Assembly (NCBI GenBank): GCA_028386065.3 | Contig: JAKUCV010007503.1 | Location: forward strand, 137,434-201,433 | Length of the DNA: 64,000 nt | DNA from: Turnera subulata | Taxonomy: Eukaryota > Streptophyta > Magnoliopsida > Malpighiales > Passifloraceae | Direction: 5' to 3' | Shown: in pieces, positions 1 to 64,000 of the stretch | Layout: the number at the start of each line of letters is the position of its first letter | Numbering within the stretch: position 1 is the first letter of the stretch | Translations under genes and position numbers: made by a program | Notes under the pieces: model-generated | Databases searched by the model: none | What the model was told of the DNA's origin: nothing | The model's input: only the letters and a program-made list of their open reading frames with translations

Positions 1-330
1 GGTTCGTGTGGATACCGTAGAGGAGCAGGTCTTCTTCTTGCTCTAACTGATTCGTTCCAGCCTTCGTCTTGGTCTAGATGATTCCTTACACAAGTTAGGT
101 GAAAGATCCTAACCTTACAGGTATGTAACATTTGTTATACGGTTTATATGCTTCACATGTGGTTCTTGGCTAAGTTTCCTTTGCTTCCGCTGCATCTTTT
201 GCTTGTATATGATTGTCATATAGCCTAGGGAAACTTACAATTTTTATGCATTAACCCCTTTATAAAAGCGATATAAATCCGGCCCCAAAAGTGGATATAG
301 CAATGACAGTTTATGTCACATCCATCCAAG
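1..330. other. Unassigned sequence at left edge
   Basis: I see no open frame or recognisable domain here. The stretch lies beyond the 3' end of the decayed copia A polyprotein, so it may hold 3' untranslated or LTR sequence of copia A or of a neighbouring element. It does not match the copia A LTR identified at 7303-7739, so the true left end of copia A is probably outside the window. Confidence 0.3.
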
Positions 331-419
331 AAATTGCTGTTTTATCTAAAAATGAGCAAATAAATAACTATTCATAAACTTCAACTTGTCCAACAATCAG
401 TGAGGCTTGGATTTAAATA

Positions 420-1320
420 TCTAATCACTTTAATGTAATCAGACATCTTATATGTGAGTATTAAATCTTCCTAATTTGTGCATACTTTAGACATCTCAAA
501 GCAAATGCACAAGAAATATTCTCCAGCTAGTGAGGTTTCAATTCATTTCTTATACATTAATTGAGACTAAAATCTCCCTCCTGAATTGGAACATCACTCG
601 ATGAAATTTAATCTACATATCTGGAACTTTTGTAGAGCCTTATTGATATATACTTCTTGAGACAAACCAAAATATTATTTTATTTAATCATGGAATATTT
701 AATTCCAATCACATAAAATGCCTCAAGCATATCATATATTCAAAAGTTCATAGAAAAGAAATTTTTGGTTATAATTCATAAGTAAACCAAGATCATAATT
801 AGCTAGCAAGATACTGTTAATATACATAAACAAAATTAATTTGCTCCCATTGATCTTTAGATACATACACCGATTAACAGTGTTTCATTAGAATCTAAAG
901 AAGTAATGAAATCATTAAATAAGGATGCCATTACTATGGAGCTTTATTAAATATATATATCAACATACATGCCATGTAATCTTTTTTTCTTCAATTGAGA
1001 AGCCCAAAATCGGTTCAAATAAACCTCTTCTTTTAAATTTCATTCAGAAAAGCATCTTGACATTTATTTGGTTTGACCCTAGATCATAATGAGCCACCAT
1101 TACTATAATGATTTATAAAAGTCTTTTTAGAAACAAAAGAAAAGGTCTCTTTGTAGGTAACACCATCTTTCTGATTATAATACTAGACAACCAATTTGGC
1201 TTTATATTTTTCGATATTGCCAATAGAGTCGTGTTTGGTCTTAAAGACCCATTATACACAAATCTTTCACATAATTTTGAAAACTCTACTAAATCCCAAA
1301 CTTAGTTGTAATCCATTCTT
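420..1320 (-). pseudogene. Copia A reverse transcriptase / RNase H region, decayed
   Basis: Reading the minus strand from about 1320, phrases of a copia reverse transcriptase can be followed in changing frames: a block like DNQVWDLV, then KAxLVxKGxxQKEGxDYxETFxPV in degraded form, then AHYDLxxxQxDVKxAFLN near 1040-1090. The catalytic box falls near 805-816 and reads YINS where YVDD is expected, so the enzyme would be inactive. Further on, the spacing of KAYINKxLxxFxM and MYAQVCTRPD-type blocks is still visible near 450-650. Frameshifts and stops occur throughout. The plus-strand frame at 1108-1305 is only a shadow of this region. Confidence 0.7.
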
Positions 1321-1999
1321 TTCAACTCTTCTTTCATGACATTCAACCACATTTGAAAATCATTATGGCTTAAAATGAAACTGAGCTTTTATTTATCTCG
1401 AGTCAAATTCAGACTCTTGTAAATAAATCATAAGATCATATGAAATCATAAATATTCTTGATTTATGAGATCATCTTAATATGTTCTTTTATAATTTATT
1501 TACTGAGATTCATTTATTGTAAATTCATTGATGACGATTATATCATTATGAGTAGAAAAGTCTTGTTGTTCTAAATAAATTGTCAAAAATGATTGACAAT
1601 TACAGAAGCAACAATTTTAGTAAAAGTTATTTGTTCGTAGATATGTAACAAAACTTTATAAACTTTTACCGCTAAAAATTTTCCACTCCCACTAATGTCA
1701 CCATTCTTAGTGAAACTTGCATTCTCAGTTTCATTTATTTTGATAAAATGATTAGAACAGTAAAATACATCACCTTCTGGATAACCAATAAAGATATTGG
1801 TTGTTCATAAGTCCAATATCTTTTCATATGGATTATAAATTCTCACTCCCACCAAGTAACCTCATATGTACAAGTGCTTTAGACTAGATTTCTTTACTTA
1901 TCCAAAGCTCAAAATGAGTCTTGGAATTGTCATAATAGAAACCTATTTAATAATAAAATGATGAGTTTCAAGGTATACATCCATGATAATGAGGGTTAT

Positions 2000-2560
2000 A
2001 ATAAATTATTCATTATGCTCATAACCATTTTCGTAAGGGTACATTTCATCTCTCAGCAACTAAATTCAGTTGCAATATACCATCATTATGTATTAACATA
2101 ATCTCATGCTTTTCTAAAAATCTTGGAAATGGACCAACAATTCGTCCAAATTTGTTATGCTTCTCGTAATGTTTATCTTCTCTATCAAACCTAATGTTTT
2201 CACCATTTTGTCTATTTGCTTCTCAATTTTATTAATAAATACATTTAAGTAATTTATCAATTGAGATTTTACATACAATAGACATACCTAATCATGATGT
2301 GAAAAACATTAGTAAAGATGATAAAGATTATCCATCAAAAGTTGATACATAAAAAGATCACATGTCTTCACATAATCTCAAGAGCTAGGTATTTGTGGCT
2401 AATTTTCTTAAGTGTGTCTTATTTGTTTTCTTAATACAAACCACACAATTGCCAAGATTAATAAAAAAATCCAATTAAAAGGATTTTATTATTTATTAAT
2501 CTTTGCATGCTTTTTTTAGACATATGTCTAAATCTTTATGCCACAAGTGAGTACAATCCT
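2000..2560 (-). pseudogene. Copia A GAG-pre-integrase and integrase, decayed
   Basis: The minus strand at about 2545-2340 shows LWHKDL, then a Cys/His-spaced block and the phrase HTKKISHKYLALEI. This corresponds to the GAG-pre-integrase domain and the start of the integrase core of copia elements. Near 2060-2085 the phrase LNLVAER remains from the usual PQQNGVAERRN motif that carries the catalytic glutamate. Several frame changes and stop codons separate these blocks. The assignment rests on the order and wording of several motifs, so the family is fairly secure although no function remains. Confidence 0.7.
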
Positions 2561-2979
2561 CATCACGTAATCAACATTTTGAACAGCCATTATGATGCAA
2601 ATTTAATAAAACATCTATACACAAGAAACCAATATCCACTTTATGAAGGCCATCCTAAAGTACCAAAAATATTAAAATAGAATTTTCTACCAGCTGAACA
2701 CCCATTCTTAACTTTGGAAACATATAATATCAAATTTTGATAAATAAATCGAGATTTGAAAATAATAAATAGATAATTGGTATTCAAAAACACTTGATGG
2801 CGTCTAGTGTAAAAACATACAAAAATTTTGATGACCCCTACTGGAGCATTATATTGATATCCTGTATAAACATAAAATTTTGCATCAAGTTCAAATGTAG
2901 ATATTATATCCACATAATCCACTAGGAAATATAACGAGCTTTAATTAAATTGATTCAAAATATATTCAAGCATTGAGCT

Positions 2980-3060
2980 TATCTTTTCCGTTTTGAACCA
3001 TGTTTTGTAATTAAGACAATCTTTACAATAGTGTCTATCTTTCTTAATGACACTTATCGT
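2980..3060 (-). pseudogene. Copia A gag zinc knuckle remnant
   Basis: The minus strand reads KKDRHYCKDCLNYKTWF after a frame change that separates it from an upstream KCH. This fits the CCHC knuckle block of copia gag proteins (CxxC-x4-H-x4-C followed by KYxxW). It lies upstream of the GAG-pre-integrase remnant, as expected. The stretch between about 3060 and 4020 should hold the rest of gag, but I could not read it confidently. Confidence 0.6.
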
Positions 3061-4497
3061 TATTCGTTATTGTGGATTTGAGCAAATGATCCATTGATTT
3101 TCAATGATCCTTTATAGCTCTTTTCACCTTTCTTTCCTAGTTTTTTCAATAGCTCTTCAGCAACATATGAGATCATTGTATGATTTCCTTGTTCTTAAGT
3201 CTCGCCTCTTTCTAAGCAAGTATGCTTTCAATTATGTCACACTCTATTTCTCTTTTGCTTTATAGAAAATAGAATGGACTATACTCATTAGGCAAGAAAA
3301 GATCAATAAATTGTACAAGGAAATAACCATTCACAATTATTCTCATACTATACAATCTTGCTGCTAAAATAGACATTCTGGAGATATGACTTAATATTAC
3401 TCTTTATAATCATTCGCATAAACATAAAGCTTAGCATGTTCATCTTTCCCTTACTTTATGAAAAGTTTTTTTTTTCAATACTTTCGTTAGTACTGCTTTA
3501 ATCATTAAGAGTAGTGGGCTTACTGATTAAAGGTAATAAGTCTAGATTCCAAGAACTTAAATAAAGCTAGACTTGTCTCATAAATCGTCAAGCCCGTATA
3601 ACTTAATAACAATTTAAGCTTGCGAATGAAGAGTAACTTAATATCGTAAATCTCACATAGATAGACAATCCATTATTTCAATCTACATACATTATGTATA
3701 TATTGATATTTTCCTTTGGGAAATATACCAATACAACCAAAAACATGATTGATGCTTGAGTAGATTTAACATAATTGGTAAACTAATATATTTAATTAGA
3801 CATGTATGTTATCTTTAGATATACAAAATATGACTAATAAATAAATTAATCGACCACCTTTTATGTTTATAGTCATAAAATGATTAATCAATCTTTGGGT
3901 TGATCCTTAAATATTTTATGAAAATAAACTTGATTTTCTCATGATAAAATAAATTATCACCATCATGCCATCACATTAATTGCATCACATGCTCATGAGT
4001 AAATCAATATTTTTTTTATTTTGATATCCATAAAGCATTCCAATTCGGCCACTTTGGTGACTAACAAATTGTACATAAAATAGATATCAAATATTTACTT
4101 AAGTGTCTCTCTTCTTAAAATTGATATCTAGAAAACAATCTAATTTGGTCACTTTGGTGACTAACAAATTATTCTCTTCTTAAAATTGATATCTAGAAAA
4201 TATTCTAATTTGGCCACTTTGGTGACTAACAAATTATTCATAAGTAGATATCAAACTCTACATAGGTGTTTATGTAAAAGAGAGCGTTAACAAGTCCAAC
4301 GTATAATTAAAATATTTTTAGACTCAATTGCATAAGGAACAAACAATAAGGATTAAACAATAATCTGTATTATAGGGGCTTGAATGGCAGAAATTATAAC
4401 TTCTGGACTGAAATGAAAATCAACTATAATTTTTCAAAACATCAGTGGAATAGTAATTCATAAGGATTTATGCGTGCCAACAAACACTAATGGGACA
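3061..4497 (-). other. AT-rich remainder of copia A gag/leader, not readable
   Basis: By position this should be the rest of gag and part of the leader of copia A. No open frame survives and I recognise no further domain. The only internal structure seen is the tandem repeat at 4021-4245. Confidence 0.4.
4021..4245. repeat. Three-copy tandem repeat of about 65 bp
   Basis: The block 'GGYCACTTTGGTGACTAACAA' preceded by 'TTGATATC' occurs at about 4021-4070, 4120-4171 and 4186-4236. Copies 2 and 3 are joined by the same 'TTCTCTTCTTAAAA' linker. Each unit contains the short palindrome GTCACTTTGGTGAC. It lies in the leader/gag part of copia A. Confidence 0.8.
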
Positions 4498-4509
4498 AAG
4501 ACCTTTATA
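4498..4509. repeat. Target-site duplication, left copy (LINE)
   Basis: AAGACCTTTATA here is repeated exactly at 6764-6775, on the other side of the LINE. It marks the copia A sequence into which the LINE inserted. Confidence 0.85.
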
Positions 4510-5345
4510 CTTTTTTTTTGGTCGGAAAGTATAGCAGTTTTATATAATCATGAAAATACTAAGTCCGAAGAGTACAACCAATAAACATATTACAATAACC
4601 ATCCAATATTTGTTAAGAAAGGATTTATAATAACTAGGGACAGTTGTGGTTTAAGCTCTTCACAGAGGCCATTCCACAAGCATGTCCCTGCCAAATCCTA
4701 TCCAACCATAGCAACAGAACTTAGTTGAGAGGTGTTGGAGATGATGGTAGAAAGCTGATATTGAAAAGCTTAAGGTAGCTATTTTGCAACAGCTTTCCTC
4801 GTCTCATCACTCTCTAAAATAAATAGATAATAGAAATCCAACAGAAGCAAATATAAAGACATAGCCCTCGGTGCCCGGGCACCGCCATAGTCCGTTTCAG
4901 GGCAGCCAAACACAGGCAAGACCAGGAGCAACAACCAACAGAGTAACCGAGCCAGAGTGCATAACTGCGAATGAGTGGGGGAATGTCTACAAAGTAGATG
5001 ACCACTCTAGTACAGGCACTTGTAGAATCTCTCCAGGAGAGTTCAGGAAGAAACATCGTTGCTCCACCACCAATTTGATAGACCCATCCCCGGATTAAGG
5101 GTGTCCTAGTAGTTGGCCAGCATATCCCTACTGCTTGATCACCTGAGATCATAGAACAAAAATAGGGTAGGAACCCTTGTCCAATTCACATAGCAGAGTT
5201 CAGGATACAAAAGATTCGAAACAATATAAAATGCACCACAAAGCACATTGAGGATAAATTGCTTCTCGCTTTAATAGCGACAAAAAAGCCTTGGTACTCT
5301 TCCTTCCCCCGGAAGAAGTACTAGGCTATCAAACCAAACACTGCA
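4510..5345 (-). other. LINE 3' region without ORF2
   Basis: The sequence after the ORF1 stop holds no reverse transcriptase (FADD-type) or endonuclease (WNCRG-type) motif in any frame. A 112-codon minus-strand frame at 4814-5152 has no recognisable domain and is treated as chance. The stretch ends in CCGACCAAAAAAAAA on the minus strand, the polyadenylated LINE end. Confidence 0.7.
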
Positions 5346-6581
5346 TTAGTCACCAGCTGGGGAGGGCTCCACAACCACCGCCTCCACCTCCTTCCCATTT
5401 CCTGCTTCTTGTCCCATGGCAGTTTTGCTCCCCTCAACAGTTGCTTCGAAAGCTTGAATCAGTTCCACAAGAGTAGGTTGATAAACGACTCTCGCTCTCC
5501 TCGCCATTTTCTTCCTGCTGGGTTTGGAAGCTGAGGTATGGATGGGATCGGTGTCATGTAAGTCAGTAACTAACTCCGCCACTATGTTCATGAGACCAGT
5601 ATGACCCTGCCGCGATTCACTAATCGAAGATAGAAGCACATCCTCCTCTGGCAGCTTTCGCTTCCTAGATACAGGTTCTTCCCCTTGCTTCTCCGAAGAG
5701 GATGAGGTTGATGGTGCTCGCCCATTATATCCCGCATCAGGAGGATTTTCTTCCTCCATGTTCGGTTCTGCCATTTCCAATGGGACTTGTTTCTTCGCCG
5801 GATAGTATTTACCTAGTGTTTCATTTGCCCGCATCCATGGTCCAAAGTTGTTTTCTGCCGATTTCTCCACCCCTTCATCTGGCTGAGGAGGTTTAGTGCA
5901 CCTGCTCGTTGGGTGTGTAATACGTCCGCATCTTACACAAAGCTCCCCTAGTCGCTCATACTTGAATTTAATCCATATTTCCTTGCCAGATTGGTCTAAA
6001 CATGCTACACCAGGGAATAGCGGCATGTTTGTTTCAATCTCAACTCTAGCACGAATGAAGCCCTGCCAGCCTAACATGGCCTCCAGGGTGGGCTCGTAGA
6101 AGTGCAAAACTGGAAATACAGCCTCAATTTTTACCACCCTATCGTGGGTTAAAAGATTTGGGGGAATATCCTGAATTTGAACCAAAATTAGAACTTGTCG
6201 AAAACTTACCTGGCTGAGTATCATGTCCGGAAACCATCCCTTCAAGCAGAAGTACATATTCGATACCAGCCAGGGGGAGCCCTTCAGCACCTTCTTCTTG
6301 TCCTCTTCCAATTCAAATCCGATGAGGAAAATGTTGTTCATCTTGGGGATGATACGGAAGTCCCCTTTAATGCACCAGACACTCTGCATTTGACTTCGGA
6401 TCTGGCTGATATGGGGCTTCCGATCACCCAGCACCTTTTTGATGACGTAGGTGCGAGCAACAATAGCACCTGGGGAGACAGAATCCTGTTGTGCCGTCTC
6501 ACCACCAAGATTGATGACACGACGGGAGGAGGGTTCCACCATGATTTCAATCCCTTTTCCAAGAATTACCAGGCTCGACAC
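5346..6581 (-). CDS. LINE ORF1-type nucleic-acid-binding protein (DUF4283-like, CCHC knuckle)
   Basis: This intact frame of 411 codons looks like the ORF1 protein of plant L1 elements, which binds element RNA in the ribonucleoprotein. Residues about 55-190 resemble the DUF4283 domain: IRSQMQSVW, then NIFLIGFELEEDKKKVLKGSPW, then a region around IPPNLLTHDRVVKI. Near residues 208-225 a zinc knuckle reads KYERLGELCVRCGRITHPTSRC, with the CxxC-x4-H-x4-C spacing. The C-terminal third is low complexity, acidic and serine-rich, with a basic RKKMARRAR patch. The first ATG is used, but a second (MVEPSSRR) 14 codons in could be the real start. No ORF2 follows within the duplication-bounded element. Confidence 0.8.
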   Translation of the reverse strand: MSSLVILGKGIEIMVEPSSRRVINLGGETAQQDSVSPGAIVARTYVIKKVLGDRKPHISQIRSQMQSVWCIKGDFRIIPKMNNIFLIGFELEEDKKKVLKGSPWLVSNMYFCLKGWFPDMILSQVSFRQVLILVQIQDIPPNLLTHDRVVKIEAVFPVLHFYEPTLEAMLGWQGFIRARVEIETNMPLFPGVACLDQSGKEIWIKFKYERLGELCVRCGRITHPTSRCTKPPQPDEGVEKSAENNFGPWMRANETLGKYYPAKKQVPLEMAEPNMEEENPPDAGYNGRAPSTSSSSEKQGEEPVSRKRKLPEEDVLLSSISESRQGHTGLMNIVAELVTDLHDTDPIHTSASKPSRKKMARRARVVYQPTLVELIQAFEATVEGSKTAMGQEAGNGKEVEAVVVEPSPAGD

Positions 6582-6763
6582 CTGGTGCTACGAGTTGAAA
6601 AAACTAGCACTAAGTTGGAAACCGACTACTAAACAAAGGAAGGTAGGTAGGTTTCAAGATCTAGTAGATTGTGTTGAAGGCGGCAGCAAAAAAACCTAGA
6701 TCGGGGTTAGAGAGGATTTCACGCGTTTCACACGCCATAGAAATGCTGCTTTGTACACTTCAT
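6582..6763 (-). other. LINE 5' untranslated region
   Basis: About 180 bp lie between the duplication at 6764-6775 and the ORF1 start. I see no promoter motif that I can defend; LINE promoters are internal and poorly defined. Confidence 0.5.
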
Positions 6764-6775
6764 AAGACCTTTATA
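6764..6775. repeat. Target-site duplication, right copy (LINE)
   Basis: AAGACCTTTATA matches 4498-4509 exactly and closes the LINE insertion. Confidence 0.85.
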
Positions 6776-6814
6776 ATTGAACACTTGTCTGTTATGCTCA
6801 ATAATCATTCATCT

Positions 6815-6840
6815 CCCCCCCCCCCCCCCCCCCTTTTTTT
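6815..6840. repeat. Poly-C run followed by poly-T
   Basis: An uninterrupted run of 19 C is followed by a run of T, inside copia A. Such homopolymers are unstable in replication and sequencing, so the exact length is uncertain. Confidence 0.9.
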
Positions 6841-7095
6841 TAATTCGACAAACATTAAGCATAAATCCAACACTGATAACAATACATACTTCTATTCCTT
6901 TACGCCTACTGTGAAAATAAGAAATTGAATCGCGAAAACCGAACAGTAAGCACTAAGCAGACATATATATAATTCATATTTTTCATCGCACTCATGTTTT
7001 CATGCAACAATAACTATTCAACCCAAAAACGATATTTCGTAATCAGTTCGGGGTTTGTGCGTGACCATCAAAGATTGAACAGTGTTCCTTATGTT

Positions 7096-7097
<2 letters not shown>

Positions 7098-7145
<48 letters not shown>
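7098..7145. repeat. (AT)n microsatellite
   Basis: About 24 uninterrupted AT units lie in the leader of copia A. Confidence 0.95.
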
Positions 7146-7148
<3 letters not shown>

Positions 7149-7284
7149 ATTCCGCACAAGCCAACAATAATTACAGTATATAATTTTGCTTTCTACGATT
7201 CATGAAAACAAAGATATTGAATAGCAAGCAGTTATATATGAATTAAGTTCAATAATCGATATAGGGGAGATAATCGTTCCTAAA

Positions 7285-7300
7285 CCATACTCCGCTACCA
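7285..7300 (-). promoter_or_regulatory. Copia A primer-binding site (tRNA-Met type)
   Basis: The minus strand reads TGGTAGCGGAGTATGG immediately inside the LTR end. The same TGGTAGCGGAGC-type core follows the LTRs of elements D, E, F and H in this window. It fits the primer site complementary to the 3' end of initiator tRNA-Met. Confidence 0.7.
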
Positions 7301-7302
7301 CA

Positions 7303-7739
7303 TGTTAGATAATTAACATGAACAATCATAATAATCAGAGATCAAGAAATAATAATTTAATCCCTAATTCAAATATTAACATAATATGCTCATAAGACCT
7401 TTGAACTAATTATCTCCCACTAATAACATAAGGTTGAAGACATACCTGGTGAGTCAAACATAATGTCTTCTAAATTCTCTTAATCTCCTCTTGATTTGTC
7501 TTGATGCCTTCATGAGGAATAGATTTCTCTCTCTTGCCTCTGTCTTTCTTTCCAACATTTGCCAGATGGTGTAACAAAATGTTAAGCGACTGGAGAGAGG
7601 ACCTATTCCATAATATTGTATTTATACACCACATCAAGTGTCTATTAGAAAATTTTAATAGTTGTCCAATAGAATTTTGCCACGTCATTAAATAAAACCT
7701 AATATTATATGGGTCACATAAAAGGAAAATATTCTTACA
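7303..7739 (-). repeat. Copia A 5' LTR
   Basis: On the minus strand it starts TGTAAGAATATT and ends ATCTAACA, giving TG...CA ends directly before the primer site. A TATA box (TATAAATA near 7618-7628, minus) sits where a U3/R border is expected. No partner LTR is in the window, so the limits rest on the termini, the primer site and the TATA box. Confidence 0.6.
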
Positions 7740-7937
7740 AAACAAACCTGTCCTTTTTACCCGTTATTTTCGGTTCATTAATAGCATGACGACGCGTGAC
7801 ATGTGGGGCAACCAATTTAGAATTTTTTATTATTTTATTATTCTTTTATCTATTTTCTAGATTTTTAATTACCAAAATAATTATAATACAAAAATATAAT
7901 CTTTTCCCATTTTTCTTTTTCCACATCTGCATTAGAG

Positions 7938-8960
7938 ATGAAGATTTTATGCAGCCAAAAACCGTGTTCTTGCCAGAAGCATGAACCAAAACGTCGGACT
8001 CGTCGTCGCCGACAATTTGTCAAACACCACAACACTTCCGGCCAAAATTACTTAATAAAACCACCAAGAACACCTGCAACAGCAATCGTCTTCCATAAAG
8101 CCGAATCAAATAAGCAAGCAGAGAACCCAAACTGCACTAAAAGTAAAAAGCACAACCATAAACCCAGAACCATCAATCAAACCAAACATCATTTAATGGT
8201 GAAACCAAATCGGCCTATACAGAAAAACCCCTCAGCAATCGAACAAAAAGAGAACATCCCAGCAGCTTTGCCGCTGGGAAACAGCCATCATTGGAGGGAA
8301 ACCATCCTCACCGTGTGAGACGCTGGAGCAAGAGGTCGCGAGCCGCCGTGTGGTCATGCACGTACGTCGCCGTCGAGGAGAAGGTTGCCACCGAGAGGGG
8401 AGAAAGAGCCCCTTCCGCCCAAATCCATCTCCGTTTAGATCTGGAGTAATGGCCATTGTTGTCGAGTTAGTGGATTTGAGAACACGACGCCATTTTTGAG
8501 CCTGCTACTTCAGCGCTTGACCCACGACAGTGGTGACAGGTTGTTCCTCTTTGGGACATTCGTGCACATCTCCTTTGCGCCGAGGATGGAGGCGCGTCTG
8601 GATGCAGTGCTACCACAGGAGACGACATCGTCCCACTCACTCCCATCATCATCAACATCATCTTCTTCACGCCACGAGCCACCACCACACCGTAGACCAT
8701 CATCGCAGCATCACCATCTACCACGCCGGTCACCACCAGCTCTCCCTCCTCCCTCGAGCGTTGTCGCCGAACGCGCTACAACAGGCTGAGACGAGTTCGA
8801 GTCGCTGCCCACAACCGCACCTGCAACAACTGCCGACTGCAGCCGCCGCCGCCGCTGCCTCCTCCTTGTGCTCGCGCATGAGGCGGCAGATCTAGAGAAG
8901 ATAAGGGAAGTAGGGATTGGGAATGGATTAGAGTGTAGGGTTCTGATTTTGTTCAGTGCT
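7938..8960. other. GC-rich gene-like interior of the MULE, origin unknown
   Basis: The interior is much richer in G and C than its surroundings. It includes trinucleotide-like stretches (CATCATCATC, CCGCCGCCGC) and short overlapping frames on both strands (8232-8456 minus, 8467-8736 minus, 8496-8789 plus). None shows a domain that I recognise. The pattern suggests a captured gene fragment with untranslated and coding parts, as in Pack-MULEs, but I cannot name the donor. The frames are not called as genes. Confidence 0.4.
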
Positions 8961-9170
8961 TTTTTTACCTTAGTCAACGATTTTGACTGGTTATAATTAG
9001 TTAATTAGAGTTTTTGTAATTAGATTATATTTATTTATTAGAACTTTTTAAATATAAAAATATGAAAAAGAAATAAAGAAATAAAATAATAAAATAATCC
9101 CAAATTAATGGGCCCACAATACAGGTGTCACCATTTCATAAATTTATTTGCTATAACAGGTAAAAAGGAC

Positions 9171-9175
9171 AAGTT
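9171..9175. repeat. Target-site duplication, left copy (copia B)
   Basis: AAGTT directly precedes the LTR and recurs at 14442-14446 after the other LTR. Confidence 0.85.
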
Positions 9176-9369
9176 TGTTATAAATTATGTGTTTTAATGG
9201 AGAGAAAAGATTGGAGAAGGAGATGGATTTGATGAAGAAGAGGAAGATGGCGATGAGGAGGATAAAGATGATCAGCTTTCTACTTATTCTTCTGTAATGA
9301 TGTTGTATATAATATATAAGATACAAGAATGAGGGGTTAGGTATAACATTCAACACGTGTTTTATAACA
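9176..9369 (-). repeat. Copia B 3' LTR
   Basis: This 194 bp LTR differs from the copy at 14248-14441 at only a few positions by eye. The neighbouring polypurine tract makes it the 3' LTR of the minus-strand element. Confidence 0.9.
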
Positions 9370-9381
9370 CTTCCCCTTTGA
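9370..9381 (-). promoter_or_regulatory. Copia B polypurine tract
   Basis: The minus strand reads CAAAGGGGAAG directly upstream of the LTR start, as expected of the plus-strand DNA primer of a copia element. Confidence 0.75.
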
Positions 9382-9499
9382 ATGTTATTGTGTATTGGGT
9401 AGAATACGCATAGGGAGAACTGCCTCATTAAAAACCTTACCAAGAAAAACCCTGTGGGATAAAAACTTGGTGAAGGAAAAAAGAGTGCAGTGCGTATTC

Positions 9500-10900
9500 T
9501 ATTCTCCCTCATTTTGGCCTCTCTTGATCTCTTGTTGTCGTTGCATGCCAATAATCCTCTTGTCAACTTCTGGTGATGTAGGCCTTGTCTGATCACTTTG
9601 ATACATCATTACTCCTACTGGACAATGTGGATAGCTTTATCTTTATAATTTATCAATGGAGCATCTGTCCACTCCTCTTGCTTTTTTGTAGTCCCAATGA
9701 TGCAACAATTTTATGTATAAAGTTGTGGCAGATGTCCGGCTGTGCCTTTTGTGGATCAACTAGGGGATCGGCATCTGCAAGAACCAACTCTTCTTTCTTC
9801 GGGCTTACAGGATTAATATGACATCACATCTTTTATACCCCGAAGATAAGAGCAAATTCATATATTTCCAATAGGCTTAAGTCAAAAGCTTCAGGTTTTA
9901 TTTTCTTAGTAATATATATTGCACTTCAACAGGGTACTCCACGACCAATCTAATAGCACGGTATTTGGAAGCTTCTTCGGGAGTTCCAATTATAAATAAG
10001 TTTATCCATACTCAAAATGATTTAAATTATGTAAAGATCAATTCAATTCTCTTTTGTAATTTCCCGGGAATTAGTTGCTTCAGGCAACTCGGATCCTTCA
10101 GGGATCTTCATGTATATATCATGACTTATGGATCCAGAATAATAGGCTATAAAATCATTCATTAGATGCATTTCTAATTCTTTTTATATAATGCCAGACT
10201 TATCAAAATAACTGCATCCACCACAGGGGAGTGTATCTCCTCATAATTAAAAATAAGGTCGTTCGGGTAAAACCTTGTGCAACTGTGCTTTTATATCTCA
10301 TTTATATTTTCCGCACAAATACCCATTTACCGACCGATTAAATTTTACACCATCTGGTGTACGAACTACAGGTCCGAAAAATTACTCGCTTCACATGCAA
10401 GTCTAACACAGCCTTTAATTATATCTCATATATTTTGGCCAATCATACAACGTCTACTTTCATTAGTAGGTTCATGATCCTCATTTTAGCGCTATGTAAA
10501 GTAAATAAAAATTATATTCCGTCGGCGGTTATTTCATGTCGGTTCCATCTTATCTCTGACACTGTAATTGAGATCTCATCATATTCACTTATTTCAGGTA
10601 CCTGAGTTACTTCTGGAACTTTATCAATTTGTGTCAGAGAATCAACCTCTTCTGGGGAACTTTTAATTCAAACCTCTACTGGAGGTCATATTTTCTTACT
10701 GGGGCCATCTTATCTCATTTGCTCCTTTTTTTCTTTTGAGAATTTCTTTTCTTTTTGGAACCGAGTGTAATCTATAGATTCATTTGCATACTTATATTGT
10801 TCTTTAGGAACATCAATTGAAACAGGAGCATTTGCAGCTGGTATATGGTCACACTTAATTTAAATGTGTCTGACAATTGCATATCAATTTTCCTGCAAAT
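9500..10900 (-). pseudogene. Copia B reverse transcriptase / RNase H, decayed
   Basis: On the minus strand near 10880-10720 the phrases APVSIDVPKEQ and ANESIDYTRFQ mark the linker before the reverse transcriptase. Near 10600-10480 the phrases VPEISEYDEISI and NRHEI follow. Near 10135-10070 the phrase SHDIYMKIPEGSELPEA matches a well-conserved copia block, and further on GTPEE-type and LGLxIE-type wording survives near 9990-9850. Stop codons and frame changes occur throughout, and no YVDD box could be read. The element cannot encode its own enzyme. Confidence 0.7.
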
Positions 10901-10959
10901 GATTCATCTTCTTTTGAACTTCAGGTTCACATTAATTTATATGAGGATCAACATTCATA

Positions 10960-11730
10960 TATATTATGCATTACAACTAACTTGATCCATCTGCTTCTTT
11001 CTCCCCTTGATGTTGGGTATACACACATATCGAATTATCAATAAGCAAATCTTGCTATAAATGAATCTCCAATCTTTTAGTCAATAGTTTCAATAAAGAT
11101 GTGATTTGATGGAAATTACCCAACATCTATTCCCAACCTTCTTTAAGGTCCAGATTAACTATGATGTGGTAGAGCATAATATATTGTACAACTAACGGTT
11201 CGAAGATGGGAGATATTTTGTGACCAAGAACCAATGGGGAGATCTTATGATCTTATAATATCTTATTGGCTTGATGCACATTTACTGCGTATAAAATACC
11301 ATAGTTATATTTCATCAATGGTCCTGCAATCAATTGTCAATATGGCCCATATCTCTTTGGGTTTATTTCCAATGATATACATTCTCCATTGAAGAAACAT
11401 ACCAGCATTATCTAGACATATAGTCTAATAACATGAGTAGGGATATACACCTGCAAGTGGCTTAATCATTAGAACAAGTGCGCATAATGCCAACTTGCGT
11501 CACATAATAGACCATCTAGTCGATGCGTCGTAAAAATTACCTAGATGGTCAACACAGCGGATTTATCACTCCGCGTTCATATCCCAAATTTGCTGGTCTA
11601 GGCCATTCTCATCTTTTGATGGCCGTATTATTAATTTCGTAGCAAACAAACACATGGAAATTCATTGATTGTAAAACTTCTGGTTTTTCAATGAATGACC
11701 AAATAAATTTAGTGCATCATTATTGACCCG
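10960..11730 (-). pseudogene. Copia B GAG-pre-integrase and integrase, decayed
   Basis: The minus strand reads FGHSLKNQKFYNQ near 11703-11661, part of the GAG-pre-integrase domain. Then come degraded integrase blocks: LDNAG near 11400 (the DDE aspartate region), NISHLRTV near 11205-11180, and RRLGI followed by ARFADY near 11130-11020. The order matches copia integrases. Frameshifts and stops interrupt all of it. Confidence 0.7.
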
Positions 11731-11914
11731 GGATGGCCCAACCGGTCATGCCAAATAAAACAAGTAAACCAACTTTAAGTTGGTACCAGCTTTAGGCTGG
11801 TATATATGTGCCAGCTTCAGGCTGCTATTTTTACTAGCTTTTGATGGGTACCAGCTTCAGGCTGTTGTGTACCAATTTTAAGCTTATATCTGCCACTCAT
11901 GTCGAAAGGATTAG

Positions 11915-12162
11915 AATTATTGAGCAATAATTAATATAGTGGCAGACATTTCCATAAACAAATCCTCAAGGATTGTAAAGCTTTGGAATTTTCTGAAAAA
12001 TAATACAATCCACCGAAAAATCTTCTGGAACTTTTCGGGGACACCTGGTTGTCTATGCTCAGGTTATAAGGAGGGGGGAGATTGCTTAGGAAGATACAAC
12101 AAAATTCAAAGATACAGAAAATTCAACAAAGCAAAGAAACAAAAAACTCAACCAAGACAAAA
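11915..12162 (+). promoter_or_regulatory. Upstream region and leader of the 227-codon gene, copy 1
   Basis: A short stretch, TTGAGCAATAATT, matches the sequence about 295 bp upstream of copy 2 (47104-47116). It may mark the left edge of the shared unit. A purine-rich, A-rich leader (repeated CAACAAA/AACAAAA) directly precedes the ATG, as in copy 2. No clear TATA box is seen here, unlike copy 2. A 9 bp inverted pair TCTGCCACT / AGTGGCAGA flanks the left edge at about 11888-11896 and 11937-11945. Confidence 0.4.
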
Positions 12163-12846
12163 ATGCCTTCCCCAGCTACTGTTTTCTTTGTTGAGGGTGC
12201 CACTCTAGGAAGAAGAAATAGGTTAGCTTATAGTATGGTGAATGAGCAGCAAGAGGAATTATCGAATGATCTGGCGAGAATTCCTCGTTTAGTGTTTGTT
12301 GATGAACTATATTCATCTAGGTTCTTTGTAACTCTTATAGAAGAAACATTCTTCCTAGAGGACCAAAGCAATCTAAGGGCTTCCTTTTATGGCTCGGCTA
12401 ACTCTATTATGTTTTTCATATCTAATAGACTGCAGGAATTTCAGCTGGAGCCTTCATGTCAGATTTTAAATCAAAGCAGTTATTATCAGGTTTCCATGAT
12501 GGCTCGGAGCGTCCAAAGGGTGACTGGGTTACCACCTACATGGCCTAAGGTACGACTTCTACTATGGAATTGCAGGGGTGTAGCAAGAAGGTCTCAAGAC
12601 TTTGTGCGTACCTTAAGGGATCTGAAGAATCAGTACAAGCCTAATATGGTACTGATTACTGAGACTTTGTGGCAAGCAGGAGAGAATCATGGTGCGATTC
12701 CACTTCGTTTTCCTCCAATGAATCGGTTTGAGATACCTGGAGAAAAAAATATGGATGGTATGTGGTTCTCCTGGAACGACAGTGTTAGGGTCAACATTAA
12801 TGGTGAGGCTCAGAGTTTCAGGGTTAATGTTGTACCCAACCGTTAA
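12163..12846 (+). CDS. Conserved 227-aa protein: novel N-terminal domain plus truncated LINE-type endonuclease (copy 1)
   Basis: I do not recognise the first ~128 residues. They include VFFVEG, IPRLVFVDELYSSRFFV and SFYGxAN, which are shared with the copy at 47397-48080. From about residue 128 the protein reads WPKVRLLLWNCRG, NMVLITETLW and GMWFSWND. These resemble the first ~75 residues of the AP-type endonuclease of plant LINEs; the Asn and Glu motifs are present, but the later catalytic Asp and His region is absent. The start is placed at MPSPATV because copy 2 starts there; the frame itself runs open from 12082. The gene is intact although its copia host is wrecked, and it runs antisense to that host. 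Function is unknown; a nuclease is unlikely because the domain is incomplete. Confidence 0.75.
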   Translation: MPSPATVFFVEGATLGRRNRLAYSMVNEQQEELSNDLARIPRLVFVDELYSSRFFVTLIEETFFLEDQSNLRASFYGSANSIMFFISNRLQEFQLEPSCQILNQSSYYQVSMMARSVQRVTGLPPTWPKVRLLLWNCRGVARRSQDFVRTLRDLKNQYKPNMVLITETLWQAGENHGAIPLRFPPMNRFEIPGEKNMDGMWFSWNDSVRVNINGEAQSFRVNVVPNR

Positions 12847-13025
12847 ATAATTTCATTCAGCTTTATGTATGAGAACAATTACTCTATGTGGATGTTCTCA
12901 AGTAATGATCCCTTTAGTAATAATAATATGTATGTTTTCTTTTAGCCTTGTCTTTTGTCATAATCTTCATAGTCATAATAGTTGGAATAATTTCTTCCAT
13001 ATCCTCGGCAACATGCACTATACTA
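12847..13025 (-). other. Possible copia B gag remnant
   Basis: By position this should be the end of gag. The minus strand keeps a short YDYEDYDKRQG-like phrase that could come from the basic/zinc-knuckle part of gag, but no complete knuckle is visible. Confidence 0.3.
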
Positions 13026-13263
13026 TCTCATTCACTTCAAGGAATGGAGCAGAATCAATTTAATGGGATCCATAACAAAATAATTTGTTTAATTGCTGTA
13101 AACAAGAAAATTTTATACTCTTCAGGAGTTTATGCTCTTCAAGGTCTCATTCACTTCAAGGAATGGAGCAGAATCATTTTAATGGGATCCATAACAAAAC
13201 AATTTGTTTAATTGCTGTAAACAAGAAAATTTTATACTCTTCAGGAGTTTATGCTCTTCAGGA
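13026..13263. repeat. Tandem duplication of 119 bp
   Basis: The unit 13026-13144 (starting TCTCATTCACTTCAAGG) is followed by a second copy at 13145-13263 with about three changes. On the minus strand it contains repeated AGAGTATAAA and GAAGAGCAT phrases. It lies in the gag/leader part of copia B. Confidence 0.9.
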
Positions 13264-14247
13264 GCGTATGCATATGATCTTCTAGATCATAGTTACATTT
13301 GTGTTTTTTTTTTCACAGTATAGGTATGCAACAGTATTCATATACAGTAAGCATAATAATAGGGGTTTTTTTAATTATTATCTCCCCCTGTTTTCTTTTT
13401 TTTTTAATTCCTCTCCACATTTTTTTCTTTTCTCTCTTTTCCTTTCCTTTTCTCTCTTTTTCTCATTTTTTTTCTTTTCTCTCTCTTTTTCTCCCTTTTT
13501 TTTTTCAATTTTTTTTGACGGACTGGGCCGTGAACAGTACTGGCCCATGTGAAGCCCATGACAAAAAAAACCCAGGCCCGGCCCAGCCCGGTCCAGCCAG
13601 GTCCAGGATGCTACAGCCCACCAGGCACGGGTTATACCCGACCCAGACCACAGACCCGGTCGGGTCGTCTTCAACCCGACGCCTGCATACTTGCAGACGG
13701 TGTGAACGGCGAGGCTCACGAACGGCTGGAGACGACAACGCGACGAGGCGAGGACAGTGAGGTGACGACGCGGCAGACGACAGCGAGAGGTGCAGGAATA
13801 GGCATCCGACGTCGGTGGCGGCAGCGGGACGGTTGCTTCCGGTTTTGTCTCCTCGGCGCGGAGTCGCTGCTTGCGGCGGCGATGCTAGGAAGGAGGAAGG
13901 CGGGCGGAACGGCGTGCTGCAGACGGCGAGGAGGGGAGCAGACCCGACTGGTCTTGTCGGGTCGTCGGGCGTGGCCTTCGGGTTTCCACATCCCGGCGGC
14001 GCGTCCGGCAGCGGCAGTGGACGGGGAAGACGCCGTTCGGTCGGCGACAGCGAGAGGAGGCCCGCGGTGGTGGTGGTGACGCGAGAAACGGCACGGATCC
14101 GTTCGCCATGAACAGTAACCGTGGGGTGTTTGAAGGTGATGCACTGTGTGTTTTTTTGTTCTGGGTTTTCACGGTTTTCTTCATCCTTTAGTTGTTCAGA
14201 AAAAAAAAAAACTAAGCTCAGGTTAGGGACGATCATGGCTGATAACG
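13264..14247 (-). other. Copia B leader with CT-rich tract and GC-rich block
   Basis: From the minus strand this is the leader after the primer site. It contains a GC-rich block (about 13520-14110) with long chance frames on both strands and a CT-rich (GA on minus) tract at 13380-13510. Immediately inside the right LTR the minus strand reads TTATCAGCCATGATCG, a TATCAG-type copia primer site at about 14230-14245. No gag domain was recognised. Confidence 0.5.
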
Positions 14248-14441
14248 TGTTATAAATTATGTGTTTTAATGGAGAGAAAAGATTGGAGAAGGAGATGGAT
14301 TTGATGAAGAAGAGGAAGATGGCGATGAGGCGGATAAAGATGATCAGCTTTCTACTTATTCTTCTGTAATGATGTTGTATACAATATAGAAGATACAAGA
14401 ATGAGGGGTTAGGTATAATATTCAACACGTGTTTTATAACA
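14248..14441 (-). repeat. Copia B 5' LTR
   Basis: This is the partner of 9176-9369, 194 bp, with the same TG...CA ends. The primer site lies on its low-coordinate side. Confidence 0.9.
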
Positions 14442-14446
14442 AAGTT
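14442..14446. repeat. Target-site duplication, right copy (copia B)
   Basis: AAGTT matches 9171-9175. Confidence 0.85.
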
Positions 14447-14956
14447 TGTTTAATTTTCATCAAGTTTGGGAAACAATAGTTGAAAATTTCCAGAAAAGGG
14501 CAAGATGTTTGTTTTCATTTAAGTGAAGGGACAATCTATGTCTTTTTACTTCATATCTGTATACTATGATTGTACGTGTATAGCAGAGTAAGCAATTCTT
14601 GACATTAATTGATGATGGGCTTGCAATGTATGCCCATTACAAGTGCCTGAAAATTAGTAATGGTGATGTAGGAGGTTCAAAAAACCAAAAGTATGTGTTT
14701 GTGTCATATAGAAGTAGTTAGGTACATATGAAGAATAATATTGAGGATGTCGAAACACTGAAACTTGTAGCCTCAGTACGTATTTTATATCAGGTGTTCG
14801 TTACAGAAGTTTACATGAACTGAAACATTTACACACACTAGCTATAACTCTTTGAGATAAAGAGGCGGCTGTATTGGTTGAACTTCCAAGTATGATAAGG
14901 GTAGAACTAGTAAGCTATAATTCATCCTTGATCAAACTGGATATTGGCTAACATCC
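14447..14956 (-). other. Outer MULE TIR, then LTR-like sequence of a copia scrap
   Basis: The first ~110 bp continue the MULE right TIR interrupted by copia B. The rest, read on the minus strand, starts TGTTAGCCAATATCC just after a purine-rich GTTTGCGGGGA. That would be the 3' LTR of the copia fragment at 14957-15290. The outer end of that LTR could not be fixed. Confidence 0.4.
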
Positions 14957-15290
14957 CCGCAAACTGAACCTGTATTAGATCCGAGATTCAGTTTGTTCTT
15001 CAAATAAGCTCGATACTTCCATCTGCCATGGCTTTGAAATCAGCTTCTCTTGAGGATCTTGCCACAATTTGTTGTATTCATGATGCCCAGGAAAACTAGG
15101 TTGCGACCCAAGAACACAAGGCAGTACTCGATTGTCATTCAAGTTGCCGGCCCAATCAGCATCCGTGTATATTTGTAAGGTGCTGCTTTTTGATTCATAT
15201 AGAGCTGAAGGCCATGATTAGTTGTGTTCTTCATTTAGTATCGCAGTATTCGTTTTACAGCAGCGCTCTTCCTATGGATGCTGCATTAAA
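14957..15290 (-). pseudogene. Copia RNase H fragment
   Basis: The minus strand shows YESKSSTLQIYTDADWAGNL, the usual start of a copia RNase H domain, near 15205-15145. In changing frames it continues through RSTTGYCVFLG-like, SWASxKQ-like and STEAEFKAMAD-like blocks down to about 15010. Only this C-terminal part of pol is present, so it is a truncated relic. Confidence 0.75.
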
Positions 15291-15447
15291 CACTCTCTTC
15301 TCCTCCTTTATATGCGGGTCGGTCTCCTCTCCTGTTTTATTATAACAGGATAGAAGATGTTTTATCTAAACCATACAATTTCATCCAATGGTTTATATTT
15401 AATGTAAGCGAATCTAAACAAAAATGTAAAACCGAGTGTCATGGCAT

Positions 15448-15493
15448 AATTAATACCTAACTCTTTTTTTGGTACAAATTAATACCTAACTCT
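15448..15493 (-). mobile_element. Ultra-short LINE tail insertion with 17 bp duplication
   Basis: AATTAATACCTAACTCT occurs at 15448-15464 and again at 15477-15493. Between the two copies are only 12 bp, which read TGTACCAAAAAA on the minus strand. This is what a LINE insertion looks like when reverse transcription stopped after copying just the polyadenylated 3' end. The ACC-poly-A ending matches that of the LINE at 4510. Confidence 0.65.
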
Positions 15494-16417
15494 ACTTCTG
15501 CATTTTGTTTTTAGTATTACCGTTTTTTTTCTTCTTTTTTCTATTGTTCTTTTGAGGCTTATTTTGTTTAACTTTGTTCCTACCCTGTTTGCGTTTGCTT
15601 GGATTAGGAGATCTCTACAGATAAAATCCATCATTTAATTTTGAACTCTGTCTTATTTGCAAATTGTCATTTAGCGTAATTTGGAGAGCTTCAGTGGTAA
15701 TCTGTCAAGGTTGGTACCACAACATAGTGAGTAACAAGGATACACTTGTTCAAGGTTGCGGGGAGTGTAGCCGAGGTTCGAGTGAGCATGCTAATGATTA
15801 GGAACCAATTATGACTAGGCATGAGTCATTGTTTGATCAGAGGCATAGGTTTTGCTTGATGGTTCGATGGCTTTGGAGCTTCAAGTAGTGGAAGGATTTT
15901 CACAAAGCGAGGTGGAAGTATGAACATCAGAAGCGACTATTTGAGGGTTCAGAGTTGTTGGTGTCTTTTTCATCTACATCATCAATGTGCAACGAGGACG
16001 TTGCCACCTTGCAGGATTAAGTTGTGGAGGATGTCACGAGCCGAGAGTCCATGGTGAGCAGGAATCCTAAGTTGGGTTGGAATTGTGCACCAACATTGCT
16101 TGTATGAGGAGGATTCTAATATTATTAGTAGTTAACCTATCTGTATTATGGCTAGACTTTATGTTGTTGGGCCTAGTTAACCCAAGCCCATAAAGAAAGG
16201 GTGAGTGGGGGGCAAGCCCAGCTCTTTACTTGTATGAGAAGGTTAGCTGACTTTTAGGAGAGAGCTTTATATAGATAGACATGAGAGGAGTCATGGGTGT
16301 GTGTATTGTTATTAGGATTTTTAAATAATAATATCATGAGTATTTTCCTAATTTTTATTCTCTTGGTTATGCTTTACTATTGTTTATTCTATTGTTTTAT
16401 TATCCTTGTTTGTTGTT
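15494..16417. other. Probable degenerate LTR region, family not identified
   Basis: No coding motif is visible. The segment 16090-16340 has features of a plant LTR promoter and end: TGGGCC/GCCCA motifs at 16168-16200, TTTATATAGATA near 16266-16277 and a run of AATAATA. I could not find a partner LTR or clean ends. Confidence 0.3.
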
Positions 16418-16418
16418 A

Positions 16419-16465
16419 ACACTAGCCCAAAGCTTTTACCAAAAAAAAAAACACTAGCCCAAAGC
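16419..16465 (+). mobile_element. Ultra-short LINE tail insertion with 15 bp duplication
   Basis: ACACTAGCCCAAAGC occurs at 16419-16433 and at 16451-16465. Between them lie 17 bp, TTTTACC followed by ten A. As at 15448, this looks like a LINE integration that copied only the extreme 3' end, here on the plus strand. Confidence 0.7.
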
Positions 16466-17525
16466 CCTCGCTTTGCTTCGGCGTGGCCTTGTTCCTTTTT
16501 TGTGAATACAGGGAATAAATTAAGAAAAAGTTAGGGTAGCAATGCACAAAATGCTTCTATGTATTTTTTATTAATTTTTTTTATTGTGTAGCAAATTTTT
16601 AAATAAAAAATAATTTGAAGAACATTTGAAATTCTCAAGCCACTCCAACTATTGAAATAAGAATATTATATAATTTTTATATATTTTAATAAATTACATT
16701 ATTTTTAAAAGTGGAATACATATTGTGTATAATATAAAAAAAAAGTTATTTTGACATTGTCTATAATAACACATCTTCCCACTACATATCATAACAAATT
16801 ATATAATAACTAAAGTTAATATTAAATTAGTCTTCGAGATCAATAGTTATAGGGATAATATTTTATTTTTGAATAAAAAAGATAAAATATCATATGATTC
16901 TCTAAAATTAATATTAAATTTGACTTCCAAATATTAAAATAAATTTTTCAATTAACTCCATACACAGTTTAATATTAAATTTGACCTCCAAATCTTAGAA
17001 TAAAATTGTCAAATAACTTCATATAAAGTCACACGTGAAATTATAGGATAATTATATTCTATAAAAAAAGTAGCTATTACAGTGTTTTACATAAAAAAAA
17101 TTTTAAAGTTGAAATTAAACTGTTGGCCATGTATTACATGGCCTGCAGAGTTAGCCAAAATAATGAAATAAATTAGTAAGGATGTAGATTTACTCTCACT
17201 TTATTTTTTGATACAAATCAAAACATAAAATAGTAAAATAATTCATATGATTTATTTTTTATTTATTTTTATTAAGTTTGCGAGAATAAATCATAACTTA
17301 TCTTGTCTCTTTCCCGTATGTGATTGGGTGGGAATTGTTTTCAACAAAAAAAAATACAACTCTAAAAAATAATTTTTAACATTTTTTTAGTGATAAATGT
17401 ATTTTTCATTGGTTTCATTTTTTTAAAAAAAAAATTAAAAGCGTGAAAACCTCTTTTTTATGCTTTGACATGTCAAGACTCACCAAAACATTTCATTCGT
17501 GGAGAAAAAAAAAAGTGAAAGCTTC

Positions 17526-17590
17526 AAGTTGTTGTAGGGAAGTTTGTAGGTGGACACATGGCAAAACCCAAAACTCCCTTCAACTAACTT
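17526..17590. repeat. Small imperfect inverted repeat
   Basis: AAGTTGTTGTAGGGAAGTTT (17526-17545) pairs with AAACTCCCTTCAACTAACTT (17571-17590), with CACATGGC between them. A similar 60 bp foldback with CACGTGGC lies at 36708-36767, about 440 bp away if gypsy D is removed. Both are followed by CTTTAATGT. Confidence 0.5.
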
Positions 17591-17631
17591 TAATGTATAA
17601 AATAATATATAGAAGATAGAAAATAAATTGT

Positions 17632-17636
17632 CAATC
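17632..17636. repeat. Target-site duplication, left copy (gypsy D)
   Basis: CAATC precedes the D LTR and recurs at 36315-36319 after the other LTR. Confidence 0.9.
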
Positions 17637-18163
17637 TGTAACAGCCCGGGTAATTTTTAAGTTTTTACCGTCACCGTAAAATTTATTTTACAGTTATTTA
17701 CAATAAAATTAATCTTGGGTAATTAATTTATGGTAATTCGTGCATCGGATTTCGAAACCGAGCCTTGTCCCACGCTTGGGATTTTTCTGCGGATTTTCCG
17801 GACCAAGTTGGAATTTTTCGGGTCTAGGAATCTTCAGAAAAATCGGGTTTAACCCCGAGTTATCGGACTAGAAATAAAGTTAAGGGGGGTACATTAGTTA
17901 TTTTCTGGTCCGGACGGGACACGACTCACAAGCTGCACAGCACGAGGCAGCCGCCACTCACAGTGAAGCTTGTGAGTGGACTAGGCCACCCGTGAAAAAC
18001 CAGTAATTTGCCCGTGAACTCTGTCTTCTTCTCTTCCCCAGCACCATTTATTTTCATTCTGCCTACAAACTACCTCATTCTCTGCAATTCCCGTAACTTC
18101 CTCCTGCAACTAAACCGGATTATTATAAAAACAAAACAAAACACACAACCCACACACACCTGC

Positions 18164-18179
18164 AAAACTACGTAGTTTT
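18164..18179. promoter_or_regulatory. 16 bp palindrome in D LTR
   Basis: AAAACTACGTAGTTTT is self-complementary. It recurs at 34183-34198 (other D LTR), and as GAAACTACGTAGTTTC at 26890-26905 and 32307-32322 in the LTRs of the different element E. It lies close to the presumed start of transcription. Confidence 0.7.
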
Positions 18180-18513
18180 GGACAACCCTCTTCTTCCTCC
18201 CCGTGAACCCACCACTGCCGACCATCACCACCCGAGCCGCCTCCACCAGAGACCATCATCTCCCTCGCTCGTCGCTGCAACCCCGAGCCGTCGCCTCGCC
18301 GTCCCCAGTGTCATCACCTGCTCGCCTCGCGTCGCAGCCGTTCGAGCAAGACGACCGCTGCCGAAATCCCCGATCTGCTGCAGCAGACGCCGACTCCTTC
18401 CACCGACCGCTTAGTCGCCTCAGCCGTGACGTTGCCTTCGCCAAGCCGTCTCCCCGCTCGTCGCCTCCTCTGCTCGCCCTGCCGCCGCCTTCGCTTCGTC
18501 GCGCCGCCGTTGC

Positions 18514-18519
18514 AAGGTG
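18514..18519 (+). promoter_or_regulatory. Candidate splice donor at the end of the GC-rich leader block
   Basis: CAAG/GTGAGC here corresponds to CAAG/GTAAGC at 34537 in the other D LTR. Equivalent donors end the GC-rich blocks of elements E (26407, 31824, minus) and F (41624, 58324). The conserved position suggests a spliced leader; no transcript evidence is available. Confidence 0.45.
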
Positions 18520-19573
18520 AGCTGTGGATGTGCAAACCCGGATGCGTGGTATGGGTCACGGGTTGACCCGTTTGGAGTATGGGTTGGGTTTTGGGTCCGC
18601 TGGGCTTGGAGTTGGATCGGGCCGTGGGCTGAGCGCTGGGCCTGCTGTGCGGGCCAGATCTTGGACTCCTGTTTGGGGTTTGAGATGGGCTTGTGCAGTG
18701 GGTTGGGCCAGCACTATTTGGGCCCAGTCCAATTTAATTAAAAAAATAAATAAATCTGGGAAAGGAAAAATAATAAAATCTGAGAAGGAAAATAATTTTG
18801 GGGAAATAAATATAATCCTGAAATTAATTAAAATAAATATATTTTGGAGAAATATATGATACTATAGAAAAATAATTATTTTGAGAAATAAATATGGAAA
18901 GGGTATTATCAAAGAAGTAATATACCGGAATAATATCCGGGTATAGCTATAAGTATAGTATTATTTTGGCACCTAGAAATAAATGGAGAATTACGACGAT
19001 AATAGGAATTAACCCGGGGAAGTAACCGACACGAGTGTGTATTTAATTTACGGTATACAGTATTAGCAAAGCATTTGCATAACATCTTACATGTGCATGT
19101 TATTTGTTTGATATAGGAGTTGATAACGAGCAGATACCTGAGGAACCGGACTTGGAGTCTGTGGGGCATTTCCAAACTTGAGATCGGCTATGGTGAGGAT
19201 GGATAACCCTTGATTTGTGCCCGTAATACTGTGTATGATTTGTTGTTTGATTGAACTGCTGAAATGATTATTGGCTGTTATTTGATTGTTGTGGAATTGT
19301 TGATGTTGTTGTTGGATTGTGCTAGACTTGTGTATATTGAGTTGGATATAATGTTGAACTATTAATTTTGAATAATTAGTGATATGAGATTGTGATAAGA
19401 GATTGAGTTTGTGGATTAATCTGAGATAATAGAAAATTGGATAATTGATGAAAGAGTAATGGATTTGGACTGGAATTTGAGAAGATGATTTAATTGTCAC
19501 GTGGAAAATAGTGGTACGACTAGATGGTTAGAGGCTAGTTCTGTGGTGTCATGGCCGGTTTGGTTGGTTGTTG

Positions 19574-19674
19574 GGGATGTTGATCCCTGATGATGTTGTT
19601 ATTAGGATGTTGATCCCGGATGTGTTGATATTGGGATGTTGATCCCGGATTGTTGATATTGGGATGTTGATCCC
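19574..19674 (+). repeat. Array of four GGGAT-N4-ATCCC hairpins
   Basis: The units lie at 19574-19587, 19604-19617 (first G changed to A), 19633-19646 and 19661-19674, about 28 bp apart, all with loop GTTG. Element F has four equivalent units with loops GTCT/GTCG at the same LTR position. Confidence 0.85.
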
Positions 19675-19891
19675 GGATTGTGATTTGGCCTGGCATCCGG
19701 AATTAGTTAATAACCAGGTACGACCCTAGCTTGTCCAGTGACGGGGCCCGGAAGATAAAATTGGTAATAATAATAATAAGCATTCTTTTGGTCTTGGCTC
19801 AGTTGTAGTTAGTAGAATCTTTGTGTTGTGATTGTCTGTGTTTACTTTGAAAGTATTACAGTTGATTATATATCTCTGTTTATCCTCCGTC

Positions 19892-19940
19892 GGTGAGCAC
19901 TTCGGACTCACCCCTCGCCTGCGGGGTTTCATCCCGTAGG
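19892..19940 (+). promoter_or_regulatory. Two conserved U5 hairpins
   Basis: GGTGAG (19892-19897) pairs with CTCACC (19907-19912), and CCTGCGGG (19918-19925) pairs with CCCGTAGG (19933-19940). The same two hairpins occur in the other D LTR and in both F LTRs. Element E has a stronger GGTGAGAC/GTCTCACC hairpin at the equivalent end of its LTR. Confidence 0.65.
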
Positions 19941-20299
19941 TTTATTTGCTTCGTAGTTCAGGTACGACGTTCGATGGCTGCTGCTTTTTTCTCCACCTAA
20001 CTCCGGATCCATACCTCCGCGGCATGTGCATATAAGTCTCCACTGCTGTGTCGTATATGCTGCTGCTTTCCTATATTGCTTATGATGTTGATATACTGGA
20101 TTGTGCTGCTTTGATGAGCTTTGAGTGTGGATTGAATAATGGTCCCCGAGTGTGGGTGACAGATGTTGCTTTGTACTTTTGCTGTATTTGGATTTACCGT
20201 GTAGTATTTTGACTACGATGTACTGTCTGTTCCATCAATATGAATAGTTTCGGCATGTGTTTACTGTAGCTGGTAAATACGGGTCGGGGCGTTTCAGTT

Positions 20300-20311
20300 T
20301 GGTAGCGGAGC
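20300..20311 (+). promoter_or_regulatory. Gypsy D primer-binding site
   Basis: TGGTAGCGGAGC starts three bases after the LTR end CA, as expected for a tRNA-Met-primed plant retrotransposon. Confidence 0.8.
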
Positions 20312-20423
20312 AGGCAGTAGGTCACTAGGGACATAACTGTGATTGCATGATTGTTTGTTTGTGCATAAGATTTGTCACGACATGATATGACATGCATACA
20401 TATACATTCTCATATAGGTACGA

Positions 20424-21420
20424 ATGGATCCGGTTGGAGGGAATCAGCATGCTGGAGGTCACCTAGATGACGATCAGATATTGGTGGATCAACCGCAGCA
20501 AGTTAAGGAAGTTCCGGAACACCTTTCGAATATTCCTTTGGGAGACCCTACGTAGATGCTAAACGTGGTAACTCAGATTCTGCGAAGGCAAGAAGCCAGG
20601 GATGCACGTATCGATGCTATGGGAGCTCTGGAACAGGAAAACCAGGGACCAGTTGAGGATCCAGTATATATGAAGCTGGAGAAGCTTAGGGCCGAGATCT
20701 TCACCGGTGTCACTACACCACAGGATGCTGACCAGTGGCTTAGACAGATGAACAGGGTTATGCTGAAGCTGACATGTAGGAATGACAAGTGGGCCAGATA
20801 TGCCGCTGCCATGTTCCGAGGAGATGCCGTTGATTGGTGGGAGTTTACCACTAGGGACATGCCGACACCTATCACTATGCCGTGGAACCAGTACATGGAG
20901 ATGTTCCGAAGGAAGTTTGTTTCTGAGGTATACCAGGACCAGCTGAGACGAGAGTTTCTGGGACTGCAACAGGGACCAGATCAGACGGTCAATGATTATG
21001 AGATCAAGTTCAACCGCCTGTCCATTTACGCCAGTGAGTTTGTAGCTACTCCAGAGGCCAGATGTAAACGTTTCTGGGATGTTCTTCGATCTGGCATCCA
21101 GACAATCATGGGTTGTAAGGTCTATGAGACTTACCAGGACATGCTGACAGATGCTCTAAGAGCCGAGATTATTTGGCTGGGCAACGAGAGAGAGCAACAG
21201 GAGATCCGTAAGAGGCATGCTGCACAGAGTTCTGGGGGACAGAATAAGAGGTTCCAGACACCAGCGAACCGGTTAGGATATGGATAGAGCCGGTTCATAC
21301 CAGGGAGTCAGGGACGTGGATGGAACAACAACTACAACAACCGAGGTAGTTCTTGGACTCAGGCTGGAGGGACTTCGTCTTAGAATGCTCGCCCCGAGAC
21401 CCCCTCTTTCTCAGGTGAGG
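20424..21420 (+). pseudogene. Gypsy D gag (capsid and basic tail), with stops
   Basis: The frame starts at ATG 20424 (MDPVGGNQ) and shows the retrotransposon gag capsid domain at codons about 70-230: DPVYMKLEKLR, TPQDADQWLRQM, AMFRGDAVDWWEF and LRREFLGLQQG. Stops interrupt it at 20553, 21285 and 21381, all TAG at places where a CAG Gln is plausible. A shift near 21419 moves the zinc knuckle CYECNEVGHYCYAC (CxxC-x4-H-x4-C) into another frame. Gag would form the virus-like particle. This copy cannot make a full protein. Confidence 0.9.
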
Positions 21421-22305
21421 TGCTATGAGTGTAACGAAGTTGGGCACTACTGTTATGCTTGTCCCAAGTTGGGAAGATCTGGAGATACGGCACCTGTTCA
21501 GACAGTGCAAGCTTCAGTTGCCAGTGTACCTAGTGATTCTGAAGTTGGCCAAGGCCGAGGACGTGGAGCTGTTCCTGCTAAGACCCAGTCAGCCATGAAC
21601 CAGAGTACAGCAGTGCCGAGAGCATTTGTGATCACCGCTGAAGAGGATCCAGAGAATGCCGATGTTATAGTAGGTACTTTTACAGTCTTTGGTAGTACTG
21701 CTTATACTTTGATTGATCCTGGTGCTACACATTCATTTGTTGCGCAAAGCTTTGCAATACTACATAACTGTACGGGAGAGAATTTAACTTGTCCGATGAG
21801 GGTTATGTTACCTGCGGGTATAGTGGTCAGGTTAACCCATGTGTGCAGAGACGTTTCGCTTTCGTACGATAGCGAGGTTTTTCTTGCACGGTTGATTGTG
21901 ATGAACATGGGAGGTTTTAATATCATCTTGGGGATGGATTGGTTGTCCAAGTACAGTGCTATGGTGAACTGTCGAACCAAGGAAGTGCTGTTGACTTCCG
22001 ATGGTGGGCGGAAGGTTTTGTTGACAGGTATTGGGAGAGCTGCTACTACATGTAGTATCTCAGCTAATCAGGATGTTGGGATGAAGCCGTTGGATCCAGA
22101 TGCTTTGCTGACCCATGTCAAGGGAGAAGAAGTTCATACTCTGGTTTTAGGGGACATCATAGTTGTGAAGGAGTTTCCAGATGTGTTTCCAGAGGATCTG
22201 CCAGGATTTCCACCTGAAAGGGAAGTCGAGTACACCATCGATTTGATGCCGGGAGTGACACCTATCTCGATGGCACCATATTGGATGGCACCGACAGAAC
22301 TCTAG
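21421..22305 (+). pseudogene. Gypsy D zinc knuckle, aspartic protease and start of reverse transcriptase
   Basis: After the knuckle, the protease active site reads TLIDPGATHSFV, with DPG in place of the usual DSG, so the enzyme would be impaired. IILGMDWLSKYSAMVNC marks the end of the protease fold. The block FPDVFPEDLPGFPPEREVEY starts the reverse transcriptase. The frame ends at TAG 22303, and an extra base near 22428 shifts the frame again. Confidence 0.9.
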
Positions 22306-23629
22306 GAGTTGAAGAAACAGCTAGATGAGTTGCTTGAGAAGGGACTCATCAGACCTAGTACATCACCCTGGGGATCACCAGTCCTCTTTGTGAAGAAGAA
22401 GGATGGCAGTTTGCAAATGTGTGTGGACTTACCGACAGCTGAATAAAGTGACAGTGAAGAATAAGTACCCGCTTCCCAGGATTAATGACCTCTTTGATCA
22501 GCTATAGGGAACTACTGTATTTTCCAAGATAGATCTTCGATCTGGCTACCATCAGGTCAAGAATGCAGAAAAGGACATACCGAAGACGGCCTTCCGTACT
22601 CGGTATGGGCATTTTGAGTTCATAGTGGTTCCTTTCGGTTTGACCAATGCACCTACTGTTTTCATGTGCTTGATGCACTTGGTCCTGAACGAGTTCTTGG
22701 ACAAGTTTATGGTAGTCTTCATTGACGACATTCTAATATACTCCAAGAGCAGGGAAGAACATGAGGAGCATCTGAGGGTAGTACTACAGAGGCTGCGAGA
22801 GAAAGAGTTGTATGCCAAGTTCAGTAAGTGTGAGTTCTGGCTTGAGAAAGTTGCATTCCTTGGACATATTGTATCCGGAGATGGGATTACGGTTGACCCT
22901 GCTAAAGTGAAAGTTGTTTTAGAGTGAGAGCCACCCAAGACGGTACCCGATGTCAGAAGTTTTCTTGGCCTTGCAGGATATTACAGGAGATTCATCGAGG
23001 GTTTTTCCTTGATAGCCAGTCCCATGACCAAGTTATTGAGGAAAGATCAAGCTTTTGTATGAAGTGCCTGCCAGAAGACTTTTGATGAACTGAAGAAGAA
23101 GTTGACATCAGTACCAGTTTTGACAGTACCTAAACTAGGAGTGGAGTATGTGCTGTTTTGTGATGCTTCAGGTCTTGGTTTGGGAGCATTTCTGATGCAA
23201 GAAGGCCGAGTGATTGCCTATGTTTCAAGACAGTTGAGACCACATGAGAGGAACTACCCGACACATGATCTAGAGATGGCCGCAGTAATCCTTACTTTGA
23301 AGATTTGGCGACATTATCTGTTTGGTGAGAGATGCCAGATCTTCACAGATCATAAGAGTCTCAAGTACATCATGACTCAGAAGGAACTTAACCTGCAACA
23401 ACGATGTTGGGTTGAGTTGCTGAATGATTATGATTGTACTATTGAGTATCACCCTGGAAAAGCTAATGTTGTAGCAGATGCTTTGAGCCGGAGACAGCCA
23501 GAAGAAGCTTCCACGACCTACTCGATGTCCTCACTCATCGAGTTAAGGAAGATGGGAGTTGATTTGTCAGTTGATGAGACAGGAGCCTTATTGACCCATA
23601 TTGAAGTCAAGTCTAACCTGAGAGGCTAG
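22306..23629 (+). pseudogene. Gypsy D reverse transcriptase and RNase H, with stops
   Basis: Reverse transcriptase blocks are complete in wording: [31 protein letters not shown], the catalytic FIDDILIYS, and FLGHIVS. RNase H follows with [46 protein letters not shown] and [11 protein letters not shown]. Stops lie at 22505 (TAG), 22925 (TGA), 23060 (TGA) and 23627 (TAG). Each is explained by a single C-to-T or G-to-A change from CAG or TGG. Confidence 0.92.
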
Positions 23630-23994
23630 ATTCTGGAATTACAAGAAGGAGATCCCGACTTGATCAAGCTGAAGGAAGCAGTCCCTAGTGGGAAAGAAGA
23701 CAAGTTTCGCATAGCTGAGGATAGTGCATTGATGCTGGGGAAACGTTTATGTGTACCCAGTGTTGGGGACCTACGCAGTCAGATTTTAGAAGAAGGACAT
23801 ATGACGTCGTATGCTATACATCCCGGAAGCACCAAGATGTACCAGAATTTGAGGAGTCATTTCTGGTGGCCATGTATGAAGCAAGATGTAGCCGAGTATG
23901 TAGCTAAGTATATCACTTGTCAGCAAGTGAAAGCCGAGCGTCAGGCTCCAGCAGGGAAGATGAGATCTCTGTCAGTGCCAGAATGGAAGTGGGA
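23630..23994 (+). pseudogene. Gypsy D integrase, N-terminal part, cut by element E
   Basis: The integrase zinc-binding region reads HPGSTKMYQNL, FWWPCMKQDVAEYV and ITCQQVKAERQ. One of the two cysteines of the usual CLTCQ pair is replaced (YITCQ). The frame runs into element E after WKWDE. The rest of the integrase resumes at 32560. Confidence 0.9.
23990..23994. repeat. Target-site duplication, left copy (element E)
   Basis: TGGGA before the LTR corresponds to TGGA(G) at 32560-32564. One G appears to have been lost on the right. The host reading WKWE-MITMDF confirms the junction. Confidence 0.7.
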
Positions 23995-24269
23995 TGAAAC
24001 TCCCGTATCCCAAATTGTCCAATTTAATTAATCAAAATATGTGAAAAGACCAAATTGCCCTTCCTACCCGGGATACGATAAAAATAACATAATCAACATA
24101 CAAATATACAATAAATTATACAAGAAAGCGAGTATGCAGCGGAAGACAAAACATTTAATAACATGTATGCAGTGAACTCTATGGATCCGACCCGAGGAGG
24201 AAAGCACCGCCACCTGCTGATATGCACCACTGCTCAATGAGCAGTTAACCTGAAAAAGACTGTGAGGGG

Positions 24270-24293
24270 GTGAGACCAACCACTGTCTCACCG
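24270..24293 (-). promoter_or_regulatory. U5 hairpin of element E
   Basis: GGTGAGAC and GTCTCACC form an eight base pair stem with an eight base loop. The same hairpin is in the other LTR at about 29672-29695. It corresponds in position to the GGTGAG/CTCACC hairpin of elements D and F. Confidence 0.65.
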
Positions 24294-26407
24294 CAAACAA
24301 ATAAACCAATGTATACAAATACAAATCAACTACAAGTACACCGGCATCAGGGAACAGCAACCACAATGCACAAACAAGTCACAGTGATCAATACATGTCA
24401 TCATCAGACTTCAAACCAACACTGATCTTTAATCACTTAATTATCATTGTACTTTATTGTTATTAGGGTTGAATGTTTTATTAGGGCCCTCTATTGTGTG
24501 CGTCGAGCTCGGTCCCGTCTCAAGAGACAACCAGGTCATAAGCCCAATATAATCAGGGCAAGGCCCAATACAATCTGTGAGAGAGAGAGATAGACAGAGA
24601 GAAAGAGGTAGGTAGAACCGGTCATCACAGACCCATATGCTAAACCGCATATACCATGCTATCCCGCATGAAATCCCGAGGGGAATCACTTCCCACTCGA
24701 ACCAACCGGTCAACAGCCCCACAGTAGAATTATTATAGTATTTTATTCTGAATTATGCTTAAAGAGTTTCGTGTACCATTACATATGATTGTCCAGGTTT
24801 GTGTGGATTTTACATCTTATTCTCAAGTCCGGGCCTCCAGCCCATAGTCCACCACACAAACCACAAAACCATATATCATGTTATTTAACACACAAAACAA
24901 GTCAAACTTGACAGGCATATTATACCACACTGGTACACAGTTCATATAATCATGCACACTGCATCAGAGATATCATCAATAAGAAACAAGGTGTAAGCAA
25001 AAACATCCACAAAGTAGGCAAGCATGCATACAGCATTCAAGGCCAAACAAATAATACCACTTTATATACCAAGACAATTAACCGAGTAATGTAGGCAGTA
25101 ACGCATACAAAGGTTTATATGTCCTCACCTGGGCCATATCAACCGTCCCGGAAGCCGAAGCCTCAGCCTCGCTCCGCCTCAACAAGCCTATATTATACCA
25201 AAAATGCGACCACATAGGGTACACAAATAACAATGTGATGAAAGTATGCTAAAGCATGCCCGTTTCGTTTTATTATCTTGAGTTGCTAAGCTCAATTTAT
25301 ATCCTCAAATTCTTAGTAGGCCTAAGCCCAAATCAACAAGAGTTATTGGGTTTAATTATACATTAGACCTAAAGCCCATATCCATGGAAGCCATTGGGCC
25401 TAGAGCCTATCTTAGATTACTTACTCTTTATTGGGCCTATGGCCCATATCAACCCAAACCACTAGTAAACCCAATCATATTTTTCTTTCGCTTAAGACCT
25501 GTTGTTTATTAATTCCAAATTAGTGTACATACAAGGTTCCACGTATAATCATTGGGCCAGAGCCCAGTTTCCTATTTCCCGCTTTAAGGCACACCCGAGC
25601 CCAAAGACTTGCCCGGCCTAAGAAACTATCCACGTCGATAAGTTCCCGGCCACGCTCCTCTAACCTATCACACTCGGTCTTTCACTATTACCATTTATTT
25701 TGATACATCGATAAGATGCTTTTACGGTACATGATATGTACAAGAACTAAATTACAACATTGCCGGGAATTACCGTCTGATGCCGATCTCCGCACCGTCT
25801 CATCGAAACACGCACCGTCTCGTCGAAACAGCAACAGTCCTTCTCGAATTCCAGTCAGTCCTTGCCGGAACGAAACCTGAGTCGCCGGAAAATACACACA
25901 ATAATGTGCCAATCCCCGGACAACACCCAACAACACTCCATTAAGCCAAGCAACAGTTACAGAATATCAAAACAAATTGAAGAACAAGCAATGGCTGTTG
26001 GAAACTCCCACCGGAAAATGCACCATTGCCGGAAAAACACAATATTCGACAATCAGATCTTCGGTGCCTGGTTTGGATCCAAATTCCAATCCTTTGAATC
26101 CTAGTCGCGGTTCCAAGACCAGACTGCAAACCTCAGAGAACATAACCCTTACTGCCCCGATCTGGCTCTGCCCGGAACCATAGTCCAGCACTCAAATCCG
26201 ATCCACTGCATCAACAAACAACACAATACAACACGCAGCCGAGCCCCTGCCATGAGTACCTTGAACTCGCCTCGGCCGGAAGCCAAACCAATCAAACTCG
26301 GCATGAACCAAACATAGCCCCCAAACAATTAATTCAACACATGAACCAAACCCGGATTGAAGAAGAAGAGAAGAGAGAGGGATCGAGGAAGGTCGGCGAG
26401 GCTTACC

Positions 26408-26750
26408 AGGCAACGATGGCGCAAGGCCACCGACGGTGATGCCCAGGTCGAGTCTCCAATACGTGTCTCGCCTGAGCCCGAGCCCGAGCCCGATCCTCTT
26501 CCTCCCTCAACACTGCAGACGGCTTCAAGTCGTGATGGTGGCTCTACGAAGATGAAGAAGAGGAAAGATGGCAGCGACGATGGTGTGGAGGGTAAGAGAA
26601 GTGAGAGGAGGAGATGGTGCCGACGGTTACTCGAGAGTGGAGAGAGAGAAGTTGAGAAGGAGGGGGGAGCGGGGTGAGCCGTCGGGGAAGAGACAAAAGA
26701 AAAGAAAAGAGAGGAGGGAGAGAGAAAGAGATGGATTATAAACCCCAAGC
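26408..26750 (-). other. GC-rich exon-like leader block of element E LTR
   Basis: Frames such as the minus-strand 26329-26748 frame and the plus-strand 26357-26677 frame look coding because of GC content and simple repeats (GAGCCC repeats encoding EP dipeptides). None carries a known domain. I read this as a transcribed leader exon ending at the donor at 26407. Confidence 0.4.
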
Positions 26751-27142
26751 TAACCCTAAAGCCCGGCCAGCTCTCGAAACGGCGTCGTTTTGGTCATCAA
26801 AGCGGCGTAGTTTCGCCCTCCTCAAGTCGCAGGTCAACGCGCCCATCCCCCTTGGTCAAACGCAACCCTTTCATTCTTTACCTTTCTCTGAAACTACGTA
26901 GTTTCGGACCAAACTACATCAAGATTTGTGTTTCACTCCGAAACACAATAAAATTCCAAAAGAACTCGATAGAAGTATTAATTCCAACTTAAAAATAAGA
27001 TTTCCAAGGAAAATAAATTACAAATATAAATTTTCTTGATAAAAAATCCCTAAATTTCTATAAGGGTAAAAATTAGAAATAAAATTTCGAAAATTCCAAA
27101 AATTCTTTAAAAATTAAATACCGAAGAAATCGGGGCGTTACA

Positions 27143-28098
27143 GTTCTACCCCACTTAACAAAATTTCGTCCTCGAAATTTACATAACAAGTCTAGCAACC
27201 AAGTGTTTAACGGACACCATCCGGTGTCACCCGGTATCAAAATACCGTTGGCCAGGCTACCAAGTAGAACCATCGTAACCATCAATCACATTTCCAAGCA
27301 AGAACTCCAGTATACTGAGACAATCATCGACCTTAGCAAAACATGATCTATAGAGCATAAGATCAAGCACCAACCCGAGAGTCTTATCCAATCATCATCA
27401 CCATTGATAATATCAGTATCCATAAACCATTCATTTATTATCACCCAACCAAAAATATCCAATCTTTAATCCACTAAGCATATCCTTAGATAATAGAACC
27501 CCAAAATTGTTACCTAAGTAACTAGATCATCACTCCCATTGTGAATACCACAAGACCAAAAATCCATACATGTTCTGAACCACAAAGTATTTCCTTAATC
27601 ATACACCAATCCAATCAAAATCTTATATATATCCCGAATCGTACTTTAGGCACTAAAACCCGATCTTTACCGAAGTATCACAATTTTAGTTCCAAAACTA
27701 GGTTCCTCAAGACCCAAACATCCTTTCATAACTCACACTTATAAATCTATCACCCAAGCCACACTTAACATGAATACCAAAGTTTCTTTGATAAAGGACT
27801 TAAAACATCAATGTATATCTCATGACGTAACTTAACAAACTAGCAACTAAATCACAGTATTCGAGATCACCTCAAAAGAATCAAACCTCAATATGAACAT
27901 ACTATCAGCATTCCCTTCCATCACATGGACTATAACCTCAACAGAAATTCATGATCGAAACCTTTCTATCACAATCACTATTAATACCCCAAAACTCACA
28001 AGATTAATTCCCTCAATTTTCTTTAAAATATAATTTCCCAAACATATAATTAAATCATCCTCAGATTTATTTAAGAAATTACCATCTCGATCTCCAAA
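27143..28098 (-). other. Element E interior, left part
   Basis: No gag or pol motif in any frame. The sequence is AT- and C-rich, with no repeats except the MITE that follows. Confidence 0.7.
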
Positions 28099-28834
28099 GG
28101 GTTAATGGTATAAATGGTACCCCGAGTTGTTTAAATTTGTCAATTGTGTACCCTGACTTTTTTTTCGTCAATTATGTACCCGTACTTTGTGAGTTTGCGT
28201 CAATTGTATACCTCGGGCAGCCCTTTGATGACGTGGCGTGCTGCCCATTAATGGTGGATAGCAATTTAGTCCCTGAGTTTTTAAATTAATCATATAAGTC
28301 CTTTATTAGTATATAATTTAGTCCATATATTTTTTTATTATTTAGAGTTAATCCTTACTATTATATGTAATTATTATTTACATAATATTTGATTCCTAAA
28401 TTATTTTTAGTGTATAATAATATTTTTATTAAANTTCTTTTGTGATTAATTATAATTTAGTAATATAATTAATTTAATTATATGTAAAAAATACAATATT
28501 AAATATTTCACAAGTAATAATTATATATAACACTAAAAATTTACATTATAGCATTATCGTTCTAAAGAAGGATTTGAATGAATATAAATAAAGTTTTAGG
28601 ACTTAATTGTATAAATTCTAGTGGACCTACATGATTAAATTCGAAATCTAAGGAGCAAACTAACAAAACTTATTTGCGGGCAGCATGCCACATCATCAAA
28701 ATGCTGCCCGGGGTACACAATTGACCAAATTTTAAAAGTACAGGTATATAATTGACGGGAAAAAAAGTAGGGGTATACAATTGACGAATTTAAACAACTC
28801 GGGGTACCATTTATACCATTAACCCATCTCCAAA
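28090..28834. mobile_element. MULE-type MITE (28099-28825) with 9 bp duplication
   Basis: Inverted ends of about 160 bp begin GGGTTAATGGTATAAATGG on each side (28099 onward, and the complement ending at 28825). They are flanked by the exact 9 bp duplication ATCTCCAAA (28090-28098 and 28826-28834). Each TIR contains a three-fold repeat of GTCAATT-RTRTACC with 30-35 bp spacing. The core (28263-28660) is AT-rich and non-coding and holds the ambiguous base at 28434. The 9 bp duplication and long TIRs point to the Mutator superfamily. Confidence 0.9.
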
Positions 28835-29397
28835 CAGGATTAAATCCATATTATAATTTCACAAGAAAATTCAAGTCCTTCAGCTCAGATGATCAGACCA
28901 CATATAACATGATTACCAAGATCACCAAAATCACAAGAATCATATGAAATCATCTCTTGATAGATATAAACTCCAAAACAAAACCGATGGTTCTTACTTG
29001 TATTGGCCAGTTCCATTTCAGGAACTATCAAACATGTTACCGTAGGGAAACCCCAGTAACAACATAGGAAAAAGCAGCAACGGTGTACTTACACCGACAC
29101 AAAAGCGTAAGTAAAGAAACGAGAGTCTACACCGACTCCGATGAAGCAGTGGATATTCCACAAAATAAGCCTTACAACAGCCTAAGTTGAAAAGATAAAC
29201 ATATCATTTCAACAACAATACCGGGTCACTCCGACCCTCAGCAGGTGCGTGTCCTCCACTGGATCCATAGAAAGACTCACTATATAAAAGCATATGACCA
29301 TGCAATAATCGACTCAAAAAGGAGCAGACATATGCACATAAGATCACAAAATATATCAACACAATCCCAAAGATCTAAAGCCTGCTCCGCTACCAAC
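28835..29397 (-). other. Element E interior, right part, with primer site
   Basis: Apart from the primer-binding site at its end (minus, about 29381-29397), I see no coding sequence. Confidence 0.7.
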
Positions 29398-32300
29398 TGA
29401 AACGCCCGTATCCCAAATTGTCCAATTTAATTAATCAAAATATGTGAAAAGACCAAATTGCCCTTCCTACCCGGGTACGATACAAACAACATAATCAACA
29501 TACAATTATACAATAAATTATACAAGAAAGTGAGTATGCAGCGGAAGACAAAACATTTAATAACATGTATGCAGTGAACTCTATGGATCCGACCCGAGGA
29601 GGAAAGCACCGCCACCTGCTGATATGCACCACTGCTCAATGAGCAGTTAACCTGAAAAAGACTGTGAGGGGGTGAGACCAACCACTGTCTCACCGCAAAC
29701 AAATAAACCAGTGTATACAAATACAAATCAACTACAAGTACACCGGCATCAGGCAACAGCAACCACAATGCACAAACAAGTCACAATGATCAATACATGT
29801 CATCATCAGACTTCAAACCAACACTGATCTTTAATCACTTAATTATCATTGTACTTTATTGTTATTAGGGTTGAATGTTTATTAGGGCCTTCTACTGTGT
29901 GCGTCGAGCTCGGTCCCGTCTCATGAGACAACCAGGGCATAAGCCCAATATAATCAGGGCAAGGCCCAATACAATCTGTGTGAGAGAGAGATAGACAGAG
30001 AGAAAGAGGGAGGTAGAACCGGTCATCACAGACCCATATGCTAAACCGCATATACCATGCTATCCCGCATGAAATCCCGAGGGGTATCACTTCCCGCTCG
30101 AACCAACCGGTCAACAGCCCCACAGTAGAATTATTATAGTATTTTATTCTCAATTATGCTTAAAGAGTTTCGTGTACCATTACATATGATTTTCCAGGTT
30201 TGTGTGGATTTTATATCTTAATTTCAAGTCCGGGCCTCCAGCCCATAGTCCACCACACAAACCACAAAACCATATATCATGTTATTTAACACACAAAACA
30301 AGTCATACTCGACAGGCATATTATACCACACTGGTACACAGTTCATATAATCATGCACACTGCATCAGAGATATCATCAATAAGAAATAAGGTGTAAACA
30401 AGAACATCCACAAAGCAGGCAAGCATGCATACAGCATTCAAGGCCAAACAAATAAGACCACTTTATATACCAAGACAATTAACCGAGTAATGTAGGCAGT
30501 AACGCATACAAAGGTTTATATGTCCTCACCTGGGCCATATCAACCATCACGGAATCCGAAGCCTCAGCCTTGCTCCCCCTCAACAAGCCTATATTATACC
30601 AAAAATGCGACCACATAAGGTACACAAATAACAATGTGATGAAAGTATGCTAAAGCATGCTTGTTTCGTTTTATTATCTTGAGTTGCTAAGCTCAATTTA
30701 TATCCTCAAATCCTTAGTAGGCCTAAGCCCATATCAACAAGAGTTATTGGGTTTAATTATACATTGGGCCTAAAGCCCATAACCACGGAAGCCATTGGGC
30801 CTAGAGCCCATCTTAGATTACTTACTCCTTATTGGGCCTACGGCCCATATCAACCCAAACCACTATTAAACCCAATCATATTTTTCTTTCGCTTAAAACC
30901 CGTTGTTTATTAAATCTAAATTAGTGTACATACAAAGTTCCATGTATAATCATTGGGCCAGGGCCCAGTTTCCTATTTCCCGCTCTAAGGCACACCTGAG
31001 CCCAAAGACTTGCCCGGCCTAAGAAACTATCCGCGTCGATAAGTTCCTGGCCACGCGCTTCTAACCTCACGCGCTTCTAACCTATCACACTTGGTCTTTC
31101 ACTATTACCATTTATTTTGATACATCGATAAGATGCTTTTACGGTACATGATATGTACAAGAATTAAATTACAACATTGCCGGGAATTACCATCTAATGC
31201 CGATCTCCGCACCGTCTCGTCGAAACACGCACCGTCTCGTCAAAACAGCAACAGTCCTTCTCGAATTCCGGTCAGTCCTCGCCGGAACGAAACCCGAGTC
31301 GCCGGAAAATACACACAATAATGTGCCAATCCCGGGACAACACTAAACAACACTCCATTAAGCCAAGCAAAAGTTACAGAATATCAAAACAAATTGAAGA
31401 ACAAGCAATGGTTGTTGGAAACTCTCACCGGAAAATGCACCATCGCCAGAAAAACACAGTATTCGACAATCAGATCTTCGGTGCCCGGTTTGGAACCAAA
31501 TTCCAATCCTTTGAATCCTAGCCGCGGTTCCACGACCAGACTGCAAACCTCGGAGAACATAACCCTTACTGCCCCGATCTAGCTCTGCCAGGAACCATAG
31601 TGCAGCACTCAAATCCGATCCACCCCATCAACGAACAGCACAACACAACACGCAGCTTACCCCCTGCCATGAGTACCTCGAACTCGCCACGGCCGGAAGC
31701 CAAACCAATCAAACTCGGCCCGAACCAAACATAGCCCCCAAACAATTAATTCAACACATGAACCAAACCCGGATTGAAGAAGAAGAGAAGAGAGAGGGAG
31801 AGAGGAAGGTCGGCGAGGCTTACCAGGCGACGATGGCGCAAGGCCAACGACGGTGATGCCCAGGTCGAGTCTCCAATACGTGTCTCACCTGAGCCCGAGC
31901 CGGAGCCCGATCCTCTTCCTTCCTCAACGTTGCAGACGGCTTCAAGTCACGATGGTGGCTCCACGAAGAAGAAGAAGAGGAAAGATGGCGGCGACGATGG
32001 TGTGGAGGGTAAGAGAAGAGAGAGGAGGAGATGGTGCCGACGGTTACTCGAGAGTGGAGAGAGAGAAGTTGAGAAGGAGGGGGGAGCGAGGTGGGCCGTC
32101 GGGGAAGAGACAAAAGAAAAGAAAAGAGAGGAGGGAGAGAGAAAGAGATGGATTATAAACCCTAAGCTAACCCTAAAGCCCGGCCAGCTCTCGAAACGGC
32201 ATCGTTTTGGTCATCAAAATGGCATCGTTTCGCCCTCCTCAAGTCGCAGGTCAACGCGCCCATCCCCCTTGGTCAAACGCACCCCTTTTATTCTTTACCT

Positions 32301-32559
32301 TTCCCTGAAACTACGTAGTTTCGGACCAAACTACATCAAGATTTGTGTTTCACTCCGAAACACAATAAAATTCCAAAAGAACTCGATGGAAGTATTAATT
32401 CCAACTTAAAACTAAGATTTCCAAGGAAAATAAATTACAAATATAAATTTTCTTGATAAAAAATCCCGGAAATTCTACAAGGGTAAAAATTAGGAATAAA
32501 ATTTCGAAAATTCCAAAAATTCTATAAAAATTAAATACCGAAGAAATCGGGGCGTTACA
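29398..32559 (-). repeat. Element E 5' LTR
   Basis: This is the partner of 23995-27142 with the same internal order: palindrome at 32307-32322, GC-rich block ending at a CTG/GTAAGC donor at 31824, TGGGCC-rich part at 30720-30970 and hairpin near 29672-29695. A 14 bp local duplication (ACGCGCTTCTAACC) near 31054-31083 distinguishes it from the other LTR. Confidence 0.88.
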
Positions 32560-33608
32560 TGGAGATGATAACCATGGATTTTGTGGTTGGATTACCGTTG
32601 ACCCGGAGACATCATGATGCCATCTGGGTTATCGTTGACCGTCATTTCCTCCCCACCCGACAAACAGATACTCTGGATAAGTTGGCGAAACAGTATGTTG
32701 TAGAGATTGTGAGACTACATGGGATTCCTAAGTCCATAGTCTCAGACAGAGATCCGAGATTCACATCAAGGTTCTGGAAGAGTCTGCAAGTAGCTTTGGA
32801 AACGAAGCTGAGTTTTAGTACTGCATTTCATCCTCAAACTGACGGACAGTCAGAGAGGACTATTCAGACACTGGAGGACATGTTAAGGGCTTGTGCTCTT
32901 AATTTCAGTGGGAGTTGGGATCAGTATTTGTCCTTAGCGGAGTTCGCCTACAACAACAGTTTTCATTCCAGCATCGGCATGCCACCGTTCGAAGCTCTTT
33001 ACGGAAGGAAATTCCGAAGTGCAGTATGTTGGGATGAAGAAGGTCTCCGTTTGATTGTGGGTCTAGATTTGGTTAAGCAGACAGTTGATAAGATTCAGGT
33101 AGTTAAGCAGAGTGTGAGAGCAGCACAGGACCGACAGAAGAGTTATGCTGATAAGCATCGTCGTGAGATGGAGTACCAAGAGGGAGAACGAGTTTTCCTC
33201 CGAGTTGTACCTTGGAAGGGTGTTATCAGATTTGGGAAAAGAGGGAAGCTGAGTCCCAGGTACATCGGACCATATGAGATCCTGGAAAGGGTCGGACCCT
33301 TGGCGTACAGATTATCCTTACCAGAGGAGTTGTCCCAGATTCATGATGTGTTTCATGTTTCCATGTTGAGGAGGTACAGAACTGATCCGAGTCATGTGGT
33401 TACTACAGCAGATGTTGAGGTCGCAGAGGATCTTACGTATACAGAATTGTCGAAGCAGATCCTTGCCCGAGAAGTCAGACAGTTGAGGAACCGAGTCACT
33501 CCGATGGTAAAAGACAAGTGGAGCAAGCACTCTGCGAACGAGTCCACGTGGGAAGTTGAGGAGCACATGCTTTCTCAGTACCTGCACCTGTTTTCAGCAC
33601 CGGAGTAA
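32560..33608 (+). pseudogene. Gypsy D integrase core and chromodomain-like C terminus
   Basis: The frame resumes after element E with ITMDFVVGLP. The three catalytic acidic residues are visible: TMDF, SDRDPRF and GQSERTIQ. The C-terminal part reads LSPRYIGPYEIL and HDVFHVSMLRRY, then ILAREVRQLRNR, KDKWSKHSANESTWE. This resembles the chromodomain that guides chromovirus integration to heterochromatin. This 349-codon stretch is open on its own but has lost its upstream part, so it is called part of the broken polyprotein. Confidence 0.9.
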
Positions 33609-33629
33609 ATTTTGGGGACGAAATTCTTT

Positions 33630-33643
33630 TAAGGTGGGTAGGC
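33630..33643 (+). promoter_or_regulatory. Gypsy D polypurine tract
   Basis: AAGGTGGGTAGGC lies directly before the 3' LTR and after the conserved TTGGGGACGAAATTC sequence typical of plant chromoviruses. Confidence 0.7.
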
Positions 33644-36314
33644 TATAACAGCTCGGGTAATTTTTAAGTTTTTACTGTCACCGTAAAATTTATTTTACTG
33701 TTGTTTACCATTAAAATTAATCTTGGGTAATTAATTTATGGTAATTCGTGCATCGGATTATGAAACCGAGCCTTGTCCCACGCTCGGGATTTTTCTGCGG
33801 ATTTTTCGGACCAAGTTGGAATTTTTCGGGTCCAGGAATCTTAAAAAAAGTCGGGTTTAACCCCGAGTTATCGGACCAGAAATAAAGTCAAGGGGGTACA
33901 TTAGTTATTTTCTGGTCCGGACGGGACATGACTCACAAGCTGCACAGCACGAGGCAACCGCCACTCATTGTGAAGCTTATGAGTGGATTGTGCCACCCGT
34001 GAAAAACCAGTAATTTGCCCGTGAACTCTGTCTTCTTCTCTTTCCCTGCACCATCTCTTCATTTTCATTCTGCCTACAAACTACCTCACTCTCTACAATT
34101 CCTGTAACTTCCTCCTGCAACTAAACTGGATTATTATAAAAACAAACAAACAAAACAAAACACACAACTCACACACACCTGCAAAACTACGTAGTTTTGG
34201 ACAACCCTCTTCTTCCTCCCCGTGAACCCACCACTGCCGACCACCACCACCCGAGCCGCCTCCACCCGAGACCATCATCTCCCTTGCTCGTCGCTGCAAC
34301 CCCGAGCCGCCGCCTCGCCGTCCCCGGTGTCATCACCTGCTCGCCTCGCGTGGCAGCCGTTCGAGCAAGACGACCGCTGCCGAAATCCCCGATCTGCTGC
34401 AGCCGACACCGACTCCTTCCGCCGACCGCATAGTCGCCTCAGCCGTGACGTTGCCTTCGCTAAGCCGTCTCCCCGCTCGTCGCCTCCTCCTGCTCGCCCT
34501 GCCGCCGCCATCGCTTCGTCGCGCCGCCGCAGCAAGGTAAGCCGTGGATGTGCAGACCCGGATGCGTGGTATGGGTCGCGGGTTGACCCGTTTGGAGTAT
34601 AGGTTGGGTTTTGGGTCCGCTGGGCTTGGAGTTGGATCGGGTCATGGGCTGAGCGCTGGGCCTGCTATGCGGGCCTGATCTTGGACTCCTGTTTGGGGTT
34701 TGAGATGAGCTTGTGCAGTGGGTTGGGCCAGCACTATTTGGGCCCAGTCTGATTTAATTAAAAAAAATTAAATCTGGGAAAGGGAAAATAATAAAATCTG
34801 AGAAGGAAAATAATTTTGGGGAAATAAATATAATCCTGGAATTAATTAAAATAAATATATTTTGGAGAAATATATGATACTATAGAAAAATAATTATTTT
34901 GAGAAATAAATATGGAAAGGGTATTATCAAAGAAGTAATATACCGGAATAATTTCCGGGTATAGCTATAAGTATAGTATTATTTTGGCACCTAGAAATAA
35001 ATGGAGAATTACGATGATAATAGGAATTAACCCTGGGAAGTAACCGAGACGAGTGTGTATTTAATTTACGGTATACAGTATTAGCAAAGCATCTGCATAA
35101 CATCTTATATGGGCATGTTATTTGTTTGATATAGGAGTTGATAACGAGCAGATACCTGAGGAACCGGACTTGGAGTCTGTGGGGCATTTCCAAACTTGAT
35201 AGTCGGCTAAGGTGAGGATAGATAACCCTTGATATGTGCCCGTAATACTGTGTATGATTTGTTGTTTGATTGAACTGCTGAAATGATTATTGGCTGTTAC
35301 TTGATTGTTGTGGAATTGTTGATGCTGTTGTTGGATTGTGCTAGACTTGTGTATGTTGAGTTGGATATAATGTTAAACTGTTAATTTTGAATAATTAGTG
35401 ATATGAGATTGTGATAAGAGATTGAGTCTGTGGATTAATCTGAGATAATAGAAAATTGGATAATTGATGAAAGAGTAATGGATTTGGACTGGAATTTGAG
35501 ATGATGATTTAATTGTCACGTGGAAAGTAGTGGTACGACTAGATGGTTAGAGGCTAGCTCTGTGGTGTCATGGCCGGTTTGGTTGGTTATTGGGGATGTT
35601 GATCCCGGATGATGTTGTTATTGGGATGTTGATCCCGGATGTGTTGATATTGGGATGTTGATCCCAGATTGTTGATATTGGGATGTTGATCCCGGATTGT
35701 GATTTGGCCTGGCATCCGGAATTAGTTAATAACCAGGTACGATCCTAGCTTGTCCAGTGACGGGCTCGGAAGATAAAATTGGTAATAATAATAATAAGCA
35801 TTCTTTTGGTCTTGGCTCAGTTGTAGTTAGTAGAATCTTTGTGTTGTGATTGTCTGTGTTTACTTCGAAAGTATTACGGTTGATTATATATCTCTATTTA
35901 TCCTTCGTCGGTGAGCACTTCGGACTCACCCCTCGCCTGCGGGGTTTCATCCCGTAGGTTTAGTTGCTTCGTAGTTCAGGTACGACGTTCGATGGCTGCT
36001 GCTTTCTTCTCCACCTGACTCCGGATCCATACCTCCGCTGCATGTGCATATAAGTCTTCCGCTGCTGTGTCGTATATGTTGCTGCTTTCCTATATTGCTT
36101 ATGATGTTGATATACTGGATTGTGCTGCTTTGTTGAGCTTTGAGTGTGGATTGAATAATGGTCCCCGAGTGTGGGTGACAGATGTTGCTTTGTACTTTTG
36201 TTGTACTTGGATTCACCGTGTAGTATTTTGACTGCGATGTACTGTCTGTTCCATCAATAAAAATAGTTTCGGCACGTGTTTACTGTAGCCGGTAAATACG
36301 GGTCGGGCGTTTCA
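33644..36314 (+). repeat. Gypsy D 3' LTR
   Basis: This is the partner of 17637-20296. Its first bases are TATAACAG where TGTAACAG is expected, a G-to-A change in the terminal dinucleotide. The palindrome, donor (34537), hairpin array (about 35592-35695) and U5 hairpins are all preserved. The two LTRs are clearly similar over their whole length, with scattered differences. Confidence 0.92.
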
Positions 36315-37198
36315 CAATCTCAATTTTATTATTTATTTGTAGTGCATATATAAAGTCAGTCTATTTGGTTATATGAGGTAATTCTGTTTGGGAAAGTGGT
36401 ACGTATCACTCACAATAAGAGATATTGTTAACCATAATAAAAATAAAATTTAATAATTTTTTTAAGGATATATGTTGTTTCTTAGAAGGTGCTAAGGACT
36501 CACGAATATATTTTTAAAAAAATCTTCCATTACATTTTCTACTATTATTTAAATGTGTGGAACTCTTTTTTGGGCCCACCTAACTTAATGGCTAGAGAAA
36601 CAAACCCTTTGGTTTCGTTTTTTTTTCTCCGGAAAATAACAGCGCACTCATTTTTAGCATTTAGCAGTAACTTTTATTGTATATCACAGCAGGAAAAAAA
36701 AAGTGTCTAAAGTTGGTGCAAGAGCCTGCCACGTGGCACTTCACAAAATACTCTTACACCAACTTTAATGTTATAAGATAGATGTGTTGAAGGCTTGGTG
36801 TTGTTTATTCTATTCTTATATTTGCTTGTTGTTAATATGCATTGAAGGCTTATTAAGGTAGTATTGTCTGCCTTGAGCCGCATAGAGGTGTGAATCTGTT
36901 GTACCACACTCTTGCGGTTGATAAATTTTGCCATCATTTTCTATTTAATCCATTCTTTCTCCTGCTTTCTTGGTCAAAATTCTTTGTCGATTTCTCTTTT
37001 ATACATTCTACTCATTCAATTTTATCATGATTAATGAGAAGCACACTAATTCCACCATAAATATTTAGATTTCTTGATAGTTAGCCAAACCCACGAGCAA
37101 GTTGGCAATTCTCGTGGGTTTCATTTCAAATAATCTTAGGTTTTGGGAGGGGTAGGGTTTGGCTGTTAAAACCATTTCTTGAAAGAAAATCTTGATAT
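36315..37198. other. Old flanking DNA with target duplication and a small foldback
   Basis: CAATC at 36315-36319 is the right target duplication of gypsy D. No coding sequence is recognised. A 60 bp foldback (36708-36767) has 17 bp arms, TAAAGTTGGTGCAAGAG and CTCTTACACCAACTTTA, around CACGTGGC. Confidence 0.6.
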
Positions 37199-37530
37199 TT
37201 TTTTTGTCAAGACATATTGCATTAATAGAATTAGCCGTACATACGGGTTACACAAATACTCCAACAAGGATGAGGTAAGAAAACACAAATCTGGATCTAA
37301 CTAAATATCGAAGGCTAATACATATTCTTACACCCAGAACCCAAACATAATGAAATAGATAAGGACATCCATTAATATAAAAACAATGGATATCTTCAAC
37401 ATTTCTGCGAACCTTGCAAGATCTATAAGCTTGTTGAGTAGTTCGAAAGATAATAGGCTGGTTAGTACCAGCATCGCCTCCAGGACGTTGGATTACACCC
37501 TTTTGTGCCTTATTATTCGGCATTTGAATT
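37199..37530 (-). mobile_element. Probable 5'-truncated LINE 3' end
   Basis: A poly-T run at 37199-37206 is followed on the right by sequence reading, on the minus strand, GTACGGCTAATTCTATTAATG, then ATATGTCTTGAC and the poly-A. This wording and the A-tail resemble the 3' ends of plant L1 elements. No reverse transcriptase remains. The 5' break and a target duplication could not be identified. Confidence 0.4.
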
Positions 37531-37745
37531 GACAGAGCTCAAATAGATGACTCTCCTTCATTGTCACACCACCTCGGGCCCGGCTTGTCGGTGTCTTCGT
37601 CATCACCTTCGCCATCACCATCAACGCTGCCGCCGCCATCACCTTCGTCTTTGGTGCCGCTACAGCCACCGTTACCTATGTAGGCACCGCCACTGCAACC
37701 ACCGAGACCTCCACCACTCCCTCTATATCCAAGCAAAACACTTTT
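37531..37745 (-). other. Glycine-rich coding-like fragment
   Basis: A minus-strand frame (37539-37736) would encode GGGLGGCSGGAYIGNGGCSG followed by an acidic Gly/Asp-rich stretch. It could be a scrap of a plant glycine-rich protein gene, but it has no start context, domain or neighbours that support a gene. The simple codon repeats alone can produce such a frame. Confidence 0.25.
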
Positions 37746-38040
37746 TTTTGTTTTTTTTTATCATAAAGCAAAACTTCAAACTATAACTCACACTCATTAT
37801 AGAAGAAGACGACAAAATTGCCGCCCATTAAAGGAGAAGCTACAAACCTAATTCAAAGCTTCCTTTGGCCACAACTGATTGCCACAGCTTCTATATCTTT
37901 TGGTTATTTGAAGGAGTAAGAAACGTTTTTACGGTATAATGAGGAGGGGAAGGATTTAGTGGGCTTGAAATTGGAAGGCCATTAGCACCGCTTCGTGGAG
38001 GATTGGTGTTTAGGTCCATCCATGCTTGAAGGTAGCATAA
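37746..38040. other. Intergenic sequence, nothing recognised
   Basis: No frame or repeat supports a feature. It ends in A immediately before the Helitron terminus. Confidence 0.5.
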
Positions 38041-38460
38041 TCTATACTATCTATAAAAACATGACCTCCCCAAATTAAAAGACTAAAATATCCTTATTTA
38101 ATATTATATTAATAATAAAAAATAATGAGTGATACATCATACATTAATGAATGATATGTAGTTTATTATAAAAATTCTCTTATAGTATAACCGTGAGCAA
38201 ATTAATTAAATTACCTGCTTTATTAAATATATAATTTAGAATATCAAGAATCTATACTATTTATAAAAGCATGACCTCCCTAAATTGAAAGACTAAAATA
38301 TTCTTATTTAATATTATATTAATAATAAAAAGTAATGAGTGACACGTCATACATTAATGAATGACATGTAGTCTATTATAAAAATTCTCTTATAGTATAA
38401 ACGTGAGCAAATTAATTGAATTACCTTCTTTATTAAATATATAATTTAGAATATCAAGAA
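38041..38460 (+). repeat. Tandem duplication of the Helitron 5' end (2 x 210 bp)
   Basis: 38041-38250 and 38251-38460 are near-identical, and each starts A/TCTATACTAT. The second copy therefore has a complete Helitron-like 5' terminus of its own. Confidence 0.85.
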
Positions 38461-38706
38461 TATCAACAAATTACAAGTCTATAAGTCTTCAGTAACAACT
38501 CTCTTAAACTATAAAAGTTTAAAAAATTAATGTAATGAATTTTTTATTAAATATATAATTTAATATGATAAATTATATAATTTAGAATATCATGAACATC
38601 AACAAATATCGCTAAAAAATTCAATCTAAGGATTTCTATACAAAATTCATTAAATTACCTTCTTTATTAAATATAATTTAGAATATCAACAAATTACAAG
38701 TCTATA
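38425..38706. repeat. Second Helitron tandem repeat, continued after gypsy F
   Basis: A unit starting CCTTCTTTATTAAATAT at 38425 recurs at about 38658. That second copy is cut by gypsy F after CAAGTCTATA and continues at 61203 with TTATAAGTCTTCAATAAC. Gypsy F thus inserted inside the second copy, at the sequence CTATA. Confidence 0.75.
38702..38706. repeat. Target-site duplication, left copy (gypsy F)
   Basis: CTATA here matches TTATA at 61203-61207 with one change. The undisturbed repeat at 38425-38487 shows that the original was CTATA. Confidence 0.75.
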
Positions 38707-39215
38707 TGTAACGACCCGGGTAAAATTTTTTTGATTTTTACCAAGCTGTTTTGACTTTTACGGTGGTTAATAAATTTTTATCGCGGTTAATTAAAAATTT
38801 TACCAAACCGAGTTATTTTTTAATATTTTCACTATTAATTTTTACAACTCTCAAAATTATCATTATTGTTAATACTGTTACCATTATTATTATTTTCCTA
38901 ATCAACATTTATAACAATACTTTTATTACTATTTTGGTCGGGATATTCTTGTTGCAATAATTTACTAATTATAATTTAAAAAGAATTTTCATCTTTTATT
39001 CCCATGATATTTAATAAATTAGTCTTTCGAAAATTATTTTGAATTTTATGTTCATATTTTCCAAAGATTAAATTAAAATGTTAAACACAAGGTTTAATAA
39101 CGATACGCGTTTTGGAGTATCTTTCGTTAACCGAGCCTCGGTTCTCAATTCCGAGACTTAGGAAACGCTCAGAGGAATCAATCAGATTTTCCGAGCCCAA
39201 GTTGTATTTTCGGAC
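38707..39215 (+). repeat. Gypsy F 5' LTR, segment 1
   Basis: Start of the LTR up to the MULE insertion. The part up to about 39100 has no counterpart in the truncated 3' LTR. The end, ATTTTCGGAC (39206-39215), is the left copy of the MULE target duplication. Confidence 0.85.
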
Positions 39216-40803
39216 GGTTAAAAAGTTTTTCTTGTCCCTTCACTTTTTTGTTTTTGCATTTGTTGTCCCTCTTCCTTTTTTTTCACTCAACATGTCCCTG
39301 AACTCTTAATTTACCGGGTCACCGTGTCCTTATTACCCCCAACAGCCGGTTGGTGCGTATGAGGCTGACACGTGTCCGTGGGGCCCACTCCTTCTGATTT
39401 TATTTTTCTTTTTTCCTTTTTTTTATACTATTTCCGGAAATCCTTTCCTTCTCTTTTTCTTCTCTTTTCTCTTTCTCCTTTTATTTTCTTTCCTTTAATA
39501 CAATCTTTCTTTACCTTTTTTTTCCTAAATTCTTCTTCTTTTTTGTTATTTAAGAATAAAAACAAGCAGAAAAAGAAATAAAAGACCCACAAATTGCCCA
39601 TCTTTTTTCCCTTTCATTTTTTATGCAGAAAAAGAATGTGGTGCCCGGGAGATGGCTTCCGGGGAGAGGCCGTCGCGGACACCGGCGATGACACCAGAGG
39701 GGGGGCGAGGCTTCTTGAGGAAGAAGACCAAGTGATCGAGGAGGGAGTCTAGGGAGTGTTCCTTGGAGCCGTTGAAGACGTAGGTCTTGGGGAGGTGGGG
39801 AAGCCCAGCTTGTGAACTTGGACGAAGCTCCCGAAAGTGATGAGGCCAACGAGGGAGGTGTCCGGGATGAGGTGCATCGCCTGGGAGAGGGTGGACCTGA
39901 GGAAGCCGATCTCCTCCTCAAGGTGGTAGGTGTCGACCACGAAGAGGCAAGTCAGAGGCGAGGGCGAGGAGGCGTCGTCTTGCTGGTACTCGATGGTGGT
40001 GTACTGGGGGAACAACTCCGGGGGAAGGGTGTCCGGGGAAATGGAGGCAGCGTGGTGAGGGGGGAAGTGGTTGCGGTGGAAGCAGATGGGGCGGATCTAG
40101 ATTTTGGCCCTCGAAATCGACGACAGAGAAGGGGCTCAGGACGGAGCGGCAGTTGCGGCAGCGGAGAGGGGAGTAGGGGAGGACGGGTATGCCCGGAAAG
40201 GGCTTGAACGGCGGTGTCCCTTCACGCGGTCTTTCCTCCCCGCCACTCCGCTGCTCCTGCTAGCAGCAGCACGTCCTCCTGACTCGACTCTGCTGGCAGC
40301 GCCGCCGTCTCCAGAGGTAGCGGCGTCGGTTTTGGCGATTGCTTTTCCCTTCATTTCAATCTCCATTTTGGCCTGGGGGTTTGGGTTTAGTGTGTTTGTG
40401 TGTGTCTGTGGCTTTTGAGTTTGTTGGGAGGAGGGTTGGTGGCTTGTGAAGAGAAAAGAAAAAGAAAGAAGAAAAGAAGAGATTGAAGAAGACGGGGATA
40501 AGAAAAAAGAAAAAGAAAGAAAATGGAAATGGGGAAAAAGAAAGAAAAATAGAATAAAAAATAGGTTTTAGAAATTAATTAGGAAAAAATAAAAAGAAAA
40601 AATAATTTTAACGAGATGAAGTGGGTCCCATGGACATATGTCAGCGTCACACACACTAACTGGCTGTAGGTGGTAATAAGGACAAGGTGACCCGGTAAAT
40701 TAAGAGTTGAGGGACAAGTAGAGTGAAAGAAAAGGAAGAGGGACAACAAATGCGAAAACAAAAAAGTGAAGGGACAAGAAAAGCTTTTTTACCATTTTCG
40801 GAC
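39206..40803 (-). mobile_element. Pack-MULE (39216-40793) carrying a SEC23 fragment
   Basis: Inverted ends of about 175 bp begin GGTTAAAAAG (39216) and the complement of GGTAAAAAAG (ending 40793). They include matching TTGTCCCTTCACTTTTTTGT and CCGGGTCACC blocks. A 10 bp direct repeat, ATTTTCGGAC, flanks it at 39206-39215 and 40794-40803. The gypsy F 3' LTR has an uninterrupted ATTTTCGGACTCG at the matching place (about 57495-57507), which proves insertion. The interior is GC-rich and holds part of a SEC23 gene on the minus strand; there is no transposase. Confidence 0.92.
39640..40223 (-). pseudogene. SEC23: Captured SEC23 fragment (COPII coat subunit, zinc finger and start of trunk domain)
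   Basis: Read on the minus strand: TPPFKPFPGIPVLPYSPL, RCRNCRSVLSPFSVVDF, then after a frame change PICFHRNHFPPHHA, ELFPQYTTIEY, LFVVDTYHLEEEIGFLRSTL and DTSLVGLITFGSFVQVHKLG. After a further frame change comes LPKTYVFNGSKE. This is the order of the N-terminal zinc finger (Cys pairs CRNC and PIC) and the first strands of the trunk domain of plant SEC23, the GTPase-activating subunit of the COPII coat on the ER. About 195 codons are covered with at least two frameshifts. The upstream part (to about 40370) does not match SEC23 and may be a fused leader. Confidence 0.88.
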
Positions 40804-42229
40804 TCGAGACGGAAATCCAGACCGGCCAATCGTGGCTTGCCACGTGGCCACTCTTCTTTTCTTCCCTATCCTTCTTTTCTTCCTTCTTTTCTTTCTTTTC
40901 TTTCTTTTCTCCTTCCCCTTTTTCCTTCAGCCGCCGGCCCCAATTCTCTGTTTCTTTTTGTTTTCATTCCCGTTTCTCTTCTTTAATATCTCCTCCCCTT
41001 CCTTGATTTCTCTACACCATCTCATTTCTCACATCTCTTCTCTCCCTCTCATTTTCTTTCCCTTGCCTTCATCAACGTCATCTCTTTTCCTCACCAAACC
41101 CGAAACCACCACTGCCCACCATCGCCGCCGCCCCAGTCTTCCTCCTCTTCCCTTCCTCTTCTCCTTCCTCTACCACCACAACAAACCCATCCCCTTACCC
41201 CTCTGCAACACACCATGATGCCGTTGCAGCAAGACATCACTGCCACCTCCACCTTCCTCCTCCTCCCTCGTTGCAGCCGCGCTCCTCGCCGCCGTCGCTG
41301 CAACTCAAATCTGCCACCCCCAAATCCTCTGCCTGCCCTCGTTCTTGTTGCTGCTTGCCTCTGTCTCGTTTCCCCTCCTCCACCTCTAGTCGTGCCTCGC
41401 TTCTCCTTACAGCGACGCCACCTTCTCTCCAGCGCTGCTGTAGCCAGACGACGCCGCCATCAGCCGTGCCGAGCTCGACACCACTGTAGGACCAAACTGG
41501 AGTCGCCACCGTTCCCAGGTCCGATCTCTTCTCCCCTCAGCAGCCGATGCCGACGCCGTGACCAGCATTCTCTCTCCCTGTCGTGGCAATACGATCCGCC
41601 GCCGCTCCTGTGTGGCTGTGTCGGTAAGACCCGACTGCGAGCTTTGCCCCTCTTTCCCTTCGATTGTTTTTTTCTTCTTTCCCATAAACCGATTAAGGTT
41701 TGATTGAACTAACCGGGATCTGGTTTGGTTGTTTTGACCTTGGGTGTGGCTGTGTCGGTGGATGCATGTGGCTTGATGCCGACTGTGTAGTTGCTGTGAG
41801 GATGATCTGTTTGATGACGGCTGGATTGCTGTTCTAGGGGTGTGGCTTGGATGTTTTGTTGGGTGATGAACTGCAACAGGAGCATTGGTTGTCTTGGGTC
41901 TGCCGTGAACAGTACTGGCCGGAATCCGGCGAGGTTCCGGCAGTCTCGGGAATTTTCCAGCGAGCTCGGAAAATGGACCTTTGGGTAAAACCCGAGCTTT
42001 GGACCTTTTGCATCATAAATCGAACCCGAACGATATTAAGCGGACTGGACATTAAACGGCGATTAATTAAATGATTAATTAAACGATTAATTAACTTAAT
42101 TAATAGTAATCAATGATCTTATTTTATGCAATTTAATTTATGCTTTATTTATGTTTTTATGCTTTTATTTTATTATGCTTTAACTAAACTTTATGCACTT
42201 ATTTACTTTATGCTTTTATTTAATTTTCT

Positions 42230-42545
42230 GATTGGGCTATTAAAAGGCCCATAGTAATAAAATTTCCGTTTTAATTTTATTCACGTTTACGTGGGCTCGT
42301 AAAAGGCCCATTGAATTTAATTTTCGGTTTTATTTATTTTAATTGGGCTAATTATAATTAAAGGCCCATAATTTTTAATTTAATTAAGTCTTTTATTTAT
42401 TTAATTCGAAGTTGTTTTATTAATTTCTCCGATGGACTAAACGCAAGTGAAGGTCCCCTGGGCTTAATTTCTTAATTATGTTATTACGCTTCTAATACGT
42501 TTAACTACCGTTCCTCTGGGCTAAATGATAATAGGCCCATACCTT
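42230..42545. promoter_or_regulatory. Repeated TGGGCY / RGCCCA motifs in F LTR
   Basis: TGGGCT and its complement-like GGCCCA alternate about every 50-70 bp (near 42234/42248, 42292/42306, 42343/42363, 42517/42534). TGGGCY is the known site II core bound by plant TCP factors. The paired arrangement could also fold into short hairpins. Confidence 0.45.
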
Positions 42546-43045
42546 ATTTATTTATCAACTTCATTCTTATATAAATATTACTACTACCTATACTTTCATC
42601 GGCTAAATAATTATAGATCTTAATTTATAGTTTTGGCTATATATATGAGTTTATTTTGGGCTAAATTCATATTAGTTTCATATCAATTATTTCTACCGAT
42701 TTTATTCTTACATATAACCCGTGCAAGATTATTTTAAGGCTTAATTATATTTTATTAATTTATCAGAAATATTTTATTAATAGTAATAATACTATGAAAT
42801 ATTAATAGTTATAATATTTCAGTCCAATGATCTTGTTATATATTAAATCTAACTACTTAGTATGTACATGTTTTGAATTGTTATATTATTAAATGACCGT
42901 TGTATTTTATAACGAGCTATGGTATCGTTATTATTTTTATTCTATCTATAATTCTCGGTTATATATGTATATATACTACAACAATATTTTATATCATATA
43001 TAGCATATATTAAATTCTTTCTGATGGTAATATTTCCTATTTGAT

Positions 43046-43050
43046 GGTAT
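43046..43050. repeat. Target-site duplication, left copy (copia H)
   Basis: GGTAT here and GGTTT at 54871-54875 differ by one base. The empty site in the F 3' LTR reads GATGGTTTATTATC (about 59744-59757). Confidence 0.8.
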
Positions 43051-43558
43051 TGTAAGCCCAAACAAGCTAAGAGGGGGGGTGAATTAGCTATTAAGAACTA
43101 ATTAAAAAAACTTTAAACAATAATAATTGTAGAATTAAAAGGAGAGAGAAAAGCAAACCGATTTATACTGGTTCACACACACACAACCCTTGTGGCTAAT
43201 CCAGTCCTCCGAGAGACTCTCTCAAAGATTCCACTATCACCGTTAAGCTTCCGGGTGCTTAACAAACCGTTTACAACTCCTGCATGAAGATTCCACACTT
43301 CAAGACTTTTCCCACAGAAAGAAGACCCTCTTCCTATGAATTTACTACAAGGGAACAATCCTCCCTTAAGATGTATGTTAATACAAATGTCACTCAAAAC
43401 AAGACTCTCTTTAAGAGTAGGTATGAGTACAAAATAAGCTCTATAAGGCAACTCTCAATTCTCAAAGATATTGGCTCATAAAAATGATATGTATGTATAA
43501 CAATGAATGCTTGAAATTGTAGAGAGTTGATCAAAGTGAAAGAGAGGTTTAAAGCCTC

Positions 43559-43566
43559 TATTTATA
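43559..43566 (-). promoter_or_regulatory. TATA box of copia H LTR (3' copy)
   Basis: GGCTATAAATAGAGG on the minus strand, repeated at 54074-54081 in the 5' LTR. It lies about 95 bp downstream of the palindrome array. Confidence 0.8.
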
Positions 43567-43661
43567 GCCCCAAAAGTGCACATAATCGTTGGGGACAAAT
43601 CTGAACACCTTTATACAAAGATAGCATGTTTGCTGAAAAAGATGTTTGATTCTAACGGCAC

Positions 43662-44066
43662 AACATCGATGTTGGTTATCACAACATCGATGTTTAGCCG
43701 TTGGATTTGAATAATTGAGCCAACGACTAGTACAACATCGATGATTGTTTTCTCAACATCGATGATTTAAGGCTCAACATTGATGTTTGTCGATCCAACA
43801 TCGATGTTTTGGCGCTTCGCAAAAAGTATGTTTGAAAACAATTGTCACAACATCGATGTTGAGAAGCCAACATCGATGTTTTCGCACTTCTGCCAAATTT
43901 TAAAAATACTTGAAAACATAGAACATCGATGTTTTTGACACAACATCGATGTTGCTTGATAGAACATCGATGTTGTGTTCAAAACATCGATGTTCTTGAG
44001 CCACGGCAAAAGTTATGATGTATTCAAATGCAATAATATCGATGTTGAACATAGAACATCGATGTT
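43662..44066. repeat. U3 array of AACATCGATGTT palindromes (14 copies)
   Basis: Copies start at 43662, 43683, 43734, 43755, 43776, 43797, 43849, 43869, 43922, 43942, 43963, 43983, 44035 and 44055. Neighbours within a group are 20 or 21 bp apart, with unrelated 8-9 bp spacers. Groups have two or four members. Variants are mostly single changes (AACATTGATGTT, AATATCGATGTT, ATCGATGAT). Position in U3, upstream of the TATA box, suggests a promoter/enhancer array. Confidence 0.9.
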
Positions 44067-44360
44067 TAGGGCTCAAGGAACAATTTTATGACATATATGA
44101 TTAATGAATGTATGAAGGAAAAACGATTTTTTGTTTGAGCTAATAACTTGGAAGATTTGAGTTACCATTTACAAGAAGTTCCTATAGATAATTCCTATAT
44201 TTCTTCATCCTTGTTGCTTCAATCCTTGTACTCCTTTCACTTTAGACTATTGCTTCTTTGATTGGTTTCTTTTTGCTTCAAAGGTTGTCATCAATTGAGC
44301 TATGGTCAATTTGTCATTATCAAAACCCTGAAATGAGACAATGAAGCATGAGTTCTAATA

Positions 44361-44377
44361 ATTTCCCCCTTTTTGAT
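44361..44377 (-). promoter_or_regulatory. Copia H polypurine tract
   Basis: The minus strand reads ATCAAAAAGGGGGAAAT immediately upstream of the 3' LTR. Confidence 0.8.
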
Positions 44378-44578
44378 AATGACAAACACATAGAAGTATA
44401 TGCCAAGTTTTATGAATTTATAAGTGAGGTTGATTCCCCCTAACTTGGTGCATATACTTCTTCTTATCATTTTCCCCCTTTTCTCATTAGCAAAAAGAAT
44501 TGGCAATAAGTAGCATTGTATTGAATTGGAAAAATAAATATAAATATAGCAAGAAAATCAAAGGTTAGAAAATGGGGT
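44378..44578 (-). other. 3' untranslated part of copia H
   Basis: Between the Transposase_32-like gene stop and the polypurine tract. A second purine run (GGGGGAAAATG on minus) lies at about 44469-44480. No coding sequence. Confidence 0.6.
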
Positions 44579-45865
44579 CTACGTCCCACCATTATTATCA
44601 TCATCATGGTGATCATCAATTGCTTCATTATCACCATCATCTTCTTCTTCATCATCATCCTCTTCCATAGGTGTGTAGTCCTCATCATCATCATCATCTT
44701 CAGCATCAAAATGGAGGTCTTGAAATGATGTGTGATACGGTGGAGGAGCGTAGTTGACATGAGCAAAATATGACAGAAGATCATGTCCTTGTCGTTGCAC
44801 TTCTGTGTCAATCCGCTCAATGGATCGTCCCAGGCCATGGACATATGATTGAAGATGGTGGAGAGAGGCAGCAATTGTTTCAAGGGTGACGACAGGAGCT
44901 TGGTCAGGAGCCAGAAGTGCGAGAAGATGCACTGCTTGAGGATCATCTGCTTGTTATGCGGTTGCCTGTTGTTCGGCTTCTTGGGCAGGTCGGTGAGCAC
45001 CCTCAGCTGCTTGTCCAGCTCGGAAGGTTGCATCAGAAATTGCCCAAATCTTGACTTCTGTGGTTAGAATTCCTACCAGCGAATTGATACCTGCACTTAT
45101 CAAAATGTTGGTGACCAAGAAAGCATAGGGCAGAGGATGGTCGTTGGTCGCATGTTCCGGCATGTGCATGAGGATGAATCGTGCCCAATTAATGGGTGCA
45201 CCATGAAGGATCGCGTGAAGAACTTTCTCATCTTCAGTGGTCAGAGTTGTGTGACTCCCGGCTCTTGGTTTGATCACCCGAGTGACAAGATAGAAAAGGA
45301 CCCTGTACTCCGGATTGATTGAGTGAATTGTGGGTCGACCGGAACGGTTTTTCTTCACCTCCTTGAAGCCAAGCTCAGCAAGAAGAGGGATTTCATAGTT
45401 AGTGAGAAAATGATCACCCCCATAGCCAGAGAGGTCGTGACCTTGGAATGGCAATTTGGCAACGGTTCCGAACTGCTCCAAGGTGATCTGAATAGTCTTC
45501 CCATTTACTTGTGCTGATAGGACATCTCCTTCTCGGGTGAGAGTTGAGTAGAAGGCTCGGATGAAATCGGCATTAAACTCATGCCTCCTACGGGTAACAA
45601 ACTCCCAAAGGTGAGACTCTTGAAGAAGTCTTGGAAGATTTGTGTATTGTTTTTCTTGAGGGTATTCATCGGGAAGGTATCTAGGTGATGCAATAGATCG
45701 TTTGGCAAAGAAGGTGAGGTAAGGGCTGAGCTGTGGTCGTGAGGTGAACCAAATGTTGGAACCCTCCACTGGATATTGATGACTAGAGGTTGAAGAGCTT
45801 CTTCTTTTGGTTGGGTGCTCTTTGATAGGGTCTTTCCCTTTGGTGCTTTTCTTTCCTCCAACCAT
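44579..45865 (-). pseudogene. Transposase_32-like (putative plant transposon protein) gene with one in-frame stop
   Basis: The frame starts at ATG 45865 (MVGGKKSTKGKD) and runs about 428 codons to 44579, broken only by TAA at 44954-44956. Residues about 75-265 resemble the plant Transposase_32 domain: HEFNADFIRAFYSTL, ITLEQFGTVAKLPFQG, RVLFYLVTRVIKPRAGSHTT, LHAILHGAPINWARFIL and LPYAFLVTNILISAGI. After the stop the frame goes on with SLHHLQSYVHGLGRSIERI and a very acidic end (DDDDDEDYTPMEEDDDEEEDD). The stop may be a recent mutation. The biochemical role of this family is not known to me; despite its name I see no transposase catalytic motif. A TATA box and palindrome array lie upstream. Confidence 0.7.
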
Positions 45866-46116
45866 GGTGAAAAGAAGAGGGTGTTAAAAAAAATGAGATG
45901 AGATGGAGTGGAAGGAGAGAAAGAGTGAAGAGTGATAGTTGTGGAAAGAGAGGAAGATAGGTATATGAAGAAGAGAAGAGAGGAGATAAGTGTATGAGCA
46001 GATATGGATAAGAGATAAGAATGTGTAGAGATGAGAAATGAGATGAATATGTGTGGAGATAAGATAAGTGATGAGTATGAGCAGAGGTAGGTAAAGAGGA
46101 GAAGAGTAGAGATGGG

Positions 46117-46124
46117 TATTTATA
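46117..46124 (-). promoter_or_regulatory. TATA box of the Transposase_32-like gene
   Basis: CCCTCTATAAATACCC on the minus strand, about 250 bp upstream of the ATG and about 70 bp from the nearest palindrome. The 5' leader between is CT-rich on the minus strand. Confidence 0.7.
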
Positions 46125-46191
46125 GAGGGGAGCCAAAAAGAACCCGTTGTGAACAGTAACGACTTTTTTTTTTTTTGGAAAACAACGGCAG

Positions 46192-46694
46192 AACATCGAT
46201 GTTTAGCCGCTCCAATGGCTATATTTTTTAAACTGCAACGGTCCAACATCGATGTTTCAAAAGGAACATCGATGTTTTATGCACTCGGCCGAAGGAGGGA
46301 AACATGCACATTGGTTCAACATCGATGTTATATACCTAAACATCGATGTTGTTTGCGTTTGGCCAAAAATGATTGTTACCAAAATAATCCAACATCGATG
46401 TTGTAAGTGGAACATTGATGTTTTATGTTCTCGGCAAACGAAAAAAACAAAAGCTCATGGTTAAGCATCGATGTTTCATACCTCAACATCGATGTTCTTT
46501 ACATTCGGCCGTTTTGATGGTTTTATCAAAATGGTCAAACATCGATGTTGGTGATCTACACATCGATGTTGTATTGAGTATTTTGAAGACTTACCTGAAC
46601 ATTGATATTGTGATACGCAACATCGATGTTTTAAACATTCGGCCAATTGTGAATTGCACCCAACATCGATGTTAGTAAGGACAACATCGATGTT
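46192..46694. repeat. Internal array of AACATCGATGTT palindromes (15 copies) between two divergent genes
   Basis: Copies start at 46192, 46245, 46265, 46318, 46339, 46391, 46411, 46464, 46485, 46538, 46559, 46598, 46619, 46662 and 46683. From 46245 they form seven pairs, each 20-21 bp apart. The first five pairs repeat every 73-74 bp, the last two about every 60-64 bp. A CGGCC-like motif follows most second members. The array lies about 70 bp from the TATA box of the minus-strand gene and 610 bp from that of the plus-strand gene. Confidence 0.9.
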
Positions 46695-47168
46695 GCTCTG
46701 TTTGCTTAGAAAAGTCCTTTTTGTTCAACCTTGTTTGTGATCCAAAATGAGGTGTACCTGCAAAACAGAGTTAGTAGAGTCTCGGGTGCTCAAGTTAGCA
46801 AAGATAATACACGAGCTTTAGTAAGATAAAAAACATGTGTGACAGTTTTAAGGGTAGTAAGAAAGCCTCTGCCCCTAAGAAATATTTTCTTGGATTTCTA
46901 TCCTGCCAGGATGAGGAGGTGTCTCCTTGTCGTAAGTACACCGGGCTCGAGAAAATGTCTTGTCAGTTGAACTTTGGTTGCCTCTGATGCCCAGTTAATC
47001 AGACAGTAAATCCCGTGATGAATCAATAATGCAATCAAAACCACGATTGTCAAAAAATGGAAATCTTTGATAATCGGAAAAATTTGTAAGGTTGCAGACA
47101 TTGATTGAGCAATAATTTAACTAATTGGCAAGTTTTTCAAAAAGAAGATTCTTGAAAATCGAAGTAGT
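46695..47168 (+). other. Spacer upstream of the 227-codon gene, copy 2
   Basis: No coding sequence. Contains TTGAGCAATAATT at 47104-47116, shared with the upstream side of copy 1. Confidence 0.5.
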
Positions 47169-47280
47169 TTGGAAGGGTCTTCTCCTGAACATTATTTACG
47201 ATACTTCAAAGATGGGTAGGGGTCACCTCCTGAACAATCGCTGGATGCTTCAGAAATTGGTAGGGGTCACCTTCTGAGAG
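47169..47280 (+). promoter_or_regulatory. Three 44 bp repeats upstream of the TATA box
   Basis: Units starting TTGGAAGGGTCTTCTCCTGA (47169), TGGGTAGGGGTCACCTCCTGA (47213) and TTGGTAGGGGTCACCTTCTGA (47257) lie directly upstream of the TATA box. They are plausible promoter elements. Confidence 0.6.
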
Positions 47281-47303
47281 AAGAAGCAACTCAGTTGTGT
47301 TTC

Positions 47304-47311
47304 TATAAATA
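47304..47311 (+). promoter_or_regulatory. TATA box of the 227-codon gene, copy 2
   Basis: TTTCTATAAATAGGCA lies 93 bp upstream of the ATG, a normal plant promoter distance, and is followed by an A-rich leader. Confidence 0.7.
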
Positions 47312-47396
47312 GGCATACGATAGAACTCATTAGACACAAAAAATTATAAGCCAATTTCAGCAAGAGAGTTTAGCAAAAAAAAAATCAAAACCAAGA

Positions 47397-48080
47397 ATGC
47401 CTTCCCCTTCCACTGTCTTTTTTGTTGAGGGTGTAGCCGTAGGCAGGAGAAACCGATTAGCCTATAGTATTGTAAGTGAGCCGTCTGAGGATCTGCCTAA
47501 TGAACTAGGTAGAATTCCTCGCTTAGTATTTGTTGATGAGCTCTACTCTTCTAGGTTTTTTGTCACACCCATGGAAGAGACTATTTTTCTTGAGAGTCAA
47601 AGCCCACTTAGAACATCCTTCTATGGTATCGCCAATGCCACATTGTTCTTCATATCTGAAAGGCTTGAGAGTTTTCAAATGGAGTCTACCCATCAAACCT
47701 TAGAACAAGGAAGTTATTACCGTCTTTCAATGACTGCTCAGAGTGCTTCACGAGTCCCTGGCTTACCGCCAACTTGGCCAAAGGTTCGCCTGCTCGTGTG
47801 GAATTGCAGCTGAATCATGAGGCACTCTCAAGATTTTACAAGAATGTTGAGAGACCTGAATAACCAGTACAAACCGAACATGGTTCTGCTCACCAAGACA
47901 TTATGGCAACCTGGCGAAAACCACGGGTTCATCCCTCTCCGTTTTCCATCAGTGAACCAGTTTGAAATCCCTGGCCAGAATAACTCGGGTGGAATGTGGT
48001 TTGCATGGAATGATAATGTTAGGGTTAATATTGTTAATGACCCTAATAGCTTCTCTGTAACTACTGTGCCAAATCGTTAA
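47397..48080 (+). pseudogene. 227-codon gene, copy 2, with one in-frame stop
   Basis: It is the same length as the copy at 12163-12846 with no indels. Shared blocks include VFFVEG, RRNRLAYS, IPRLVFVDELYSSRFFVT, LPPTWPKVRLL and NQYKPNMVL. Codon 139 is TGA (47811-47813), directly after WNCS, where copy 1 has WNCRG. The Glu of the LINE endonuclease-like LITET motif is Lys here (LLTKT). Many differences between the two copies are synonymous. The gene lies antisense in copia H, with its own TATA box and a polyadenylation signal (AATAAA, 48198-48203). Whether it is still expressed as two pieces, read through or dead cannot be told. Confidence 0.75.
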
Positions 48081-48197
48081 GAGCTAGATTATGATGGGTA
48101 TGTATGTTTGTTTAAAAAAATATGTGTGATTGTATTGTAATATAAATAATGTAAGCGTATGTGTGTGTTTGTAAGCGTGATTGTAAAATATGAAATC

Positions 48198-48203
48198 AAT
48201 AAA
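48198..48203 (+). terminator. Polyadenylation signal of the 227-codon gene, copy 2
   Basis: AATAAA lies 118 bp after the stop codon, in a T/G-rich context usual for plant 3' ends. Confidence 0.55.
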
Positions 48204-48265
48204 ATCCTACGTGTTTGTGTTAATTTAGCATGTACCAATGTAAAATTTAATTGGTTTAGAGAACT

Positions 48266-48310
48266 TACCTGAACATCGATATTGTGATACTCAACATCGA
48301 TGTTGTGATC
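48266..48310. repeat. Isolated pair of AACATCGATGTT palindromes
   Basis: AACATCGATATT and AACATCGATGTT, 21 bp apart. The preceding ACTTACCTG and the GTGATAC spacer match the pair at 46590-46630, so this looks like a duplicated edge of the internal array. The segment between them (46700-48256) could have been inserted. Confidence 0.7.
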
Positions 48311-48395
48311 ATGTTGCCAAAATTCTGGATTCGCCTTCAGTTCTACTTTGTTCCCCCTATCATTTTGCCTAATTGGCCGTCATAATATGAGATCT

Positions 48396-51300
48396 TCAAG
48401 GAGGGTTGCACATGCCCAAATCCAGCCTTATTTTTGTGAATTGATCTTCTTTTAAAGGCTTGGTGAAGATATCTGCAAGTTGCCCATCGGTCTTGACAAA
48501 ATCAAGTGTTATATCTTTCTTTTGCACATGATCGCGAATAAAATGATGTCTAATCTCTATATGCTTTGTTCGTGAATGCTGGATAGGATTCTTGGTGAGA
48601 TTAATGGCACTAGTACTATCACAATAAATAGGAATTGACTCAAATTTCAAACCATAGTCTTCAAGTGTATGTTTCATCCACAAAACTTGAGCACAACAAG
48701 AACCAGCAGCTATATATTCAGCTTCCGTGGTGGAAGTAGCTACGGAATTTTGCTTCTTACTAGACCATGAGACTAATGCTTGACCAAGAAATTGACATGT
48801 ACCACTAGTGCTCTTTCTATCTAAGGTACTCCCGGCAAAATCCGCATCGGAATAACTAGTGAGAGTAAATGAACTCACTTTGGGATACCAAAGACCAAGG
48901 TTAGGAGTCCCTTTAAGATACTTAAAAATGCGTTTAATAGCACGTAAATGAGACTCTTTTGGACAGGCTTGAAATCGTGCACATAGACATACACCAAACA
49001 TGATGTCCGGTCTAGTAGCTGTTAGATAAAGCAAACTTCCGATCATACCTCTATATAGCTTGATATCCACATCTTTACCTTCTTCATCCTTATCAAGCTT
49101 AGTGGTAGTGCTCATGGGTGTTGGGCTAATCTTAGCACCATCCATCCCAAATCTCTTGAGTAACTCCTTTGTATACTTGGCTTGGTTAATAAATATGCCC
49201 CCTTCAAGTTGTTTTACTTGAAATCCAAGGAAATAAGTTAACTCCCCCATGGAGCTCATCTCAAATTCACTTTGCATGGATTTTTCAAATTCCTTACACA
49301 AAAACTCATTAGTAGCACCAAAAAGAATATCATCCACATATATTTGAACAATGAGTAATTCATGTACATGAGATTTTACAAACAAAGTAGTATCAACCTT
49401 TCCTCTTGTAAAACCACTAGAAACAAGGAAGTTACTTAGCCTTTCATACCAAGCTCTTGGAGCTTGTTTCAAACCATAGAGTGCCTTTTTGAGTTTAAAC
49501 ACATGATGAGGAAACTCATGATTTTCAAAACCGGGGGGTTGCTCAACATACACTTCCTCCATGATGTAGCCATTTAAGAATGCACTCTTGACATCCATTT
49601 GAAACAATTTAAATGCTTTATAAGATGCATATGCAAGAAGCATGCGAATAGATTCTAATCTAGCAACAGGAGCAAATGTTTCATCAAAATCAATGCCTTC
49701 TTCTTGATTATAACCTTGAGCAACAAGTCTAGCTTTGTTTCTCACAACAATACCATTTTCATCTAACTTATTCCTAAAGACCCACTTAGTACCAATAACG
49801 GGATGATCATGAGGTCTAGGAACAAGATTCCAAACTTGACTTCTCTCAAATTGATTTAACTCCTCTTGCATAGCAATAACCCAACTTTCATCATTAATAG
49901 CATCTTTAACGTTTTTAGGCTCAACTTGTGATAAGAATGCAATATGACCATTTAAATTATGTAAAGATGATCTAGTGATTACCCCTTTTGAGGGATCTCC
50001 AAGAATTGCACTAGGAGAATGTCCCCTTGGTGGCTTGACTTCAATTGTTCCCTTATCCTTCTCTTGTGCATCAGAAGATTGAGAAGAAGAAGTATCATCA
50101 TTTTTGGGTTCACTTGTACTTGTTGGTGAAGAACCATGATCCAATGAAGTTTGGCTAGTTGAAACGTCAACATTCATGCTTGGTGAAGGTCTACGTGTGA
50201 AATCTATTATATCATCGTCTCTATCACCATTTAAATCAACTTCATCAAATACAACATGCATGGATTCTTCAACAAGAAGAGTCCTTTTGTTATACACACG
50301 ATAGGCCTTACTAGTAATAGAGTAACCAAGAAATATACCTTCATCCGATTTAGCATCAAACTTACCGAGATTGTCTTTGGTATTAAGAATATAGCATTTG
50401 GATCCAAATACCTTAAAGTAATCAATATTTGGTTTTCTACCATACCACAGTTCATAAGGAGTTTTCTTGAAGATAGGCCTTAAGGAGACTCTATTTAGCA
50501 CATAACACGCGGTATTAACCGCTTCGGCCCAAAAGTATGAAGGTATATCATTTTCATTTAACATAGTGCGTGCCATTTCTTGCAATGTCCGATTTCTTCT
50601 CTCAACAACCCCATTTTGTTGAGGTGTTCTAGGAGTAGAAAAGGTGTGTTCAATGCCACATTGTTCACAATAATGATCAAACAAAAGATTATCAAACTCA
50701 CCACCATGATCACTTCTAATTTTAGAAATCTTATAACCTTTTTCATTTTGCAAACGTCTAACAAGGCATCCAAACTCATACAAAGCATGATCTTTACTAG
50801 CAAGAAATATAACCCAAGAAAATCTAGTGTAATCATCAACAATAACAAAAGCATAATTCATACCACCAAGACTAGTTGTCCTCATAGGACCAAAAAGATC
50901 AAGATGCAAGAGTTCAAGAGGTCTAGAAGTTGTTACCATATTTTTGGCTTTGAAGGAGCTTTTAACTTGCTTTCCAAGTTGACAAGCTCTACATACTCCA
51001 TCTTTTTCAAATTTGAGCTTGGGTAGACCCTTAACAAGGTCCTTCTTGGATAGTTTTGAAATTAATTCCAAATTGACGTGTCCAAGCCTTCTATGCCATA
51101 AAATAGGTGTTTCCATCTTTGCACTAAAACACTTAACATCATTGTTAGCAACTTCTTTCAGGTTGATTGAGTAAAGATTTCCGATCCTTTTACCAACAAA
51201 AAGTAAATGATCATCAAAACATCTAGTAACCATGCACTTAGTAGATTCAAAGGTGACTCTATATCCCTTATCACATAGTTGACTTATACTTAAGAGATTG

Positions 51301-51425
51301 AACTTTAAGTTATCGACAAGAAGCACATGCTCAATAGTAGGATTAGAACCAATATCACCAATACCATGTATTTTACCTTTAGAGCTATCACCAAAGGTTA
51401 CTTTACCTTTACCTTTACCTTTCAA
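48396..51425 (-). CDS. Copia H pol: GAG-pre-integrase, integrase, reverse transcriptase, RNase H
   Basis: This is an intact 1009-codon frame. GAG-pre-integrase starts at [10 protein letters not shown] (residues about 109-160), with the cysteine pair CRACQLG. The integrase shows [17 protein letters not shown] and [15 protein letters not shown], giving all three catalytic acids. A Pro/Ser-rich linker with [20 protein letters not shown] follows. Reverse transcriptase (about 520-770) has [37 protein letters not shown] and the catalytic YVDDILFG. RNase H (about 860-1000) has [24 protein letters not shown] and [12 protein letters not shown]. Its frame is the same as gag, so an older gag-pol fusion was interrupted by stops at 51537, about 51501 and about 51441. 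The upstream protease motif reads DSRCSRHM rather than DSGCSRHM. Confidence 0.93.
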
Positions 51426-51536
51426 AGATGAGAACTTTGATTAATCACCCGTCATATGACGTGAACATCTACTATCAAGTACCCACTCATCTTTTTCGTC
51501 CTACAAAAATAAACAAGATTTAGGTACCCACTCAAT
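51426..51536 (-). pseudogene. Copia H protease active-site segment, with stops
   Basis: In the pol frame: DEKDEWVLDSRCSRHMTGD, then a stop, then SKFSSLKG. The catalytic DSG of the copia protease is DSR here. Stops at about 51501 and 51441 separate it from gag and pol. Confidence 0.75.
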
Positions 51537-52862
51537 CTAGGGTCCTTGAATGTTAGCTCTAGTACCTTTAGGTACCCAAACATATTTTACATGTGAATTC
51601 TTACTCCTGAACATGCAAGTACGAATTCCATGACCATGTTTACCACAATGATAGCATGTGATAGAAGGAATATAAGAATGATCATGAACACTACCATGGT
51701 ATGATTGTTGCCTTCCACCATAGTTATATAACTTAGCAAGGTTATGAAATGATCTAGCTCTATATGCTTGTGCTCTTGAATTGTAGTCATGAGATTTTGC
51801 ATTGTATGCAAATGATCTAGCATGTAGCGTAACATCATTGGTTTGTGTTCTAGCATTGTAAGCATATGATCTTCTACCATGTGTGCTTGGTTTAGTATAA
51901 TAAGATCCTCCATTTCTAGCATTGTATACATGTGATCTTGCACTATTATCATTTGATCTAATATTATGGGAATGTGGTTTTCTATTATTGGCATACAATC
52001 TAGCATAATGGAATCTACTACTACTTTCACATGATCTTGCTTTTTGAGCATTTCTATGATGAATAGGTGATTTTGTATTATGAACATGTGATCTAGCATG
52101 ATGAGTTGAAGATGAGGCACCATGTTCATGTGTCTTAGCATTTAGTATAATAGGTTTGACCTCATATGGCACATTTAATGCTCCTAATCCTTCCTTTTGA
52201 ATTGGATTTCTTTGTTGTCCTAAGAGAAGATTAAGATTATCTCTACCATTTGTAAACTTCTCAAATGTTTTCTTTAAATCTTCAACTTGAGACTTAAGAG
52301 ACTCATTCTCTTTTTCCAATACAACACAAGCATATACATTAGAGCATACATTCTCATTAAGTTCATTGTAAGATATATTAAGAGCATGCTTTTCTTCTTC
52401 AAGAGTCACAAGTTGTTTTTTATACTTTTGATTCATTTTTAAGGACTTCTCAAGTTCTTCGTGCAAATTAATGAACGCATCATGTAATTCTTCAAATGTA
52501 AAGTCATTAGAAGAATCATTTACCTCATCATCTTCAAGAGCCATGAAGCGTATATGTGCATCTTCATCACTATCCGAGTCACTTGATGATGTGTCATCTT
52601 CATCCCATGCCAACATGATTTTCTTGCCTGTGCTCTTTGAAGAATCAAGTCTTGCTTTTTTTTTGTATGGGCACTCCGATTTGATATGACCGGGTTTGTT
52701 GCATTTATAGCAAACAATCGGATTTTTCTTTGTATCTTCATATTTAGAGGTGCTCTTCATATTCCTTCCTTTTTGCAATCTCTTCTTCTTGAGGAACTTC
52801 ATGAACTTCCTTGTGACTAGAGCCGTATCATCATCTCTGTCACTTGCATCCTCTTCGGAATC
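51537..52862 (-). pseudogene. Copia H gag C-terminal part: two zinc knuckles and a repetitive basic linker
   Basis: This is the continuation of gag in the same frame. A 421-codon open stretch starts at 52802, after the stop at 52863. The first knuckle is CYKCNKPGHIKSEC (residues about 31-44). A coiled-coil-like Glu/Lys/Leu-rich part follows (about 100-180). Next comes a long His/Asn/Arg/Ser-rich linker with degenerate repeats such as ARSHVYNAR and ARSFAYNAK (about 225-375), then a second knuckle CYHCGKHGHGIRTC (about 386-399). The acidic, Ser-rich segment TSSSDSDSDEDAH lies after the first knuckle. Confidence 0.8.
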
Positions 52863-53510
52863 TTAAATCTTCAAGGCAAGGTCTTTCTTCTTTTCTACTT
52901 TGCCTTCAAACTTCATTCCATAAGCTATCAAAGAACCTATTAGCTCATTGTAGGATAGGACATTAAGATCTTTTGCCTCTTCAATAGCCGTGACTTTGGA
53001 TTCCCACTCCTTACTCAAGGATCTTAATACTTTAGTAACTTTCTCCTTATCATTTATGGTCTTACCAAGGCTCACAAGGTTATTGCATAGAGTTGAAAAC
53101 CTAGTACTCATATCATAGATGGACTCATTAGACTTCATTGTAAAAAGCTCATATTCTCTCATAAGCCTATTGGTCTTGGATTCTTTTACTTGGTTTGTTC
53201 CTTCATGAGTTGTCAATAAGAGTGTCCAAATTTCATGAGCACTCTTACAAATTCTAATTCTCTCAAATTCTTCTTTACTTAAGGCACCTAGTAAAGAGTT
53301 TCTAGCTGTGGCATCTAGAGTGCCTTTCTTCTTCTCATTCTCACTCCAATCGCTCAAAGGCTTAGGTGGCCTACTCCAACCACTCTCAACAATCTCCCAA
53401 ATTTCTAAACCTTGACCCTCTAGAAATATTTGCATTCTAACTTTCCAATAGTCAAAGTTTATACCATCAAAGAAAGGAGCTTTGTGGATATTATACCCCT
53501 CAAAAGCCAT
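52863..53510 (-). pseudogene. Copia H gag N-terminal part (copia-type gag polypeptide), ended by a premature stop
   Basis: Starts at ATG 53510 (MAFEGYNIHKAPFFDG), about 55 bp from the LTR. FDYWKVRMQIFLEGQG, GALSKEEFERIRICKSAHEI, TNRLMREYELFTMKSNESI and SKEWESKVTAIEEAKDL place it in the copia gag (UBN2-type) family, which forms the particle shell. TAA at 52863-52865 ends the frame at 215 residues. The same frame continues beyond it with DSEEDASDRDDDTA and the zinc knuckle ORF. Without this single stop gag would be one protein of more than 600 residues. Confidence 0.9.
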
Positions 53511-53549
53511 GATCTTTACTCAAGGAGATTAATCCTAAACAAAGAGACC

Positions 53550-53565
53550 TTGCTCCGCTACCAAT
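53550..53565 (-). promoter_or_regulatory. Copia H primer-binding site
   Basis: The minus strand reads ATTGGTAGCGGAGCAAGG from the LTR border inward. Confidence 0.8.
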
Positions 53566-54870
53566 TGTAAGCCCAAACAAGCTAAGAGGGGGAGTGAATT
53601 AGCTATTAAGAACTAATTAAAAAAACTTAAAACAATAATAATTGCGGAATTAAAAAAAGAGAGAAAAGCAAACTGATTTATACTGGTTCACACACACACA
53701 ACCCTTGTGGCTAATCCAGTCCTCCGAGAGACTCTCTCGAAGATTCCACTATCACCGTTAAGCTTCCGGGTGCTTAACAAACCGTTTACAACTCCTGCAT
53801 GAAGATTCCACACTTCAAGACTTTTCCCACAGAAAGAAGACCCTCTTCCTATGAATTTACTACAAGGGAACAATCCTCCCTTAAGGTGTATGTTAATACA
53901 AATGTCACTCAAAACAAGACTTTCTTTAAGAGTAGGTATGAGTACAAAATAAGCTCTATAAGGCAACTCTCAATTCTCAAAGATATTGGCTCATAAAAAT
54001 GATATGTATGTATAACAATGAATGCTTGAAATTGTAGAGAGTTGATCAAAGTGAAAGAGAGGTTTAAAGCCTCTATTTATAGCCTCAAAAGTGCATATAA
54101 TCGTTGGGGACAAATCTGAACACCTTTATACAAAGATAGCATGTTTGCTGAAAAAGATGTTTGATTCTAACGGCACAACATCGATGTTGGTTATCACAAC
54201 ATCGATGTTTAGCCGTTGGATTTGAATAATTGAGCCAACGACTAGTACAACATCGATGTTTGTTTTCTCAACATCGATGATTTAAGGCTCAACATTGATG
54301 TTTGTCGATCCAACATCGATGTTTTGGCACTTCGCAAAAAGTATGTTTGAAAACAATTGTCACAACATCGATGTTGAGAAGCCAACATCGATGTTTTTGC
54401 ACTTCTGCCAAATTTTGAAAATACTTGAAAACATAGAACATCGATGTTTTTGACACAACATCGATGTTGCTTGATAGAACATCGATGTTCTTGAGCCACG
54501 GTAAAAGTTATGATGTATTCAAATGCAATAACATCGATGTTGAACATAGAACATCGATGTTTAGGGCTCAAGGAATAATTTTATGACATATATGATTAAT
54601 GAATGTATGAAGGAAAAACGATTTTTTGTTTGAGCTAATAACTTGGAAGATTTGAGTTACCATTTACAAGAAGTTCCTATAGATAATTCCTATATTTCTT
54701 CATCCTTGTTGCTTCAATCCTTGTTGCTTCAATCCTTGTACTCCTTTCACTTTAGACTATTGCTTCTTTGATTGGTTTCTTTTTGCTTCAAAGGTTGTCA
54801 TCAATTGAGCTATGGTCGGTTTGTCATTATCAAAACCCTGAAATGAGACAATGAAGCATGAGTTCTAACA
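53566..54870 (-). repeat. Copia H 5' LTR
   Basis: Partner of 43051-44360. The palindrome array starts at about 54177 and ends at about 54562, with 13 copies. TATA box at 54074-54081. A 15 bp local duplication (TTGCTTCAATCCTTG) at about 54708-54737 is not in the other LTR. The frames at 53688-53966 and 54242-54571 are LTR shadows. Confidence 0.93.
54177..54562. repeat. U3 array of AACATCGATGTT palindromes, 5' LTR (13 copies)
   Basis: Same arrangement as 43662-44066, except that one 20 bp unit is missing, so the last group of four has become three. The copy that reads ATCGATGAT at 43734 is intact here. Confidence 0.9.
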
Positions 54871-56336
54871 GGTTTATTATCAAATATAATATTCAAATAT
54901 CATTTTCGCGTATTTATCTTTTTCACTATTTTATAATCATTGGCTACTAAACAAATACGTATTTATTACTATTTTAATCGAGTATAAGTACTTTAAGGAA
55001 TATTATATACTTAGTAATATGATTTCTTATATATGATTTATATGTATGTATTTTCTTATCATAAGCGACCTAAGGGCCGGGATATCGGCTTGGACGCTCG
55101 GTTTTGGTTTTTGATTTAAATCAAGTATACTTGATATAACCGCTGGATTTAATTAATTGCCACCAACTTGGTTGAACTGTTGGTAATAAGATGATATGGA
55201 AATAGTAAAATGAACAGATAAGCTGTCTAATAAGAGTTAAATCGGTATCATGCATAATCACTTTTGTTGTGCATTATAAGTGATTATTGTGTTCCTATAT
55301 ATAAATATAGAGTATCGAGGTTTGACCGAATAGCGGTTTCAGAGACACATCACGTGAGGATGGATAACCTTTGATATGTGCCTGTAATACTTTGTGTGCT
55401 TTGTTGTTTGATTGAACTGCTGAGATGTTCAGTGTTGATTACTTGACTGGTGTGGTTATTGCTGTTGTGATTGTTGGACTGTGATATTGATCCTGTGGAT
55501 ATTGTGTTGAGAATGAAGTTGGTCTATTGACCGTGGATAATTGATAATGGATATTGGAAATGGAAATTGGATAATTGGAAGTTGTGTTGACGACTTTAAT
55601 GTCACTTGGAAAGTAGTGGTACGACTCGATGGGTAAAGACTGTTTTGTGGTGGCCATGACCTGGGTTACTTGTGGTAAGCATGTCTATGCTTGGGATGTC
55701 TATCCCTTTGATTTATTTGGGATGTCTATCCCTGAGTTACTAATTTGGGATGTCTATCCCTGGGTTACTATTTTGGGATGTCGATCCCTGGGTTCTCTTG
55801 GTTTTGTTCTGGCACCCGAAATATGTTGATATCCAGGTCGGTTCCCTAGCTTGTCCAGTGATGGGGTCCGGAAGATAAAATTGGCAATAATAAATATTCT
55901 TTTGGCCTTGGCTCAGTTAAGTTCTTGTTGATTTTTATGATTTATCTTTTGCTGGTACTTACTTCTTAAGTATTACGGTTGTTGCATATTACTGTTTATC
56001 CATGGTCGGTGATCACTTCGGACTCACCCCTCGCCTGCGGGGTTTCGTCCCGTAGGATGAGTTGTTTGTAGTGCAGGTACGTACGAGGCAAGCTGCGGCG
56101 CACCCCTCGGCCAGGACTCGGATCCATTAGTTGCATCTGGCTTTGCATATTTTGACATTGAGTTATAAATGCTTCCGTTGTGCTGTTGATGTCGAGATAC
56201 CCGAGGTCAGGTAACATGATATTATCTTTGGGCCGCTGGGCCGGATTTTCCTGTTGTATTTATTGTCTGTGCCTCGTGTCGGCACTGTTGTTCGGTAATT
56301 ACTATGCATTAGGTAAATAGTGATCGGGGCGTTTCA
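54871..56336 (+). repeat. Gypsy F 5' LTR, segment 3
   Basis: End of the LTR after copia H, matching 59750-61202. It has a GTGAGGATGGATAAC block (about 55357) shared with element D and four GGGAT-GTCT/GTCG-ATCCC hairpins (55693-55788). The U5 hairpins are at about 56006-56057, the first with GGTGAT instead of GGTGAG. The end is GCGTTTCA. Starts with the right duplication GGTTT of copia H (54871-54875). Confidence 0.9.
55693..55788 (+). repeat. Array of four GGGAT-N4-ATCCC hairpins (element F)
   Basis: Units at about 55693-55706, 55719-55732, 55747-55760 and 55775-55788, period 26-28 bp. Loops are GTCT three times and GTCG once. Stems are unchanged although spacers differ from those in element D. 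Confidence 0.85.
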
Positions 56337-56340
56337 TATT

Positions 56341-56352
56341 TGGTAGCGGAGC
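56341..56352 (+). promoter_or_regulatory. Gypsy F primer-binding site
   Basis: TGGTAGCGGAGC starts four bases after the LTR end, as in element D. Confidence 0.75.
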
Positions 56353-56455
56353 GGGCGGTAGGTCCTTAGGTGTTGTTTGTTGTGCATTTTTGTTGTGCAT
56401 AGCTCGCTCCACATGATTACCATAATTGCATACATATTCATATGGTTAGTGCATA

Positions 56456-56510
56456 ATGGATCCAGTCGAGGGACGCCAGCTTGCTGCAGAACATTCACAT
56501 GTGAGTATAC
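56456..56510 (+). pseudogene. Gypsy F gag start, rest deleted
   Basis: ATGGATCCAGTCGAGGGA encodes MDPVEG, like the D gag start MDPVGG. The similarity ends after about 16 codons at a CAT/GTGAGT sequence. No capsid domain follows. It marks the left side of the internal deletion or of a different interior. Confidence 0.5.
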
Positions 56511-57389
56511 TTTCTCATAAATACAGTTGGATGCCAAGTTATCCGTATTTCGGTATTTTACAATATTGTTGTTTTGTTGATCCCAAGTTTTGGAAAGATA
56601 AATTTTTAAAGGATGAGTTTTGACAAAGTGATATTTACAGCTTAGGCTGTGGGTTAAATGTGTTTATAAGATGTCACCGCTGTTTTTGGAAAGTTTTATG
56701 ATTTTGATGATGAAACGTCTTTAAAGATTTTATTATAAAGTTCAGACATGGTCGTTGCCCGGGAAGAACAGTGAGATTAAGGGATCTTGAGAAGGCAAAG
56801 AAGCCTACCTTGTTGTATCCGTGCATCGGAAGTATCGGCAGAACAAGTAAGATTTGATTTTGGGTTTTGGTTTTTATATCTTTAAGTGGTGATATGATAT
56901 TATATGACCCTGAGGAAGTGGGAAATGATGATTTTTTAGTACTGTTTTGATTATGACGTGATAAATTGATGACTTTTGGGTACTGCTTTGTTTATGACGT
57001 GATAATTTGAGTTGCGGATTGGATTGATATTCTTGGAAAATTCTATGATTTTGGAGATGATTCGATTTTCTTTAAGAATTGGGTTGATGATTTGATGATT
57101 TTGATACTAAAGTTGATTGTGATGTGATACCTTGATTTGAGGATTGGATTAATGTTCATGGGATCCTTTGATGTCAGAGGTGATTTAACTTTTTTTTTTT
57201 AAAAAAGAAGATTCGATGATTTGAGGATTTTGGTGATTCAATCTTTAAAAGAGATTGATGATCTGATGATTTGAAGGATTATTTAAAGAACTATAATCGA
57301 AGTTATGATCTTTGCTAGTTTTGGTGGAATTAGAAGACAAATATTATTTGATGGATGATTATGTTAGTAATAAATTTTGGAGTATTGAT
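56511..57389 (+). other. Gypsy F residual interior, non-coding
   Basis: AT- and GT-rich sequence with many GATGATTTGATG-type imperfect repeats (56930-57290). No gag or pol motif in any frame. Confidence 0.6.
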
Positions 57390-60300
57390 CGATACGCGTT
57401 TTGGAGTATCTTTCGTTAACCGAGCCTCGGTTCTCAATTTTGAGACTTGGGAAACGCTCAGAGGAATCAATCGGATTTTCCGAGCCCAAGTTGTATTTTC
57501 GGACTCGGGACGGAAATCCGGACCGGCCAAGAGTGGCTTGCCACGTGGCCACTCTTCTTTTCTTCCCTTTCCTTCTTTTCTTCCTTCTTTTCTTTCTTTT
57601 CTTTCTTTTCTCCTTCCCCTTTTTCCTTCAGCCGCGGGCCCCAATTCTCTGTTTTTTTTTGTTTTCATTCCCTTTTCTTTTCTTTAATTTCTCCTCCCCT
57701 TTCTTGATTTCTCTACGCCATCTCATTTCTCACATCTCTTCTCTCCCTCTCGTTTTCTTTCCCCTGCCTTCATCAACGTCATCTCTTTTCTTCACCAAAC
57801 CCGACACCACCACTGCCCACCATCACCGCGGCCCCAGTCTTCCTCCTCTTCCCTTCCTCTTCTCCTTCCTCTGCCACCACAACAAACCCATCCCCTTACC
57901 CCTCTACAACACACCACGATGCCATTGCAACAAGACATCACTGCCACCTCCACCTTCCTCCTCCTCCTTCATAGCAGCCGCGCTCCTTGCCGCCGTCGCT
58001 GCAACTCAAATCTGCCACCCCCAAATCCTCTGTCTGCCCTTATTCTTGTTGTTGCTTGCCTCCGTCTCGCTTTCCCTCCTCCACCTCTGGTCGGCCTCGC
58101 TTCTCCTCACAGCGACGCCGCCTTCTCTCCAGCGCTGCTGTAGCCAGACGGTGCCGCCATCAGCCGTGCCGAGCTCGACACCACTGTAGGACCAAGCTGG
58201 AGTCGCCACCGTTCCCAGGTCCGATCTCTTCTCCCCTCTGCAGCCGATTTCGACGCCGTGACCAGCGTTCTCTCTCCCTATCGTGGCAATACGATCCGCC
58301 GGCGCTCCTATGTGGCTGTGTTGGTAAGACCCGACGGCGAGCTTTGCCCCTCTTTCCCTTCAATTGTTCTTTTCTTCCTTCCCCTAAACCGATTAAGGTT
58401 TGATTGAACTAACTGGGATCTGGTTTGGTTGTTTTGACCTTGGGTGTGGCTGTGTCGGTGGATGCCTGTGGCTTGATGCCGACTGTGTAGTTGCTGTGGG
58501 GATGATCTGTTTGATGACGGCCGGATTGCTGTTCTGGGGGTGTGGCTTGGATGTTTTGTTGGGTGATGAACTGCAACAGGAGCGTTGGTTGTCTTGGGTC
58601 TGCAGTAAACAGTACCGGCCGAAATCCGGCGAGGTTCTGGCAGTCTCAGAAATTTTCCGGCGAGCCCGGAATACGGACCTTTGGGTAAAACCCGAGCTTT
58701 GGACCTTTTGCATCATAAATCGAACCCGAACGATATTAAGCGGACTCGTACATTAAACGACGATTAATTAAATGATTAATTAAACGATTAATTAACTTAA
58801 TTAATAGTAATCAATGATTTTATTTTATGCAATTTAATTTATGCTTTATTTATATTTTTATGCTTTTATTTTATTATGCTTTAACTAAACTTTATGCACT
58901 TATTTACTTTATGCTTTTATTTAATTTTCTGATTGGGCTATTAAAAGGCCCATAGTATTAAAATTTCCGTTTTAATTTTATTCATGCTTACCTGGGCTCG
59001 TAAAAGGCCCATTGAATTTAATTTTCGGTTTTATTTATTTTAATTGGGCTAATTATAATTAAACGCCCATAATTTCTAATTTAATTAAGTCTTTTATTTA
59101 TTTAATTCGAAGTTGTTTTATTATTTTCTCCGATGGACTAAACGCAAGTGAAGGTCCCCTAGGCTTAATTTCTTAATTATGTTATTACGCTTCTAATACG
59201 TTTAATTACCGTTCCTCTGGGCTAAATGATAATAGGCTCATACCTTATTTATTTATCAACTTCTTTCTTATATAAATATTACTACTACCTGTACTTTCAT
59301 CGGCTAAATAATTATAGGTCTTAATTTATAGTTTTGGCTATATATATGAGTTTATTTTGGGCTAAATTCATATTAGTTTCATATCAATTATTTCTACCGA
59401 TTTTATTCTTACATATAACCCGTGCAAGATTATTTTAAGTCTTAATTATATTTTATTAATTTATCAGAAATATTTTATTAACAGTAATAATACTTTGAAA
59501 TATTAATAGTTATAATATTTCAGTCCATTGATCTTGTTATATATTAAATCTAACTACTTAGTATGTACAAGTTTTGAATTGTTATATTATTAAATGACCG
59601 TTGTATTTTATAATGAGCTATGGTATCGTTATTATTTTTATTCTATCTATAATTCTCGGTTATATATGTATTTATACTACAACAATGTTTTATATCATAT
59701 ATAGAATATATTAAATTCTTTCCGATGGTAATATTTCCTATTTGATGGTTTATTATCAAATATAATATTCAAATATCATTTTCGCGTATTTATCGTTTTC
59801 ACTATTTTATAATCATTGGCTACTAAACAAATACGTATTTATTACTATTTTAATCGAGTATAAGTACTTTATGGAATATTATATACTTAGTAATATGATT
59901 TCTTATATATGATTTAAACAACGTATTTATATTTATGTATTTTCTTATCATAAGCGACCTAAAGGCCGGGATATCGGCTTGGACGCTCGGTTTCGATTTT
60001 TGATTTAAATCAAGTATACTTGATATAACCGCTGGATTTAATTAATTGCCACCAACTTGGTTGAACTGTTGGTAATAAGATGATATGGAAATAGTAAAAT
60101 GAACAGATAAGCCGTCTAATAAAAGTTAAACCGGTATCATGCATAATCATTTTTGTTGTGCATTATAAGTGATTATTGTGTTCCTATATATACATATAGG
60201 GTATCGAGGTTTGACCGGATAGCAGTTTCAGAGACACATCAGGTGAGGATGGATAACTTTGATATGTGCCTGTAATACTTTGTGTGCTTTGTTGTTTGAT

Positions 60301-61202
60301 TGAACTGCTGAGATGTTCACTGTTCGACTGGTGTGATTGTTGGACTGTGATATTGATCCTGTGCATATTGTGTTGAGATTGATTTTGGTCTATTGACCGT
60401 GGATAATTGATAATGGATATTGGAAACGGAAATTGGATAATTGGAAGTTGTGTTGACGAATTTAATGTCACTTGGAAAGTAGTGGTACGACTCGATGGGT
60501 AAAGACTGTTTTGTGGTGGCCATGACCTGGGTTACTTGTGGTAAGCATGTCTATGCTTGGGATGTCTATCCCGTTGATTTATTTGGGATGTCTATCCCTG
60601 GGTTACTAATTTGGGATGTCTATCTCTGGGTTACTATTTTGGGATGTCGATCCCTGGGTTCTCTTGGTTTTGCTCTGGCACCCGAAATATGTTGATATCC
60701 AGGTCGGTTCCCTAGCTTGTCCAGTGACGGGGCCCGGAAGATAAAATTGGTAATAATAAATATTCTTTTGGCCTTGGCTCAGTTAAGCTCTGGTTGATTT
60801 TTCTGATTTATCTTTTGCTGGTACTTACTTCTTAAGTATTACGGTTGTTGCATATTACTGTTTATCCATGGTCGGTGAGCACTTCGGACTCACCTCTCGC
60901 CTGCGGGGTTTCATCCCGTAGGATGAATTGTTTGTAGTGCAGGTACGTACGAGGCAAGCTGCGGTGCACCCCTCAGGCAGGACTCGGATCCATTAGTTGC
61001 ATCGGGCTTTGCATATTTTAACATTGTGTTATAAATGCTTCCGCTGTGCTGTTGATGTTGAGATACCCGAGGTCGGGTGACATGATATTATCTTTGGGCC
61101 GCTGGGCCGGATTTTCCTGTTGTATTTACTGTCTGTGCCTCATGTCGGCACTGTTGTTCGGTAATTACTGTGCATTGGGTAAATAGTGGTCGGGGCATTT
61201 CA
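57390..61202 (+). repeat. Gypsy F 3' LTR, truncated at its start
   Basis: Begins at CGATACGCGTTTTGGAG, equivalent to 39101 in the 5' LTR, so the first ~394 bp are missing. It has the uninterrupted MULE and copia H target sites, the GC block with donor at 58324, TGGGCY motifs (58930-59235), hairpins (about 60559-60656) and U5 hairpins (about 60874-60921), ending GCATTTCA. The frames at 57355-58403 are not called. Confidence 0.88.
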
Positions 61203-62690
61203 TTATAAGTCTTCAATAACAGTTCTCTCATACTATAAAAAGTAAAAAAAAATAATATAGTGAATATTTTTTATTAAATATATAATTTAATATGATAAAT
61301 TATATAATCTAGAATATCATGAACATCAACAAATATCGCTAAAAAAAATTCAATCTATGGATTTCTATACAAAAAATTATTCTGAAGAGTTCCTATCTCT
61401 TTAGATTATACGAATAACAGTAATGAAAAAACAAGTACTGAAAAAACATAATTACAAAAAAGAACTTTAACACTTAGCAAACATTAAAATCAAAAACAAC
61501 GATTATGAAGAAGAATCATGAGAACTCATGAGGGATGTGCTTGAAGTTTATTGAAACTATCTAATAAATCAAATTAATATATAAATGATAAAAGCATCTA
61601 ATAAATTGAATAGAATAATCATATTCGTATTGACTTAAAAAAATCTTAAAAAAATATTATGATACCTTATATATAAAAATAAATAAGATATATATGTAAA
61701 AAAATACAATAATTGAGAACTGATGTAAAATTTTAAAAACTATATCATGCTACATAAAAAATTAAAAAAAATAATATAAATTCTGTGGAAGAGAGGTAAA
61801 GGCAACAAATGAAGGGTGACAATATAAGTGTGTTATGTAATAATATATTGCAAATAATATCACAATTTAAAAATTTGACATAAAAAATAAGATATGAGAA
61901 AATAAAAATTAATTTGTTATCATTTAATAATATTTTAAAATTATAAAAATTTTATATTGTGTAAATTATTATAGATGAATAAAAAATATATGCAAAAAAA
62001 TAGAGAATGAATAAAGAATTAATATAAATTTTGATAGAATCTTGTATTATAGAAAATAAATAAAAAGATTATATGAGTTTTGTATAAAAAAAAATATAGA
62101 ATGAATAAAACATTAATATAAATTCTGCTAGAATCATGTATTATAGAAAATAAATAAAAATAAATTTATATAAGTTTCGTAGAAAAAATTATTGAATTTT
62201 AGTAATTAAAATGAATGAAATAAAACATAGTATAAAATATGACTATAGAAAAATCTTTAATTTATATAAAAAAATTAAATGTAAATATATAAAAAATCTA
62301 TCCATGTATAATGATTATTTTTCATGTTTTAAAATCAGTAAACAATATGATATATACTATATGTATCATGAAGATTTTAACCAAAATAATAAAAATACAT
62401 GAATTGTTATGTAAAATTATAAAAGATGAATAAATAATTTATAAATATAAAAAATAATTATTATTACCTGTTACACTTTTTCATAATTTAATTTAATTTA
62501 ATTTATTATTTTTTCCATAATTTGGAAATTATTTTTGTATTAATAATAATGAATTTTAGAATATCATCATAATAATATATTACTATGTCATGTCCAAATA
62601 CATTAAAAAACGATAACTTAATTTAATAATTTCTACTTACATAAATTATTTATTAGTTTTCATTTGAATAATTATTAATATTATATATTA
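61203..62690 (+). other. Right part of the Helitron, AT-rich, non-coding
   Basis: Starts with TTATA, the right duplication of gypsy F. Very AT-rich with short repeats (AGAATGAATAAA-type units at about 62000-62170). No coding sequence; the frame at 62211-62402 is a chance AT-rich frame. Confidence 0.7.
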
Positions 62691-62726
62691 CCGTACTACG
62701 TGCATCGCACGTGTAGAAAAACTAGT
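62691..62726 (+). mobile_element. Helitron 3' terminus
   Basis: Hairpin ACGTGC-ATC-GCACGT (62698-62712), then 9 bases, then CTAG (62722-62725) and the host T. Hairpin plus CTRR end is diagnostic for Helitrons. Confidence 0.85.
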
Positions 62727-62912
62727 AGTGCAGAAAAAAGCGAGACCAAGAAATTTCCGGTGAAAGATGATCACCTTCCCAATCAGATGACCGTTGGCAC
62801 AAGTTTCGACAGAGAGTTACCCCAAACATAAACTTATTTCTATCAAACAAATAACTCGTCTTTGTAACTCTAGATAATGGTAATTCCTTGATACTTGTGG
62901 TTTTGCACTGCC
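62727..62912. other. Flanking DNA, nothing recognised
   Basis: Not noticeably AT-rich and perhaps once genic. No frame or domain can be supported. Confidence 0.4.
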
Positions 62913-63380
62913 TCTCAAAAAGGATTGGGCTCCTCTCCAGTTGGGGGTAACGTGAGACATCCTGTTAAGTCAATCTCAACCATTAAATTAAATCTAATGG
63001 TTCTTAATTATTTTATAAGATACCTTTTCAATACTGTATTTATTTCTCTTCTTTCTTTTTTGTTTCTTTCCTTTAATGGATGACATAAACAAAACAACTC
63101 ATTTAATTTTTTTCTTTTTTCACACATGCTTTTTACACACTTAAAAAAATAACTGAGTAAAAAGTATGTGTGAAAAAAGAAAAAAATTAAATGAGTTGTT
63201 TTGTTTATGTCATCGGTTAAAGGAAAAAAACAAAAAAAAAAGAAGAAAAATAAATGCAGTGTTGGAAAAGTATCTTATAAAATAATTAAGAACTATTAGA
63301 TTTAATCTAATAGTTGAGATTGACTTAACAGGATGTCTCCTGTTACCCCCAACTGGAGAGGAGCCCAATCCTCTCAAAAA
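62913..63380. mobile_element. Foldback MITE (62922-63371) with 9 bp duplication
   Basis: Left arm GGATTGGGCTCCTCTCCAGT and its complement at the right end bound a 450 bp element. Its arms (about 210 bp each) pair almost throughout, leaving only a short loop near 63130-63160. TCTCAAAAA is repeated exactly at 62913-62921 and 63372-63380. Nine base duplications and long arms suggest a Mutator-related foldback element. It has no coding capacity. Confidence 0.9.
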
Positions 63381-64000
63381 GAGTTTGTCATTTTACTACC
63401 TCCTTGACTCGGAGAATGCCGTTGGCATCAATTCTTTTAGTGAAGCTGGTCTAAATGTTGCTGATGGATGCGAGGATAACCGCACAAAGGGAATCCCTAT
63501 TAGTAGTTCTGGAGTTGGAGAGAGGGGTAACTCGCCATCCAAAATCATGTTGATCCTAGTTTCAACTCTTTCTAATGAGTATCAAACCGAATTCCTGCAG
63601 TCAAAACTTTCCAAAACTTTCAACAATTTCTTTGCCATATCACTTATGACTAAGATGATCATATCCTGAAACATCTCCAAAACCAAAATTGTAGATCAAA
63701 AAATTCTTTATCCATGTGTCCCCCCACCCACAAAATCCATCATAAATGTACTAACGCACTTCATATTTCATAATAGTTAGTTAGAACAATATTGTTTTGA
63801 ACCATAATCTTACAACAACATGGTCACACTAGAATCCCAAACAAATTCCACTAGTGAGACCTAATGATCACTCACCTCAAAATACAGACATCTAACTTGC
63901 TCAATGCTTTATTCAATTACAGTTCCAAAACCTCAAGCAAGAAACAGTGCACTCTCAATGTGGGCATCCGGCATATCACTGCAAGAAACAGTTGCATTTG
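63381..64000. other. Right-edge sequence, possibly genic but unassigned
   Basis: The base composition is more balanced than in the surrounding repeats. A plus-strand frame of 94 codons (63385-63669) and broken minus-strand frames are present, but none carries a motif I know. The foldback MITE interrupts the same low-repeat sequence, so this may be the edge of a host gene that continues outside the window. Confidence 0.3.

Follow-up and report, generated by a model that had tools for sequence, protein, structure and literature searches.

The DNA analysed, here called the window, is a stretch of 64,000 nt from Turnera subulata (assembly GCA_028386065.3, contig JAKUCV010007503.1, positions 137,434 to 201,433 of the forward strand) that resembles plant DNA and is rich in retrotransposons. 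It contains two related frames, which we term copies of an antisense accessory ORF (aORF):

12163..12846, + strand: aORF copy 1, 227 codons, intact
47397..48080, + strand: aORF copy 2, of the same length as copy 1, with an in-frame TGA at 47811-47813

A preliminary description of this DNA had listed two 227-codon frames of equal length that align without indels. Alignment confirmed that both have 684 bases and are gap-free, with identities of 70% (protein) and 68.7% (DNA); copy 1 is intact, copy 2 is not. Analysis of the whole frame by NG86, stop codon excluded, gave a pS of 0.765 and a pN of 0.180, the bootstrap interval of pN/pS being 0.18-0.30, and 44 of the 62 fourfold sites differ. The differences at codon positions 1, 2 and 3 number 49, 32 and 133, and 69 codons changed in meaning (stop included) against a random expectation for 214 substitutions of 127.5 +/- 5 (minimum 111 in 1000). 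Among the other five reading frames a reduced ratio (0.26) was seen in the complementary frame only. The block IPRLVFVDELYSSRFFVT carries nine silent codon changes and no amino-acid change, exactly as claimed earlier, while in the block GENHG to FEIPG the four changing codons were recovered and the silent ones number 13 instead of 14. The view that the copies are old and yet conserved as protein agrees with these values (pS 0.77, pN 0.18). Residues 1-128 of copy 1 are acidic (pI 4.9) and the remainder is basic (10.5).

Copy 1 lies within the following element:

9176..14441, - strand: carrier 1, a non-autonomous copia-type element with a Bianca-like primer site, 5.27 kb
9176..9369, - strand: 3' LTR of carrier 1, 194 bp
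9370..11824, - strand: decayed pol of carrier 1, mostly read by eye
12065..12070, + strand: TATA-like box TATAAG, 98 bp before the copy 1 ATG, a pattern match only
14234..14247, - strand: primer-binding site of carrier 1, CGTTATCAGC..., of the half-tRNA-Ile type
14248..14441, - strand: 5' LTR of carrier 1, 194 bp

The two LTRs of carrier 1 show 4 differences over 194 bp, and the target site duplication AAGTT is present on both sides (9171-9175 and 14442-14446). The primer site was assigned with what we take to be the tRNA-Ile sequence. A half-tRNA-Ile primer site is described for Bianca copia elements in PMC6317226, and carrier 1 is called Bianca-like by this site, the pol being too decayed for an RT/RH/INT phylogeny. 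An RT piece at 10046-10183 matched RVT_2 at an E value of 0.11, which is below the cut-off, and the rest of pol was read by eye from known motifs. A search with the SIRE pol against 137 pieces of carrier 1 returned as its best result a match of 15 residues on the wrong strand (z 6), which is unconvincing, so the copia pol of carrier 1 is partly read by eye. Copy 1 sits between the 5' LTR and the pol relic, as placed by eye. It had been described as intact inside a copia element with a wrecked pol, and the intact frame, the RVT_2 piece and the by-eye reading are in line with this. A stretch near the 5' LTR (13534-14170) has a GC content of up to 67% and a CpG o/e of 1.1 in an otherwise AT-rich element, and is possibly captured sequence. 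Just outside carrier 1, at 14978-15217 (- strand), a copia RNase H-like fragment of another element was read by eye; it showed a short, weak match to the SIRE pol and no Pfam hit.

Copy 2 lies within an element of another kind:

43051..54870, - strand: carrier 2, a Sirevirus (SIRE) copia element with an env-like ORF
43051-44360 (3') and 53566-54870 (5'), - strand: LTRs of carrier 2, 22 mismatches in 1290 aligned bases
44363..44370, - strand: terminal polypurine tract AGGGGGAA, 10 bp from the 3' LTR
44441, 44479 and 48358: three further AGGGGGAA tracts
44957..45865, - strand: env-like ORF, PF20167 (Transposase_32)
46192..46694: upstream of env, 14 copies of the palindrome AACATCGATGTT in an array, each with at most 1 mismatch
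47304..47309, + strand: TATA box TATAAA, 93 bp before the copy 2 ATG
48198: AATAAA after copy 2
48399..53519, - strand: gag-pol, a single frame with in-frame stops

Carrier 2 has gag, INT and RT domains besides the env-like ORF, whose PF20167 domain also occurs in an Athila additional ORF (PMC11728184). The four AGGGGGAA tracts agree with the polypurine character of Sireviruses, a variant with a final A having been reported for ToRTL1 and Tnd-1. The palindrome AACATCGATGTT is found a further 14 times in the 3' LTR, 13 times in the 5' LTR and twice near 48290 in the linker; at up to 1 mismatch the window holds 44 matches, 43 of them inside carrier 2, with 0.18 expected. Such polypurine tracts and palindromic repeats are described for Sireviruses in PMC2829016. 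The AACATCGATGTT arrays extend over 43662-44066, 46192-46694 and 54177-54561, and of the 26 spacings measured in the array of the 3' LTR and the one upstream of env, 24 are 20-21 or 51-53 bp, nearly 2 and 5 turns of the helix (vector strength 0.89 at 10.5 bp), which could suit a protein that binds the DNA from a single side. Copy 2 is located between pol and the env-like ORF and is antisense to carrier 2, the orientation being given by gag-pol and the polypurine tract. The gene is thus antisense to its host in both window elements, and these are copia elements of different kinds (Sirevirus and Bianca-like), as the preliminary description had it.

Relatives of both copies were searched for in the host assembly (518.7 Mb, 7125 contigs), where the first-look candidates, which are not copy counts, numbered 7955 for copy 1, 6800 for the N-terminal piece of copy 2 and 3893 for a second gene, ORF1, treated below; the best 150 were scored each time. 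Among the best 150 of the 7955 the identity to copy 1 was 91-100%, and 110 had no internal stop while 40 had one. Among the best 150 of the 6800, about 140 matched copy 2 at 84-100% and constitute a SIRE-type family; the rest comprised one match at 80%, one at 78% and eight at 74%. Although copy 2 is broken, 11 of 14 copy-2-type relatives fetched are intact.

In the copy-1 family (30 copies including copy 1, 435 pairs) the median dS was 0.125 and the median dN 0.019. The pol relic beside the gene gave a median p-distance of 0.131 (29 copies, 406 pairs, leaving out L018, which has no matching flank), and in the aORF of those 29 copies (406 pairs) the value was 0.024 for codon positions 1 and 2 taken together and 0.075 for the third. 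In this family, the relic diverges about like silent sites and about five times faster than codon positions 1+2. The relatives were ranked by protein similarity, which biases dN downward; we judged this bias too small for the sixfold gap between dS and dN, and a sample reached through ORF1, given below, is free of it.

Ten 10-kb stretches around copy-1 relatives were read. Seven carry LTR-like repeats of 177-497 bp around the gene that are 95.6-98.9% identical, two have runs of N, and in L040 the repeat lies inside the relic instead. The right-hand LTR is preceded by GTGCTGATAACG (CGTTATCAGCAC on the element strand) in 6 of the 7 related elements, the seventh being unreadable, and by the side of the primer site the aORF is antisense in element 1 and in 6 of 7 relatives. 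In none of the ten stretches did tblastn find a match to carrier 2 proteins (gag, pol, env-like; E<=1e-4) or to the gypsy proteins of the window (E<=1e-3). The copy-1 family thus appears to be non-autonomous and of high copy number, with varied LTRs and the antisense aORF as its shared intact gene.

Of 29 copy-1 family members examined, 28 have a TATAA box 59-105 bp ahead of the ATG, and the aORF is probably transcribed from a TATA promoter of its own. The 14-mer ATTGAGCAATAATT occurs upstream of both window copies, at 11919 and 47104, and these are its only two exact matches in the window. The probability of such a common word against other windows is about 0.03-0.04; at up to 2 mismatches there are 3 matches with 2.0 expected, and a 12-base core is present in 14 of 29 copy-1 relatives, copy 1 included. 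The sharing of ATTGAGCAATAATT between the copies is a hint only. Heat-shock elements before the gene were considered and dropped, GAANNTTCNNGAA being found once in the window with 1.2 expected.

To compare lineages, 50 aORF frames were assembled, 30 of the copy-1 type and 20 further ones that were fetched; 37 of the 50 are intact at exactly 227 codons and 13 are broken or have no ATG or stop. The intact frames represent at least five lineages, each with exactly 227 codons. Between the lineages pS was 0.67-0.85 and pN 0.12-0.16, the silent sites being near saturation. Within types, pN/pS was 0.159 for copy 1, 0.345 for the SIRE type, where constraint is weaker, and 0.068 for the L059/60 type (a single pair); dN is lowered by the sampling, since similarity to the query guided the choice of most copies. 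The dN/dS comparison proposed earlier was run at several depths and nowhere gave a ratio near 1: pN/pS was 0.16, 0.35 and 0.11 within three families and 0.165-0.21 between the five lineages. These substitution patterns show the aORF to be old and under purifying selection and mark it as a real, selected protein gene of the elements.

The aORF tree showed that the SIRE type joins L057, which has a SIRE-like carrier (support 0.82), while L055, whose carrier L063 is also SIRE-like, is placed across a well supported split from the SIRE type, with the L059/60 type (support 0.35). The position of L055 indicates that the gene tree follows the carriers only in part, and since silent sites are saturated we draw no firm count of transfers from it.

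Selection on the antisense transcript, for instance in dsRNA-based control, with the protein secondary, was weighed against these data. A regulatory role of antisense transcription has been suggested for genes of this sort (PMC7264820), but it is the codons that are conserved here, third positions and noncoding flanks diverging freely, and intact copies keep their length to the codon, so that we hold this explanation to be very unlikely.

A partial origin was found for the C-terminus of the protein:

12562..12819, + strand: LINE-EEP-derived part of copy 1, residues 134-219
47796..48053, + strand: LINE-EEP-derived part of copy 2, placed by alignment to copy 1

Pfam scans of the C-termini indicated PF03372, which was matched by 7 of 22 close C-termini (best E 0.013) and by 14 of 19 diverse ones (best E 8e-4; two other families matched one member each), with listed scores of 12.7-14.2 bits that lie under the Pfam curated cut-off of 24.5 bits. 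An earlier PF03372 scan of the window protein had ten controls, which matched no family. Unrelated pieces gave single Pfam hits (Diacid_rec 0.1, HTH_MCM7 0.049, PCMT 0.13); single hits at an E of about 0.1 are noise, and the EEP assignment is accordingly based on the scan of diverse C-termini together with a LINE profile, and not on the earlier scan. This profile was made from 20 EEP domains in frames of 1150-1400 aa of the same genome, picked among 150 that were scored. Three of the 20 frames (about 1350 aa) were scanned and all three carry EEP, RVT_1, zf-RVT and RVT_3, which is the make-up of a plant LINE ORF2. An hmmsearch with the profile matched 18 intact aORFs at E values of 9e-15 to 9e-12, aligning residues 134-219 with profile positions 1-85, while 360 control sequences with a shuffled C-terminus reached 6e-4 at best; hhalign of the aORF against the LINE EEP gave a probability of 98.4% (columns 133-213 versus 1-79). 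By these profile comparisons, residues 134-219 are shown to correspond to the first ~85 residues of the plant LINE ORF2 endonuclease (EEP).

Of the 225 profile positions the first ~85 are matched, and some 8 residues beyond that point the protein stops. None of the lineages tested has the rest of the catalytic domain, and no complete EEP domain was found. All 19 diverse C-termini share the motifs WNCRG and TET without change, though some broken or sampled copies have them altered. On the question raised earlier, whether the gene might be just a piece of a known transposon polyprotein, the answer is divided: it is not merely such a piece, but its C-terminal ~85 residues do derive from LINE ORF2. 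The LINE-derived part is cut at a fixed point, is conserved in this truncated form, and is joined to a part that matches nothing known. The window itself holds a LINE-type ORF1 at 5346-6581 (- strand; DUF4283 and zf-CCHC_4, 411 aa), after which no long EEP/RT frame was seen in positions 1-5346.

LINE EEP domains bind and nick DNA. The residues N136 (in WNCRG) and E167 (in TET) lie at what we take to be the positions of the first two residues of the EEP metal site, and their invariance in the 19 diverse C-termini would suit a protein with a part in integration or in the choice of target, where the EEP half would help as a cofactor that binds or nicks DNA. However, the protein stops after ~85 of 225 EEP positions and so has none of the other catalytic residues, the E is a K in the broken copy 2, a few other copies change WNCRG, and LTR elements already own an integrase; we consider such a role unlikely.

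The N-terminal 133 residues of the aORF match nothing known. The full protein had no relative at E<=0.01 in a set of 5.8 billion proteins (86 candidates), and residues 126-227 had none at E<=10 (6 candidates); the set was taken as mainly prokaryotic and metagenomic and as uninformative on other plants. IMG/VR, taken to be of the same composition, contained no relative of the aORF and none of the SIRE pol either. Searches of the PDB by sequence or profile gave chance-level hits only, NCBIfam and PHROGs had no match to the aORF, and PF04195, the Retand TRP28 domain, had no hit in the proteins scanned. AlphaFold run from three window rows gave a pLDDT of 31, too low for the model to be of use. 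In the literature searched, which took in few subscription journals, no EEP-bearing antisense gene in LTR elements was found.

The aORF was found in four sorts of carrier: a Sirevirus copia, a Bianca-like copia with a wrecked pol, a pol-less relative of the Sireviruses, and elements with gypsy LTRs and no recognisable gag-pol. It is antisense in every carrier of readable orientation, as judged outside the window by the side of the primer site in L061 and L062 and by the env-like ORF in L063. L061 has LTRs of ~3.1 kb and an interior of 2.6 kb with ORF1 and the aORF, beside which no further gene and no pol were recognised. Its LTR end and primer site (GGGGCGTTTCA...TTTGGTAGCGGAGC) are nearly equal to those of an element of the window:

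17636-36314: gypsy element with gag PF03732, RVP_2, SH3_Tf2-1 and a weak Chromo hit (E 0.028)

Gypsy gag, protease and integrase had no tblastn match in the 13 stretches read; the absence of gag-pol was judged from frame lengths and from tblastn, for which SIRE and gypsy proteins of the window were the queries. Further along the window, 38039-38709 is a tandem duplication of ~210 bp units that are 77-94% identical. L062 (C5128:164501-173500) is a relative of the Sireviruses with gag-like ORFs, palindrome repeats, and ORF1 and the aORF in antisense; tblastn with the carrier 2 proteins found no pol, and by its gene content L062 is a gag-bearing non-autonomous form. L063 is a SIRE-type remnant, composite on its right side, with the aORF and an env-like ORF that shares 57% identity with its counterpart in carrier 2. 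The earlier proposal of a mobile or hitchhiking gene with a selected function, and not copia debris, is supported by the pN/pS tests and by the gypsy-LTR carrier, which adds a second superfamily.

The env-like ORF adjoins copy 2 in carrier 2 and is paired with the aORF again in L063, an arrangement that might point to a module for spread between cells or hosts, akin to envelope or movement accessories. The env-like ORF of carrier 2 had, however, no match in L031-L040, L061 or L062, and no membrane segment was seen by eye in the aORF protein, which makes this the most improbable of the explanations weighed.

ORF1 encodes ~125 aa and lies ~1-1.3 kb upstream of the aORF on the same strand in two carriers; the versions of L061 and L062 are 48% identical (E 1.8e-34), with pI values of 10.0 and 9.1. 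No domain was recognised in it, the only hits being COG3_N (0.1) and COG6_N (0.026) at noise level. Of the best 150 of 3893 candidates scored in the genome, 141 are stop-free, and in 9 of 10 copies chosen via ORF1 an aORF was present 1.2-1.3 kb downstream. The pN/pS of ORF1 was 0.097 (55 pairs of 11). For aORFs reached through ORF1 and not by their own similarity it was 0.106 (10 pairs of 5), the set being L061 and the 4 of 9 that match gap-free at full length, two of those four with one stop; some of the other five ORF1-linked aORFs have frame breaks. ORF1 was not found in the window, the copy-1 stretches or L063, which indicates that the module does not always consist of two genes.

A host gene family repeatedly captured by retrotransposons, with selection acting on the host gene and the copies as passengers, was also considered. 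Plant LTR elements are known to capture host genes (PMC7264820), and the individual insertions are young (LTR pairs 95.6-98.9% identical in the seven copy-1 relatives), so that much of the aORF divergence predates them. Nevertheless, selection is visible within one element family against the neutrally diverging relic of the same elements, and among the gypsy-LTR copies too; every longer stretch of readable structure, among the 13 read, is an LTR element; and the TATA boxes travel with the aORF, unlike in mRNA capture. Repeated host capture is accordingly regarded as quite unlikely.

We give an even chance to the reading that LTR retrotransposons have in the aORF a LINE-derived antisense accessory gene, the product of which benefits the carrier that encodes it, perhaps by countering silencing. 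Beside the aORF, pol decays at about the silent rate, and elements without gag-pol keep the gene; the product therefore would not be simply borrowable and would favour the carrier. Likewise, non-autonomous families keep the aORF while losing gag-pol, which can be supplied in trans, so that the benefit should fall preferentially on the encoding copy or family. The protein, built of half an EEP fold and an acidic N-terminal part, would bind nucleic acid without being a nuclease; a direct nuclease role agrees badly with the cut EEP domain. Its product would keep its own element transcribed or unsilenced in the manner of VANC, which we take to be the name of the VANDAL anti-silencing proteins to which the aORF is likened; alternatively, it would mark its own RNA or DNA for the machinery of another element. 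Anti-silencing or recruitment of its own nucleic acid would fit best. As an alternative to the carrier-favouring reading, the benefit may be shared in trans, or selection may act mainly in unseen autonomous relatives.

A wider form of the carrier-favouring reading, which we advance tentatively and hold to be rather doubtful, is that a LINE-derived antisense kit (the aORF, alone or together with ORF1) moves between copia and gypsy elements and lets non-autonomous families without gag-pol flourish. Such families would have outsourced their replication and kept a cis-preferential anti-silencing or recruitment kit of their own, as the sole genes still under selection. That a family with a drifting pol relic keeps the aORF suggests that the gene should pay its own carrier, and this would be a sharp and testable constraint on its function.

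The elements Grande, RIRE2 and Retand belong to the gypsy group. Additional ORFs in antisense, placed between pol and the 3' LTR, are described in maize Grande (gene23), rice RIRE2, Silene Retand (TRP28) and bean PvRetro13; Grande is given a promoter of its own and the known antisense ORFs are held to be probably nuclear or regulatory (PMC7264820, PMC11963269). The aORF resembles them as an antisense gene inside plant LTR elements that is conserved in many copies of a family. It differs in occurring in copia and gypsy-LTR elements, in its LINE EEP fragment, in having no TRP28 match and in being kept without pol. A position between pol and the 3' LTR holds for copy 2 only, copy 1 lying between the 5' LTR and the pol relic and L061 having no recognisable pol.

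The env-like eORF-3'F of SIRE elements, present between pol and the 3' LTR in 74% of them (PMC6317226), is likewise an extra gene at that site, but it is in sense orientation and encodes other proteins, unlike the antisense aORF. The SIRE survey counted ORFs of at least 250 codons (PMC6317226); the aORF, with 227 codons counted from the ATG, is shorter than that, so genes of this kind may escape notice.

Vandal aORFs protect from silencing (PMC11728184). VANC of VANDAL would act alike if our main hypothesis is true, as an element-encoded and element-specific relief; the two are likened by proposed function alone, and VANDAL is a DNA transposon, unlike the LTR carriers of the aORF. Compared with the EEP of plant LINE ORF2, residues 134-219 align to the first ~85 residues, including the WN and the E of the TE motif, but no lineage tested has the remaining ~140 residues of the domain, in which the other catalytic positions lie.

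In bdelloid rotifers, ORF3 genes (DEDDy exonuclease, GDSL esterase) are common to unrelated retroelements and are considered more likely exchanged than captured from the host (PMC5408684). The aORF is similar as one accessory gene in very different classes of retroelement; unlike the rotifer ORF3, several of which have enzymatic domains, it is antisense, found in a plant, and carries a truncated enzyme domain. Antisense accessory genes in plant LTR elements (PMC7264820) and the exchange of accessory ORFs between unrelated retroelements (PMC5408684) were thus already known. According to the 2020 review, the antisense ORFs show no likeness to other TEs, and most are of unknown origin (PMC7264820); the gene described here is an antisense gene with a part-origin that can be traced to a LINE endonuclease fragment, with measured constraint, and with carriers of both copia and gypsy-LTR type.
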